A stretch of 64,000 nucleotides of DNA from the NCBI GenBank assembly GCA_029204225.1, contig CM055103.1:47162458-47226457 (forward strand). Reading direction: 5' to 3'. Origin of the DNA: Diphasiastrum complanatum. Its lineage: Eukaryota > Streptophyta > Lycopodiopsida > Lycopodiales > Lycopodiaceae. The position numbers and the translations under genes were made by a program. The notes under the pieces were generated by a model, which made no database searches, was not told the DNA's origin, and saw nothing but the letters and a program-made list of their open reading frames with translations. Positions 1-64,000 of this stretch are shown piece after piece; position 1 is the first letter of the stretch, and each line of letters starts with the position of its first letter.

Positions 1-570
1 ATCCATGATGAAGGGTGTACGAGACATCTTTCCTTTATAGGATGTCAAATTGGTTGCAACTTTGATGCTAACTCCTATGAATGCACCATGTTGGCTTGCT
101 TTGCACAGTGCCATCGGGTTCATATGACACAGTCTCTTGTGCCATAGAACGTCCGTCAAATTATGGACTTCATGAGCCAGCTCTATTGGTAGGCATACCC
201 TAAAATGTTACAGGTTTTCTCAATGTCTTCCCTGAGTGTTTAATGTACTGGTGTTGGCATCATTCAAATTGCATGTTTCATTTGTAAATGTCACACGCAT
301 GCCTGCATATGCTATCCTTGCAACCAATAGCAGATCTTTCTACAATGTAGGCACATACAGGATGTCGTCTAGTCTTCTATTTTCGCCATTGGTGTTGAGC
401 CATAACACTCCAGTTCCATTTACTTCATGTCTTGATCCATAGATTGTCGAAAGTCAGCAATGATCTATCTGGTTGTCACAAAATGGATGTTGCACCTGAA
501 TCAAGAATGACTTCTTGAAACTTGGTTTAGGATGTAGCACACACATCAGTGCATAAATAAACAGTTGAGT
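1..570 (-). pseudogene. Copia aspartic protease and GAG-pre-integrase domain (degraded)
   Basis: A DSGAT motif, the catalytic centre of Copia proteases, is encoded near 491-502. It is followed by a typical WLNTNG...RLDDILYVP segment. Near the window edge are LWHKRLCHMN and GKMSRTPF, which are hallmarks of the GAG-pre-integrase domain just before the integrase core. At least three in-frame stops or frame changes lie between these motifs, so no intact polyprotein can be made. Copy 3 near 60580-61320 gives a parallel reading. Confidence 0.85.
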
Positions 571-580
571 TTCTGCTTGC

Positions 581-1500
581 TCATTCTTCAGCCATCTTGG
601 AGAATTCTGGTTCCTCCATGTAGAAAGAACTATTGTTGTTCTCTTGTTTGTTCTGAGCTTGTTTACTCCTTGGATTTTGATAGCAGTCCATGGCTGCATG
701 ACCTTTCTTATGACAGTGGCTGCATTCTATCTTGGGATTTAGCCAACATGTATCAACAGTTTGGACTTCATGTCTGCATCTCACACATGTCTTGTTGTCA
801 CCACCTTGTTGCTTTTGCTTGCTTTTGCCTTTCCACTTGCCCCTTTGGCCTCCCTCTGTCTACTGATTTCGATCTTGCCTTTGGTCTAACTCCCTCTTAG
901 GTTGGAACTTTTTTTTCTACTTCTCTTTATAGTTGTAGAGAGCTTGATCGGAGGTGTCCTTGTCATCAAGGTGTTCACAAGCCTCCACTTCTTATCTGAT
1001 TTTGATCACAGCCTTCTCAAGTGTCATTTGTGAATCTTTAGCCAGCAAAGTTCGGGTTGTTTGAAATCTCGGTAGAGCACGTAGCAGGTAGGTGAGCTGC
1101 TTCTCTACTGAGATCGCATGTTCTATTTCAGCATTGAGTAATGACAGGAATAGATCCTTCATTCTTCTGATAAAGGACGCGAGATCTTTGCCATCCCATC
1201 TCAGATAAGTTGGTCCGTCTTCTAAATGTCTGATCTGACTTCGCAATTTAGATTGGAGCTTAGCTAGTAATGCATCCCACATCTCTCTTGCATTAGAGAT
1301 TGTTGCATGGTCAAGTGTGATGCTATCTTCAATGGAAAAAGACATGACATCTATTGCTTTGTCATTATTTTCTTTCCACTCTTGTAGCTCCTTGCCTGTG
1401 CTAGCAAGCATCTCTTATGTTCCTTTGACCCAATGTCATAGACCTTCTCCTTTCAAGATGAGAGAAGTGTTTACCTTCCATGCTAGGAATTTAGTCCTGG
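581..1500 (-). pseudogene. Copia gag (UBN2-type) with CCHC zinc knuckle
   Basis: The main open stretch is 992-1411. It encodes a UBN2-type gag with motifs such as AREMWDALLAKLQS, FIRRMKDLFLSL and LLRALPRFQTTRTLL. An upstream frame around 1411-1500 reads WKVNTSLILKGEGL, the usual gag start, interrupted by stops. A CCHC knuckle (CSHCHKKGHAAMDC, spacing C-x2-C-x4-H-x4-C) lies near 690-730 in the 581-784 frame. Gag coats the RNA genome in the virus-like particle. The reading frame shifts between the gag body and the knuckle. Confidence 0.9.
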
Positions 1501-1618
1501 AGGACTCAAGAACTATGCATATCTTCGACTGTATACTGCTTATAGATGCCATTGTCGCGAATAATGGTTCAGCTTGAATCAAACTCTCTGATAACCTTCT
1601 AGCTCTGATAACCTACTT

Positions 1619-1630
1619 GCTTTGATACCA
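1619..1630 (-). promoter_or_regulatory. Primer-binding site (tRNA-iMet type)
   Basis: On the minus strand the 12-mer reads TGGTATCAAAGC, one base away from the plant Copia consensus TGGTATCAGAGC. It lies four bases inside the LTR end, between LTR and gag, where reverse transcription would start. Confidence 0.85.
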
Positions 1631-1634
1631 CTAA

Positions 1635-2184
1635 TGGAATCCAGATGTGTGAAAAGAAACGAAAATGCATTGGTATCGTACTGTCTTAATCCATAGATGG
1701 ATTGTCAAATAATATGCTTCCAACCATGATTCCTATTCTGCCTAGATAGAGTTGAACTCTCAACTGTGGCTACTATTGCATCTTTGAGATCTATCCTCTT
1801 CCAAGGTGTAGACAGACACTACTGATCTACTATTGATTCATAAAACATTCAGATGAATGAGCCTTTGTTCATAATGTAGAATGCACGTTGAATACACATG
1901 AATAATGAACTAGCATTAAGCATTCAAGATTATACACAAAAAGTGCAAATAGCATTTGTATTACATCAATGATATTTGAGCGCAAGAGACTCTTTATCTC
2001 TTATGAACAATCAATTGGTCTCACTTACTAGCGGACACAATCAACAATCTATGCTTAACCCATGAAACACTACACGTTGGTTCTAAACTTCTCTCTCTCA
2101 TTCATCCTCTTTATATAGGAACAGAGGAGAGGGAAATTATGCTAATCATTTGATTACAAGAACTGATTTACCACGTTTCTAACA
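1635..2184 (-). mobile_element. LTR of Copia family A
   Basis: The bounds are inferred. On the minus strand the LTR would start TGTTAGAAAC at 2184 and end GATTCCA at 1635, directly next to the primer site. That makes about 550 bp with TG...CA ends. A TATA-like box lies inside. Only one LTR of this element is in the window, so the bounds could not be checked by LTR comparison or by a target-site duplication. Confidence 0.65.
2109..2118 (-). promoter_or_regulatory. LTR TATA box
   Basis: The minus strand reads CCTATATAAAGAG about 75 bp from the LTR start, followed by a pyrimidine/purine-rich leader. It is a plausible core promoter for the Copia element reading toward position 1. Confidence 0.55.
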
Positions 2185-2308
2185 GCTTCCAATTTGTTGT
2201 CATTTTCCTCCATGGATTTCATTCTCCATGTAGTACTTTGGTTGATCTTCCTTGTCCATTAGTCATGAAGATTCGCCGTTTTGTGCAGTCGTCTATGGCT
2301 GCAATTCT

Positions 2309-2531
2309 CTTTTTGCGGTTTTTCATGGTCATGAACTGTATCGCATACTGGTTGCAATCGTTCCCTTCGTGATGGCCTTCTTCGGACTTCGCTAGCAGAC
2401 TACAATCGTTGATATTGCGGCTTCCTTTGGTTTGGTTCGTAATGAACCATATGCTGAAGCCTTTTAGTTGTCCTGTGATTTCCCTTGGCTTCACTTCACA
2501 ACGAGCAGTAGGTGAGGCCTTGTGGCTTTCC
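2309..2531. repeat. Dispersed repeat, copy 1 (partner at 14101-14366)
   Basis: This stretch aligns in the same orientation with 14101-14366. Shared blocks include TTTTTCATGGT, CTTCGCTAGCAGACT, CCTTTGGTTTGGTTCGTAATG and GAGGCCTTGTGGCT. Identity looks about 80 percent by eye. No protein is recognisable. It sits directly behind the Copia LTR here but next to a minisatellite in the second copy. Confidence 0.8.
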
Positions 2532-2954
2532 GTAGACGGCTACTTGGGTTAGCCAGGTAGCCACACACGTATAGAAATTAGCCTGTACAGTATATTTTTG
2601 ACGACATTTGCTATACTTAGGGACTAGTCCTGAGTTTGTCACTATTTTAGCTCCTGTTGGGCCTTTTACTTAGACAGGTGCTTTTTAAGTGTGTTGACAC
2701 TTGTCGAGCCCATGCATGTTGGGGCTTTTGCTATATGTACAGTTTTCTTTGTAATACAGTAAAGCTCTTGTTGTGCCATATTTGAGAGCTAGTGAGGAGT
2801 GTCTATGGTGATTGATTGATGTGATCTGCATAGTGCACTAGATCCTAACAGAATTTTAACACTATGAATGAGAGGAAGGAACCTAATAAATATCAGGTGC
2901 ATCAAGCACTTATGAGTCACATTAGCAAAACATAATGGATTCTTTGTGCTGATT
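2532..2954. other. No gene recognised; LTR-like tail
   Basis: This is non-coding sequence. Around 2700-2850 it has the look of an LTR R/U5 end (TTTGTAATACAGTAAAGCTC, ending in CCTAACA), but no primer site follows and no partner was found. Confidence 0.4.
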
Positions 2955-3320
2955 ATGCCCAATTTTGGGGCTTTTTAAAAAGCATAAAATGTCAGTACAT
3001 TTTTTAAAAAAATTTCCAAAATTATGAAGCACATTCCAAACCTTGTCAGACTGTGCACGTCAGACTGCCATGTGGCAGTTTCTCATTGGTCCAAAAAAAC
3101 CCACACTGCTGATTATGCTTTGTAAATGGCATGTGGAAAAGTCAAAGACTCCATTACGCAATGGAAGGAGCCGGGCACAGGCCATTCTGCCCGGTTCGGC
3201 TTTCCAAAAAAATTTAGGCTCGGCCCCTCCAAATTTAGCCTCGCCCAAATTTTTTGGAAATCTATACCGGGCAGAATGACCTGTGCCCGGCTCCTTCCAT
3301 AGTACAAAAAAACCATCATG
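2955..3320. repeat. Fold-back repeat family, copy 1
   Basis: This copy shares an ordered set of blocks with 6000-6430: CAGACTGCCATGTGGCAG, AAAGTCAAAG, TGATTATGCTT and an ATGGAA...GCC(A)TT block. No coding capacity is visible. It looks like a non-autonomous element, and its perfect right-hand arm is described separately. Confidence 0.6.
3161..3300. repeat. 140-bp near-perfect hairpin (MITE-like)
   Basis: ATGGAAGGAGCCGGGCACAG at 3161-3180 is the exact reverse complement of 3281-3300. The arms continue to pair, with a few mismatches, through TTTCCAAAAAAATTT to the centre. The arms are about 58 nt with a short GC-rich centre. The left arm alone is also present, more diverged, near 6195-6245. Confidence 0.85.
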
Positions 3321-3544
3321 CTATGCAGAGGAGACCAAAAGTGAAAAAATTTGGCAAATACTGATCCAAGACAATATGGATTCTATCAAATGCCATGATA
3401 TTTGAGAAATGGTGGATCTTCTTGAAAGCAAAAATCATTGGAAATAAATGTGGAAATAGATTGGTATACAAATCAAATATAATGCTAACGAAACTCTTGT
3501 GAAACACAAAGCAAGGCTCATAGAGTGAACTCGTGCTTGCTTTC

Positions 3545-4240
3545 GTAGATTAGCCCCAATGTATACGTACATTTGAGATACTATAAGATCCTTTTCAACA
3601 TCTTCCAGTGTTGCATTCCAAGATTAGATGAAAACTGACTAAGTCCATAAACAGAAAATGCCAAATCATGTCTTGTACAAAATATGAGGTACATTAGACT
3701 CCCTATTAAATTCTGATATGGTATCTTCTGCATCGTCTATTTGCCCGCATCTGTGTTCAAACAATCATATTTCGACAATCTGGCTCCGAAAATCATTGGG
3801 GTCGATTTATCTTTGCAATCGATCATGCTTCTACAAATGCTACGAACCTTCTGAAATCATCAAATACTTCAGACTTCAACTTTAGATTTTATATACAAGT
3901 CATTCTACTGAAAGCATCAATGAATGTTAGAAAGTATCTTGACCCTGAGAGAGAATTGACCTTCATAGATCCACAGACATCCCAATGTACTAGCTCAAAA
4001 ACATCTTTCGCTCTCCTCCCTTCATGAACGAATGGATCTTGATGTTGTTTACATTTCAAACAAGCTTCGCAGAAATCTGAATTGGCACTTGTAACTTTAA
4101 GACCGTTTACAAGGTCATTTTTGCTCATGTCATACAAATTCTTCATATTTAGATGATACATTCACTTGTGCCACAAAGAATTTTCACCTTCAGATACATT
4201 CAATGCACTGTCGTAGTTGTTGACAATTCTTGCTTGCAGA
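3545..4240 (-). pseudogene. Copia pol remnant: integrase start fused to RNase H-side RT
   Basis: On the minus strand 3889-4161 encodes HLNMKNLYDMSKNDLVNGL (GAG-pre-integrase), then FCEACLKCKQ and LVHWDVCGSM...SRYFLTFID, the integrase N-terminal part with its first catalytic Asp. The reading continues in another frame (EVFDDFRRFVAFVEA) and then jumps to the end of RT: PYQNLIGSLMYL and LSQFSSN (about 3590-3700). The second and third catalytic residues of integrase and most of RT are missing, so an internal deletion joined the two parts. Confidence 0.85.
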
Positions 4241-5242
4241 TACAAGTTACATTATCTTATTCCAACAACAGGTAATTTGTTCGATTTGTGATCCGCCATT
4301 CCGCATGCCAAGATCTACCATCTTCGATATAGAGAGTAGGTCACGTTTTGAATTAGGTACATAGAGCCGATAGTTTCTTCAAATGTTCAATGGACGTTGT
4401 ATTTGAAGCATTATCGAACGTGTCATAGCTTGAGTGTTCTATCAAACTATAAATAGTTCGAGACTGTTGGAAGAGGGTTGTTAAGTTCACCATTTCCAAA
4501 GCTTTGTAAGTCTTCCTCATCTGAATCATCTAAATGGAGAATAGTGTATTCTGAACTCCTGGAGCCATCGATGGCGAGCAGTCTTGAGGTCCTTTACCAA
4601 GCATTTTCTTTGTCAAAACGTGCATAACATATTTGTTTCTCTTAGAACGGATCATGGCGGCGACTTTAGGCCTCATAGTTGATATTTCTAATATTTCTAA
4701 TTTTCGATAGCTTTGAGCTAGTGAACAATACCTGATGCAACAAAAGAGAGAGAGAGAGCGCAAAACTTGGAAAGAAGCTGATAAAAACGTTTATGATTTT
4801 TTCATCCCGGGACGGAAGACTGCTGATAGTTAAGTATTGACAGGAGAACCCATTCCTTCATAGTTGCTTACTTACGATTTCTAACTCGAGCTTGCGAGTT
4901 GTAGCTTCCTGTCGAGAATAGTTACGATCGTCCTACCTAAAAGCGATGGCTGCAATAACAACCTCATTATGTCAAACACACATAGATTGGTTCTTACCAA
5001 ACCTCAAGCACAAGCGCAAATCAAAACTAAGTGATTCAAATAGGAGAGAACAAAGCGATTACGACGATTAAGCTGAATTGTTATGATCAATGCGAAAGCG
5101 AGTTGTAGCAGCGACAGGCTCCTGGTAGCGTAGACGAACCGATCGCTGGAGCAACGGTGGGTAAGGGGAGAAAAGGTGAGTCCGCGTGTATGAAAAGGAA
5201 AACGATAAATGGGAGCGCCGTCTGAGAATCCTCTCGCAAAGC
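4241..5242. other. No gene recognised
   Basis: 4241-4520 probably continues the degraded minus-strand Copia protease, but no motif is clear. A 77-codon minus-strand open stretch at 4530-4763 has no recognisable domain. 4800-5200 is of mixed composition with no convincing exon. Confidence 0.4.
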
Positions 5243-5265
5243 TATGTATGTATGTATGTATGTAT
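5243..5265. repeat. (TATG)n microsatellite
   Basis: There are five to six tandem copies of TATG. No function is implied. Confidence 0.9.
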
Positions 5266-5432
5266 CCAGTTTAGCAATTCACTTTTTTTTAACTCTAAAA
5301 TCAGTTCTAACATTTTTACAAAAGAAAATGGAGCAGCTTTCCATAACGTAATTGTGGGTCAAATTTATTTATGGCAAATTCTTTTAGCAGGGGATGCACA
5401 TAAAAAAATTTACGCACATAAAAAAATTTACG

Positions 5433-5469
5433 TTTTTTACACGCACCTCTAGAAAGTGCGTGTAAAAAA
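5433..5469. repeat. Perfect 14-bp stem-loop
   Basis: TTTTTTACACGCAC (5433-5446) pairs exactly with GTGCGTGTAAAAAA (5456-5469) around a 9-nt loop. Just upstream the phrase ACATAAAAAAATTTACG occurs twice in tandem (about 5398-5432). It may mark the end of a small transposon. Confidence 0.8.
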
Positions 5470-5507
5470 ATTCACCTCAAAACATATGTAAAAACTGAAT
5501 TCACATA

Positions 5508-5590
5508 GAGGTAGGGCGCTACGTCCTCGGGCGCAGCACCCTCCGGGGTGGAAGGGCCTCAAAGCATGCCCCCCCACCCCGCCCCCCCCA
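5508..5590. repeat. GC-rich block resembling one at 29260-29315
   Basis: This is a local GC island in AT-rich surroundings, with GGGCGCAGCACCC, CCGGGGTGG and runs of C. A similar composition and motif order appears at 29260-29315. No gene is seen. Confidence 0.6.
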
Positions 5591-5999
5591 AAATGCCACC
5601 TTAGTGAATTAAGCCTTTGCCCCACACATAAAATCACTTTTGACATTTTAATGAACAAAATGGTGGAACTGCACACAACTAAATTTGTGGGGCACTCACT
5701 TATGCCAAATTGTGGGGCACCCACTTATGCCAAAGTGCCAAATTTTATTTCTCTTCTCAAGGCGCCTTGTGAAATCAAATTCATGTGAATTTAGAACCAA
5801 GATTTTTTTTAGACGTGTTGTCATAATTCTCAAGTGGACAAACCAATAAAAAGGTTAACACAAATCACATGAAAATTTTGATGGAATGTGCATGTGGATA
5901 GCCAATGACGGGCTGCCACTTGCACATGCACATGCACATTTGTTGTTCACATGCACATTCCGTTCACGTAAAGGATACTTTGTGCCTTTTCTGCCCACT

Positions 6000-6430
6000 T
6001 TTTGAACAAATTAAAAAGCAAAATAGGCATATGTTTTTTTCAAAAAAGAAATTGCTGCTCGTTCTGGCCTGCATGTCAAGAGTCAGGCGTCAGGCACCAG
6101 GCTGCCATGTGGCAGCGTCAGAGTGGTTGGAAAAATTCAAACTCCTCATTATGCTTCATAATGAGCATGTAAAAATTTTCAATATCCAATATGCAATGGA
6201 AAGCGCTAGGCACAAGCCATTATGCCTGGTTTGGCTTTCCAAAAAAAATATGGAAATCCTTACCATGCAGACTATTCTGTCCATTTTTTGAATAGATTAA
6301 AAAGCAGAATAGTCATTTATTTTCTTCAAAAAATAATTGGTGCACTTTCCAACCTGCGCATCACGCGTCAGACTACCACGTGGCAGATTTTAACTGGTAA
6401 AAAAAAGTCAAAGTGCTAATTATTTTTCAT
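6000..6430. repeat. Fold-back repeat family, copies 2 and 3
   Basis: Two diverged units related to 2955-3320 are seen. One is near 6085-6250, with GGCTGCCATGTGGCAG, ATTATGCTTCATAA and GGCTTTCCAAAAAAA. The other is near 6345-6425, with CGTCAGACTACCACGTGGCAG and AAAGTCAAAGTGCTAATTA. The right fold-back arm of copy 1 is absent here. Confidence 0.6.
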
Positions 6431-6464
6431 AAAAGAAGATTGTTTATGTGGGAGAAAAATTGAC

Positions 6465-6770
6465 ACCCACTCAGTTCACATGGCTACGTACTTTGTTGGT
6501 GAAATACAAGGACTGTTTTGCATGGACTTACAAGGATTTGAAGGGTATACCACCAATCGTAGTCTCCAACACACCATACCCTTGGTGGATGGAGCAGTCC
6601 CCAAGGTGAGCCGATATTATCACTGCAATCCCAACTACACAGAACTAATCAAACAAGAATTGCAGAAGCTGCTCGACTCTGATTTCATTATTGAAATCGA
6701 GCATAAATAATGGGTATCGCCAATAGACATAGTACCCAAAAAGATTGAGGAGAATCTGTAATAATGGCCC
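6465..6770 (+). pseudogene. Ty3/gypsy reverse transcriptase, N-terminal fragment
   Basis: An early frame reads KYKDCFAWTYKDLKG. A +1 shift then gives QHTIPLVDGAVPK, NPNYTELIKQELQKLLDSDF and, after a stop, WVSPIDIVPKK. This is the linker and first RT motif of gypsy elements. The rest of RT is missing. One frameshift and one stop lie within 300 bp. Confidence 0.85.
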
Positions 6771-7207
6771 TCTTAACTTTCTTCGGGGCTCTTCTGTCAT
6801 AGAGTTGGGGTCACACTCTTGCAATTTGACATTGCAAGGGATTCATAGAATGAAGTTTTGGTACTCAGTAATTTTCTGCTTCAGGCCATCAAGGAGAAGA
6901 ACGACACTTACTTGTGGATTCACACCAACAACAAAATACTTGCTCGTGCCTTATCATACCAAGTAAGATAAGTTAAATGTTTCTTGCTATTGATAGTTTT
7001 ATCATTGGCATTATCAATGGAATAGTTCTCAGAATTGCAGCTAATGGACTCTCTATCTTATTTTGCAGTGAGCACTGGAGTTTAAACTTGATCTCTATTA
7101 AGATGTAGATAATATAATTAGAGTATTTTGTGTAAAGATGAACTCGGCTAGCAATACACATAAGAATGTCGATTTGATCTTGCCGTATATATGTAAATAT
7201 ATTTCAG

Positions 7208-7713
7208 CAAATGTTGGCCAAAGAATTGAATGGCAGATCGTCAATCTGGAAGTAAATTTTGTCTTTCTTAACAGCATTTTGAAATCAGCATTCTAATGTA
7301 TTTGTTTCATTCTAATTCATTTTGTCTCTCAATTGATGTCTTGTGTGCTGAATTTTTGTGCAGTCAGCCCAGCAAAATGATTCATTCAACTATAGGTGGT
7401 ACACTTTGTATAATACAAAGTTATATTTTGAGTGGTTCATCCTTCAACAGGATGTTGATATTTCAAAGGTAATTTATTCTGTTTATTCTTGATTTTGGAA
7501 TCGTGATTAGTTTTCCTATTCTGTAAATTGTTTTAACCGTAACTAATATGTGAATATTCTATCTTGCAGTTTATACTTCCTGAATACACATCAAGCCAGG
7601 TGTATAGATTTAAGCAAAGAATTATCTTGAGCATACTGGCAAGGGCAAGGCTTCAGCCACCCATTGTTGATGATGGTGCTAAGGATGATGTTATTATACT
7701 AAATAAAGATTAG
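7208..7713 (+). CDS. Unidentified spliced gene, last three exons
   Basis: Three exons join in one open frame through canonical GT-AG introns: 7208-7251, 7364-7468 and 7570-7713. The introns are 112 and 101 nt with TTTCAG, GTGCAG and TTGCAG acceptors. The joined 97 codons read NVGQRIEWQIVNLE, then NYRWYTLYNTKLYFEWF, then FILPEYTSSQVYRFKQRI, and end ...VIILNKD with a TAG stop. Three open exons with matching phase (0/0) and intron lengths are unlikely by chance. I do not recognise the family. Upstream exons were not found, so this may be a truncated gene. It converges with the gene at 8161-9386. Confidence 0.65.
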
Positions 7714-8160
7714 AAAAATATAGATAGCATGTATAGAATTGCACATGTATAGAATTGATAGGAAAATATACATTGATATATCAAATGTTGTTCCATTTTA
7801 TGAATTTGGGAGCCCAAAATACATGTACCGATGCCCAACTTGGGGTTTAATTTATTGAATGAAAGAGTCTATACACATTTTTTTGCTGAACTTTATTTGG
7901 AGCTATTGTTCTTCCACAATGGTGATTGTTGTAGGTAGATCTTTGCAGCACGTTATCAGCTCCTGTCTTTTTCGCAATTGTGACATGACAAATATTAGTC
8001 AATGTGCAATTGCAAATTATGTCATTTCCCATTATTTTGTACTATTTTGAAATGGCAATAAACATAGGGTACTTATGAGTCTTCCATTGATAATAAATCT
8101 GAAATAAGTTTGTAGATTGGTTTGTAATAGCATGAGCTCTGTTTTGATAAAATCAAGCGT

Positions 8161-9386
8161 TCAACGGTCTTCCACCTCAACCATAGTCAGATATTCTTCA
8201 TTGTAGATAATGCTTATCTCCATTCGGTTTGTGTGACCATTTAGTTCGAAGTCTTGATCCAGTGGTAGCCATGTACCGTCAATTTTCTTGTATCTTTGAT
8301 AGCTAAATGTTAGACTGAGCATTTGTTTTTCGATATGATAACGGAACATCATTGGCGACTTTTTAATTCTGCATTCTATATCATTATTTATCCTACTATC
8401 CCAACCTTGATCCATGAGATCTGACAAAGTCTCATCTGATAAATCCTTGCAAACAAATAAAGTTGGTGTCCTTCAAACACTAGCACTTGAGAAAAAATCA
8501 ACAAATATATGCAATGAGATAAACCAACTTAGGTGAACAATTTTTGAACCCATACTTATCTTCATAGCATTTCTAACATCAATGAGTAGCTTGCATCTGA
8601 AGAATTTAGAAACAATACTGTCAGGAGTAGGCCACTCATCACTCCGAAAACTAGGCAATGGAATTCCTTTGAGCTTGCCAAAACCTCCATCATTTTGTGG
8701 CATATATAAAGATTCATAAAAATATGTACCACTATTTGCAAGTTCCTTTGGACTTCTTCCTCTGTATTGCAGCTTTCCAACATCAGAGTGAATCACATCC
8801 AATATTCCTGCAAGTGATTGTGCTAGCTCTCATTCACTTATGCATGACGGATGTAAATCTGAAAGGAAAAAAACATTGAATAATTTAAATCGTAATCTGA
8901 AGAGCATCAATAAAAAAAAACCTATGATTGTAGTAGAGTGCATAGGTTTTGATATACTTATAGTTACATTTTTTATGATCATGAGGATTGATATCTTGTA
9001 CTTTTATTTCTAAATGCATATATACATGTTGTACTAAAACTTCTGATATTGAGTGACCTCTGGGCGTAGTCTTAAACTCCAAAAATTTTTCTTTCCAATA
9101 AGATTTGTATGTCATTTTTGCCCTTTCTTCTGTCGAAAATTGCCCTTTGTTGATGGATGCAAGAACACCCAAGGAATTCTTCGTATATTTTGTTGGCTTC
9201 CAGTTATCAGTGTCATCTTTCTCATTGTAAAGAATCACAGACTCAACTGTAGATCTTGGTCTCCTTGCCATTGCTATTTTCAGAGCTTGGGTGCCAAAAA
9301 TCTCTCTGATATGATACTTAATTTCAATTTTTCGTATCACATTTAATCTAATGTGAACTCCATAGTAGTCATAATTACTATGCATA
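8161..9386 (-). pseudogene. Unidentified spliced gene, three C-terminal exons, one in-frame TGA
   Basis: The minus-strand exons are 8968-9386, 8556-8858 and 8161-8435. Introns of 109 and 120 nt have GT-AG ends and consistent phases (1/2, then 1/2). The joined product is about 331 codons. Motifs include YYGVHIRLNVIRKIEIKYHI, NSLGVLASINKGQFS, TPRGHSISEVLVQHVYMHLE, YRGRSPKELANSGTYFYESL and PLPSFRSDEWPTPDSIVSKF. It ends ...MVEVEDR-TGA at 8163-8161. A TGA falls near the start of the middle exon (about 8832); an alternative acceptor just downstream with the same phase would avoid it. The family is not recognised. It could be a live gene with a different acceptor, or a young pseudogene. Confidence 0.6.
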
Positions 9387-9794
9387 CTAAATGTTTAGTA
9401 ATTGTGCCTATATAATTGTAACTAGTATGGTTAGCAAATTTCATTATACTAACCAGCATAGTTAAGTAAATTTAACTTGAGGTATTGATGTCAAGTAGAT
9501 TAGGCAGGAAGGGCAAACCAATGGGATATGTCCATGCTGCCTGGACACAAATTTCAAAGTTTGCTATAGTGGATTTTTTATTTCTCTATTTATTTGAGCT
9601 ACAATACTTAGATTTCAAATTTTTGCATTTTGATTGGGCCAGGTGACGGTCAAAAACTAAAGAAAAATAATAAAATTATCTTTACAAAGGATCTTTTTTT
9701 ATTTTGGAACTCCTCTAATGAGAATCAAATCAAGAGAAGGGATATGAGTTCTATCTAAAAAAATCCGATTCAATGACAAATGCAAGAAAATATT

Positions 9795-10160
9795 TCATGA
9801 GTTTCCTTCAACAGAGGGACCTCTTCCTACAAGGACAAATGAATATGGTAGAGTAGCTAGAGGAAGAACAAACAAAGTTGATAAAAGAGAACAACCAATT
9901 GTAGTCCAAGTATGACACCCTACTGGCAATTCATAAGAAGGCTGAGACAAAGGTCAAAATGAATTTTTTGAACATGAAGGTCGAGCTAGATAAGGTCGAC
10001 AAAAAACAAAAATTCTTTGAAGCAGAAATTAATAAGCTCACCAAAATGGTGGAGGAATTTAAACAGAAACTGTACATATGCAAACCCAACTTGACATCGA
10101 GAAACAAAAGCACATTGCTTCTGAAATTGTACATAACTGCTGTGATTCAACATGAACAAT
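9795..10160 (+). pseudogene. Degraded coiled-coil coding fragment
   Basis: One frame reads MSFLQQRDLFLQGQMN, EEEQTKLIKENNQL, VKMNFLNMKVELDKVDKKQ and EINKLTKMVEEFKQKL. It has the heptad pattern of a coiled coil, with two in-frame stops. The open part is 9959-10162. Such coiled coils occur in many plant proteins and in some retroelement ORFs; no family is assigned. Confidence 0.4.
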
Positions 10161-10524
10161 AATGGCCAATATAGCAAAATCGAATAATGTACAGGAGTCA
10201 CATCAAGAAGTATTACGAAGGGAATTGTTGGACCCCTTGTATGATGAAAATGACTAAATTCTTGACGAGCTGCTCAACATCAAAGAGAACATGATAGATT
10301 CGACAACCATACTTGTACACTTAGAGTATATACTGTGAAATTTCACACATGTGGGAATGCCCTAAAGTGTGTGAATGATCTCCTAAGCAAGCTTATGCAC
10401 TTGTTGATGGATGCTAGATTGAATTCCAAGTTCTAGATTAAAAACTAAGGCATAGAGGGAAAGATGGATGCATATGCTGATAACCAAGGTACATACACTT
10501 GAAACGAAGTGATTCTTGAAAAAA

Positions 10525-10779
10525 CTAAGTAAAATTAAGCTTCTCTCCTTGAGTAGAGACTTTGCTTACATTCAACTTTAAGCAATGTAAGGCTAATCTA
10601 GCCCTCTTTTTGTAGTTTAGTTGTTCTTGGGCAGCTTGAGGCTCCTCCTCAACTCCTAAAACAATATCACAGAGGTCATGGATCACAAGTAGTGATTCCA
10701 TCCTCACTTTCCAAATGGAATAGTTTGTGGAGGTTAGTTTCTCACTATATTCTAACAAATATCCACCCATGGATGACAT
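10525..10779 (-). pseudogene. Copia gag N-terminus
   Basis: An 84-codon minus-strand frame contains EKLTSTNYSIWKVRMESLL and CDIVLGVEEEP, the conserved start of Copia gag (DUF4219/UBN2 type). It stops early. No zinc knuckle or pol follows within the next kilobase, so this is a fragment from a family different from family A. Confidence 0.85.
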
Positions 10780-11368
10780 TGTGAATGAAAGCCTATGAGA
10801 TGCACAAAGATCTCTTGATAAAGAGTGATCTAAGATAGACTTCTAGCTTTCCAATAAGCTTCTAATCCTGGCCCAATCAACCTGGTTCAACTTGGATGAT
10901 GGTATAATAGATCTACTCCAAATATCCTACCAAATCACTCCTCCAAAAAATTGATTCTAGTACAATTTTGTTTGATATTTCACACACACTTAAGATCTGA
11001 ACAAATCAGCCTTATAGATCTAATCTAATGCTTCAAAATGAATTGCTTCAATTAATCAAAACACTATTTGATCACTATCATTCAATAGATTGAACCTAGA
11101 TCTCTAGACAATGCACCAAAAACCTTGAATTTTGGACCAGTATGCACATTTTTGGGTCAAAAACACTAAAGGAAGTTAATTTGAAGGTTGCTATATGGTT
11201 TCACACGTGTGGACAGTACATCAGCAACTCACAAATCGACCTTGACCAAAATTTTGATAGTACATTTCTCCTTGAACTCACCCTCTCAAGTAAAGGGTTA
11301 ATCATAAAGCATGCAAGAACTTTTGTGCTATCTTGAATTTGAAAATCAAGGCTTTCAAAGATCCAGAT

Positions 11369-11640
11369 TAAGGGGGGATGTTGGGTTTCTATCCTCTCCA
11401 TCCATGTCTCTCTACTAATCTAGATCCATTCAGTGGTTGTTATAAATACTTGCACAACCGCATATTCTACAGATACACTTGTTTTCTAACAGCCTGCAGA
11501 AATACAAAGGAATAATGATAGTGTCTTGATGACATAGCTGACACTGACTATTCAGCCATCCTTTGACTATTTGGCCTACTCCGACTATTCATCGGTCATG
11601 TCTATTCTACCGAGATCGACTACTTGTCAGACACCCAACA
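11369..11640 (+). mobile_element. Polypurine tract and 3' LTR of an LTR retrotransposon
   Basis: The purine tract TTAAGGGGGGA (to 11378) abuts TGTTGGGT at 11379, and the LTR ends ACCCAACA at 11640. That gives 262 bp with perfect 8-bp terminal inverted repeats. TATAAATA lies near the middle (about 11442). No matching 5' LTR was noticed, so the element is truncated or recombined. Confidence 0.85.
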
Positions 11641-11971
11641 TCGACAATTCAACTTCACCAATTTCTTGTATGTCAATATTAACTCCAAAAGTTGACTCGA
11701 ACAATCGATGGCTCATCATTACCTTCATCACGAGCAGACATATTCAAATATCGTCCGAAGGCGACTTTCAACAACATGTAGTGCCATAATCCTAATTGTA
11801 AAGTACAGATTAACTATTCTTTTAATTAGTTAGCCACATGTGTATATTCAGCGGCTTATTAGTTGTTTTGGTTAAGCTCTACAAACATTGAATCAGCTCA
11901 ATCATCTACCAAGTCCATCAATCTAGCATCCAAAGTGCAATTGTTTTGTTCTCTCTCTCCAGTATTACAGA

Positions 11972-12506
11972 GTATTGTTTCAAGAATATCTTTCGGTACA
12001 TAGATGATATATGTTTTGTTAATAATCTGAATGCATTGTTGTTTCTAGACTAGGAACAACCATGTACCAATGATAACCTATATGGCTTTATCTGCTTGAA
12101 TACTTAACTATAAAAAATGAAGATATTAAGGAAAATATTGTGAATTTTTTAAATATTACTACTACTTTTGATCTTGTTTCTAGGACTTTTCACATGAAAA
12201 GGTATGATAAGAGAAAGAGAGTTGCCCTTTACTTACTTCTAGTTTATACGTCTTTCATCAAATAGGCCTTTTTTCAACTCATACAAAGTGATCATCTCAC
12301 AGGTTATTGCTGCTATGTACTGTTGTAGCAACCAGAATACCTTCATTACAGAGGTACACAACATCGTTACGGCTTATGAAAAGAATGACTTCATGAAAGG
12401 GTCAAAGTTATGTGAGATTACTAATAATATTCTCAATCACAATGTGCCTCTTGGAGTGATATATGAACTACCAGACAATGCTGATTTTCTCTTGGTAGGC
12501 AGTTAG
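11972..12506 (+). pseudogene. Penelope-like retroelement copy C, RT palm to thumb
   Basis: Homology starts abruptly inside RT: FRYIDDICFVNNLNALLFLD (about 11978-12045) is the YxDD catalytic motif. It is followed in other frames by a region equivalent to the IYPLEYL block and FDLVSRTFHMKRYDKR. The thumb-like VIISQVIAAMYCCSNQNTFI and EKNDFMKGSKLCEITNNIL end near 12506. There is no GIY-YIG endonuclease after the thumb. Copies B and D align throughout. Several frameshifts make it inactive. It is 5'-truncated, as expected of target-primed insertion. Confidence 0.7.
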
Positions 12507-12533
12507 CATTCCCTCTCAGGGGTGCTAACTGCC
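12498..12533 (+). repeat. Perfect 11-bp hairpin at the Penelope-like ORF end (copy C)
   Basis: GGCAGTTAGCA (12498-12508) pairs with TGCTAACTGCC (12523-12533) around a 14-nt loop. The same stem is kept in copy D (35889-35920) with two G-U substitutions, which hints that RNA structure matters. It lies 40 bp before the (CT)n tract. Confidence 0.8.
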
Positions 12534-12573
12534 CCCTGAGAAACCTTGCTAACTGTGGGTACAGTTGGTGGGT

Positions 12574-12595
12574 TCTCTCTCTCTCTCTCTCTCTC
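12574..12595 (+). repeat. (CT)n tract of the Penelope-like tail, copy C
   Basis: There are eleven CT units between GGGTT and CATGGGCTCTATTA. The same flanks surround an 88-bp tract in copy D, and CATGGGCTCTATT follows a GA/CT tract in copy B. The tract is therefore part of the element. Confidence 0.9.
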
Positions 12596-13772
12596 ATGGG
12601 CTCTATTATATAATAGCTACATGACATATATGCTTTAAAACAACATGGAAATGATCCTCCTTTATGATACCAAATTGAATTATTTGCTTTACTTTAAAAA
12701 ACTTGGTAATGAGACCCCTTATGAAGTTTTTTTTAGAAAGTCTTGTTGGAGGGAAACTTGCCTTCCTTTAAACGGCTAGGATCTATGCACATTATGGGGA
12801 AACAATCAGAGGGTGGGCATCTTCAAACACTTAGTGCATTCAAAGGTACTGACTTCTTTATATAAAGGAAGATCACACAAACCTAAATCACGTTCTTCTT
12901 TCCCTCTCTCTTTCATGCCTTTCCTTTGCTCTGGCTATGCTTCTCCCACTGCGACCTACTACAGCTTGTGAAGGACATTAGCTGGAAGCATACTACAAAG
13001 TACGGTAAGAGTATGAACAGGCTTGAAGCTAAATGATCTTTCAAATACCAAAGGTTTTTCTGCACTGTATAAGCACTTGATGTTGAAGCTTACTTAGCGT
13101 ATGATAATGCATGATTGCATAGCTTTCTGAATTCAGAAGATACATGGGAATTTATCACAGTTGGGCGCTGCTCCTATAGCGAGTTGGATACTAAATCGCA
13201 AGTATACTACATCAACTCAATGATTGTAGCTCAGCGTCGATGTATGTGCTTTCATTGATGATTTTTAGCACACTTTTAAGCATTGAATGGCATGACATGT
13301 TGAATAATAGCCAACAAACCACTGATGGCCAGAACATCGCGATTAGACACATGGATTGTTTACATATGATAGCACCACTTTTTCAGTAGCTACTAGCCGC
13401 GGATTTGAAATGCGACTGAGCAATTCATTTACTTCTGATTTTTGAGAAAGTACCTGTGCTTTGGAGATATATGCTTTGATAGCATATTGATCACTCGTTC
13501 TATACATGATAGAATGCAGTTGGCTGCCCTACTGCAATGCCCATTGCCGCATTGGTAGGCTTGGAGGTTGACGATTACTCAATGTATGACAATGATAATG
13601 TGTTGTGTATGAGGATACTAGTACTATCCACGGATGATAAGCATATTGCTACTACTTGTATGGCTTCTATGAAGCACTATTGATTACTACGAGCATGATG
13701 TTTGTGCAACTAATACCTTTGATTGCTTGCTGGAAATTTGAATAGGAGGCTGATACTCTTATTACAATGTGA
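12596..13772 (+). mobile_element. Long 3' tail of Penelope-like copy C, with TATA box
   Basis: This non-coding tail matches copy B in reverse (45538-46740) to its end at 13772, and parts of copy D (36050-36345 and 37960-38400). Conserved blocks include GAGACCCCTTATGA and CTTGTTGGAG. A TATA box (CTTTATATAAAG, 12856-12867) is present in all three copies. This may be the pseudo-LTR/promoter region typical of Penelope-like elements, or flanking DNA carried along by duplication. Confidence 0.6.
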
Positions 13773-14100
13773 TAACTCTTTAAACCATAAGTATGAGCTA
13801 CGCTTGTCTAAGACAGTTAAGTCTCTAATAATGTGATGAAGTATTATTAGAATGCTATTTGCCATAACCAGTTCCTTTCGGTATGATTATACTAGTACGT
13901 AAGAAGGATACTACCTTGGCTGAGGAAGATGAGTAGCTCACAAGAAACGTTGTCAACACATATCCAGGTATGAAGTTTTGTATTCTTTTAACAATGTGAG
14001 ATAATGGAATCTGTATAAATACACATACGACACAGGGTAGACGTCTAAAAATGGTTAAAATGAGTGACTATATGCATCGGATCATTAAAAGCTTGTGTTT

Positions 14101-14366
14101 CTTTTGCAGTTTTTCATGGTTGTGAACCATATCGCATATTGGCTGCAAAAGTTTCCTTCATGATGGCAGTCAGCTACTTCGTGAACTGAGGTGCGGGAGG
14201 TGCGGTTGTGATTCCTTCGGTCTTCGCTAGCAGACTGTAATCATTGATGTTGCCGCTTCCTTTGGTTTGGTTCGTAATGAATTGTATGCTGAAACCTTTT
14301 GGTTCCCCGGAGGTTTCCCTTGGCTTCACTTCACAATGAGTCGTAGGTGAGGCCTTGTGGCTCTTC
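14101..14366. repeat. Dispersed repeat, copy 2 (partner at 2309-2531)
   Basis: The orientation and block order match 2309-2531. The two copies are about 11.8 kb apart and have different neighbours. Confidence 0.8.
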
Positions 14367-14495
14367 CCTTGCGGTTTTGCCTTCACTTTGTAATGAACCA
14401 TAAGTGAGGCCTTGCAGTTCTTCTTTGGCAGTTTTGCTTCACTTCGTAATGAAGCATAAGTGAGGCCTAGCGGTTTCTCCCTAGATGTTTGTCTT
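14325..14495. repeat. Minisatellite, about 3 x 57 bp
   Basis: Units start at about 14325, 14382 and 14438. Each has the pattern TTCACTT..TAATGA....TAAGTGAGGCCT followed by a GC-richer half (GCGGTTTTGCC in unit 1). Divergence is about 15-20 percent by eye. The first unit overlaps the dispersed repeat, so the array grew from its end. Confidence 0.75.
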
Positions 14496-14961
14496 CGCTT
14501 CGTTGGCCTTCACTTGTGGCCATTTTTGTTGACCTTCGGTTTGCTTGAAGGTGGGTTGTTTACCTTGGCTTTGCAATGGACCATTTGTGATGCTCCTTTG
14601 GTAGCCTGTGATGCAGTGGCTCATTGGTAACCGCAACTTTGACTTTGCGGTTGCCTTCGGTGGCTTCGTTGAAGCTGTTTGGCAGGGCCTTGTGGTTGCT
14701 CATTGGTTTACATTGGTGCACAATGCGGTTTGTGGCTGTTTGCCTGTGGCATTTGCCCGTGTATTTCTACATGTTTGTGATCACAAGCTAAAAGAGCTTT
14801 TGGGTAGAAACTTGATGTTTCTTCATCCACTTCAAGGCAAATATGTATCTCAAGGAAATTGTCCTTTTCTTTGCACTTATCACTTGCCATTTCTATTTTT
14901 CCTTTATCAAAGGCTTTATTCCTCTTTCATCTAGTCTCATCAATGGGAGGTGTGCTACACC

Positions 14962-15343
14962 TTATGTCTTCATCATGTGGTCCATCTTGAGGTTGTGCCA
15001 TTGTTTAATTTTCAATGAACATGTTGGATAGATCATCACTATCTCTCTCATCATGTCCAAAATGTGAACCTCATTAAACATTACATCATGACTATAACAA
15101 CGATATCCTTTTGTCTGTTCATCATACGCAATAAAAATACATAATGGCTTCCTCTTGCATTTTACTCCTCTCGCTCTTAGGGATGTGAACATACACTCTA
15201 TATCCAAACACTTGTAGGCCATCCACTCTCAATTTCTTACCATTGAATGTCTCATGAAGGCCAATCTGCCCTTCGAGTGCCTTCATATGAAGTTTTGAAA
15301 TTAAAGAACAAAATCCAATGGTCCCTTCAAATTCGATAATCAC
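14962..15343 (-). pseudogene. Copia integrase C-terminal fragment
   Basis: Two overlapping minus-strand frames give HETFNGKKLRVDGLQVFG, YRVYVHIPKSERSK and then FIAYDEQTKGYRCY and HDVMFNEVHI. This is the conserved Copia integrase tail that precedes RT. A frameshift lies near 15200. The core DDE region is absent. Confidence 0.85.
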
Positions 15344-15569
15344 GCTTGAACCAAATGTGGTCGTAGATCTCTGGGCCTAGAAATATAATGGTTAGGACTA
15401 ATCCATAGGCTGAACCATATTCTTTAAGCAGCTATGCACTATGGGCTGCTACTTCACCACCATTGTTGAACATGTGAATGCTAGAGAGAGAGAGTTACCA
15501 AATTTCACCTAGTTCCTCTTGACAAAGCAAGACTGAAATCTTTTGAAGCCTTTATTCATATTCCAACAA

Positions 15570-15800
15570 GGTTAAATATAGCTGAAAAGTAAAATATAGT
15601 ACTGAAAGAGCACCATAAAGCATAATCACGTTCAAGACGTCCAGCTGATACCTGCCACCATCCCACAACACAAAACTATATGAGTCAGTACAGTGGGAAA
15701 AGACAGGTGTCATAGCTGAGCGTCAGTTGTTATCCATGTCAAGAAGAAGCTTTACCACTTAGCAACATAGATAGCATTTTAAGATCATAGTCATGTCTTC
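15570..15800. repeat. Dispersed repeat (partner at 49800-50020)
   Basis: It shares TACCTGCCACCATCCCACAA, AAACTA/GC.TGAGT.AGTA, GTTATCCATGTC and TAGCATTT in the same order and orientation. It is non-coding. Confidence 0.7.
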
Positions 15801-17127
15801 CCAAATAAAAGAAAGTTTTTTTAGCCATAGGCCAAGCCCTAATATTACCGTATCAGGGCTTCTGCCAAGCTGATTAGTTTATGGGTAGTTGGTCCATATC
15901 AAGTAATATTATTTTTAAACAGAGTACGAACAATTTTAACAGTCTATATTATATTTAGCTAAAAGACTTGGCGTGGACACGTGTGCTAGTATTAGGAAAA
16001 AGCCATGCTGTTCTAACCCAAGTGAGCCTTGTGAAACAAGGTAGGTCACACATATTGTCCATACTTTTGAGCATATCCATGCTTTCCAGTCGTATCTCAC
16101 CAGAAGTCTAATGTGACACTTATTGTTGCAAGGTTCTTCCCAGTCTCAGAAGCTCTGCCAAGCAGCCTAACCTTTGAGCCTGAGAAGAACATAAACTGGC
16201 CTTTCCTACAATTCTGTTTTGCACATAGGATCACGATGGCCAGTTTTGCAGTTTTCATTTTAGTATATTCACCCTGCCTGTCAGAGGATGACTTAAAGGC
16301 TTTGAACACTTTGTTGTTTATGAATGAGCACTTGCCAATGGAACAATTAACTTCGTTATGGGGCAAGCCATGGTGAACAAATTTAGATTTGCGATGCAGC
16401 ACAGTTGCTCGATTTTCAAGATCCTAAGGGCTGTAACCAAATTTAAGGAAGCTAATCTACTTGCAAAACCAGAAAACTTAGACTAGCATGCCACATTCCT
16501 CATAAAAAAACAAGAAAACTAATTTCTACAAGCATTCAAGAACTGAGATGCTCCATCTTCTTGATTCTTGAAGTTTCCAAGAAACTCAAGAAACCAAAAC
16601 GTAAATGAATTTGCAAGATCTATACCACATTATTGGCTACAAATCTCTTGGATGCTTGCAACCTACACTAATCCACCAAAACAGAAAGGAAATCTAATCC
16701 ACAACTAGGAAAGCAAGAAAACTAATCCCACTCTAAAGTCCACGACCACACACAATATGAATGGAAGGGCATGATCATAGGGGCATCACTCAAGAAAACC
16801 ATCATGATCAAGGAGCTTAGTGTAGCATCAAATTCATGGAAAATCTTCTTATTAAGCATGGAGTAGATACAATGCAAAAAGATCCTCTTCACAAAAAGGG
16901 AGTCCCTTAAATAAACAAGAGAGCTCCTTAGGTGGCATCCTAGTGGCATTTCCACATTACACAAATTACAAGTGGAATAATGCTCTCCACTAGAGGTCAT
17001 CATCAAAAGGTGTCTCACTCTACTTTCATTAAGAGGGGTCTACTTACATTTATTACTTTGCCTAGAAATACTAGTTCCTACATGGTCATTCCATCTTCTG
17101 GGATTCACCATGAGGCTTACACAGTTC
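15801..17127. other. No gene recognised
   Basis: Overlapping open frames on both strands at 16097-16402 (101 codons minus, 87 plus) have no recognisable domain. 16480-16750 is rich in AAGAAA/CAAGAA phrases like those at 63780-64000, so it may be a weak repeat. Confidence 0.4.
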
Positions 17128-18776
17128 TTGCTTGTCATTCCTAACTAGCATTTCTCGGCTCTCATACTCAGCTCTCAGTCTTCATTCATCTCATCTTCTC
17201 AGAGACCTCCTCGGTCTAAGGTATGAGGTGCTCTTGGGTAGCTCTATCTGAGTATCTTGGGGATTCGTTAGAATTAGCCAACACTTATTCGTGTGGGGTT
17301 AAGTATTGTCGTGGTTGACTGCTATGAATATGTAGGCATTAGGGCACATTCGTACCATACTAATCCATACAACCTGTGTACTGTATATGCAGTGACCGGT
17401 TCCGTATGGTTATGTTTGGTTCTAAGCAAATTCATGCTATACAAAACACTTGTTTCAACCATGGTATCAGAACTTCACTATGGATAGGTATGGTTTATTG
17501 TCAATGAGAGATTTCCAATGTTTTTACCAGGTATTAGAGAAAATTCGTGCCATTCGTATCCTTATGTAAAAACTTCATATCTTACGCATATTCATGCTAT
17601 CTAAGAACGTTATATTGGAAACCCTACAATTTGGTTTGGGTATGAATTATTCAAAAATGGTGTGAAAGAGTTGTTAGATTGGTTTGTAAATATGATTCAA
17701 AGGCATATCTTTATACTCATATATATGTCGTTATATATGAAGCAAAATGTTGTGACTAGAGGTAGATATTTGAGTAAAACGGAAACAACCATCTCATGAG
17801 TGTTACGAGCATGTAATGAAACCATGTTCATGATGTGTGTGGTTTGTATATAACCTAGAAATCGTCAAAAGATGTCATACCTGGATGATCATAGACGTGG
17901 TTTCTTGAGAGGAAGCCATGTTATTTCCATGAATAGTTTGTTTGAACACAACAAAAAAGAATAGTCTTTATCTCATAACTTCGTTTAAGAATCAAATAAA
18001 TGCCTAAACAACTTCAAAAGAATGTTCAAACCCACTTGTTATATATAATATGTTTCAACAAGTGACGTACCTTTATGGAGACTTAGTAATGCACGGTTTG
18101 AATTCGAATTTAAACGAAAGTGGTAGTAGGCCATGGTAACAAAAAATGCTACATTACCACAAGGCATAGATGATAATTTAGGATAAAACTCTCTATGAGA
18201 TAAGCAAAGCATTTGAAAAGACATGTTGAGATACCATTTGAGTACTAAATTAAGTAGTAGATCATTGTCCACATAGCATTAGATCCATAAGCCTTGTTCT
18301 AAACAAACTTGCAAGCTTCCTACTGTTTCGAAAGTAAGTAAACTGGAATTTCTTCAACCTACTGTCCATCGCTAGGATAGGAGGTATGTCAACCAAAAAA
18401 ATTTCAAGAAGATAAATTGTTTTTGAGCCTATTGTCCCATCGTTGGACAATGGCCACCCCTATTTGGTTTCAACTCCATATTATCTAGCATGTATGTAAG
18501 CTACAAATGAGCACCAATCCTTTGGTTTGCATCGCTGCCTGGTAGGCAACAACCAATTCATCAAAATTTGTTGGTAAAGACATTTCGTGGTCCAACTCGC
18601 TGCCTATGAAGTAGAAATCACCACTTCATAAAGTGAAGGAGATGAGGAATGGTCCATCACTGCCTATGAGGCAAAGGGATCCATTTTTTTGAAGCAAAAA
18701 TGTGATGAACTATCCATCGTGGACAACGAGCCATCATAGCAATAATTCAGCATACATTTTGCTTAATGTGAGAAGC
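17128..18776. repeat. Segment repeated in reverse at 43567-44548, with LTR end and primer site
   Basis: 17128-17388 and 18087-18776 match the reverse complement of 43567-44548. About 700 bp (17388-18087) are absent from the other copy. The extra part contains CAACCATGGTATCAGAAC: an LTR end next to a PBS-like TGGTATCAGAAC at 17462-17473. An LTR element therefore seems to overlap here. Minus-strand frames at 18039-18450 are conserved in the partner but match no family I know. Confidence 0.75.
18362..18740. repeat. Degenerate array of small hairpins around CCATCG
   Basis: Five to six units follow the pattern CCATCGCTGCCTATGAGGCA. Short stems include ATTGTCC/GGACAAT (18431-18451, loop CATCGTT), TGCCT/AGGCA (18536-18548) and TGCCT/AGGCA (18661-18673). 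The reverse copy at 43640-44000 keeps the array. Confidence 0.65.
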
Positions 18777-20327
18777 TAACATGGTTGCATCTAATCTGTA
18801 GGCAAATTGTTGCTTTTAGCAAGTAACAATTTTTTTTTCGTGTTTCCCTACCTAATGTCATAGCTTCTATTCCTATCAAATCGACATGAACTCATGTTAC
18901 AAAGTGATATACAAAGTCAATGATCAGTGATATCACATTTCAAAAATTACCTTCAAAACAATAATCAACCTAGCGTTAAACTACTTGTTTTTCTCAAGTT
19001 CTCTGTACAATACAGAACACTACTGAATCAATTACAATCCTATGTATAATTAATTATGGATTGAAGAGCATACAATGAAATAATATTAATCATCAATGAC
19101 TCTTATCATGTTACATCAACTTAACATTTAGAAAATTCAGATTTACAAGCCCAAACTCATTTCTAAAAAAAAAAAAATGTTGTATCATAAGACATTGAGC
19201 TTTCTACTACTTGTACCAAACTTTGTTATTATCTATTAAAATTTTAAATGTATACTAAAAGTTAAAACAAAGTGATATCAAATTTCCTATTATAAAATAC
19301 AAACGTATGAAGATCATAGTTATATTTCAAAATCAAAATATAAATCCATTGCACAAAATAGTTTGATAAATTTTTAAATTCTATCTTAATAGTACATCAA
19401 TTTAATCTCTACAGAAAGTTCAACTTATTGTTCTCGTGTTCATGTGTTATATCATGAACGCCTTCCCATAAGCTAAAATTGTTGGCTTGACATGAAGTAA
19501 AAATAGAACAATATGATATAGCAAGGCCTTTGTGTTAGAATACTGTATGGTTCTTGTTTTAATAATTCATATTATCCTTTACTATTGATTTCTTCACCAA
19601 CTCCCATGAGCAACTTTAACACATAGTATATTGCATTTGCAAGACAAGGGCAACATAAAAAACATTCATCAAATATGCATATCGAAAGAGATCATAAATT
19701 ATCAACCATTCAAACTCTTTGAAATACATCAACTCATAAAAAAATGTATTTTTTCAAGCTCAGCGTAATACTTGTAAGGGTACGTAGTAGCCGATACTTG
19801 TTAGAATGTAAACTGCTCTCTCTGTCGTTTTGAAGCCAGGAAAGATCCAGAAATGTTGGCTACTGCAGCACAATCTCTACAATTGCAGTATATACTATGT
19901 ATATTTGCATATCAGAACCAAGACTTTCTTCACAACCAGCTGGGTAGCCTGAACATTCGTTATCAACTAACGGGATTATCAACACGAGGAAATCCTGCAG
20001 AATCAGCTGAGGAAAAAAACATACATGTCTATGCATAAATTCTCTCTTGTGTTTCCTCGTTTATGCGGCAGATTGGAGTAAAGTCCTGGCCGTTTATACT
20101 TGAATTTGTACTGTTCTTTCAACTGCAAAAACCGAAACTAGCTAACTGCCTATACTCTCGACCAGCAGACAAATGAAAGCTTTAATTGTTCACTTATCAT
20201 GAACCCTTCAGTTGAAGAAGCCAGAAAATGAGCCAAATGAAAAATGAGTAACAGTAGATTGTCTAACTTCCAATCTAATCAGATAGACAGAAAAGGATGA
20301 GAGAGAAAGAGTGAGAAGGGAGGGCGA

Positions 20328-20505
20328 TTATGACATATTGCCGTAGAAGGCAACACAATCGCTGCACTCACAGTCTAGGTATTTGCACATCCGGCAGCCA
20401 AGACAAACACATTCTTGACACCAATCGCAATTGCGCTCTCTTGGACAACCCCTTATCTTCTGTCGCACCCTTCTTTCTGCCAACTCCTCGCATGAAGCCA
20501 ACCTA
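20328..20505 (-). pseudogene. ULTRAPETALA-like last exon (left arm copy)
   Basis: The minus-strand exon follows an acceptor (GCTATTGCAG) and ends with TAA. It starts with one base of a split codon, then encodes LASCEELAERRVRQ and a Cys-rich tail, NCDWCQECVCLGC and MCKYLDCECSDC, with 11 cysteines in all. The spacing CxxCxxCVCxGC...C.C..C matches the C-terminus of plant ULTRAPETALA proteins, SAND-domain chromatin regulators that counteract Polycomb. No other ULT exon is nearby, because an LTR lies in the intron. The related locus at 55374-56485 ends its exon with two spare bases, which fits this split codon. Confidence 0.75.
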
Positions 20506-20613
20506 CTGCAATAGCATCACCATTAAACGTAAGTTAACTTGCCGTATCTATACTGAAAGCGCAGCTCACTTCATACTCTAACCTGCAAGCAAACAGCTTA
20601 TATTAAACCACGC

Positions 20614-20974
20614 TGTTTGATTATTAGGCCCCGGTAGCAGAGAGCCTAATTAGTGGTAGTTGATATGAAATACGTCTTTTGCAGTCGAATCGGTGAGTTT
20701 GTTCTTTTTTTGTCTTTTCAGATCGTTTTTTCTATGAATTATAATGGTAGTATTCACACTGAGGTAAATAATAACTAAATATTATGTGACCGTCAGTTAC
20801 ATTCACGACGACGTTTGAGAGGGACGCCTATTCCACCTGTTCGCATCTATGTAGAGGCTTCAGCCTACAATATGTAGTTAGAGTATCTCTGGCTCTCTCT
20901 CTTGGTGTGTGATGCTCTCTCTCTTTCCTCTCTTGCTGATCTTGTGATAGCTGCTTGCTGCCCATTCTGTATCA
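20614..20974 (+). mobile_element. LTR in left arm
   Basis: The 361-bp LTR runs from TGTTTGATTA to CTGTATCA and directly abuts the primer site at 20975. It has a CT-rich U5. The right-arm counterpart is 26661-27020. It lies in the intron before the ULT-like last exon, in antisense to it. Confidence 0.75.
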
Positions 20975-20986
20975 TGGTATCAGAGC
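20975..20986 (+). promoter_or_regulatory. Primer-binding site (tRNA-iMet), left arm
   Basis: The sequence is a perfect TGGTATCAGAGC directly after the LTR end. The internal region that follows (20987-22153) shows no gag. Confidence 0.9.
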
Positions 20987-22444
20987 GAGGTTTGTCCACA
21001 TCTTCCATTCACGGCCGACATCTCCCTGTCTGCTAACTAGATTTGAACTGTGCCTTTCAAGTCTTGAAAATGTAGAGCCTTTGTCTGTATCGTGAAAGTC
21101 TGGGTGGGACTTGCTGTAAATAATTCTTACGATCAAGGATGAAGGGTACTACAGGCCTGTGTGAAGTTGTTTCTATGGAGCGCTGCTTCCTATGAGTTAG
21201 GCTCAACGATTCTGCTTAACGTATCACCATGCAGCGATATGCATCTGCATGTGTGAACAGAGAGAGACCTGCTATCGTACTGAACAGCACCAACAACGAG
21301 ATGGTCCTGCATTTGCCTTGCAGCACCATCGTTACCTAGGTCTTAATTATTGGGATCTCATTTTTTTCACAAATTTGATTGTTGTAATTTTCTCATGGAC
21401 AAAATCTTGATACTACGTAACTCTAATGAATAGAATCTTGAAACCACATAGGCCTCCTGGATGGAGTTAAAAAAGCACCTTGCACTGACTACATGAGATG
21501 CTTATGATTAGCATGAATGCTATAAGCATGACTTATGAACATGGGTTTTACTTGTAAATATAGCTGGTAATACAAGTACAGAATTTTGCATAGCTTTACT
21601 CTTCAAGAACTGTCGTAGCCTGTTCACTTTAGATCATAAGATATTACTGTAGTATATAGGATTATCGTTCCCACAGAGATGGATAGTTCACAATAATTGG
21701 AAAAAAAAAGGCTTTTTATGTTTTAGCATATGAAAACCAGGTTATCATCAGATATTAGAGAGATCAGGCGGCCAGTACTACCTTAATGTAATGCAATAGT
21801 ACCACACTAGTTAAGTTGATTTTCCAAAGTTTCAAATAATTCTGATGAAATACTCAGAGTTCTTAGTGATTTCAAAAGTTGACAAGATTAAATCTATCGA
21901 CAATTGATATACTCCTTATCAGGAAGTTTTGATAAGTTCTGTTCTACTAAATCTGAGGTAATTATTTCCCACAGTCAAATCTTAGAAATTGTTAGCCATG
22001 GTTTGGAACTGTCGAAAAATATTAATCAACAATGAACTACACTCGAACACTTCTAAAATGGAGTTCAACATTCATTAATGAATCTCACTTCCGAATAGGT
22101 ACTAGATGATGGAAAAAATAGAAACATAATTGTGCAAATCTATCAGGCTTTGTAACGTAACGAAACGAAACGAAAGTAGACAAAATGAAGCGAAACTTGA
22201 ACGAGCTCTGATATTGATATTGCTGAAGCGAAGTAATCACGAAGCGAAAACAGTTGCGAACGAAATCAAATTGGATGGAGTTCGAATATGATTGCTGGTC
22301 ACTGCCTGCTATATGATTCCTACAATCCTCCAGAATGTAGACAGACATCGCTGACCTACGTTATAGATCAATATAGCATTCAACAAGATTGAACCAGTGT
22401 GCAGAATTGATTAAACAAGTAAATGAGATACACAAATTGTTACA

Positions 22445-22524
22445 TCCATGTCCTGTACAAGGGAATCAGAATAATTTCTGACGTGGATAGCCGGTCACTC
22501 CAGGTGTATATGGTTATTAGTTAT
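22445..22524. repeat. 80-bp dispersed repeat (partner at 35204-35283)
   Basis: It starts TCCATGTCCTGTA and ends TGGTTATTAGTTAT. The two copies differ at roughly eight positions. In the second copy it abuts a Copia pol end, so it probably derives from that family. Confidence 0.85.
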
Positions 22525-22555
22525 GCCTCTTCATTTATGAAGTTCAACATACTGA

Positions 22556-23716
22556 TTGGATATCACCCATTGTGGTTGTACCCAAGAAAGACGACAAGCT
22601 TCGTATCTGTGTCGACCTCACGAACCTTAATGTGGTTAGGAAGAAAGACCATTTTCCAGGAAATGGCAGGAGTTGAAGCTTTCAGCTTCTTGGATGGATT
22701 CAGTGGTTATTTCCTTGTTCAAATAGCCCCTGAAAATAAACATAAAATGACCTTTGCCACAGAGATCAAACAACGTGTGATGTCTGTCAACGAGCAAAGA
22801 AAAACACCCAAGCAGACTTCATGCCACTGACTCCCATTATAGAACGTGAAGCCTTCCCTAAGTGGGGAATTGACTTTGTTGGACCAATCAATCTAGCAGC
22901 CAAAAATACCCAGTCTCGCTACATCCTCATAGCCACAGATTATGCCACTAAGTGGGTTGAGGCTCGAGCAACGAGGGATGCCAACGCAAAAACAGTCGCA
23001 TGTTTTCTTTACAAAAATATTATTACACGTTTTGGCTATCCCATAGAGCTAGTTAGTGATCGCGGCACACATTTTTTTAATGCTGTCATTGATAACCTCC
23101 TACACCATTACCTTGTTATTCACATAAAAAGTACACCACCATACTACCCTAGTGTAATGGCCAGGCTGAATCAACTAACAAGACGATATGTAAAATTTTG
23201 ACCAAGATAGTTGAAACCAGTCGCTCTGATTGGAAAACAAAACTCTTCTCAGCTGTCTGGGCTTACCACACCACCCCAAAGAAAGCCACTGGGTGGGTTG
23301 CCCCTTTCCACTTAATATATGGTCAAGAGGCGGTAATGCCCGTAGAATTCTTAGTACCTTCGCTAAGAGTCATGGAAGTTTTTTCAACAGATCTCTGTGA
23401 AAAAGCTGCAATCGCAGGACAAGTCAAAACTAGGCTATTTACGTTAGCCCAGTTATGCGAGACAAGACTTATATCGCGAGCTAAAGAAAAAGATACGAGC
23501 ACCAAGGCCCTAGATGATTATCTGGCGAGGCCATCCCAACCGCATAGGATAACTTCCCCTACCAGGCCTAGAGGCAAATTGGTTGACACAAGAGAGTCAA
23601 AGAAGTTTGAGAGGAAATACCCTCCCAACATGAGGGGAGGCAAAGAGGACGTAGATCAAAGCCAATACTCCACCAGGGCTGAGATCCAAATTCCCAGAGG
23701 CAGTCTTCTTAAATAA
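22556..23716 (+). pseudogene. Ty3/gypsy pol with RT and integrase joined by an internal deletion
   Basis: The RT part (to about 22767) reads IVVVPKKDDKLRICVDLTNL and FLDGFSGYFLVQI in two frames. It then joins directly to the integrase zinc motif (CDVCQRAKK) and core. The core has GIDFVGPI (first Asp), DYATKWVEA and LVSDRGTHF (second Asp). After a one-base loss near 23155 comes QAESTNK (the Glu, about 23168). The following frame gives WAYHTTPKKATGW and GQEAVMPVEF. The palm, RNase H and 5' part are missing. Confidence 0.9.
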
Positions 23717-26648
23717 TTCCCAATTTTATTCTCACTTGCAATTAGTTATACTTCAGGAATTGAATGTAAATTAAATAATTGGATCACTAAGACCAGCAAT
23801 CTTCTACCTATCAAACTTCCACTCTTTTCCCCCTTCCAAAAACGGTTCAGGTTATCAAAACCCCAAATTTGTACTAGGAAAAAGTTCAATTTGGTATCGC
23901 TAACTTTAGCACTATCACCTAGACAGTTTTGATTTGTTCATTAAGTGCCGCACTTAATCCCTAGCAAATTTGCTTATAGATCAGCATAGAATTGTTCTAC
24001 TGGATTTACATTATTCTTGGTCCTTATTGATCCTCAGAACAAGAAATGCTCCTTAATTGACAGATTCACAAAATCTTCAACTAAAAGTGAAGGGTATAGT
24101 GATATTAACAATCGACTGATTTCAACTCAGTAAGATCATTCAATTTATAAGTAATTTCTGTTTGATCAATAACCAATGAATTGGAACAAATAAAAAACGT
24201 CTATGGTTTTCTCAAATTTTATGTAAACTGGGATTTTCAAATTCCATTGAATATGGACCCAAACTGTGAAAATCGACCAAACATCGACTTGACAGTTTCA
24301 CAGATACCATCTCATATTAGAAGAATTATGAAGCATCCAGCATGCATCCAACGTGACATGCAGTGATTTAAAAAAAAATCAATTTTTTGTAAATTGCCAA
24401 GAAACTGGCAAATTAGCACTGGGATTCACAAAATCAGTTCGAAATGGACCAACTGTGAAAATCGATTAAAATTATCGATTTATCAAATTCACATGCACTG
24501 TCACAAATCAAAACTCGACATGCACTGAGTTTTTCGAAAAAACAAAAAAATCCCGTAATTAGCTTAGCCACTAGGAAATCTGCTTTTTGAACTAGAATTG
24601 CCAAAAATAGCTTCATGCAAGAAATCTTTTGATCATTCTACTGATTACACATGCAACATGCATCCATGCATGCATACAGGTCTATCCATACATTTTCATC
24701 AACAGACAAGCACTACACTGAGTTACAAACATGCATGCATCAAAACATTTTGAAAATTTTGCAAATTTTAGTTCAAAAATTGCCAAAATTCCAACAGGAC
24801 ACCAAATTGGTCGTTGTAAAGCACAGTACGGAGGGAGAGTCGGTCCACAAGGCACTTGCCATGTCACCCTGCACCTCTGGCTTCACACGTGCGAGCAGTA
24901 AATGGCTGAAAGACAGGTAGGAGTGTGCACTTTTTTGGGCATAGAAGCTTCTAACAGGTCCAGCAATTAATCATAAGCTCAGATCAAGCAAAAAATGCAT
25001 TTTTGGCCTTTTTCAACAAGCAAAACTTCAACATGATGGTGTCTTATGCTCAACTATCCAAATTGGATCCATGATGGCTCAAAACAGACGCAATCCATCA
25101 TATATTTAAGCTTGTAACAAGAACCAACAGGTTCAGACCCCCAATTGAGAGGTATTCATGCTCAAAAATCATCAAAAATACACTAATTTTTGGTATTTTG
25201 AGCCCCCTTATGGTGTCTAATCCCTTCCAAACTTCATGACAGCTCAGGGACAACTTCATTACATCTCTGAAAACGTTCATACCAAGCATTGTCTGAGAAT
25301 TTTGAGATCTACCCCAAAATTAGTCCAAAAAACATCAAAAAACCTTGGTTTTTGACCAATTTTAACCAAAATTTGTGGGGAAAATCCACAAATTCGTGCA
25401 ATCAGATCCACATCCCTGTAAATCCATTGCATGCAAGCACTAAAAGTTATGAATCTAGTCAAACATGGTTTCTATTTGCACAAAGCCTGATAGATTTGCA
25501 CAATTATGTTTCTATTATTTCCATCATCTAGTACCTATTCGGAAGTGAGATTCATTAATGAATGTTGAACTCCATTTTAGAAGTGTTCGAGTGTAGTTCA
25601 TTGTCGATTAATATTTTTCGACAGTTCCAAACACTGGCTAACAATTTCTAAGATTTGACTATGGGAAATAATTACCTCAGATTTGGTAGAACAGAACTTA
25701 TCAAAACTTCCTGATAAGGAGTATATCAATTGTCGATACATTTAATCTTGTCGAACTTTTGAAATCACTAAGAACTCTGAGTATTTCATCAGAATTATTT
25801 GAAACTTTGGAAAATCAACTTAACTAGTGTGGTACTATTGCATTACATTAAGGTAGTACTGGCCGCCTGATCTCTCTAATATCTGATGATAACCAGGTTT
25901 TCATATGCTAAAACATAAAAAGCCTTATTTTTTCCAATTATTGTGAACTATCCATCTCTGTGGGAACGATAATCCTATATACTACACTAATATCTTATGA
26001 TCTAAAGTGAACATGCTACGACAGTTCTTGAAGAGTAAAGCTATGCAAAATTCTGTACTTGTGTAACCAGCTATATTTACAAGTAAAACCCATGTTCATA
26101 AGTCATGCTTATAGCATTCATGCTAATCATAAGCATCTCATGTAGTCAGTGCAAGGTGTTTTTTTTAACTCCATCCAGGAGGCCTATGTAGTTTCAAGAT
26201 TCTATTCATTGGAGTTACGTAGTATCAAGATTTCGTCCATGAGAAAATTACAACAATCAAATTTGTGAAAAAAATGAGATCCCAATAATTAAGACCTAGG
26301 TGACGATGGTGCTACAAGGTAAATGCAGGACCATCTCGTTGTTGGTGCTGTTCAGTACGATAGCAGGTCTCTCTCTGTTCACACATGCAGATGCATATCG
26401 CTGCATGGTGATACGTTAAGCAGAATCGTTGAGCCTAACTCATAGGAAGCAGCGCTCCATAGAAACAACTTCACACAGGCCTGTAGTACCCTTCATCCTT
26501 GATCGTAAGAATTATTTACAGCAAGTCCGACCCAGACTTTCACGATACAGACAAAGGCTCTACATTTTCAAGACTTGAAAGGCACAGTTCAAATCTAGTT
26601 AGCAGACAGGGAGATGTCGGCCGTGAATGGAAGATGTGGACAAACCTC

Positions 26649-26660
26649 GCTCTGATACCA
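26649..26660 (-). promoter_or_regulatory. Primer-binding site, right arm
   Basis: This is the minus-strand TGGTATCAGAGC, the mirror image of 20975-20986. Confidence 0.9.
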
Positions 26661-27020
26661 TGATACAGAATGGGCAGCAAGCAGCTATCACAAGATCAGC
26701 GAGAGAGGAAAGAGAGAGAGCATCACACACCAAGAGAGAGAGCCAGAGAAACTCTAACTACATATTGTAGGCTGAAGCCTCTACATAGGTGCGAACAGGT
26801 GGAATAGGCGTCCCTCTCAAACGTCGTCGTGAATGTAACTGACGGTCACATAATATTTAGTTATTATTTACCTCAGTGTGAATACTACCATTATAATTCA
26901 TATAAAAAACGATTTGAAAAGACAAAAAAAGAACAAACTCACCGATTCGACTGCAAAAGACGTATTTCATATCAACTACCACTAATTAGGCTCTAGCTAC
27001 CGGGGCCTAATAATCAAACA
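26661..27020 (-). mobile_element. LTR in right arm
   Basis: The LTR is 360 bp with the same ends as 20614-20974. The near-equal length in both arms supports the chosen LTR bounds. Confidence 0.75.
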
Positions 27021-27128
27021 AGGTGGTTTAATATAAGCTGTTTGCTTGCAGGTTAGAGTATGAAGTGAGCTGCGCTTTCAGTATAGATACGGCAAGTTAA
27101 CTTACGTTTAATGGTGATGCTATTGCAG

Positions 27129-27306
27129 TAGGTTGGCTTCATGCGAGGAGTTGGCAGAAAGAAGGGTGCGACAGCAGATAAGGGGTTGTCCAAGAGAGCG
27201 CAATTGCGATTGGTGTCAAGAATGTGTTTGTCTTGGCTGCCGGATGTGCAAATACCTAGACTGTGAGTGCAGCGATTGTGTTTCCTTATACCGCAATCTG
27301 TCATAA
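27129..27306 (+). pseudogene. ULTRAPETALA-like last exon (right arm copy)
   Basis: It has the same exon as 20328-20505 with a handful of changes near the end (CVSLYRNLS instead of CVAFYGNMS). The acceptor TATTGCAG, all 11 cysteines and the TAA stop are kept. Open frame and Cys pattern survive in both arms. That could reflect recent duplication rather than selection. Confidence 0.75.
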
Positions 27307-28724
27307 TCGCCCTCCCTTCTCACTCTTTCTCTCTCATCCTTTTCTGTCTATCTGATTAGATTGGAAGTTAGACAATCTACTGTTACTCATTTTTCATTTG
27401 GCTCATTTTGTGGCTTCTTCAACTGAAGGGTTCATGATAAGAGAACAATTAAAGCTTTTATTTGTTTGCTGGTCGAGAGTATAGGCAGTTAGCTAGTTTC
27501 GGTTTTTGCAGTTGCAAGAACAGTACAAATTCAAGTATAAACGGCGCTCCAATAAGTGGCATTAGTGATTACGTAATCTCCTCTCCCTGAGGCCAGGAGT
27601 TTACTCCAATCTGCCGCATAAACGAGGAAACACAAGAGAGAATTTATGCATAGACATGTATGTTTGTTTTCCTCAGCTGATTCTGCAGGATTTCCTCGTG
27701 TTGATAATCCCGTTAGTTGATAACGAATATTCAGGCTACCCAGCTGGTTGTGAAGAAAGTCTTGGTTCTGATATGCAAATATCCATAGTATATACTGCAA
27801 TTGTAGAGACTGTGCTGCAGTAGCCAACATTTCTGGATCTTTCCTGGCTTCAAAAGGACAGAGAGAGCAGTTTACATTCTAACAAGTATTGGCTACTACG
27901 TACCCTTACAAGTAATACGCTGGTGCTTGAAAAAATACATTTTTTTATGAGTTGATGTATTTCAAAGAGTTTGAATGGTTGATGATTTATGATCTCTTTC
28001 GATATGCATATTTGTTGAATGTTTTTTTATGTTGCCCTTGTCTTGCAAATGCAATATACTATGTGTTAAAGTTGCTCATGGGAGTTGGTGAAGAAATCAA
28101 TCGTAAAGGATAATATGAATTATTAAAACAAGAACCATACAGTATTCTAACACAAAGGCCTTGCTATATCATATTGTTGTATTTTTACTTCATGTCAAGC
28201 CAACAATTTTAGCTTATGGAAAGGCGTTCATGACATAATACATGAACACGAGAACAATAAGTTGAACTTTCTGTTTAAAGTTTGGTACAAGTAGTAGAAA
28301 GCTCAATGTCTTATGATACAACATTTTTTTTTTTTTAGAAATGAGTTTGGGCTTGTAAATCTGAATTTTCTAAATGTTAAGTTGATGTAACATGATAAGA
28401 TTCATTGATGATTAATATTATTTCATTGTATGCTCTTCAATCCATCATTAATTATACATAGGATTGTAATTGATTCAGTAGTGTTCTGTATTGTACAGAG
28501 AACTTGAGAAAAACAAGTAGTTTAATTCTAGGTTGATTATTGTTTTGAAGGTAATTTTTGAAATGTGATATCACTAATCATTGACTTTGTATATCACTTT
28601 GTAACATGAATTCATGTCGATTTGATAGGAATAGAAGCTATGACATTAGGTAGGGAAACACGAAAAAAAAATTGTTACTTGCTAAAAGCAACAATTTGCC
28701 TACAGATTAGATGCAACCATGTTA

Positions 28725-30168
28725 TGAAAACAAAAAAATTGGAGAAGGATGTAAGGAATGTCAAAGCCACTTGGAGATCCAACATATACTTCAAATATGC
28801 TTTCTTTGAATGGCATGTGTGTGAATCAATCTTAAGAAAAATGTATTTATTCATTTATAAGGAATGAATGTTGTTTGAACATAGTATCAATCATAGATTC
28901 ACCGAATCGCGATGGCTGAAATAGCTTATGTCTGAAATTTTTTTAGGGGATCAATGGTCAAACCGGCGTTTTGCCTCTCAGAAGTGTAGTAGATGAGGCA
29001 CAAACAAATCTTATTTTCAGTAGCTATCTGGTTGTCATTTGCTCTGGTTTTCAGTAAATGTTAATGCTACAGTTTGGACTATCAACTGTATGGATGATGA
29101 TCACTTTTGCAATCGTTTCACTGGAGATGTGAGTGCAATGTACATACAGTTGGGTGAATAAATATTGGGCCTTTCTCGGCGCGCATTTGGACCCCATTTT
29201 TATCTACAAGGGGGGTGGTAGCATTTTTATCCACAGTGTCTATATAGTAGGAAGCTCTAGGGGGTTTCGGGGGGCAGTAGCCCCCCGGTGGGGGTTTTGG
29301 CGGGCAATGCGCCCCTTCATGATTTGGCCTTCCAACTCCCTGAGTGAAAACACAATTTTTGGTGTTTCGCGCCCGAAACAGTCAACAAACTACACAGTCA
29401 TAATCAAACTACACAGTCATAATGCTCTCAATCAGAGCTTTCATCTGATACCCATATTGCCTAAAAAAAATTTAAAAAAAAAAAAACCTATTCTGCGCGA
29501 TTATGGGAAAATCCCGAAACGCGTTTCTGAATCGCGATTCAAAATCGCAGTGCAACTATGGTATCAATTAATTTTGGACTTTGGCAAAATCCATTTTCAA
29601 AAATGGACTTGAGAATTTTGAGACATTGTTTAATTACAAAAATTTGATAATTTAATAGTATGTGAACCACGTTTCAATTGGGTATGACACAATTGTGTAC
29701 TATAAAACTCAAGCATACACATAATATTATAAAACTTTTCATATACATATCATATGTCAAAAATCCTTTTCAAATCAATTAAAAAGTATACAACATTCAT
29801 CAAGAAATGACACATTAATAACAAATCTTTTTTCAAACCGTATTCTTTTGTTATATTATCAAAATTAGCAGTAACAACCCCTACCGCTTGAGGTATTAAG
29901 TTATTAAGTACTTACTTGCCTTTATGGTTTAGGCATAACCACCAATACAAACTATAATGTCTCTACATTAATATCCATTCTCCCTCATCAGACTCCTCAA
30001 ATTCAGAACTTGAGTCTTCAGATGAATTTGTATCTGAAAGGTGATTCCAAATGGTCTTGATGCGCTAAAAAGGACCGAGTCATATCTATATTTTTTGGAA
30101 TATTGATAGTCACTATAGTCCGACCGATGTTGTTCATGAGCTCTGCCACACAATATGACATTCTATAT
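28725..30168. other. No gene recognised; contains a GC-rich motif
   Basis: 29260-29315 is a GC-rich block (GGGGGGCAGTAGCCCCCC, then GGTGGGGG and CAATGCGCCCC) like that at 5508-5590. The rest is AT-rich with short unassigned frames. Confidence 0.5.
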
Positions 30169-30256
30169 AAGCACACACACACACACATATATATATATTT
30201 ATATTACATATATATATAGATATCCCCAGAACCTCCCGCCGCAGTGAGAGGTTCTG
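30169..30256. repeat. (CA)n(TA)n microsatellite next to a 9-bp hairpin
   Basis: CA repeats, then TA repeats, end near 30222. CAGAACCTC (30227-30235) then pairs with GAGGTTCTG (30248-30256) over a 12-nt GC-rich loop. It could be a transposon terminus. Confidence 0.75.
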
Positions 30257-32293
30257 AGGCATTATTTTTTTTTTCTCCCGAGTACCTCCAATCGGTGTTC
30301 GAGAAAGTCTGAATAATCCAAAAATGAAATTGATAGCTTTCTCAAAAAAATTAACTTGAAATTTGTTTTGTTAGATTTTTTATGTCTTAATCTCAAGTTT
30401 TGTAGAGGAAAATTGTGGCAAAAGTGGATCTTGAATGGATCTAAGATCCCAAATGTTCTGGCTAAGATCTTTGCACAACAAGCTACAAAAGCTTGAAATG
30501 GCAAAGCATCCTAATGCTACCTTTGATACACATGAACTTGACAAAGCATTCAAGAGACAAAAGAAACTAATAAAAGGTATTGATGGCAGCCAAAAATAGC
30601 AGCAAACAGGGCTTCCAACAATAGCCTACCACTTTTGGAAACCTCTTAAGATCATACACAAAAGCTTGAAGACAATACACAAAGCAATGCTCTCAATGAA
30701 GGAAGAAACTGTGACAATGATCTATTGATCTCTCTCAACAATTAAATAAGTTTCTCCAACCTGTTCTCCACGAATTTCAGCCTAATACAGGTGAGAGAGA
30801 TGACTCTCTCTCCTCCCTCTAGAACTTAGGACCCAATTTTAGGGCACTAGTAGCCCAAAATAGCCAATTTTGGCCTACATGATTTTGGTGTCATTTAGAA
30901 GGTCCTGAAGTTTGAGACTTCTTCAATATGAAATATATACTAAAATAAAAGTATCTAGGCCTCTTTCACATATGTGAAAGGTTAGATCCAAAACCATCTA
31001 CAAAAATTGCCAATTTAGGCCTCAAACTAGCTAGAAAACGTTGACAATTTTCACAAAAACTGGCAGCTATGAGTACCTTCATCATTAGGATCCAAAACAC
31101 TTCTTAAAATATGATTTTTTTTTAAAAACACCTAAAAAAAGTTTCTAGAACACTGCCTCCACCCCACACCCAAGGCGCATATCATCACGAAGAGTCAGCC
31201 GCCTTACACAAAGGTCTGACAATTGTGTTTGTCAATATGGGCAGATGCCTTTTGAGCAGACGGTTGATTTCATCAGTAGTCACAACCGCATAGGCATTTC
31301 ACTTTGCTCAAATTGTTTTAAACTAAAAAAATGTGTAGTGTGGTCTATCTCATTCAATGGATACTCAAGCGGGATACCTCCATCTTTGGAGATTTTGAGT
31401 TAATATCACTGATACGATGTGAGAAAGCTTTCTGGTGAACTTGTTGGTAATCATTCCTCCTAAAAGCATCAGATGGCACCCCTTTAGAATCTGTAGCATC
31501 TTCTTGAGCAAACTCAAAGCTAGAGTTGTAGTAAATCAGTGCTAACTATCTACACAAAAATGATGATTATTTTGCATCAAGAACAAAGTTTGAAGTAAGA
31601 GTGCAAAACAGAATCCAAAGATCAAATGAAAATGTAAAGAGACTCACCTCACCATATCTGCCGCTGTAGTTGAGGCTTCACCAAACCGATTCAGATCAGT
31701 CAAAAGACATAACTGCAGAAGCAGTTCACGCATATGTCGGCACCACCAACACCATAGTAATCCAAGATGCTTGCAATTGCTGCAAAAAAAAATCAGCAAC
31801 AATGGACTATTGGTGAGGGGGATATGTGTTAGCAAAAATGGAAGTCCCTTGAGGCCTTTCGAGGTAGCTGGCATTTCAAGGTAGGGGTGCCTTTTTCTCC
31901 ATGGATGTACATTAGTTAGGAGCTATATTGTCTCGCTTGTTGCTATCATCATGAAACTTCCATAGAAGGTCGCTAACAACACACAAGGATAGGGGCGGCT
32001 GACTGATTGACTGGCATTGGAAAATAGGATAAGGATCATCCCACAGAAGAAATTGCTTTGGCAGAAAAATAATGCGTCAACATGCAGCTCATCTTGGATT
32101 AGCTTTACCTTTATCACCCTATGCAGACGCTTACTCCATCATCGCTCTGCCAATATTGACTCCATCATCGCTCTGCCGATGCTGACTCCATCATCATTGG
32201 CCATGTGCAGGAAAAAAATCAGTGGAACTTAGAGAAATACAAAAGAAAAATAGTTTGTGAGAGAGAGGGTAATTCGTTAGAGAGGGGGAGGGT

Positions 32294-32329
<36 letters not shown>

Positions 32330-34560
32330 TGTGTGCGTAGGATAGATGTATGATGGCATTATTCTTGGGTTTTGGAGTCAGCATTGATGATTATTAATCT
32401 ACCTCACACCTTTCAATCTTCAGAGCTAATCAAGAATGCCAATAGCGCCCGAGCTCGATGGGTCAGATCTGCACACACCAAAAAAGGTGCTACGACTCGT
32501 GGTGCAACGACCCACTTTCCTCCTAATTGTAACTATGGCCTTTCCACAAATGGTGTGCTGCGTAGATCCATATAGATAAAAAATCTTTTTTCTATTCTAA
32601 TTAATAGATCGTCTGGCTAAATAACCAGAATGGATGCGATTGTGAATGGAAAAACATTTGTTGTTTAATTAGAAGAGCCTCTCTTAATCCATATTGCATC
32701 AAACAATCGATGAGCTATGATAAATTTTTATCCCTTTTTCTGGCATGTACTAAACCTTTAAGCATACACCGTAAAGGTTTCTGCACTTCTATCCTTCCCA
32801 ATAGACAATGAATTCATAAAATAAAGTGCCTCTACAAAACTTTTATGCACACCACAACAATTAAGAATCATTATCATCCTGATCTCTCAGCTCATTTTAT
32901 GTCAGCTCCCCAAATAGTCGCTCCATTGCTCACATTACAGACATCCAACCGAGAAAAAATATGTACCTTTCTACTAGAAAATTCAGCGTGATGGAGGCCC
33001 AGTCAGATTCATCACCTCAAATTTCATTTTGGGACAAAATGTGTCTTCAAAACTTTTAGAAGCAAGGTCTAAACTGGAGTTACATGTATTTGTAGCCAAT
33101 ACCTCCATAGCAAGCCACGGTGCGATCAAAAGATATACATGAGGTCAAAGCAATCAAAAGCTATCAAAAGCCACAGTGCGATCAAAAGCAAGCCATGATG
33201 CGATCAAGCATTGCACCATTCCTGCCATCATCTACACTATAACACGCCAGATGTCAGATGCATAGCAACTAAGTGAAGAATCATGAGAGATAAACTACGA
33301 TGAGAAATCTTAAACATTTAATTTTGAGTATAGTTCATAGATAAATTGGCTATAAATCGATTTATCCGGTTAATATGGACTGTTTGTAGCGAAATTACAA
33401 TATTTAGTTAGTTGCATGTTGAGGATGGAAAGTTTTTCCCTGAATCCTCCAGAGAATCTGCTTGTTAGAACATGATGGAAAGTGCAACAATCTAATTCTT
33501 TACCTTGGTAAAACAAAGTGAGCAATGCATGTATGGTTAGTGAAATCCATCCTTACCTTGTTTGCTAATGGATCAGTATCTGTGATGCTTAAGTGAAGGC
33601 ATGCAATGGGTTTTGGTCTTAATAACCTGTAGTACCTTCTGGTTATGAAGGTTGCTGACCAAAATTCGCATGGAGAGGTTGATTTGAACTCCTAGATTGC
33701 TTTGAACCACTCGTTAGATAGTTAGTTCCTGACCTGCAATCACGTTTATTGAACATGATTAAGCTGTGAAGTCTAGTGGACGGTTTGTTGTTCAGTAGCT
33801 ATTTTTCTTTTTCTTGTAGCTCAATGAGAGTGGTGAAAGCAAGTGGACGGCCGTCAACCTGACAGATCCCTCTGTGATCCGCTTTCCTTATGATGCTAAC
33901 CCTCTCTTGCTACTTTGCTGACAACATGGGTTACTCCACAGACTGTGGCAAGTGCTATGAATTGCGCTGGCTCAACCGACAGGTGGGGCGTTAGCGTGTG
34001 GTTGATTCTGGATTTGAAAGTGCACTTTTACCCTGCTGAACTCCAGGTGTATAGTCCTGTTTGGATAAAACTTGGTGGAACTTCTGTTGTAGGTTACCTG
34101 CAAGGCAGCAATGGTGAATGAATTGTTGTTAGGCAGATGAGGAGCGATCTAGACCCTGCCTCAGTTGGTATCTATCTCTCTCTCACGATTTAGAAGCCTT
34201 TTTTGCCACAAGAGATCCGGTGGCTGGCTCTTTTTTCCTCGCTAATCCAGGGTGGGGAGCAGCTATTTGAACCTGGGTAGGGCACGAGGCTGAATGTATT
34301 TGTAGTTGATCCACGGTGCTATATATACAGTGAGAACATGTTTCTCAAAATCTATAGCCAGAGAAGACAATTTACCAAGTAACCATTCATATCCAAAAAT
34401 TAAATCAGTGCGGGCTAGGTCTAAAACATGAGTCACTATCTAATCCTCTATGTCTTTGTATCAAAACTGGGAGATTCGACACTTTTACGTTCCAAGTCTC
34501 CAACTCTACTCCTAAATTTAGATAAACTCTGTATCTATGATTATTGGCTCAATTTTCAAG
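30257..34560. other. Mostly non-coding; one weak exon candidate
   Basis: A GA tract followed by GT lies at 32296-32337. The phrase AGCCA..GTGCGATCAA repeats three times near 33115-33205. At 33817-33915 an acceptor (TTCTTGTAG) precedes an open stretch reading NESGESKWTAVNLTDPSVIR. It could be an exon, but no family is recognised and later frames are broken. Confidence 0.35.
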
Positions 34561-34599
34561 CTGAGTTTCTACACAAGCCAAGAATTAATGAAATTAAGT

Positions 34600-35035
34600 A
34601 GAGAGAAAATTAATGTATGAGGAAATTCAATGCTTGATTCATCATCAAAATTGTGAGAAAACTCACACACATATATAATAGATGGGATTACCTTGAGGTA
34701 GATCAGCCCTCAAATCTTATTGTTTCACTTATAAGAGTAGTTTCTACCAAAAAAATGACACCTACCACTTTGCATGTTGAGAAATGCAACTCTAACTACA
34801 TTTTTCATATGTGTGTGACTTTCTAGAATACATATGTACAAATGTTCATGCATGTACCAATACAAGTCTTAGTTTGCTTTTAATGTAACTTTTGACAAAC
34901 TTGAGTTAATGCATGTGAAGTGGCTCGAGTTCCTACCAAGCCAAATTTGGCCTTTTCATGTTCTACACCTACACGCATGATGGAAAACTTCATCAACCCC
35001 AAAATTCAAGATAGATGGATTTTTTATTTTCAACA
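34600..35035 (-). mobile_element. Partial Copia 3' LTR with polypurine tract
   Basis: On the minus strand, pol ends at 35074 and is followed by the purine tract CTTTTTAGGAGGAG (35036-35049) and TGTTGAAAATA, the LTR start (35035). The other LTR end was not fixed; 34600 is an estimate. Confidence 0.65.
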
Positions 35036-35049
35036 CTCCTCCTAAAAAG

Positions 35050-35203
35050 TTATCTATTTGACTTAAACATTGATCATGGAATTAATCCAAAATTGGACCT
35101 ATGCTTGATGAAGGAACTTTTACTCAAAGGTTTGGTGAGTAGATCGGTAATACATGATGTTGTACTATCAATATGTTCCAAATAGATCTCTCCTCCTATT
35201 ATG
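35050..35203 (-). pseudogene. Copia pol C-terminus (RNase H end)
   Basis: The minus-strand frame reads GEIYLEHIDST, CITDLLTKPLSKSSF and RSNFGLIP and ends in TGA (35074-35076). ADxLTKPL-type motifs close nearly every Copia polyprotein. The upstream RNase H core is not present; an 80-bp dispersed repeat follows. Confidence 0.85.
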
Positions 35204-35283
35204 TCCATGTCCTGTATAAGGGAATCAGAATAATTTCTGACATGGATAGCTAATCACTCCAATTGTATGTGGTTATTAGTTAT
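35204..35283. repeat. 80-bp dispersed repeat (partner at 22445-22524)
   Basis: Same orientation as the copy in the inverted-repeat spacer. Confidence 0.85.
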
Positions 35284-35459
35284 ACTACATTATTCCGGAC
35301 GTGGTCATTTCAAGTAATTAATAATCACATGAGGGCCCAGACCTATAATTGGACATAGGAGCACATGCATGGTGAATGACCACTTTAATGAGGTCAGTAG
35401 CTCAATATAGGCTGCATGGTAATCCTAAGGGGAATATTCTCTCCTCTTGAATAAGAAAA

Positions 35460-35860
35460 AAACCTGATCAAAGAATAATCCATTTTGGATTTACCCTCTG
35501 GAATACCTTGAGATTAAACTCAAGGATGTTGAAGATTATACCATCAACCTTTTAAACATCACTACCAGATTTGATCAAATCACAAGTGCTTTCCATATCT
35601 CTAAATATGATAAGAGGAGGACACCACCTTCTCTGTCTGTCAATTTATCCACCTTGCATCAAGCAGACCTATCTTTAACTCATACAAAGTGATCGTCTCA
35701 CATGTTATTGCTGCAATGTATTGTTGTAATGATCAAAATACCCTAATTAAGGAGGTTGAAAAACTAATATCAAAAGAACGGCTTCATGAAAGACAAATTA
35801 TGTAAAATTGTCACTAACATCGTTCAGAGCAAACAATTATTGGGCACAAGTATTTAATAC
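35460..35860 (+). pseudogene. Penelope-like copy D, RT thumb region
   Basis: It opens SKNNPFWIYPLEYLEIKLKD and runs without stops through ITTRFDQITSAFHISKYDKR to about 35690. It then shifts frame to FNSYKVIVSHVIAAMYCC and IKEVEKLISK. It aligns with copies B and C. The 5' end is truncated downstream of the YIDD motif, and no endonuclease domain follows. Confidence 0.7.
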
Positions 35861-35888
35861 TTGATGGTGATAGGTTATTTTTGGCGGG

Positions 35889-35959
35889 CGGTTAGCATCC
35901 CCTCTCAGTGGTGCTAATTGACATCTGAGATTTGATGCTTACTACAGGAAGGCTCATGG

Positions 35960-36051
<92 letters not shown>

Positions 36052-36345
36052 GGGCTCTATTCAATGGTAACTACATGATATATATGCTTTAAAACATCAT
36101 GAAATGGGTTCTTCTGTATGGTATCGGAACAATTAAAATGCTCTATCTTGCCAAACTTGGAAATAGGACCCCTTATGAGAGTTTTTCTAAAATGGTCTTG
36201 TTGGAGAGAAACTTGTTTTCCTTTGGACGGCTGTGATGTGTGCACGTTATAGGGATACGATCAGATGATGAGCATTTTCAAACACCCAGTGAATCCAGGT
36301 GTACTGACTTCTCTATATAAGAGAAGATTACTATAAAATCCTAAA
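35889..36345 (+). mobile_element. Penelope-like copy D tail: hairpin, 88-bp (CT)n and TATA box
   Basis: The stem CGGTTAGCA/TGCTAATTG (35889-35897 and 35912-35920) has two G-U pairs. (CT)n spans 35962-36049. CATGGGCTCTATT then leads into the conserved tail with CTCTATATAAGAG (36311-36323). The order is identical to copy C. Confidence 0.75.
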
Positions 36346-37959
36346 CCAAGAATTCTATTCTAAGCATGCCAATCACAAGCAACACAACGGAAACGGATGG
36401 TGGACAAACCAACCCAACCAAACCTAGATCGAACGGATCTAGCCCCCAAGTTATGGATCAATCACAAAGAGGAATGAGGCATCACCCTAGCAGCATACGG
36501 CTACCAGTCATGCAATCAAGCATACACTAGTGAGAGCCCAATAGGCATACTTATACCCTCCAAGGCCCATGCACCACTAGTAGTGCACTGTGACACCTCA
36601 TTGGACATCTCTGCAAACTAGCTGGGCCATGTCATCTAGTTCTCCAATGACTCACTGATAGACCCATACAAATCCACCATCATGAGTTTAGGCCTACAAC
36701 CATTAATTTTGACCTTATACACATAAGGGACCCAATTCCCTTATAGTCATTACTAACTTACGGGTTGTTGGTCTACCGATCTCTAGCATGGACATGCTAC
36801 CCGAGACCAGTCATGGGCATTACATTCTTCTATCCTTAGAACTTGAAACTAGGGAAGTTCTTCCTTAAGCTCCCTTACTATTACCAAGAATCATCATTGT
36901 ATGTGCGACTATTCCATCGAACTAGATCCTTGGTAACTATATGATTTCTCAATCATTTAGTTATTGTATCCATGATCCTTCTGGGTTCAACTCGAGAAAT
37001 GCCCAATAATTTATCCAACAGGTCCAATTGATCTCCAAAACCAAGATGCTCTCCTTTACGTAGACTCTACTAGAGTCAACTTACATGAAAAACCAGATGC
37101 ACTAGAGTTTCTTCCGAGAGGTCCAACTGGTAAGCTAAGAATATGATCTTTTACAAGATCTAATATGGTCCTTGGTATCTAGGGGACAATTTGTAATGCT
37201 TGTCGGTATGCATTCTCAAATATATCCAATTTCCCACTTGAAAGTCTTGAGGTAATCATTTCTGATTAGCAAAATGTCGGTCCCAATCTTAGGCACACTG
37301 GACATTTTCACATGCTATTTGTAGCACTTCCTACATATCATGTAGCAAATCCACTACTTTCTGAAACCTGATCGTACGAGTCTCTATCGAAATGAGTGAT
37401 ATAGGTTTAAAACTATATATAAGCACACACGGGTTATAACCGGTAGACAAATGCTTACTATAACTAAATCTCCGTCAAGGATAACTTCCTCTCTGAGGAG
37501 ATTGCTATCAAAATATAAATATAAATATCATTTGATCTTCTGATCATGCATATAATTCTTCTTTTAAATGATCAAGTATAACTAGAATCTGAACTATGAT
37601 TCGTCAATCATAATTCATCGGATTCTTGTCCTTTACTCAATAAAAGAACATGATAACCTAACATAGGTAACTACCAATAATTTGAAGAGCTTCAAGCTCA
37701 GAGTCCTATTTAGATTAGCGAATACAGCCGACCAAAAGTGACCAGTGAATATCGTATCGTGAATGTTCATAATGTCACTCGGTAATCCGTAAAGCCTAAC
37801 CAAACACTCTATAACTACTAAGAAGTGCCCATGGAAACTAAAAAAATAAAACAAAAATTCCTTGGCAAAACCTCTAACCACCCCCCCCCCCTGCTTCTAC
37901 CAATTATGCACACTACAAACAGTCTTATATTGTTCCATCGCAGTAGGTTATCTTCCAAA
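36346..37959 (-). mobile_element. Ty3/gypsy integrase C-terminal remnant inserted in the copy D tail
   Basis: Between 36790 and 37560 the minus strand reads, across frames, VVDLLHDM, DFQVGN, DKHYKLSP, AYQLDLSEE, VFHVS and LVRWN, the order of a gypsy integrase C-terminus. Below 36790 lies LTR-like sequence. It splits the copy D tail, which resumes near 37960, so it inserted later. Confidence 0.7.
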
Positions 37960-38400
37960 AAATGTATTGTTTGCATGGCATGTGGGATGATGGCCAACAA
38001 CCTGCTTATGGCCAGATCATCGTGATTTGGTAGAATGCCTTCATGATTACTCAATGGTATAATGATCAATGATTGCACCTTTCATACCGTTTAATTTGGC
38101 CGCCATCCTGAAATGTGATGGTTTCATTTCTATCTTTTGATTTCTAAAAAAAATCAAGCACTTATGACTTGCATGAGTACGTTTCATAATAAGTATACTT
38201 ATTTTACGCATAGATACTATTGTTGGCCGCCCTACAATAGTTCTATCTTCCTCGTTGATGGTCTTTGATAATGATAATTGTTGTGTATATGATAATGGTA
38301 ATGGATTGGATGCGTACATATGTATGAATACTATCACTACATGCGATTGCTTATGTTATAAGTAAGGATGCTTCTATGAGGCACTTATTGGATTATTCTC
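37960..38400 (+). repeat. Distal part of the copy D tail
   Basis: It matches 13270-13690 of copy C in order (ATGGCCAGA.CATCG.GATT, TTGGC.GCCCTAC, TTGTGTATATGATAATG, TGCTTCTATGAGGCACT) at lower identity. Confidence 0.55.
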
Positions 38401-38600
38401 CTACTAATCGACTAATCAACATTTTAATCTTTGTCCAATTTTTATCCAGACTGCATGATTTCTTCATGTTTTTAACAGTCTGCATAACTACTCAAAAACG
38501 GCTTACAATGTCGGCATTTTCAGGATTTTTGTCTTTTGGGATTTTCTCTTACTTTGGCTTTTTTGTAGAATGCCAGATGTCTCAAATGTTAAGGAACTGA

Positions 38601-38999
38601 TGTTGGTGAAGACTATCGCATTTTTTGCATGACAGTTTACATTCATTTTAGTAGAGTGACAGTTTATGTTTAAATCTGCAGATAGACTGTTTACGACCAA
38701 AGCCACCGACTTGCATTAATTCATCATCAAGTAATTTCTGAGAAGTCCTAAGATCGATTATTCAATGCTTAATGTTTGGCTACGTAATCATTGTAGTACT
38801 AATGATTTCAAAGCTAGTTACTACAAGATCGAACGTGATTTTTATCACTATTGTCTGTTTGAAATTGATAGGCGTAGTCATGCATACAGAAAGAGAAAGA
38901 TAGTTTATTCTATTGCACACGATAACTTTAAATTCTTGTCATTCAAATTATTTTTATTTGATTCTATTCTACCTACCTTTTACACACCTCTTTCCAACA
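38601..38999 (+). mobile_element. 5' LTR of a Copia element (family B)
   Basis: The LTR is 399 bp, with TGTTGG at 38601 and CCAACA at 38999 as perfect 6-bp terminal inverted repeats, directly before the primer site. No 3' LTR was noticed because the element is truncated near 40720. Confidence 0.8.
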
Positions 39000-39011
39000 T
39001 GGTATCAGAGC
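39000..39011 (+). promoter_or_regulatory. Primer-binding site of Copia family B
   Basis: Exact TGGTATCAGAGC next to the LTR end and 161 bp before the gag start. Confidence 0.92.
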
Positions 39012-39172
39012 GTTGATTCTTCAAGGCCTAATACTATATCAGAGCGCAAGCTCCAATACTTGACATCTTTCGCGATATCAAATTCTTCAGTTCGAATCAA
39101 TTTGTTTCAATATCAAAGAATTGATTTCCACAGCACAATATCTCTCTTAACGTCGACAAACTAAAGTTCCAA

Positions 39173-40033
39173 ATGGATTCTCAAAGTAAAGTCGGTCTTA
39201 TTGTAGACAAACTAAGTGGATCCAATTATCATTTATGGAAATTTAAGATGAAGACCTTGCTAATTGCCAACGAGTTGTGGGATGTTATTACATGTATCGA
39301 AGTGAAGCTTGGAGACGACACAAAAGACTTGAAATGGAGGTTGAAGGTTGGTGAAGCTTTGGCGCTTATTATCCTCAATATAGCAGATGATCAGATTGGC
39401 CATGTAGCAGAAGCCAGAACTTTGAAAGAAGTTTGGGACATCCTGAGCTCACTATATGATGTGAGAGACGTAACTACCAAGTTACAACTTCGAAGAAAAT
39501 TCTTCACACTTAAGATGTCGAATAATGATTCTCTTCAAAATCATATTAACCAATTTAAGAATCTCTTGCAACAGATGGTCATTGTCGGATCAGTCATAGA
39601 TGATGAAGACGCAATTATGACATTGCTTTCAAGCCTGTCCTCTACATATGAGAACTGGGTGATGATCATCATGACACACTCAGATTTAACTCTTACCAGA
39701 GTTATCACTATGTTGTTGCAAGAAGATAATCGAAGAAGTCAAGACACTCCGTCTACCTCTTTGTCTGATGCTCTATATGTCAACAAGGGCTTGAAACGGC
39801 ACAAGCAGAAAAGCTCCAAGCAGATTGCATCGAATCAGATACAGACTCAAAGTCAAGAACAATCATTGAATCCACATTCGTTAAAGAAGAAGATGCTTTG
39901 CAAGTATTGCAAATGCAATAACCATGAGATCCAGGATTTCTCAAAGCAAAGAATGCAGCCAAGCAACCTGATCAACAAGCAAATACAGTTCCAACATCTC
40001 TTGAAGTCGAAATGGACGAAGACGCTTTTATAG
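39173..40033 (+). CDS. Copia gag polyprotein (family B), open 286 codons
   Basis: This is the longest open frame in the window. It starts with an ATG soon after the primer site and reads DKLSGSNYHLWKFKMKTLL (gag N-terminus), then LKEVWDILSSLYDV, LQLRRKFFTLKMSNNDSL and LLSSLSSTYENWV. It ends in a zinc-knuckle-like CKYCKCNNHEIQDF in which the last Cys is Phe. Gag and protease overlap in different frames at 40012-40033, which suggests a frameshift mutation because Copia gag-pol is normally one frame. Gag forms the particle; the damaged knuckle predicts poor RNA binding. Confidence 0.85.
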   Translation: MDSQSKVGLIVDKLSGSNYHLWKFKMKTLLIANELWDVITCIEVKLGDDTKDLKWRLKVGEALALIILNIADDQIGHVAEARTLKEVWDILSSLYDVRDVTTKLQLRRKFFTLKMSNNDSLQNHINQFKNLLQQMVIVGSVIDDEDAIMTLLSSLSSTYENWVMIIMTHSDLTLTRVITMLLQEDNRRSQDTPSTSLSDALYVNKGLKRHKQKSSKQIASNQIQTQSQEQSLNPHSLKKKMLCKYCKCNNHEIQDFSKQRMQPSNLINKQIQFQHLLKSKWTKTLL

Positions 40034-40720
40034 TCAAAGACAAATACACGAATTTAAATGATTCGTGGTTTCTAAATTCTGGAGCTACTCAACATATGAC
40101 CAATCATCCTGAGATTTTTCATTCCTATATGCCTTACAGCACAACTAAGTATGTTCATCTTGGTGATGATATCGAAGGTGAGGGTACTGTAAGATTGAGG
40201 TTCCAGCATAATCAATTCAAACTACTATCAAAAGTCTTATATGTTCCTAAACTCTCTACAAATCTGTTATCAGTAAGTAGAATTACAGATTTAATTCATA
40301 AGGTAGAGTTTGAGTGTGATCAATGCAGAATTATTGATATGAGTAATAAGATCATTGCACTCGGCAAGAGACATGGATACTTATACAGATTGGCACATTG
40401 TTATTCTGATTCTAGTCAAGCCTTGAAAATCTCTGTTCTTGTCAATAAAGCATTACTATGACATCATCGCTTAGGACACATGAATTATGCATCTGTATCG
40501 AACATGTCCAGACAACAATCCCTAGCACTTGATCTCGACTACCCTTATGGCAAAGTCAATATCCATGTCTACCATAGCTGCATCCTTGCAAAGCAGACTA
40601 GGATTCCTTTTAGATCAAGACATAGGCATGCAATGCAGCAAAAGGTTTGTTAGATATTGTTCATTCAGATATATCTGGACCTATGCAAAATCCATCATTA
40701 CTGAAGATTTTACCTTTTAT
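40012..40720 (+). pseudogene. Copia protease and GAG-pre-integrase (family B), truncated
   Basis: 40012-40461 encodes WFLNSGATQHMTNHPEIF; the catalytic motif is NSGA instead of DSGA, so the protease Asp is lost. LYVPKLSTNLLSVSRI follows. After a stop, HHRLGHMNYASVSNMSRQQ and CILAKQTRIPF mark the GAG-pre-integrase domain. Sequence similarity ends around 40720, shortly after the integrase begins. Confidence 0.88.
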
Positions 40721-40929
40721 CCGATTCATAAGCTAATAAAGGTCTGTTTTTATGGTTTAGGATGGATTCAGGATCCTTCCTCTTTTGGGTTATGGGGATC
40801 TCCTTCCTCCACCTAACCATTTTGTTCAGACACTGATTTGTTGTATGAAAAAGTCGTTGAGATGCATAAATTTGTCATTAACACTGATAGGGCTACTTGT
40901 TCTTCTACTGACCTGAGGATAAGATTCTT

Positions 40930-42360
40930 TGCCTGATTGATTTGCTTGAAACTATTGACTGGATAAAGATTTATCTTGAGTTTGTTAAGAACAAAGACAC
41001 TTTGAGCTTAGTGGAGAATTGTCTTAATGATTTCGTTAAAAAATTTGAGGAAGAGAAAAAGTTCTGTAATATGCACATTAGAAAAGTGTTCATGTGCTTG
41101 GAGAATGAAAATGGTATTACTCCTACTATCCTTCCCCTACCGTGTCTAATGCTCCTCTATCACCACATCCTTTAGTCTTTACTGATGACCTTGATGAGGA
41201 TAGTGCCTCTCAGCTTGAGATCTTCTCTCAAGACATTTGCGACATTGGTGACCTCTCTTCTTATGACTTTTGCCAATCTAAAGGCTGTCAAGTACCCTTT
41301 GTTCCTGGCAGAATTATTGAGTACAATCCACCCCTCACGTCTTATAAACTTTGGAGTCTGCCTTTTGTCACCCATCCCTATCGATCTTTGGATCATGATG
41401 ACTCATATGACAGAATAAGAAATACAAGTCTGCAAGTTGGCCACCATGCATAAATATCCTTCACTTGAGACCCCTATTTCTTTTGACACCATCATTCGTA
41501 TGAACAAATTTGAACGATCATGTTGTTTGTCTGAGCAAACCTGGGCCAGAATTAGAGGCCACTTTGAGACCAGTTTCAATAGAATGAACCTTAAACAGGC
41601 CATAATCTGAAATTGGAAAAGACCTTTTTTAAACGTAGATGTGGTGAAAAATACAAAAACAGCTCTTCCATCATTTGGTTTGACCATGCTATTTGGTTCA
41701 TGATGAACAACCTAGCCAAGTTCTTTTCTGGTGCTTCCCTTCAAAATCAGATGAATGCATTTTTCATGTGGCTTCATAAACCTGCTAGGGATGTAGTGAA
41801 ATCACACCTGACTTTTCTCTTTATCCACCAATACATGACTAACATTTCCATTGAACTTGCAAAAGATTCCTTTTCTAAACTTCTTGCAACTTTGGGAGAT
41901 GCTGAAAACATCCGAGAAATAGAGAGTTTTCTAAAACGATCTAGTTTTTCTACCCTCCAAGATAAGTACTTCCAAAACTTGAACAAAAGAACTGGCTCTT
42001 TTAATCTCAATAATCTGAATTTAGTCATTTCTAGATCAGGAACATGAAAGAAAAAGCGGTTTTCAGATTACAAAGGAAAGGAAGGACAAAGTAGTGGCAC
42101 CAAAGATGATCTACCAATAAAAAAACTAAACATTTATAAATCCTAATCGATGTGCAGGATGAAGATGACATAGTTAGAAGGGAAATTAGTATATCAGTGA
42201 CCGGCCGTATCCAGTTCACCACTAGCAGTGACACAAGGAGACTTTTTTTACATTTATGTTACTGTAATAGAGTTTTTGAGACTTCTTTCATACATTATTT
42301 CAGATACATTGATGACATATGTTTTATCAATGACCCTAATATTCAGATTTTTATGGATAA
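40930..42360 (+). pseudogene. Penelope-like copy A: N-terminal region and RT YIDD motif
   Basis: The N-terminal region is spread over frames at 40942, 41142 and 41613. It reads MHIRKVFMCLENENG, NAPLSPHPLVFTDDLDEDSA, then RIRGHFETSFNRMNLKQAII and IIWFDHAIWFMMNNLAKFFS. Around 42290-42350 comes FRYIDDICFINDPNI. The fingers between the two parts are deleted when compared with copy B. The reading is interrupted by about five frame changes or stops. Its 5' side abuts the truncated Copia family B. Confidence 0.7.
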
Positions 42361-43566
42361 GACACAAACTAGGACCCTTGAAAAGCCATACTTAGCACGG
42401 ATATGCGTAAGATACGTAGTTTCTACAAAAGGGTTAGAACGGCACGGATCTACCCTAATACCTTGTAGAAACATTGGAAAAATCTCACTCATAATTAATT
42501 ATGTCTATCCAAAGTGGTGTCCGTATACCATGGTTGATTTGTGATTTCTATATTGCATGACTTTGCATAGAGACAATCATACAATCAAGCATAGTAAATC
42601 TCAAACTCACCCTAATAAGTGCTATTAGACGTTTGGTGGGATACAACTGATAAGCATGGATATGTTCAGGAGTATGGACAACGATGCATGACATACCTTG
42701 CTCTATATGGGTCACTTGGGTTAGCATGGCATGGATTTGCCCTAATACCAGCACACATGTCCACACCAAGACTTTTGGCTAAGAAAATTAAAAATGGTTC
42801 AAACTTTTCATACTCTGTTATTACTAAAAACGATTTGATGTGGACCAACTCACCGTAATGATCAGCATGGCACTCACCTTGATACGGTGATATAATGGCT
42901 TGGCCTATCGCCAAAAACACTATCGGATTGGGAAGACACGATCGGATCAACTAAACGACTTGAAAGTGGTTATGCTTTATGTTGCTTTTTAGTACTATAT
43001 TTTACTTTTCAACTATACTTTACCTTGTTGGATTATGAATAAAGGCTTTAAAAAGCTTCAGTCTTGCTTAGTCAAGAGGAACCTAGTGCAGTCTTGTATC
43101 TCTCTCTCATGGATGCTTCTTTGTTTATTCACACCTTGCTATGCTACCATACCACTGAACAACAACTAGCTTTTGACACTTCAAGTTTATAAGGTCCAAA
43201 ATAAACATCACCCTTAACCTACAATATATCTTTTCAAAATTTCTCCCTCTTTTATGATATATCTTTTCAAAAAAAACTTTCCCCTCTTTTGAAGGAATAG
43301 GATTTGTTGCTTCACTCTCAAGGCAAGATAGTACCTTCCAGGAAGTCTCGTGTTAAACCACTATATATCACAGAATTGCGACCATAATTTTTCACTACAC
43401 TTTGTGAAGAAGGGTTCTCCATTTTGTTCCTATTGAGAATGTGCCCTACGATACTTACATCCTTTGGAAGCTACCAAATGGTAAGAGGTCTTCTCTATTT
43501 CATTTCAATACAAGTATCTTGTGTTGCTTTACACACTCAGATTAATGTTTTATGACATGTTTGCTC
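42361..43566. other. No gene recognised
   Basis: Non-coding. Parts (about 43020-43110, and ACCACTATATATCACAGAATTG near 43360) look like LTR or leader sequence, but no paired LTR or primer site was found. Confidence 0.4.
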
Positions 43567-44548
43567 ATAGCTTCTCACATTAAGCAAAATGTATGTTGAA
43601 TTATTGCTATGATGGCTCATTGTGCACGATGGATAGTTCATCACATTTTTGCTTCAAAAAAATGGATCCATTTGCCTCATAGGCAGCGATGGACCATTTC
43701 TCATCTCCTTCACTTTATGAAGTGGTGATTTCTACTTCATAGGCAGCGAGTTGGACCACGAAATGTCTTTACCAACAAATTCTGATGAATTGGTTGTTGC
43801 CTACCAGGCAACGATGCAAACCAAAGGATTGGTGCTCATTTGTAGCTTACATACATGCTAGATAATATGGAGTTGAAACCAAATAGAGGTGGTTGTTGTC
43901 CAATGATGGGACAATAGGCTCAAAAACAATTTTTCTTCATGAAATTTTTTTGTTTGACATACCTCCTATCCCAGCGATGGACAGTAGGTTGAAGAAATTC
44001 CAGTTTACTTACTTCCAAAACATTAGGAAGCTTGCAAGTTCATCTTTTATCCCACAAAAAGTTTGTTTACAACAAGGCTTATGGATCTAATGCTATGTGG
44101 ACAATGATCTACTACTTAATTTAGTACTCAAATGGTATCTCAATATGTCTTTTCAAATGCTTTGCTTATATCATAGAGAGTTTTATCCTAAATTATCATC
44201 TATGCCTTGTGGTAATGTAGCATTTTTTGTTACCATGGCCTACTACCACTTTCGTTTATTCCAATTCAAACCGTGCATTACTACAGGTTGTACGGATTAG
44301 TATGGTACGAATGTGCCCTAATGCCTACGTAGTCATAGCAGTCAACCACGACAATACTTAACCCCACCCAAATAAGTGTTGGCTGATTTTGACGAATCCC
44401 CAAGATACTCGAATAGAGCTACCCAAGAGAACCTCACACCTTAGACCGAGGAGGTCTCTGAGAAGATGAGACGAATGAAGACTGAGAGCTGAGTATGAGA
44501 GCCTAGAAATGATAGTTAGGAATGACAAGCAAACTGTGTAAGCCAGCA
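43567..44548. repeat. Reverse copy of 17128-18776
   Basis: It matches the reverse complement, including the hairpin array and the frames MDNDLLLNLVLKWYLNMSFQ and AMDSRLKKFQFTYF. The internal 700 bp are absent. The match stops at 43567, exactly where the inverted-repeat arm begins in the other copy (18777). Confidence 0.88.
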
Positions 44549-44556
44549 GTATATAG

Positions 44557-45537
44557 TCAAAGATATGCATAGTTCTTGAGTCCTCCAGGGCTAACTTCCT
44601 ATCATGGAAGGTAAATACTTCTCTCATCTTGAAAGGAGAAGGTCTATGACATTGGGTCAAAGGAACATAAGAGATGCTTGGTAGCACATGCAAGGAGCTA
44701 CAAGAGTGGAAATAAAATAATGACAAAGCAATAGTTGTCATGTCTTCTTCCATTGAAGATAGCATCACACTTGACCATGCAACAATCTCTAATGCAAGAG
44801 AGATGTGAGATGCATTACTAGCTAAGTTCCAATCTAAATTGCAAAGTCAGATCAGGCATTTAGAAGACTGACCAACTTATTTGAGATGGGATGGCAAAGA
44901 TCTCATGTCCTTTATCAGAAGAATGAAGGATCTATTCCTGTCACTACACAACGCTGAAATAGAACATGCAATCTCAGTAGAGAAACAGCTCACCTACCTA
45001 CTATATGCTCTACCGAGATTTCAAACAACCCGAACTTTGTTGGCTAAAGATTCACAAATGACACTTGAGAAGGCTGTGATCAAAATCAATTAAGAAGTGG
45101 AGGCTCGTGACCACCTTGATGACAAGGACACCTCCGATCAAGCTCTCTATAGCAATAAAGAGAAGTAGAAAACGAAGTTCCAACCTAAGAGGGAGTCAGA
45201 CCAAAGGCAAGATCGAAATCAGTAAACAGAGGGAGGCCAAAGGGGCAAGTGGAAAGGCAAAAGCAAGCAAAAGCGACAAGGTGGTGACAAAAAGACATGT
45301 GTGAGATGCATACATGAAGTCCAAACTGTTGATACATGTTGGCTTAATCCCAAGATAGAATGCATCCACTGTCATAAGAAAGGTCATGCAGCCATGGACT
45401 ACTATCAAAATCCAAGGAGTAAATAAGCTCAGAACAAACGAGAGAACAACAATAGTTCTTTCTACATGGAGGAACCAGAATTCTCCAAGATGGCTGAAGA
45501 ATGAGCAAGCAGAAACTCAACTGTTATTTATGCACTG
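44557..45537 (+). pseudogene. Copia family A gag, copy 2
   Basis: It is the reverse complement of about 540-1545. LRWDGKDLMSFIRRMKDLF and the zinc-knuckle region (CIHCHKKGHAAMDYY, last Cys changed to Tyr) are recognisable. Stops occur. It ends abruptly at GCACTG (45537), where the Penelope-like tail begins, and its 5' side joins the 43567-44548 block. Confidence 0.88.
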
Positions 45538-46860
45538 TAATAAGAGTATCAGCCTCCTATTCAAATTTCCAACAAGCAATCAAAGATATTAGTTGCACCA
45601 AAATCATGCTCATAGTAATCAATAGTGCTTCATAGAAGCCATACAAGTAGTAGCAATATGCTTATCATCCATGCACAGTACTAGTATCCTCATACACAAC
45701 ACATTATCATTGTCATACATTGAGTAATCATCAACCTCCAAGCCTACTAGTGTGGCAGTGGGCATTGCAGTAGGGCGGCCAACCACATTCTATCATGTAT
45801 AGAATGAGTCATCAATATGCTATCCAAGCATATATCTCATAAGCACATGTACTTTCTCAAAAATCAGAAGTAAATGAATTGCTCAGTCGCGTTTCAGATA
45901 TGCGGCCAGTAGCTACTCAAAAAGTGGTGCTATCATGTGTAAACAATCCATGTGTCTAATCGTGATGGTCTGGCCATCAGCGGTTTGTTGGCTATTATTC
46001 AACATGTCATGCCATTCAATGCTTAAAAGTGTGGTAAAAATCATCAATGAAAGCACATACATCAACGCTGAGCTACAATCATTGAGTTGATGTAGTATAC
46101 CTGCGATTTAGTATATAACTCGCTAAAGGGGCAACGCCCAATTGTGATAAATTCCCATGCATCTTTTGAATTCAGAAAGCTATGTGATCATGAATTATCA
46201 TACGCTAAGTAAGCTTCAACATCAAGTGCTTATACAGTGCATAAAAACCTTTGGTATTTGAAAGATCATTTAGCTTCAAGCTTGTTCATACTCTTACCTT
46301 ACTTTGTAGTATGCTTTCAGCTATTGTCCTTCACAAGCTTTGATCCTCAACGTTGTAGTAGGTCGCAGTGGGAGAAGCATAGCCAGAGCAAAGGAAAGGC
46401 AGGAAAGAGAGAGGGAAAGAAGAAGGTGATTTAGGTTTGTGTGATCTTTCTTTATATAAAGAAGTCGGTACCTTTGAATGCACTAAGTGTTTGAAGATGC
46501 CCACCTTTTGATTGTTTCCCCATAATGTGCACAGATCCTAGCCGTTCAAAGGAAGGCAAGTTTCCCTCCAACAAGGCTTTTTAAAAAAGACTTCATAAGG
46601 GGTCTCATTACAAAGTTTGGTGAAGTAAAGCAAATTATTCAGTTTGGTATCATAAAGGAGGATCATTTCCATGTTGTTTTAAAGCGTATATGTCATGTAG
46701 CTATTATATAATAGAGCCCATGAGGGGGAGAGAAAAAGAGAGAGAGAGAGATCGATCAAAAGTAGTAGTAATATTTAAAAAATTCACATATTTTTCTTAA
46801 TATCTTCATTTTTGATAGTTAAGTATTCAAGCGGATAAATCCATATAGGGTTATCATTGG
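45538..46860 (-). mobile_element. 3' tail of Penelope-like copy B
   Basis: It matches copy C 12596-13772 in reverse, including the TATA box (near 46448-46460). A GA tract (46735-46752) replaces the (CT)n. The thumb-coding part and hairpin are missing: the coding region jumps from the block after YIDD straight into the CT tract. Confidence 0.7.
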
Positions 46861-48300
46861 TACGTGGTTGTTCCTAGTCTAGAAACAACAAAGCATCCGG
46901 ATTATTAATAAAACATATATCATCTATGTACCGAAAGGTATTCTTGAAAGACTGCAGATAGTTCAACCTACCAAGCTTGGCTAATCTTTTCATAGATTGT
47001 ATAATTTGTAGTAAGACAAATACCAATTACACCACGTGGGAGAACATGAGAAACCCTCCATGGGTATCCCGCATACCTGCCTCCAAGTCTTATTTTCTAT
47101 TCTAACTATGCAATTGTTAACTAGTGCATAATTCCACTGGCATAATTGCATTTTATCAATACAACATTTATTTGTAGATTGGTTTTTCAACTTCCATTTA
47201 AATTCACTAGAACGTGGTCCGTATTTGTATGCAAGTGTCTCATTCTTAGGGTATTTGAAGGAATATACAATCATTTTACGTATAACCGGCTTTAAACCAT
47301 CTTGGCCATTCAAAGGACTGTTTTCAGAACATTTAGATATATTGGTAGACCACATAGATGTGATCATTCTTGGTACATTAAGGTAGAATTCAGTGGAAAA
47401 GTTGCATTGCCAAAAGTAGGTTAGTATCCACATTTAGGATACTCTGATATGTATATGCCTATAGACCTGCTCCCTCCATGAGGAACGGAGGCAGCATACT
47501 AAGAGCTCCTATAAGAAATGTCGCCGCCTTAGAAAAATAACAATCATGTGCATTGGTAATCCATCTCAAAGAGATCTTATGTGCTTTAAAGGTACATAGA
47601 AGGAAAGGTAACTCCTCTTTTCCAAGTAGATTCTCTAGTATGTTCCTTGTAAAGGTTTGTTTTATGACATCCATTGCATTAGTGGTAGTATTATTTTTCT
47701 CATCTAGAAAGGGGGCGAAATCTAGACTAGAAAGTCTTTCTAAAGCCAATTTCCTTACAAAATGAATATACATGAAGCCAAGATTATGTTCAGCTTTTTC
47801 AACTCTATTAACATACAAGTTTGTAGTATTCCAACTATGTTCATATGTGGCATCTTTTAACTTGTTACCAGTTAGACATCATCCATGTAGCCATTTGGTT
47901 TTCTTCAGAAAATTTGTAACATTAGATTTGCAAAGTAGGGCATGTATGATAATTGCCTCATTATCAATGGTCTGATATACGGGTAACAATTTAGCTAATT
48001 TTAACCATTCTTGATTTCAGTGGCAACTTCATCTATGTTTGATTTTCAAATTGGGATATGATTAAGTCCTTTACTTAAATCGTTTATTAAAGACCTGTTA
48101 TTAACAATCTTGGTATTCATAGAAACCACATGCCCAAAATTCATAGAAACAAAATCTTTGAAGCATTTTTTAACATCTATTGTAGTAGCATAAATGCAGA
48201 AAATTTTGTTGTTACCTTGTCTAGTATTGCCTCTATTAGAAAAATATTTCTTATTCTTGTTGTGGCTTCCTGACATGACTGAGCTTGGCAAAGTGGAGAA
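46861..48300 (-). pseudogene. Penelope-like copy B, reverse transcriptase core
   Basis: Read on the minus strand, 48046-48291 has SLINDLSKGLNHIPI, like the LSKGLxFxP motif upstream of RT in Penelope-like elements. 47459-47818 has LPFLLCTFKAHKISLRWITN (fingers, KxHK...RxI). 46990-47433 has WRQVCGIPMEGFSCSPTWCN (GIPMG..SP..CN motif). 46880-46960 has FRYIDDICFINNPDALLFLD. The motif order is that of a Penelope-like RT. It is the most complete copy, though frames shift repeatedly. Confidence 0.72.
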
Positions 48301-49459
48301 ATTGAGCTTTTACATAAGACATTAAATTTCATGGATGTTCTCGACATCACCAAGGTTAGCTAGAAGTCTAGCAGTAGGATCATTCGTGAGTTCAATAGCG
48401 GCATCAATCATGTATTGTCTAATGTAAAGCTTTGAAAACATCTATTTTGGGTTTGTGTAGCCACAGGAAAAAGACATTTATTTGGTTATGCAGGGAAGCA
48501 CTAGGAAATAATTTATCAAAATTGTTCATCATAAACCATACGGCGTGGTTGAATCAAATAACGAAAGAATTATTTTTATCACCTCATCTACATTTAAAGA
48601 AAGGCCTTTTCCAATTCTAGATCCGAGATTGATGTAAGTTCAGTCTATTGAATCTTGTCTCGAAATGGCCTCTAGTTCTAGCCTAGGTATGCTCAAAAGG
48701 ACATTTCAAAGGCTCAAATATATTCATCTTGATAGCAGTATAGAAGGAAATGGGAGTATTAAAAGTAGGATTTTTATGTAAAGCAGCTTGTTTGCAAGTT
48801 TGGACTTCCACATCAGTCAAATGGGCGAGAGTAATCCATAGTTCTATAGAAATCAGTGCCAAAAACTTAATAGAAGGGAGACTCCATAATTTGTAGGCAG
48901 TTTTGACAAATTTGAATTCGATAGTTTAATTGTGGACCAGTGGTACTTGGCAACTCTTAGCTTGAATAAACTCGAAGGAATATTGATTTACTTCACAAAT
49001 TTTTTGTGACGAGGATTCTAGTTGTGAGGTACTTTCTTCATCAAGGTCATTGACAAAAATCAACGCGTGTGGAGAGAGAGGGGGGTTCGATGGGGATAGA
49101 AATTTAAGAAGAAAAAACACCATTTTTTTTTCAAGACAAGCAAATATTTTTCGAATATGAGCATAACAAAATCTTTTCTCTTTCACGTGTGGAGGGAGAT
49201 GGTAAGTCGAGTATGTCGATGTCGAGTATATATATGAGATATCGAAGTCGATGGAATGAAGTAAGTCAGGTACTTTGATGTTGAGCACTTCAATGTCGGG
49301 CACTTCGATGAAGTCTATGTCGATGGAGTCAGGTGTGTGAGTTGATGAAGAAGTCGAAGTCAATGGAGTTGAATGGAGTAAGTTGGTGAATATACAAGGG
49401 AAGTCGAAGTCGGACTTCGTACTTCGGACTTTGAAGTCGATAGAGTCGGACTTTGACAT
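48301..49459 (-). pseudogene. Penelope-like copy B, N-terminal region
   Basis: The 177-codon frame at 48926-49459 starts with a low-complexity stretch built from repeated GTCGA-type DNA (SIDIDFIEVPDIEVLNIKVP). It continues with FCYAHIRKIFACLE, NPPLSPHALIFVNDLDEE and STSQLESSSQKIC, matching copy A. 48301-48900 is the degraded counterpart of copy A 41460-42040. No known domain was recognised. Confidence 0.6.
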
Positions 49460-50751
49460 ATTTTTAGGATGCTCATTATTAAATGAATTTGAGGCTAAGC
49501 ATTGAAATCAAACAATACCAAGGATGATGGGTGCCCAATCTATGGTTAAAATGCTATGTAGTTGAAGCACATTTAAGCATGGTCAAACATTGCATAAAAG
49601 TTGCAAATTAATGTCACTATTCTTCATGAGAAATCATAGAGAAAGGTTGATGGCCACAGTGTGGGAGAATACCTACAAGACACCTTATGACCAAAAGATG
49701 ACGGGAGATGTTGGCAAACAGATGTCTCAGAGTAAAACATTTTACATAGTCCCTGACAAGTCAAGACCAAACCTTTTGAGCCCTTTTGTTATATAGCACA
49801 ACAAGTTAAAACAAAGCTGCATGAAATCTTGTAGTAGGGCTATAAAGAGACGCAAGTTTTAATATGCTTAGCTGTTACCTGCCACCATCCCACAAAACAA
49901 AACTGCATGAGTTAGTATGTGAGAAAGACATGTTTTGTGGTTGAGCATCACTTGTTATCCATGTCTGAAACAAGATCCACTACATGACAACTTAAATAGC
50001 ATTTACGAATAATAGTCCAATCTTGTACACCAATACATTCTATAGCAATACGTTCTGTCCTGAAAAAGCCGTATAAGAGAAGAATCCATATTGATTAGCA
50101 TAAAGGCCAGAAACCGTATATTATTCACCCAACATAGTATAGTAATTGAGAAAAAACTATAAATAATCACTTATAGTAGGATAGGTAGTACAAGGTATCA
50201 GGACAGATCCATGCCATACTGATTTCTTAGGCCTCATAATTGCTCATATAATTCTATGAACTACGGTATGTATTTAGGGAAACTCCATACCATTCAGACT
50301 ACTTTGAACTAAAAACAACTCCCAATTATACAATTAATATGTTTCCAAAATTAAAAATAACGATATAATTCCGTTTCTTTTTTTTGATAAAAGGAGTCTA
50401 TGATGCATTGGCTGAAAACAAAATTGTAAAACCTATCTCGAATATTAGCATTTAGTTTGCATTGTTTATGTGCAATTTGTACTAATTTGGCTCATTTTAA
50501 TAGTACTTTGTGAAAAACATATTCTTGGTTCAAAAACTCTAAAACATTTCGTCGCATACTCAAAACTAGCTCTTAGTTCTATAATGGCCGTGATGATATC
50601 AAGAACATTCAATGGAGAGTCTAATTGTCCATCTAAACCTAATTGATGTGAAAACACCTACAATGTTTGCCAATTAATTACAATGACCATCTGATTCCAA
50701 ATGCTGGTTTGCTTGATACAACATCATCAACTATGAGATGATTGTAAATAA

Positions 50752-50755
<4 letters not shown>
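49460..50755. other. No gene recognised; holds a dispersed repeat at 49800-50020
   Basis: 49800-50020 matches 15570-15800. The rest is AT-rich and shows no protein motif. Confidence 0.5.
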
Positions 50756-50797
<42 letters not shown>

Positions 50798-51169
50798 CTT
50801 ATGTACAATTTTGCGCATGTGTATGGGTGCACCATGCATCTATCTCCTCTCACCTATGCATGAGCTTTTTCTAACTAAGATGCATGTACGGGGAAAAGGA
50901 TGCATGGCCTTCCTCCCCATGCATGCATCTAAGGGGCCCACTCCAAATTCAAATTATCCTTTACCAACACACACAGTGTTTTGAAGTGCATGTACGTACT
51001 TTCATGGTGAAAGGTGTTAAACAAATGAGACTCTCATTATCAAAAATTTGAAAGGTGCTCTAAGGATTTTTTAAATTATCAGCCTTTCCACGGGAAAAGG
51101 TTGAAATAAAAATGCATTTCTATGAAGATCGGCCTCCATTGCCCGTCAACGATGGGCACTCTTTACTAA
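50756..51169 (+). mobile_element. Helitron-like element 1 (putative)
   Basis: A (TA)n tract (50756-50796) precedes ACTTATGTACA..TTTTGCGCATGTG. The element ends with the hairpin TGCCC/GGGCA (51140-51144 and 51154-51158), then CTCTTTA and CTAA (51166-51169) followed by T. This matches the Helitron rule: a short GC-rich hairpin about 10 nt before a CTRR end, with insertion before T. The 5' TC end was not fixed. Confidence 0.5.
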
Positions 51170-51770
51170 TATATATATATATTTAAACTTATGTACACTT
51201 TTGCGCATGTGTATGGGTGCACCCATGCATCCTCCTCCCCTCACCCATGCATGAGCTTTTTCTAACTAAAAATGATAAGGGGTATGCATGTATGGGGAAA
51301 GTGCATATCCACATACATTTGCACATTGTGTGCATTAAGGGGTGGGCCCCAAAAAGATTCCCCACCTCCTCCCTCTCACTCACTAAATTCAAATACTTTT
51401 CTCTAAATTCAAATGTTTGAAGCTTGAAGTTTGAAGTTAAGATTTTATTTTTTCACACACTTCAATGTGCTTTAATCTTTAGCAATAATCTTTATTACAT
51501 GGCTTTCTTATTTATTTTGAATTACCAAAGTTTTACCTATTAATCATGAACATAAATATTTTCTTGACTACCTTAAACTGGTTTTTTTTTTTCAATCCTT
51601 CAAATCCCTATCTTGGCCCGCCATTTTCAGAGATGTTTAACTACAAGCCCAAACTCACTAGCTTTACTCCTAAATCGTTACCCACAAGCTTTTATCCATG
51701 GCTCAAAAAATGCACAGTTGAAAAAAAAGGAGAAGGATGGGGTGAGGGGAGCAAAATAGACAATAAAATA

Positions 51771-51982
51771 GGGGGGGGGGTGGTGGGGGGGGAGATTTGG
51801 AACACATGTGCGCCTATGTGTGTGTGAGAGCTTTCCTCGATACATCGAATGTGTGTGTGTGTGTGTGTGTGTGTGCACACACACACACACCCATATAAAA
51901 AACTTTTTGTGGATGAGATATATTGTATGAAGTATAGAGTCTCGAGTCCATTTTCTCCTTCTCTCCCTCCCACGGGCCCCAC

Positions 51983-52073
<91 letters not shown>

Positions 52074-52143
52074 CAGGCTGACCAACCACCCATAGAGGGA
52101 GGGAGGTGCCTCCATGCCCCTAAAAAAAAATTAAGAAGGTTAA

Positions 52144-52172
<29 letters not shown>
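51771..52172. repeat. Microsatellite cluster: G-runs, (GT)n(CA)n, 80-bp (CT)n, (GT)n
   Basis: G10 and G8 runs span 51771-51792. (GT)n joined to (CA)n (51851-51892) is self-complementary. (CT)n spans 51988-52067 and (GT)n spans 52146-52172. The open frames reading through the cluster are artefacts of the repeats. Confidence 0.95.
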
Positions 52173-52176
<4 letters not shown>

Positions 52177-52555
52177 ATATAAAACAAGGGGGTGCTTCCA
52201 TTCCATTAAAAATAAACATACATGGCTTTCTTATTTATTTTGAATTACCAAAGTTCTACCCATAAATCATGAACAAAAAGTTTTACCCAAAGTTTTCTCC
52301 GTCTAGCATCCATGCTCTATGAAGGAGCATATCTGCTAATCTCATCCTTGCAATGATTGTGGGAAATAGTAGAAGTTGAGTATCTAGAACTAGATATTTT
52401 TTTATTTATTTAAATTGAAATGAAAATTTGACAAGAAGTTTTCCTTTGTTCTTACCTCTGGGGTTTTTCCTTTTTCTTTTTTCCTAGCTCTGTAGTTTTT
52501 TATTCTCTTGCTACACAAGTTTGCTTGATCAATTTGTTTCATTGGCCACATAAAT

Positions 52556-52840
52556 CACACACACACACATTTCATACACACAAATCCATACACACACACA
52601 CCATCAACTACATAAACCACACACACCATCAAGCACAAATCATACACACATCCACACACACAGATACCCACACACTCATACACAAATTCATACACACACA
52701 CACACACACATCATCGGCCGGCCGCCTACCGTCGACGGGCACACTATGCTAGACTACCCACACGCATGCAGAGATATACGCACTCTCACGAATACACACA
52801 TACATAAACTCATGCACTCACGTACATACACACACACACA
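52556..52840. repeat. Cryptic CA-rich repeat
   Basis: An imperfect ACACAC/ATACAC stretch, interrupted at 52711-52760 by a GC-rich segment with a Helitron-like end. Confidence 0.85.
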
Positions 52841-52969
52841 TCGGCCACCCATCAATGACCATCAGCTTTCCTCCTAAACTGGTCGTCACCCAGATCATCG
52901 TGGTTGCCTGTCGGCTGACCACACCGTCGACCGTCCATTGCCCCGTCAACGATGGGCACTCTATACTAG

Positions 52970-53003
<34 letters not shown>

Positions 53004-53427
53004 CACACAAATGTATGAAGACGTTGAGCTTATGTCATCTATGGATCTTGGTGCCTGATCATGGTTGTCACTATTTAAGGTGGACGATAGTCGTGGTTCT
53101 TGCTACTTCGACAAGTGGTGATCATTGCTACTATCATTGTCAAAACAATTGCATAGTGCAATAGATAGCTATTATAGGTGACTAGCTATATTTAGAGTGA
53201 TAGGTCAACAAGTCAGTCGACAATTTGTCGATTGGAGTCAGAATCGCGTAGGCTGAAGTTGAGGATGATAAGGGTTCGGATGTTCAAGTTGATAGTTGTT
53301 CAAATTGAACGTTTGAGCACTTGTCGATAGTTGGTTGAATCAATACTTCATCGATAGTTAGTCCTTCATCAATAGTTTGGCTGCCTTTGATAGTTTGACT
53401 ACTGTGTAGATACCTACCTGCCTTCAA

Positions 53428-54200
53428 TCAAACTGTGCCACAGTGCGAGTAAATATGCAGCAACACGTATGCATCTAGATTAACAATGGGATTTAGGGAG
53501 AGAAAGAATAAATGACAGTGTTCTAAGCTTACCTCCTTGTTACTCATGAAATAGTGATATTTAATCTCAATGCACTTACTCATAGAATAAAATCTAGGGT
53601 TGGCTGATAAAGCAATGGCACTTTGATAATCACATAATATAATTGTCAAAGCATACTGCTTCAGACAAATGTTTGATAATAACAAATTTTCCAACCGTAC
53701 TTCTTCTTTAGTGGCTTGAGAAGCAACGATAGACTCTAATTTTGTAGAAGAAGAACAATAGAAGTTTGCTTATGACTATTGTAGGTGATAGGACCGCCGT
53801 TGAGGAAGAATGTAAATCTAGATGTGGAAGTTACAAGTATTTACATCTTCACCCCAGCTTGCGTCTGTGTATCCATTGAGTATGTGGAGCTTGTCATTGT
53901 TGACTTCTCCATAATGATGCATAAGTCTTTTGTCATTCGAATATGCCTCATGACTCTGATGAGAGCCTTCCAATGGATCATGCCAGGGTACCATGAATTG
54001 GCTTAGTGAGCTTATTACAAAAGTGAAATCAGGCCTGGTGCAAACCATTACATACATGAGAGATCCTAGAATCGATTGATAAATATATTCTCTCATTTGC
54101 TTCTTTTTCTTCTTTGTCTGAGGACACTGGTCCTTCGACAATCATAGGCATGGGTCCATTTGTGAGTGAGCTACTTTGCGATTGGGTAGAGGCGAGGATA
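53428..54200 (-). pseudogene. Copia RT end and RNase H remnant
   Basis: 53818-54141 reads LSKDQCPQT-like sequence, YIYQSILGSLMYVMVCTRPD and TFVISSLSQFM, then YTDASWGED. 53428-53694 continues with LCDYQSAIALSANPRFYSMS and CIEIKYHYF, the RNase H core. Frame changes separate the two. The N-terminal RT is absent. Confidence 0.9.
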
Positions 54201-54497
54201 GTAGCATCATCAGACACTGAGGAGGTGTCACGCACGTGGGGGCAGATGTAGCAATTGTGAAGGACAGACTCACTGGAGATGTAGTTTGCTTGTCACTCAG
54301 GACTCAGATCTATCGTTGGGCAAGCAAATTGATAGTGGACACATCCACGCTTCTTCATTCACATAAGACAACAGTTGAAAGCGTAGGTTCTCATATTGAT
54401 TCGCTCAGGAACAATGTAGAGCACAAGTTGTGGTTGTTTACTCTATTGTTGCCAGTCAACTGGTGAATATGAACATTTCATATATTATTTTAACATC

Positions 54498-54521
54498 TCT
54501 CTCTCTCTCTCTCTTTCTCTC
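54498..54521. repeat. (CT)n microsatellite
   Basis: Imperfect CT tract (CTCTCT..CTTTCTCTCT) in non-coding DNA. Confidence 0.9.
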
Positions 54522-55373
54522 TAGAAATATTCTCTCTACTAGAATTCCTTGTTTTGGTCTCTCTAACACCTCCCTTTGTTGTATGAAGGCATATTACTTC
54601 AACAATTGTACTCCATTGCATTAGAATGCAGGAAAATTGAAAAGAAATAAATTTTGTCATCTTTTGAGTAAGTTCACATTGAAGAATTTGGAAAAGTATA
54701 TTGTGTAGCAAAACATGACTCATTTTGATTGATTATTGGTTATTTAAAATGAAAATCCCTCCTGGAAGAAGAGGGCATCTTGATCCCTACATGTAGTGTA
54801 ACAGTCATATATTAAGGTAATTTCAAAAGATTGAGCATCTTTTCCGTGCATGTTGGCAAATTCTTTAAAAAATAAAAAAATCTAACAACCTTGGCAATTC
54901 GAAGAGATTTGAACTATACCACAATTTTCAACTCAACTTCATCTACTAGACACACATCATCTTTGAGAATTGTCACAATAGCTTACCAAATAACTGTTTA
55001 GTTTTAGGACTTGCATAGAACAATGTTATGTATATCTAGAAAGACGTCATTGCATAACTATGCAGTTGAGCATACAAAAATTATCTACTATGGCAAATAT
55101 TAGGTGCCAGAAAGCATTGTTTGATGTGGATAGTGTGCTTGTTTTACAACTAAAGAATAATTTTGGGGACTGAAACTGCTGTTTGGCATCCATGTAGATT
55201 CATGCAAAGACAGTATGGCATCAATTATTAATCACTTCTGGCCACATATGAAGGTAGCAGAAATCCAAAGATTGAGCATTTGTTGATTTCTTTGTTGTTA
55301 TTTGGTCGTACTTTTTCTTTGAAGCAGGAACAACCGTACAAGCTTGAAAGAGATTCAAAAGCTCAAAAGAGGA

Positions 55374-56485
55374 AATGCCGAAACACAGAAACACCACTAA
55401 AACACAGCAGCCAGACAGCCCTCAACTCAACCAGCAAGATGTCAAGCTGAGTAACGCTGCGGATGCTCTTATACAGTTATCAGAAATATTAACCCCAGGA
55501 TTTGAATTATGAAAAGGCGTTGACTGAGAAAGTTTCCAAAGAAGGCTCCGATGGGGAGGGCCCAAGTAACAGGCCTCATCGAAGATCTGAAGAAAAGTCC
55601 CAACGCAACGAGAACGAAACAGCTGAAGTTCCTCACAAGGAATTCAGATGTGGCGTTTCAAGCGCATTTGGAGATACAATTGGTGTTTTGAAAGGCATAT
55701 GACTCTGGGATCATGAAGATCTTCTGCAGTTGCTCTACTTGTTTGGAACGTCTAACGGTACGTGTTCTAATATTCTATTAAAAGTCTCCACTACAGTACC
55801 GTGTTCTTTTTAAGCTGCCTTCACTTCATATCAACAATCGTGTGCAATGTGAATACTCGATTTTGTAAAGATAAGCATATTTCTCTTGGCTTTGCTGATA
55901 AATCAACCTATCATGGGAAGTCTACTCTCACAACAACAACTTCAACTGAATGCTGTCTGGATAGAAATTGCACGAAAATATCACTCATAAAGGTCTGCGG
56001 TGATGCAAAGATTCTCAAGCACAAGAATAGTAGAAATACCTTTACAAATTCTCTCCGTAGTTGCTAGTCTTGTGATAAGGGTTAAAGTGAACACTAATCA
56101 TTTGCCAAACCCAGTGAATTAGATAAATGGGTTATGTTGATAACTTTCCAACTTGAACTGATATATAGGAGTCTTCGAGAACCCCTCTGAATTTGCACAA
56201 CATGGCGGCTGCGACTCTGCTGGGAAGTGGGATAAGCAAATATGGATCTTTGAGAATAATAGAGAGGTGCCATTTTATCAAGTTGAAGCTCTGAGAGTGT
56301 ACAATCCAGAGGACAACCCAATCAGAAAGAGAAAGACTGAAAGATCTCACCCCGATGAATTTTATTGACTGCACAAAATGTAAAAAGAGTCGCAGATTCA
56401 CAATGAACAGCAAACGTGAACGCCGTCTTTATCATGATGCGCGCTTGAACCCAACGTGGGAATGCTCCAACACATCAAGCATCAG
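55374..56485 (+). pseudogene. ULTRAPETALA-like gene (SAND + Cys-rich), two exons with frameshifts
   Basis: Exon 1 ends at a GT donor after 55757. Its late part reads EFRCGVSSAFGDTIGVLK and, after a frameshift, YDSGIMKIFCSCSTCLERLT. Exon 2 (from about 56180) continues in phase: NPSEFAQHGG, AGKWDKQIWIF, REVPFYQVEALRVYNPED (SAND region). After one more frameshift near 56320 come FIDCTKCKKSRRF, RRLYHDARLNPTWEC and a donor CATCAG/GT at 56485. Order and Cys pairs match plant ULTRAPETALA. The last, Cys-rich exon is not downstream here but exists at 20328 and 27129. Two frameshifts make it a pseudogene. A CW-type zinc finger was considered for the CxxCKKSRRF part, but the SAND context favours ULT. 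Confidence 0.72.
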
Positions 56486-56613
56486 GTGCCCTCCATCTGC
56501 CGTCTTATAATTTACAATTAACAGCAAACGTGATTGCCGTCTTTATTATATTGATGCGTGCTTGAACCCAACGTGGGAATGCTCCAATACAGGGCAATAC
56601 ACTAAGCATCAGG
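56396..56613 (+). repeat. Partial tandem duplication of ULT-like exon 2 and its splice donor
   Basis: 56396-56486 and 56509-56613 are copies, both with AACAGCAAACGTGA, CTTGAACCCAACGTGGGAA and GCATCAGGT. The period is about 113 bp. Both keep the donor site. Confidence 0.88.
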
Positions 56614-58027
56614 TTGCCATCAACAAACATTCATGTATTTGAAGTGCTTTTGTCCACGTATAAGTTTGTTGATAATTTAAGTTGGCTGCATGCTGCTCAT
56701 AATTTAAGTTTGCATGCATGTTTTTATGAACTATATGACACATTAAGTGTGTCAAACTATAAAAAATATAATTTTGTATCCTCTGGTTTTTCCGCAACGG
56801 TATTTTACGAATAGGTGGGTTGGAGCATAGTTGCCCATTCCCATTTCGGAATGCCTCGGAACGCTCACGAGTTCCGAAACAAAATGTTGCCAAGAAAACA
56901 ATGGCTTTCGGACGTAGTGTAAGTTAGTGTTTATAATTTTTTTTTAAATTAGTGAAAAAAGAGGTGAAACTTTGCAAATGCACCTACAGCCTCAGCGTGA
57001 TGACTAGCACATGGAGTGCCATCTCTCTGATTTGATGCAGTAGATCTCGGACAATAGCAGCCTCACATGGCAAATTCTCAGTCCACTTGGTAAAAATATC
57101 CAATTTCTGGGACCATGATACGAGGTAGGGTGGTAATGATGACCAAATACAGGCGATAGACAACATCAACAGCAACAGGAGGATTAACACATTCCGTTCC
57201 GACATATGGAACAAAACGTAGTGCAACAAAAGGTTCAGAATGGGTTTCTATGGGTGGTTGTATTGCATTCTTGTTCTAAAGGGATTCTACAGTAGAGTTT
57301 TTTTGTTTCAAAATATAAAATAGCTAAAATATTGCACACTGACATTTTTTCTTGCCGTAAAGTTAGTTTTAAAATTTTTACAAAGGAAACGGTGATGCCT
57401 CAACTGAACGTAATTTGTGAGGCAATTATATTTGATGGATGATTACTTTTTGTGTACAAGAGCTCTTGCCTAGATCCAAATCTTGCTAGCTCTCCAAAAT
57501 CTGAGTTGATCAAGATAGATATGGTTAAAGATGTCAACTCTCATGCATGTACATCGTGGTAGATCTATTCAAGGTCCTCCAATACTTACATTTTGACATT
57601 TAAGGCATGGCGGATGAAGTATTACAGTTGGTCACACGATTTAGGACACTAATGTTATCAAACGGACCATTCAAAGGGACCTTTCCGAACATTTGAACTA
57701 ACAACTAGCAGCAAACTAGACAAGAAATACGTGAACGCTACTTTCTATCCTGTAATCATATTCATGACTATCGCTAATTGCAATGCTCAATTGTAAGATT
57801 GCATCACTGCACCTATTAGTTCGGAGCAAATAAAACCTTAGCATAAGCATGCAACCTTAAAGAACTGCCTTGTGATTGATCTCTCTATCGTAATGCCGGA
57901 AGTAAATGCAAGAAGTGGTGGCTAGCATAGTTCTGTTGATGATTTGACTATCAAAGTGAACTTGGCCAAGCAAGTAATTCTAAGTAATGAGGAGATTATT
58001 TGTAGCATTTACCTGTGTCGTGAAGTT
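56614..58027. other. No confident gene; possible gypsy integrase trace
   Basis: On the minus strand 56984-57229 includes LDIFTKWTENLPCEAA, reminiscent of the DYFTKWxEA motif of gypsy integrases, but nothing around it supports this. The rest is non-coding. Confidence 0.3.
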
Positions 58028-58195
58028 TGACAAGTTTGAGGAGGATTATTTGATCATAAATTATCCTCCTCATGTCAGTTTGTTTGAGGAGGATAATTTG
58101 TTTGGCCATAATTGATCATAAATTATCTTCCTCAAGATTGATCGTAAATGTTGTGTCGAATTTTGACAAGTTTGAGGAGGATAATTTGTTGATCG
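58028..58195. repeat. Repeated TTTGAGGAGGATAATTTG with palindromic pairs
   Basis: Three direct copies and two inverted copies lie within 170 bp. TGAGGAGGAT (58037-58046) pairs with ATCCTCCTCA (58063-58072). GTCGAATTTTGACAAGTTTGAGG-type phrases flank it. Confidence 0.8.
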
Positions 58196-60205
58196 ACATT
58201 AATATGCTATATCTCGAATTGTGAATATTGTGTATACAATGGGAGGAGAATTATGCGACTTTCTATCAAAACATGGCATAGAATATATGAGAACAAATAA
58301 ATGACAAGATGCAAAAGAAATTTTAAGCCTAGACCGTGTCAATTTTGAGCAATTTTGTTGCCAAGGTACTCTTATGTACAAGATTTGTATATAGAAGACA
58401 AATTTTTGGACTTAACTGTAGACTTTTTAAAGGATGTTATTCCTCGATTACCCAGTGTAGATCATGTAGAAGTGGCCAAGCAGTTTACGATGACACTTTC
58501 CTTGACATCAAACTTGCTAGATTTGGAAATCCCGAGTTTTGGACAAGTTTATAGAAGGTAAAGCTTTACAAAACTTATAAACAAATTAGAAGCTGATACA
58601 TCAGTCAAAAAAATAGCAAGAGAAACTGCTACAAGGATTGTATATATTATTTCCTCTTGACAGCATATAGTAAATTTTAAGAGATTTCTATGTTTGAATG
58701 TTGAACTATAGTTTATGAGGTTCTTTTTCCTACTCTCAAATATATGTTTGGTGAGGTCACAGCACGTTTGAGAAGGGGGATATTTTAATACAAAGGATGA
58801 TTCAAATTATTCAGTATATTTGACTATATTCAACCATATATCTAAAAGTTAATGGCCTATGTTTGAACACGAAGAAATATCTAATGAAGTTTTATTTTTA
58901 AGGCCAACCAAAGAAGGACTTAAGATGATGGACTAAATGAAGCAACACAGCCTTAATACTGGATTGCTCGAAAGAAAGAATATTCTTTGTCAAGTTCAGA
59001 TTATTCGTGACTCTTTTGATAGTCACGAATATGCCATGTGTAACTACCTAATTGGCTCAAGATGACATGGCAGATGGACAACTAAGCAAATGTACCCATG
59101 TCATCATTATATTGGTTTAGAATAGACGCCTAATGAAGGGAATGACACACTTCATGATTTGAAGGATGTCTGTTTATGTAATTTTTCTATATGTACTTTG
59201 TTCGCAGTCAAGGATTGAGGGTTTCACATCTTCGACTTTCGTCTTTCGTTGAGAGTGTATGTAATTTTGAACTTGTCAGTAATTTGTCGTGCACAATAGA
59301 GGACTAAAAGAATATGTGTATGATACTTGTCTAGTTCTTTCAGGCATATATGATTCCAAAAATAAAGAATTAAGCAATGCTCATTGTCTGACAGCTTTAA
59401 ACTTATTTGAGTTATTGAAAGTGAACTTTCATTCGGTCGAATATTATTCTATAGTGAAATATCATATGGATTCACCTGGGATAACAAAATTCTGAAGTTA
59501 ATCTATTTCGTATATTGATTGAGTTCTGAGTCTTTTTATCGGAGATAGAGAATCTAGTGAAGAAACAAAATGTTTCTATTACCAAAGCTTTGCTAGCTTT
59601 CAAATCTCAATTTGATGAAAAGACATGAAACGAAAATGTTCGCGAACAACACGACACACCGCGAAACGAAAATGTTCGCAACGTGAAACACTTTGTGCTC
59701 CAAAGGACCAAGAAGATCAACCAAGTACTATGAAGTACAAATCTCTGATCTGATATGGTGACATCAACAGAAGAGCGTCAGGACGTGCCTAATCCACCAC
59801 TCTTTTAATCCATGATTAGTTTTAGATGTTTAATCTATCTGATCAAGAATGTTACTCGAAGTGACACAAAATATACACATTTCCTAGATGCATCAAACAT
59901 ATACAAATAGATGAAAAATACTAAATAGAAGTCTACTTGTGAGCGAGACAATTTTGTAAGCAGGATCCACAGAGATCCAAGAAGTCCGCTAGGAAGTGAT
60001 ACACTTTTCATGGGAGAACGCCGCTTCTCTCACACCAATGCGCGTTGTCCGTCACACATGCTATCTCAGAGATTAAGAATATATTTAGTTATTACACACA
60101 TATTATTCTAAATTTTTCTGATCTCCCGAATGAATTTCTCTGTTTTATCGGTACCTCATTTACTTGGTTAAAACGATAATCACACTGTTCATCTGGTAGA
60201 TTTGT
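58196..60205. other. No gene recognised
   Basis: A 68-codon plus frame at 58355-58561 (RYSYVQDLYIEDKFLDLTVD) looks protein-like but matches no family I know. GAAACGAAAATGTTCGC-type repeats are at 59640-59690. The rest is non-coding. Confidence 0.4.
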
Positions 60206-62260
60206 ATAATCCTATAACTAGGATCAGACCAGCAAAGCATAAAGAGCCACAAAGGCAAATGGAAGAATAAGAAAAGTCAAAACCACATAGTAACAAGAAT
60301 ATTTGTGTGAAATGCCTACATAAGACATACTGCATTCATGTTTCGTAAATCCAAAAATTGATGCATCCACTTCATAAAAGGCATGCATGCAGGGGACTAC
60401 CGCAAAATGCAAGAAACAAACAAGCTCAAAGTAGAAAAGAAACATTAATAGTTCGTCCTATTCGAAGAACCAGAACTCGAAGATGGCGAAGAAAGATTGA
60501 ATCATGAAAATTTGACCACCTACATCTGTGCAGACATGTGTGCAGTATCAACACCTGACACACACTCGAGGTAATCCTAGATTCATGAGCTACCTCGCAC
60601 TTTGTTACATCAAGATGGATCATGTCTGATTTCCAAAGTGCAGATCCATCAAGATTTATCATTCTTGGAGATGGATCAAAGCATCAAGTGAATGGTCTTG
60701 GTTCACTATGGCTCAACACAAATGGTAGATACAAACGACTCGAAGATGTTTTGTTCATGTGGGCTGAAGTAGTAGCTACAACTGCTTACATTTAGAACAG
60801 AATAGGAAAATCTGGTGCTCCTCACACAACACCACACAAATTATGGTGGGGTAGAAAACCCAATCTGGCTCATATTTGAATCTTTGGTTGTGCAGCATAT
60901 GCACATTTCCTGACAAGCTTCGAAAGAAGCTTGATGAGAAATCAGAACAATAGCTTGTAGGATATGAAAATCATTCATCATACTACATAGTTTAAATGCC
61001 AGAGACAAACACAGTGAAGACAACCAAAGATGTCAAATTCGATGAGAGCAGAACAATGGCCAACAATGATCCTGTCAGTTATGAAGTCCTTGGAAGACAA
61101 TACTATGATCTACCAACTGTGACAAAGAGAACAGAGGACGAACACTCAGATGAAGATGTTCGAGTCGCACCTCATTCGAGCGACGAATCAAACAAAGAAA
61201 GATTCGCAGCCATCATGGAGCAATCACAGGGGTGAGTATCTCGAATGCAACCAGTTCGAATGACTTGTGATGCATGTATAAAGGGTAAGATGTCACGTAC
61301 TCCTTTTGTCAAGGACTCCTACAGAACGACAAAGATTCTGGAGCTAGTACATTCAGACATCTATGGACCTTTCAACGTGATCTCAATAGGAGGCTCGAAA
61401 TATTATATCACCTTTATTGATGATTACAGTAAGTTTGCTAGAGTCTACTCCATTCACAATAAATTAGAAGCATTTGACAAATCCACAGAGTATGTGAATT
61501 CAGTAGAAAGATGCACATGAAATAAGAAGAAGCATATCAGAACAGATCGGGGTGGAGAATACATCTCAAACCGATTCACTGATTTTTGCAATGATCGCGG
61601 AATCATTCACAGAAGAACTGCATCTTATACACCGCAGCACAACGGTGTTGTAGAAAGAAAGAACATGACTCTTATGGAAGCTGCCAGGTGTATGATGGCC
61701 TATTTGAAGGCTCCAAGAGTGTTGTGGGCTGAAGTAGTAGCTACAACTGCTTACATTTAGAACAGGATAGGAAAATCTGGTGCTCCTCACACAACACCAC
61801 ACAAATTATGGTGGGGTAGAAAACCCAATCTGGCTCATATTTGAATCTTTGGTTGTGCAGCATATGCACATTTTCCTGACAAGCTTCGAAAGAAGCTTGA
61901 TGAGAAAGCAGAACAAGGATAGCTTGTAGGATATGACAATCATTCATCATACTACATAGTTTATACGCCAGAGACAAACACAGTGAAGACAATCAAAGAT
62001 GTCAAATTCGATGAGAGCAGAACAATGGCCAACAATGATCCTGTCAGTTATGAAGTCCTTGGAAGACAATACTATGATCTACCAACTGTGACAAAGAGAG
62101 CAAAGGACGAACACTCAGATGAAGATTTCGAGTCGCACCTCATTCGAGCGACGAATCAGACAAAGAAAGATTCGCAAGCCAACCTATTGCTACAACACCT
62201 GTAAACCGAAATGGTTCTGAACCTAGCAGATTTGTGAACCTGAGGTGAGGGTCTACTAAT
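60206..62260 (+). pseudogene. Copia family A, copy 3: rearranged protease-integrase region
   Basis: It begins with a broken zinc-knuckle region. A protease-side segment (VNGLGSLWLNTNG, about 60690) jumps to an integrase tail (WAEVVATTAYI, HTTPHKLWWGRKPN). Then comes a proper GAG-pre-integrase (CDACIKGKMSRTPF, 61266) and an integrase core with HSDIYGP, RTDRGGEY and VVERKN, so all three catalytic acidic residues are present. A second copy of the tail follows. The tail is a direct repeat, 60759-61212 and 61724-62181. Stops remain in both tails. The linker before RT (SYEVLGRQYYDLPTV) is present but RT is missing. Confidence 0.88.
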
Positions 62261-62668
62261 TCTAAAGTCCTGACTTTAGAAAGTGTGACTTAAAAAGAAC
62301 AAATCAACATAACACTGTTGAATAGAACTTGAAAAAGAACTCAAAACTTAGAACTTTAACATTCAGCCACAAAATCATTCATTCAAGAGACTTGCTGAAG
62401 GGTCAAGATGAGGACCCCCCCCCCGTCGAAGGATTTTTCTTTTGAAACTATGCAAGATCAATTGGCCCAAGGCCAATTACATATACAGTGGTTTTGGGAA
62501 TATGATTTCTTACATCTTTACATCGAAACAAAAGTTACAGATTTTGGATCTTAAAGAATCTTATACCAAGAAAAGTGGTTCCTTATGACATGCAAGGACT
62601 TACTAATCAATAAAAGAGCATGCATAGGCATTTGACATCAGTAGGCATGGCATGCATGAATCCAATTT

Positions 62669-62960
62669 GACATGCAAGCTTCGATTTCATACATGCAAGC
62701 TTCAATTTCATACATGCAAGTTCCCAAATCAGACATGCAACTCCTAAATCAGACATGCAACTTCTAAATCAGACTTGCAACTTCTAATCAGACATGCAAC
62801 TTCTAAATCAGACATGCAACTCCTGAATTAGACATGCATGGCCATAAAGTTATGGATGATGTGACATGCAAAGTCATCAAGTCATGGATGGTGTGAAATG
62901 CAAAGCCATCAAGTCATGAATGGTGTGACATGCATGGCCATCAGTCTTGTGGATGGTGTA
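62669..62960. repeat. Two adjoining minisatellites
   Basis: To about 62840 there are eight to nine units of about 20-22 bp with the core ATCAGACATGCAACTTCTA. Then come three units of about 40 bp with CATGGATGGTGTGACATGCA. They share ACATGCA, so one may have grown from the other. Confidence 0.85.
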
Positions 62961-64000
62961 AAGATAGAGAGATGAAAGAGGTAGGAGAAAGTGAGTGTGT
63001 GTGAAAGTGGTTCCATCCAATTTGACAGATCCTCCTCAAGCCATAGCTCCAAGCTTTCTTCCAAGCACCTACACACACAAAAGCAAGAGCAAGAGTCAAA
63101 GCAATAATGAATGGGAGATGAATAATGAGGGAGAGAGACGAGTTAGTCCTTTTATAAGGAATGTGTAGTCTTTAGGAAGTGGCTGAGGTGTCCAAAATGA
63201 GTGTGAGAGGTGTAAGGGAGACTCTAGGATAAAAAAGTGAGAGGGTGAGGTGTATATATGAGAGAGTGTTTATCCATTAGTTAGAGCAAAAAGGGAGGAG
63301 TAGGAGGGCGCATTTTCCTAGATGTCCTATGGCTTACAAGCCATGTGGAAAAGTAGGGAAGTTGCATATTGATAAGGATAGAAGGTATAGCTTAACATTT
63401 AATGTTAGCCACTTTCAAGTTGAATTTTTCTTTGTTTACAACATTGGGATTCACCCAAGTGTTTTTCATGTCATGGGAAAGGCTTTGTATATGTCCATCT
63501 TACCTTGCATAATTGTTCACAGATTCACTGCATCTGTGAGCACGACTTTTGTTATTACTTCTTTTTATAATTCTTTCTTTGTTCTTCTGTAGTTACGATT
63601 CTCCTTCTTCTTACTCAGATTGCAACGTGTATTTCCAGCCTTCAGTGCGAGTCACGGATCCAATACTTAGCTACATGCATAAACCAGTCATGTAACCATA
63701 CATAGCTCAGGAAGATCAACGTTATGGAACAGGGAGCAATCCTACCATTGTCTACTAAATCAGAAAGCAATCAAGAACAAGATTAACTACTAAAACAAGG
63801 AACAAGAAACAAGAACTAGATTCCTAACAGCATTTTAACAGTCTAAGAATCAAGAAACACTCATTTCTTGATGCTTAGATAGCTCAAGAACAATCAAGAA
63901 CTGGACTGTAAGAAATTATGCAAGATCTACACCACTATTCTAGCCTATTAGTTTACTTGAATGCTGATTCCTACCTTATTCCACAAACAAGAAATGAATC
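62961..64000. other. No gene recognised
   Basis: A GA/GT-rich stretch at 62960-63300, then AT-rich DNA. The last 200 bp (AACAAGAAACAAGAAC phrases, CAAGATCTACACCA) resemble 16480-16700 weakly. Confidence 0.4.

Follow-up and report, generated by a model that had tools for sequence, protein, structure and literature searches.

The window analyzed in this work, a stretch of 64,000 nucleotides of the Diphasiastrum complanatum genome, contains four scattered places with reverse transcriptase (RT) motifs, termed here copies A to D, which raise the question of what kind of retroelement left them and how such an element may have inserted. They had been read as an endonuclease-deficient Penelope-like family, either of the Athena/Coprina type or a new branch. 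The answer favored here, with moderate confidence, is a decayed high-copy Penelope-like family with two ORFs between pseudo-LTRs (pLTRs) of about 2 to 2.4 kb, no recognizable endonuclease and TC repeats at its ends, which would have moved by the cycle proposed below.

Broken copies in the window

The four places are indeed related to each other, but the claim that each carries the RT motifs as a complete, ordered series did not survive a motif scan of the window: no copy has the whole set, and all four are different broken pieces. The motifs LSKGLNHIP (48052-48078, minus strand) and GIPM.FSCSP..CN (47026-47070, minus strand) are confined to copy B, which also carries KAHKISLRWITN. RYIDDICF was found in A (42302-42325, plus strand), B (46910-46933, minus strand) and C (11994-12017, plus strand), and the thumb motif S[QH]VIAAMYCC in C (12297-12326, plus strand) and D (35698-35727, plus strand). 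Copy B, on the minus strand, is interrupted by frameshifts and stops and has kept the RT core and lost the thumb; copy A consists mostly of ORF1 and a single RT motif, its RT core being deleted; copy C retains motif C and the thumb, and copy D the thumb only. In the self-comparison of the window, the match between C and B ends at 12173/46754 and restarts at 12574/46743, with 400 bases of C in the gap.

Self-comparison and blastn against longer copies showed the elements to exceed the extents first given, reaching about 45537-50024 for B, 11978-14103 for C, 35475-36348 for D and about 40759-43108 for A. They also revealed a fifth remnant that had been missed and an ORF1 in copy A that had gone unrecognized. 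The mapped features are as follows, with E44, L043 and L056 denoting copies elsewhere in the host genome.

45537-50024, minus strand: copy B, whole remnant (blastn to E44 and L043; window self-comparison)
49729-50024, minus strand: copy B, 3'-most part of the 5' pLTR (76% to E44)
48288-49186, minus strand: copy B, ORF1 remnant with the motif FKCR*G at 48575-48598 (70-71% to E44 and L043; motif)
46754-48171, minus strand: copy B, ORF2 (RT) remnant with LSKGLNHIP, KAHK..RWITN, ISKC, GIPM..SP..CN and RYIDDICF, frameshifted, thumb deleted (69% to E44 and L043)
46737-46750, minus strand: copy B, short TC tract at the expected place of the thumb and ORF2 end (sequence)
45537-46751, minus strand: copy B, start of the 3' pLTR, CATGGGCTCTATTATAT (82% and 73% to L043; sequence)
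11978-12503, plus strand: copy C, 5'-truncated ORF2 end with RYIDDICF, thumb and stop (blastn; motifs)
12574-12595, plus strand: copy C, (TC)11 after ORF2 (sequence)
12574-14103, plus strand: copy C, part of the pLTR (82.5% and 76% to L043; 92.7% to copy B)
35475-35892, plus strand: copy D, 5'-truncated thumb and ORF2 C-terminus (blastn; motifs)
35962-36049, plus strand: copy D, (TC)44 after ORF2 (sequence)
36028-36348, plus strand: copy D, first 300 bases of the pLTR and end of the TC tract (75.7% to copy B; 76.6% to L043)
40759-42280, plus strand: copy A, ORF1 remnant with FKRRCG at 41628-41651 and first ORF2 codons in the -1 frame (69% to E44, 73% to L043; -1 junction)
42290-42360, plus strand: copy A, isolated RT motif C (RYIDDICF), intervening RT core deleted (motif scan)
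42394-43108, plus strand: copy A, 3' pLTR remnant with a short TC run at its end (74.6-82% to L056 for 42394-42917; the rest by sequence)
15478-17922, minus strand: fifth remnant, pLTR pieces, ending at the (AG)6 run 15483-15494 (self-comparison; blastn; sequence)

Another pLTR-type start (CATGGATGCTTC) follows directly after the 3' pLTR remnant of copy A. At about 45537, at the edge of copy B, a repeat begins that looks copia-like by eye.

A large family in the host genome

The host assembly (1.74 Gb in 5176 contigs, with the window on contig 12) was searched with a 199-aa RT query from copy B. At least 150 of 3838 first-look candidates were scored as matches, with E-values of 5e-104 to 1e-59 and the window's own included, bearing out the predicted abundant multi-copy family. 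The top-scoring match outside the neighborhood of B has 70% identity, and six more, at 47.05-47.40 Mb of contig 12, resemble B so closely (88-98% identity) that they count as its near-copies. With a 347-aa query taken from a different copy, at least 121 matches were obtained (117 of 5713 candidates scored), with identities down to 53%. The RT remnants are thus real rather than chance similarities and belong to a large host family, of which thousands of further candidates are unscored. The family is high-copy and now decayed: no copy among those read has both ORFs intact, and stop-free ORF2 frames of 461 to 571 aa were found in L037, L039 and L056.

Neither the window RT piece nor the family profile led to a confirmed relative among IMG/VR and GTDB contigs (few peptide patterns were used, one of them for the profile), and a DNA-pattern search of IMG/VR returned no match. 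PHROGs, PDB and NCBIfam gave no useful match, and the family was not encountered in a limited collection of papers on lycophyte Penelope elements or on microsatellites and Penelope-like elements.

The reverse transcriptase and its kinship

In the family, the RT motifs follow each other in the order LNKGLNHIPL, VDKAQHN..FMC, TFKAHK..RWITNA, TDI.KCYENIPL, GIPMGFACSPTWCN, RYIDDICF, KFDKRRELPF and SYKVIVAQIIAAMYCC, which we take to be of the Penelope type. About 60 residues separate RWITNA from TDI.KC, the interval considered for an insertion-in-fingers domain. The profile check suggested for the RT had a divided outcome: of the 16 family members aligned, nine matched Pfam RVT_1 with E-values of 0.1 or less (the best being 3e-6, and scores lying under the Pfam cut-off wherever bits were shown), but none of ten window pieces did, nor the read-through of copy B.

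A single GTDB contig (L055), which comes from a mussel symbiont assembly and is probably host DNA, was fetched with the motif GIPMGT.CAP, presumably that of animal Penelope-like RTs. The family profile matched an RT fragment of this contig (GIPMGTNCAPLLADLFLYSYE) at E 1e-6 among 1222 ORF pieces, and in the same search none of the pieces from the eight host RVT_1 loci L001-L008 had an E-value below 7. Alignment of the family with the L055 RT piece by hhalign gave an E-value of 1.2e-7 and 33% identity over 55 columns. A second, neighboring L055 piece did not match the family, nor did a host TERT exon, which may not hold all RT motifs. Kinship with Penelope-like elements is suggested by the presumed motif assignment, the RVT_1 scores below cut-off and one short L055 fragment. 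As to the host RVT_1 loci, L001 reads as Gypsy-type.

Two ORFs in a conserved -1 relation

The longer copies possess an ORF1 of about 470-500 aa, ending in ...RKLNFYRD*, which is followed by the RT-encoding ORF2 in the -1 frame. This relation was found in 16 of the 16 sources with matches abutting the junction, L027 and L028 being near-identical; L010, L011 and L023, with other frame values, are outside this count, their matches not abutting the junction. L039-type copies, copy A and L056 share the codon position of the ORF1 stop, which is TGA or TAA. At the three codon positions, L044 and L043 differ by 0.11/0.11/0.41 over the last 60 ORF1 codons and by 0.20/0.15/0.43 in ORF2, with an excess at the third position, and L044 and copy A differ by 0.17/0.35/0.65 over the last 60 ORF1 codons. 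The first 70 ORF2 codons have a weaker periodicity (0.23/0.17/0.34), and copy A is without the excess there. An intron between the two ORFs was considered and rejected, since the codon periodicity indicates that ORF1 is coding right up to its stop. No slippery heptamer was seen by eye at the junction.

Three ORF1 pieces had no Pfam match below E 0.1, and a single-sequence AlphaFold model of the ORF1 domain was uninformative (pLDDT 41). Ahead of the RT, a CxC pair (PCTC, QCKC, PCIC) is present in 20 of the 24 sources that could be aligned, with near-identical pairs counted as separate sources; four of the 24 are without the motif, seven B-like sources are rearranged there, and L009 does not cover the stretch.

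Pseudo-LTRs and TC-repeat ends

In the longer copies, the ORFs are accompanied by pLTRs of the length given above, which start with CATGGGCTCTGTTACG and end in ...AATCTTGTTACTCTCTC. The direct repeats of E44 measure 2.45 kb with 92.6% identity, and those of E40 1.94 kb with 94.9% identity. E41 is a partial tandem, with a 5'-truncated copy upstream, and copies C and D are likewise 5'-truncated, beginning within ORF2. The end matches also include pLTRs that are apparently without ORFs. Pseudo-LTRs and partial tandems have been described for Penelope-like elements (PMC11167929; PMC8969392). The pLTR-ORF-pLTR units, partial tandems and 5' truncation resemble canonical Penelope/Poseidon elements and the conifer Dryads (PMC9033089; PMC11167929), from which the present family differs by having two ORFs, no C-terminal GIY-YIG and no hammerhead motif found.

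Twenty 3' ends were read from the best 40 scored hits of 2884 candidates. Four continue into ORF1 and 16 are external, of which nine enter TC repeats of at least 10 units and seven enter other sequence; six of these seven open with the pLTR's own short CT run, L077 being the exception. Among 20 5' ends, read from the best 40 hits of 534 candidates, six lie after an ORF2 end, two (L082, L083) after pLTR sequence, and 11 have flanks unmatched to element loci, while that of L079 is pyrimidine throughout and was left out as unjudgeable. Of the 11 external 5' ends, ten directly adjoin pyrimidine runs 28-161 bases long (16-160 bases for strict TC), and the last, L080, has TC with CACA between; the flank of L085 is shared with L093. 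Because the ends were drawn from the 40 best hits each, those read are close relatives and some are duplicates. Outside the mapped pieces, TC/GA tracts of at least 10 units account for 108 of the 64000 window bases. The 3' sides of E40 and E41 end without TC.

The presence of TC at both outer sides points to targeting, and the TC repeat would then be the insertion target. However, TC also precedes the pLTR within units, so that the outer 5' TC may be element-borne, and the TC at the 3' end could be made by slippage.

Search for an endonuclease

The observation that no GIY-YIG domain follows the thumb in copies C and D holds: their reading frames stop at LLVGS* and FLAGG*, respectively, about 70 bases 5' of the TC tract. 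In L037 the frame continues into TC. In 25 of 27 sources, the C-terminal match is followed, no more than about 150 bases from its end, by a TC tract of at least six units.

A GIY-YIG domain, the appearance of which in complete copies would have spoken against an endonuclease-deficient family, was also sought in longer, still broken copies, and none was found in the ORF1 pieces, the L044 and L043 frames or 5933 six-frame pieces. Pfam GIY-YIG was absent from three ORF1 pieces and also from L044 and L043, where all three frames in the sense direction were scanned over 7 kb per copy, pLTR included. Here L043 is a weak negative, because RVT_1 was found in L044 and missed in L043, showing that the scan misses decayed domains. 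A narrow profile built from four host GIY-YIG domains recovered its own sources and had no match in the 5933 six-frame pieces of element loci and window. On large contigs, the GIY-YIG hit nearest to an RT copy was 18.9 kb away (134 GIY-YIG hits and 118 RT copies, with 150 of 471 GIY-YIG candidates scored in the genome). The ORF1 sequence could nevertheless hide an endonuclease too diverged for Pfam. Supply of a GIY-YIG enzyme in trans was considered and dropped; of four GIY-YIG loci read, L051 (by eye) and L052 (by Pfam) lie beside Helitron-like helicases.

The scanned pieces and frames had no Pfam match to protease, RNase H, integrase or tyrosine recombinase, which sets the family apart from LTR retrotransposons and DIRS elements. 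Hammerhead ribozymes are known from canonical Penelope pLTRs. In the window there was no Rfam hammerhead match at the gathering score and none in 37 kb of element loci, where JPX_2 (0.35) was the sole match at E <= 1.

Relation to known elements and alternative readings

Seventy-five copies on nine contigs of known length, including seven that are B and its near-copies, are evenly spread (KS p 0.68), and two of them lie within 1 Mb of a contig end. The telomere repeat pair (TTTAGGG)2 is absent from the window. Athena-like elements that lack an endonuclease are described as mostly restricted to chromosome ends (PMC3846280), and the present family shares with them, at the sequence level, an RT without a GIY-YIG domain. 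Unlike them, it is not limited to chromosome ends, is bordered by TC repeats and has two ORFs. That the family is a known Athena/Coprina member, scattered from chromosome ends by later rearrangement, is therefore unlikely. It would agree with the failure to find an endonuclease and with the occurrence of EN(-) elements in a spike moss and in two conifers (PMC9033089), but not with the even spread, the window free of the telomere repeat pair, the TC ends or the -1 relation of the ORFs. Of the original prediction, the Penelope-like RT and the lack of a recognizable GIY-YIG have stood, and of its two placements the new branch fits better. The family is most likely Penelope-like, with no endonuclease found, and, its copies being evenly spread along chromosomes with TC repeats at their ends, not of the Athena/Coprina type.

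The Chlamys/Naiad group, Penelope-like elements of the green lineage with permuted domains, was reportedly described by Craig et al. in 2021. Chlamys/Naiad elements generally have a single ORF with an N-terminal GIY-YIG, a CxC motif before the RT and an insertion-in-fingers domain, and show an insertion bias to microsatellites. If the present family belonged there, ORF1 would be the N-terminal GIY-YIG part, decayed or diverged, and insertion in microsatellites would proceed by ordinary endonuclease-made target priming. Features of this group recur in the CxC between N-terminal part and RT, the microsatellites at insertions, the pLTRs and the green lineage, and by eye the ORF1 stretch SIWYIMNN..IFF.GAS...LGDAENIREIERLL...YFQN is loosely like the GIY-YIG spacing. 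The Arg, however, is missing from its expected position by eye, Pfam GIY-YIG was absent as reported above, and when the ORF1 domain was aligned by hhalign with the GIY-YIG domains of four host loci the probability was 0.2, both alignments being shallow. Two ORFs in -1 relation instead of one, with an ORF1 of the size given and without a known domain, likewise differ from the Chlamys/Naiad features. The family may be close to this group; that it is a member with a decayed or diverged GIY-YIG part in ORF1 is rather unlikely. It is very unlikely that the family is a new retroelement class with true LTRs and a non-Penelope RT that merely resembles Penelope-like elements; the repeats of about 2 kb, the apparent ORF-less pLTRs and the weak RVT_1 scores would suit such a class, and against it stand the absence of protease, RNase H, integrase and tyrosine recombinase matches, the GIPMG motif, the 33% identity that the mussel fragment shows across 55 columns and the partial tandem of E41, an arrangement described for Penelope-like elements (PMC11167929; PMC8969392). 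The family is best read as a new two-ORF variant of Penelope-like elements.

Proposed mechanism

For this two-ORF Penelope-like family, the following cycle is proposed. The RNA would span one pLTR, ORF1, ORF2, the (UC)n tract and the next pLTR, ending in ...CUUGUUACUCUCUC. The RT would be translated after ORF1, either through -1 frameshifting or because translation restarts where the conserved ORF1 stop lies. Lacking, as we suppose, any cutting activity, the element would then use a (TC)n/(GA)n tract that is already nicked or broken, and its pyrimidine-rich RNA end would pair there with the GA strand, as judged from the end sequences alone. The 3' end of the GA strand may prime reverse transcription, and the other end would be closed within the same TC tract. 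The expected outcome is TC-flanked pLTR-ORF1-ORF2-(TC)n-pLTR units, partial tandems, 5'-truncated copies and ORF-less pLTRs. On present sequence evidence, priming on TC/GA repeats is the likeliest way of insertion.

A wider interpretation, possible but put forward tentatively, is that this is a Penelope-like element which does not need an endonuclease away from telomeres. The RNA would end in its own (CU)n and take the GA strand of a broken or nicked TC microsatellite as primer, a simple repeat thereby playing the role that the telomere has for Athena, and ORF1 would encode a novel accessory protein that is produced together with the RT via the conserved -1 junction. If true, the lack of an endonuclease would be uncoupled from confinement to chromosome ends, two properties that are paired in the endonuclease-deficient Penelope-like elements described. 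It would also connect, in a way open to testing, the telomerase-like use of simple repeats as primers with ordinary interspersed insertion, and would show that such elements can form a large family in a plant genome, many ends of which lie in one repeat type and can be counted.

Copy B and its neighborhood

A genome search with the reverse transcriptase (RT) query identified six near-copies of the ORF2 part of copy B, the minus-strand remnant of the Penelope-like family (window 46754-48171). These share 88-98% identity and are all found inside 350 kb:

contig 12, 47.05-47.40 Mb: RT loci L009 and L013-L017

Copy B and these six loci probably represent a local duplication, and copy B would thus not be an insertion independent of them. 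At about 45537, copy B is adjoined by one copy of a repeat that resembles copia by eye and is present in the window in opposite orientations (547-1540 and 44545-45537; 95% identity in a self-comparison).

Pseudo-LTR ends and TC tracts

A second type of pseudo-LTR (pLTR), starting CATGGATG.TCC or similar, was found directly after the TC run that ends the first type at the following sites:

host loci L064, L072, and L075
window 43096-43130

Judged from their sequence, these junctions appear to join different families, nested head-to-tail at TC tracts. On contig 13, a pLTR start and a pLTR end (L096/L066) delimit 2134 bases (45785398-45787531), with TC tracts flanking both ends. Judged by these ends, the stretch is likely to be either a solo pLTR or a relative that is non-autonomous.

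GIY-YIG domains outside the family

The GIY-YIG domains of L051 (E 4.6e-12) and L052 are located downstream of Helitron-like helicase ORFs; the ORF at L052 matches PIF1 and Helitron_like_N (Pfam), and the one at L051 is Helitron-like as judged by eye. This domain order seems to reflect a Helitron family with its own GIY-YIG endonuclease. Grouped with them are:

L053 and L054, further GIY-YIG loci

GIY-YIG hits cluster on contig 8 (0.6-3.2 Mb), where 28 of the 150 scored GIY-YIG hits in the genome fall inside 2.5 Mb.

Inverted repeat pair

The window self-comparison also revealed a 2.8-kb inverted pair with 96% identity (19411-22153 and 25480-28274), prolonged at 98.7% identity by 18777-19224 and 28277-28724; it may be a recent duplication or a pair of transposons.
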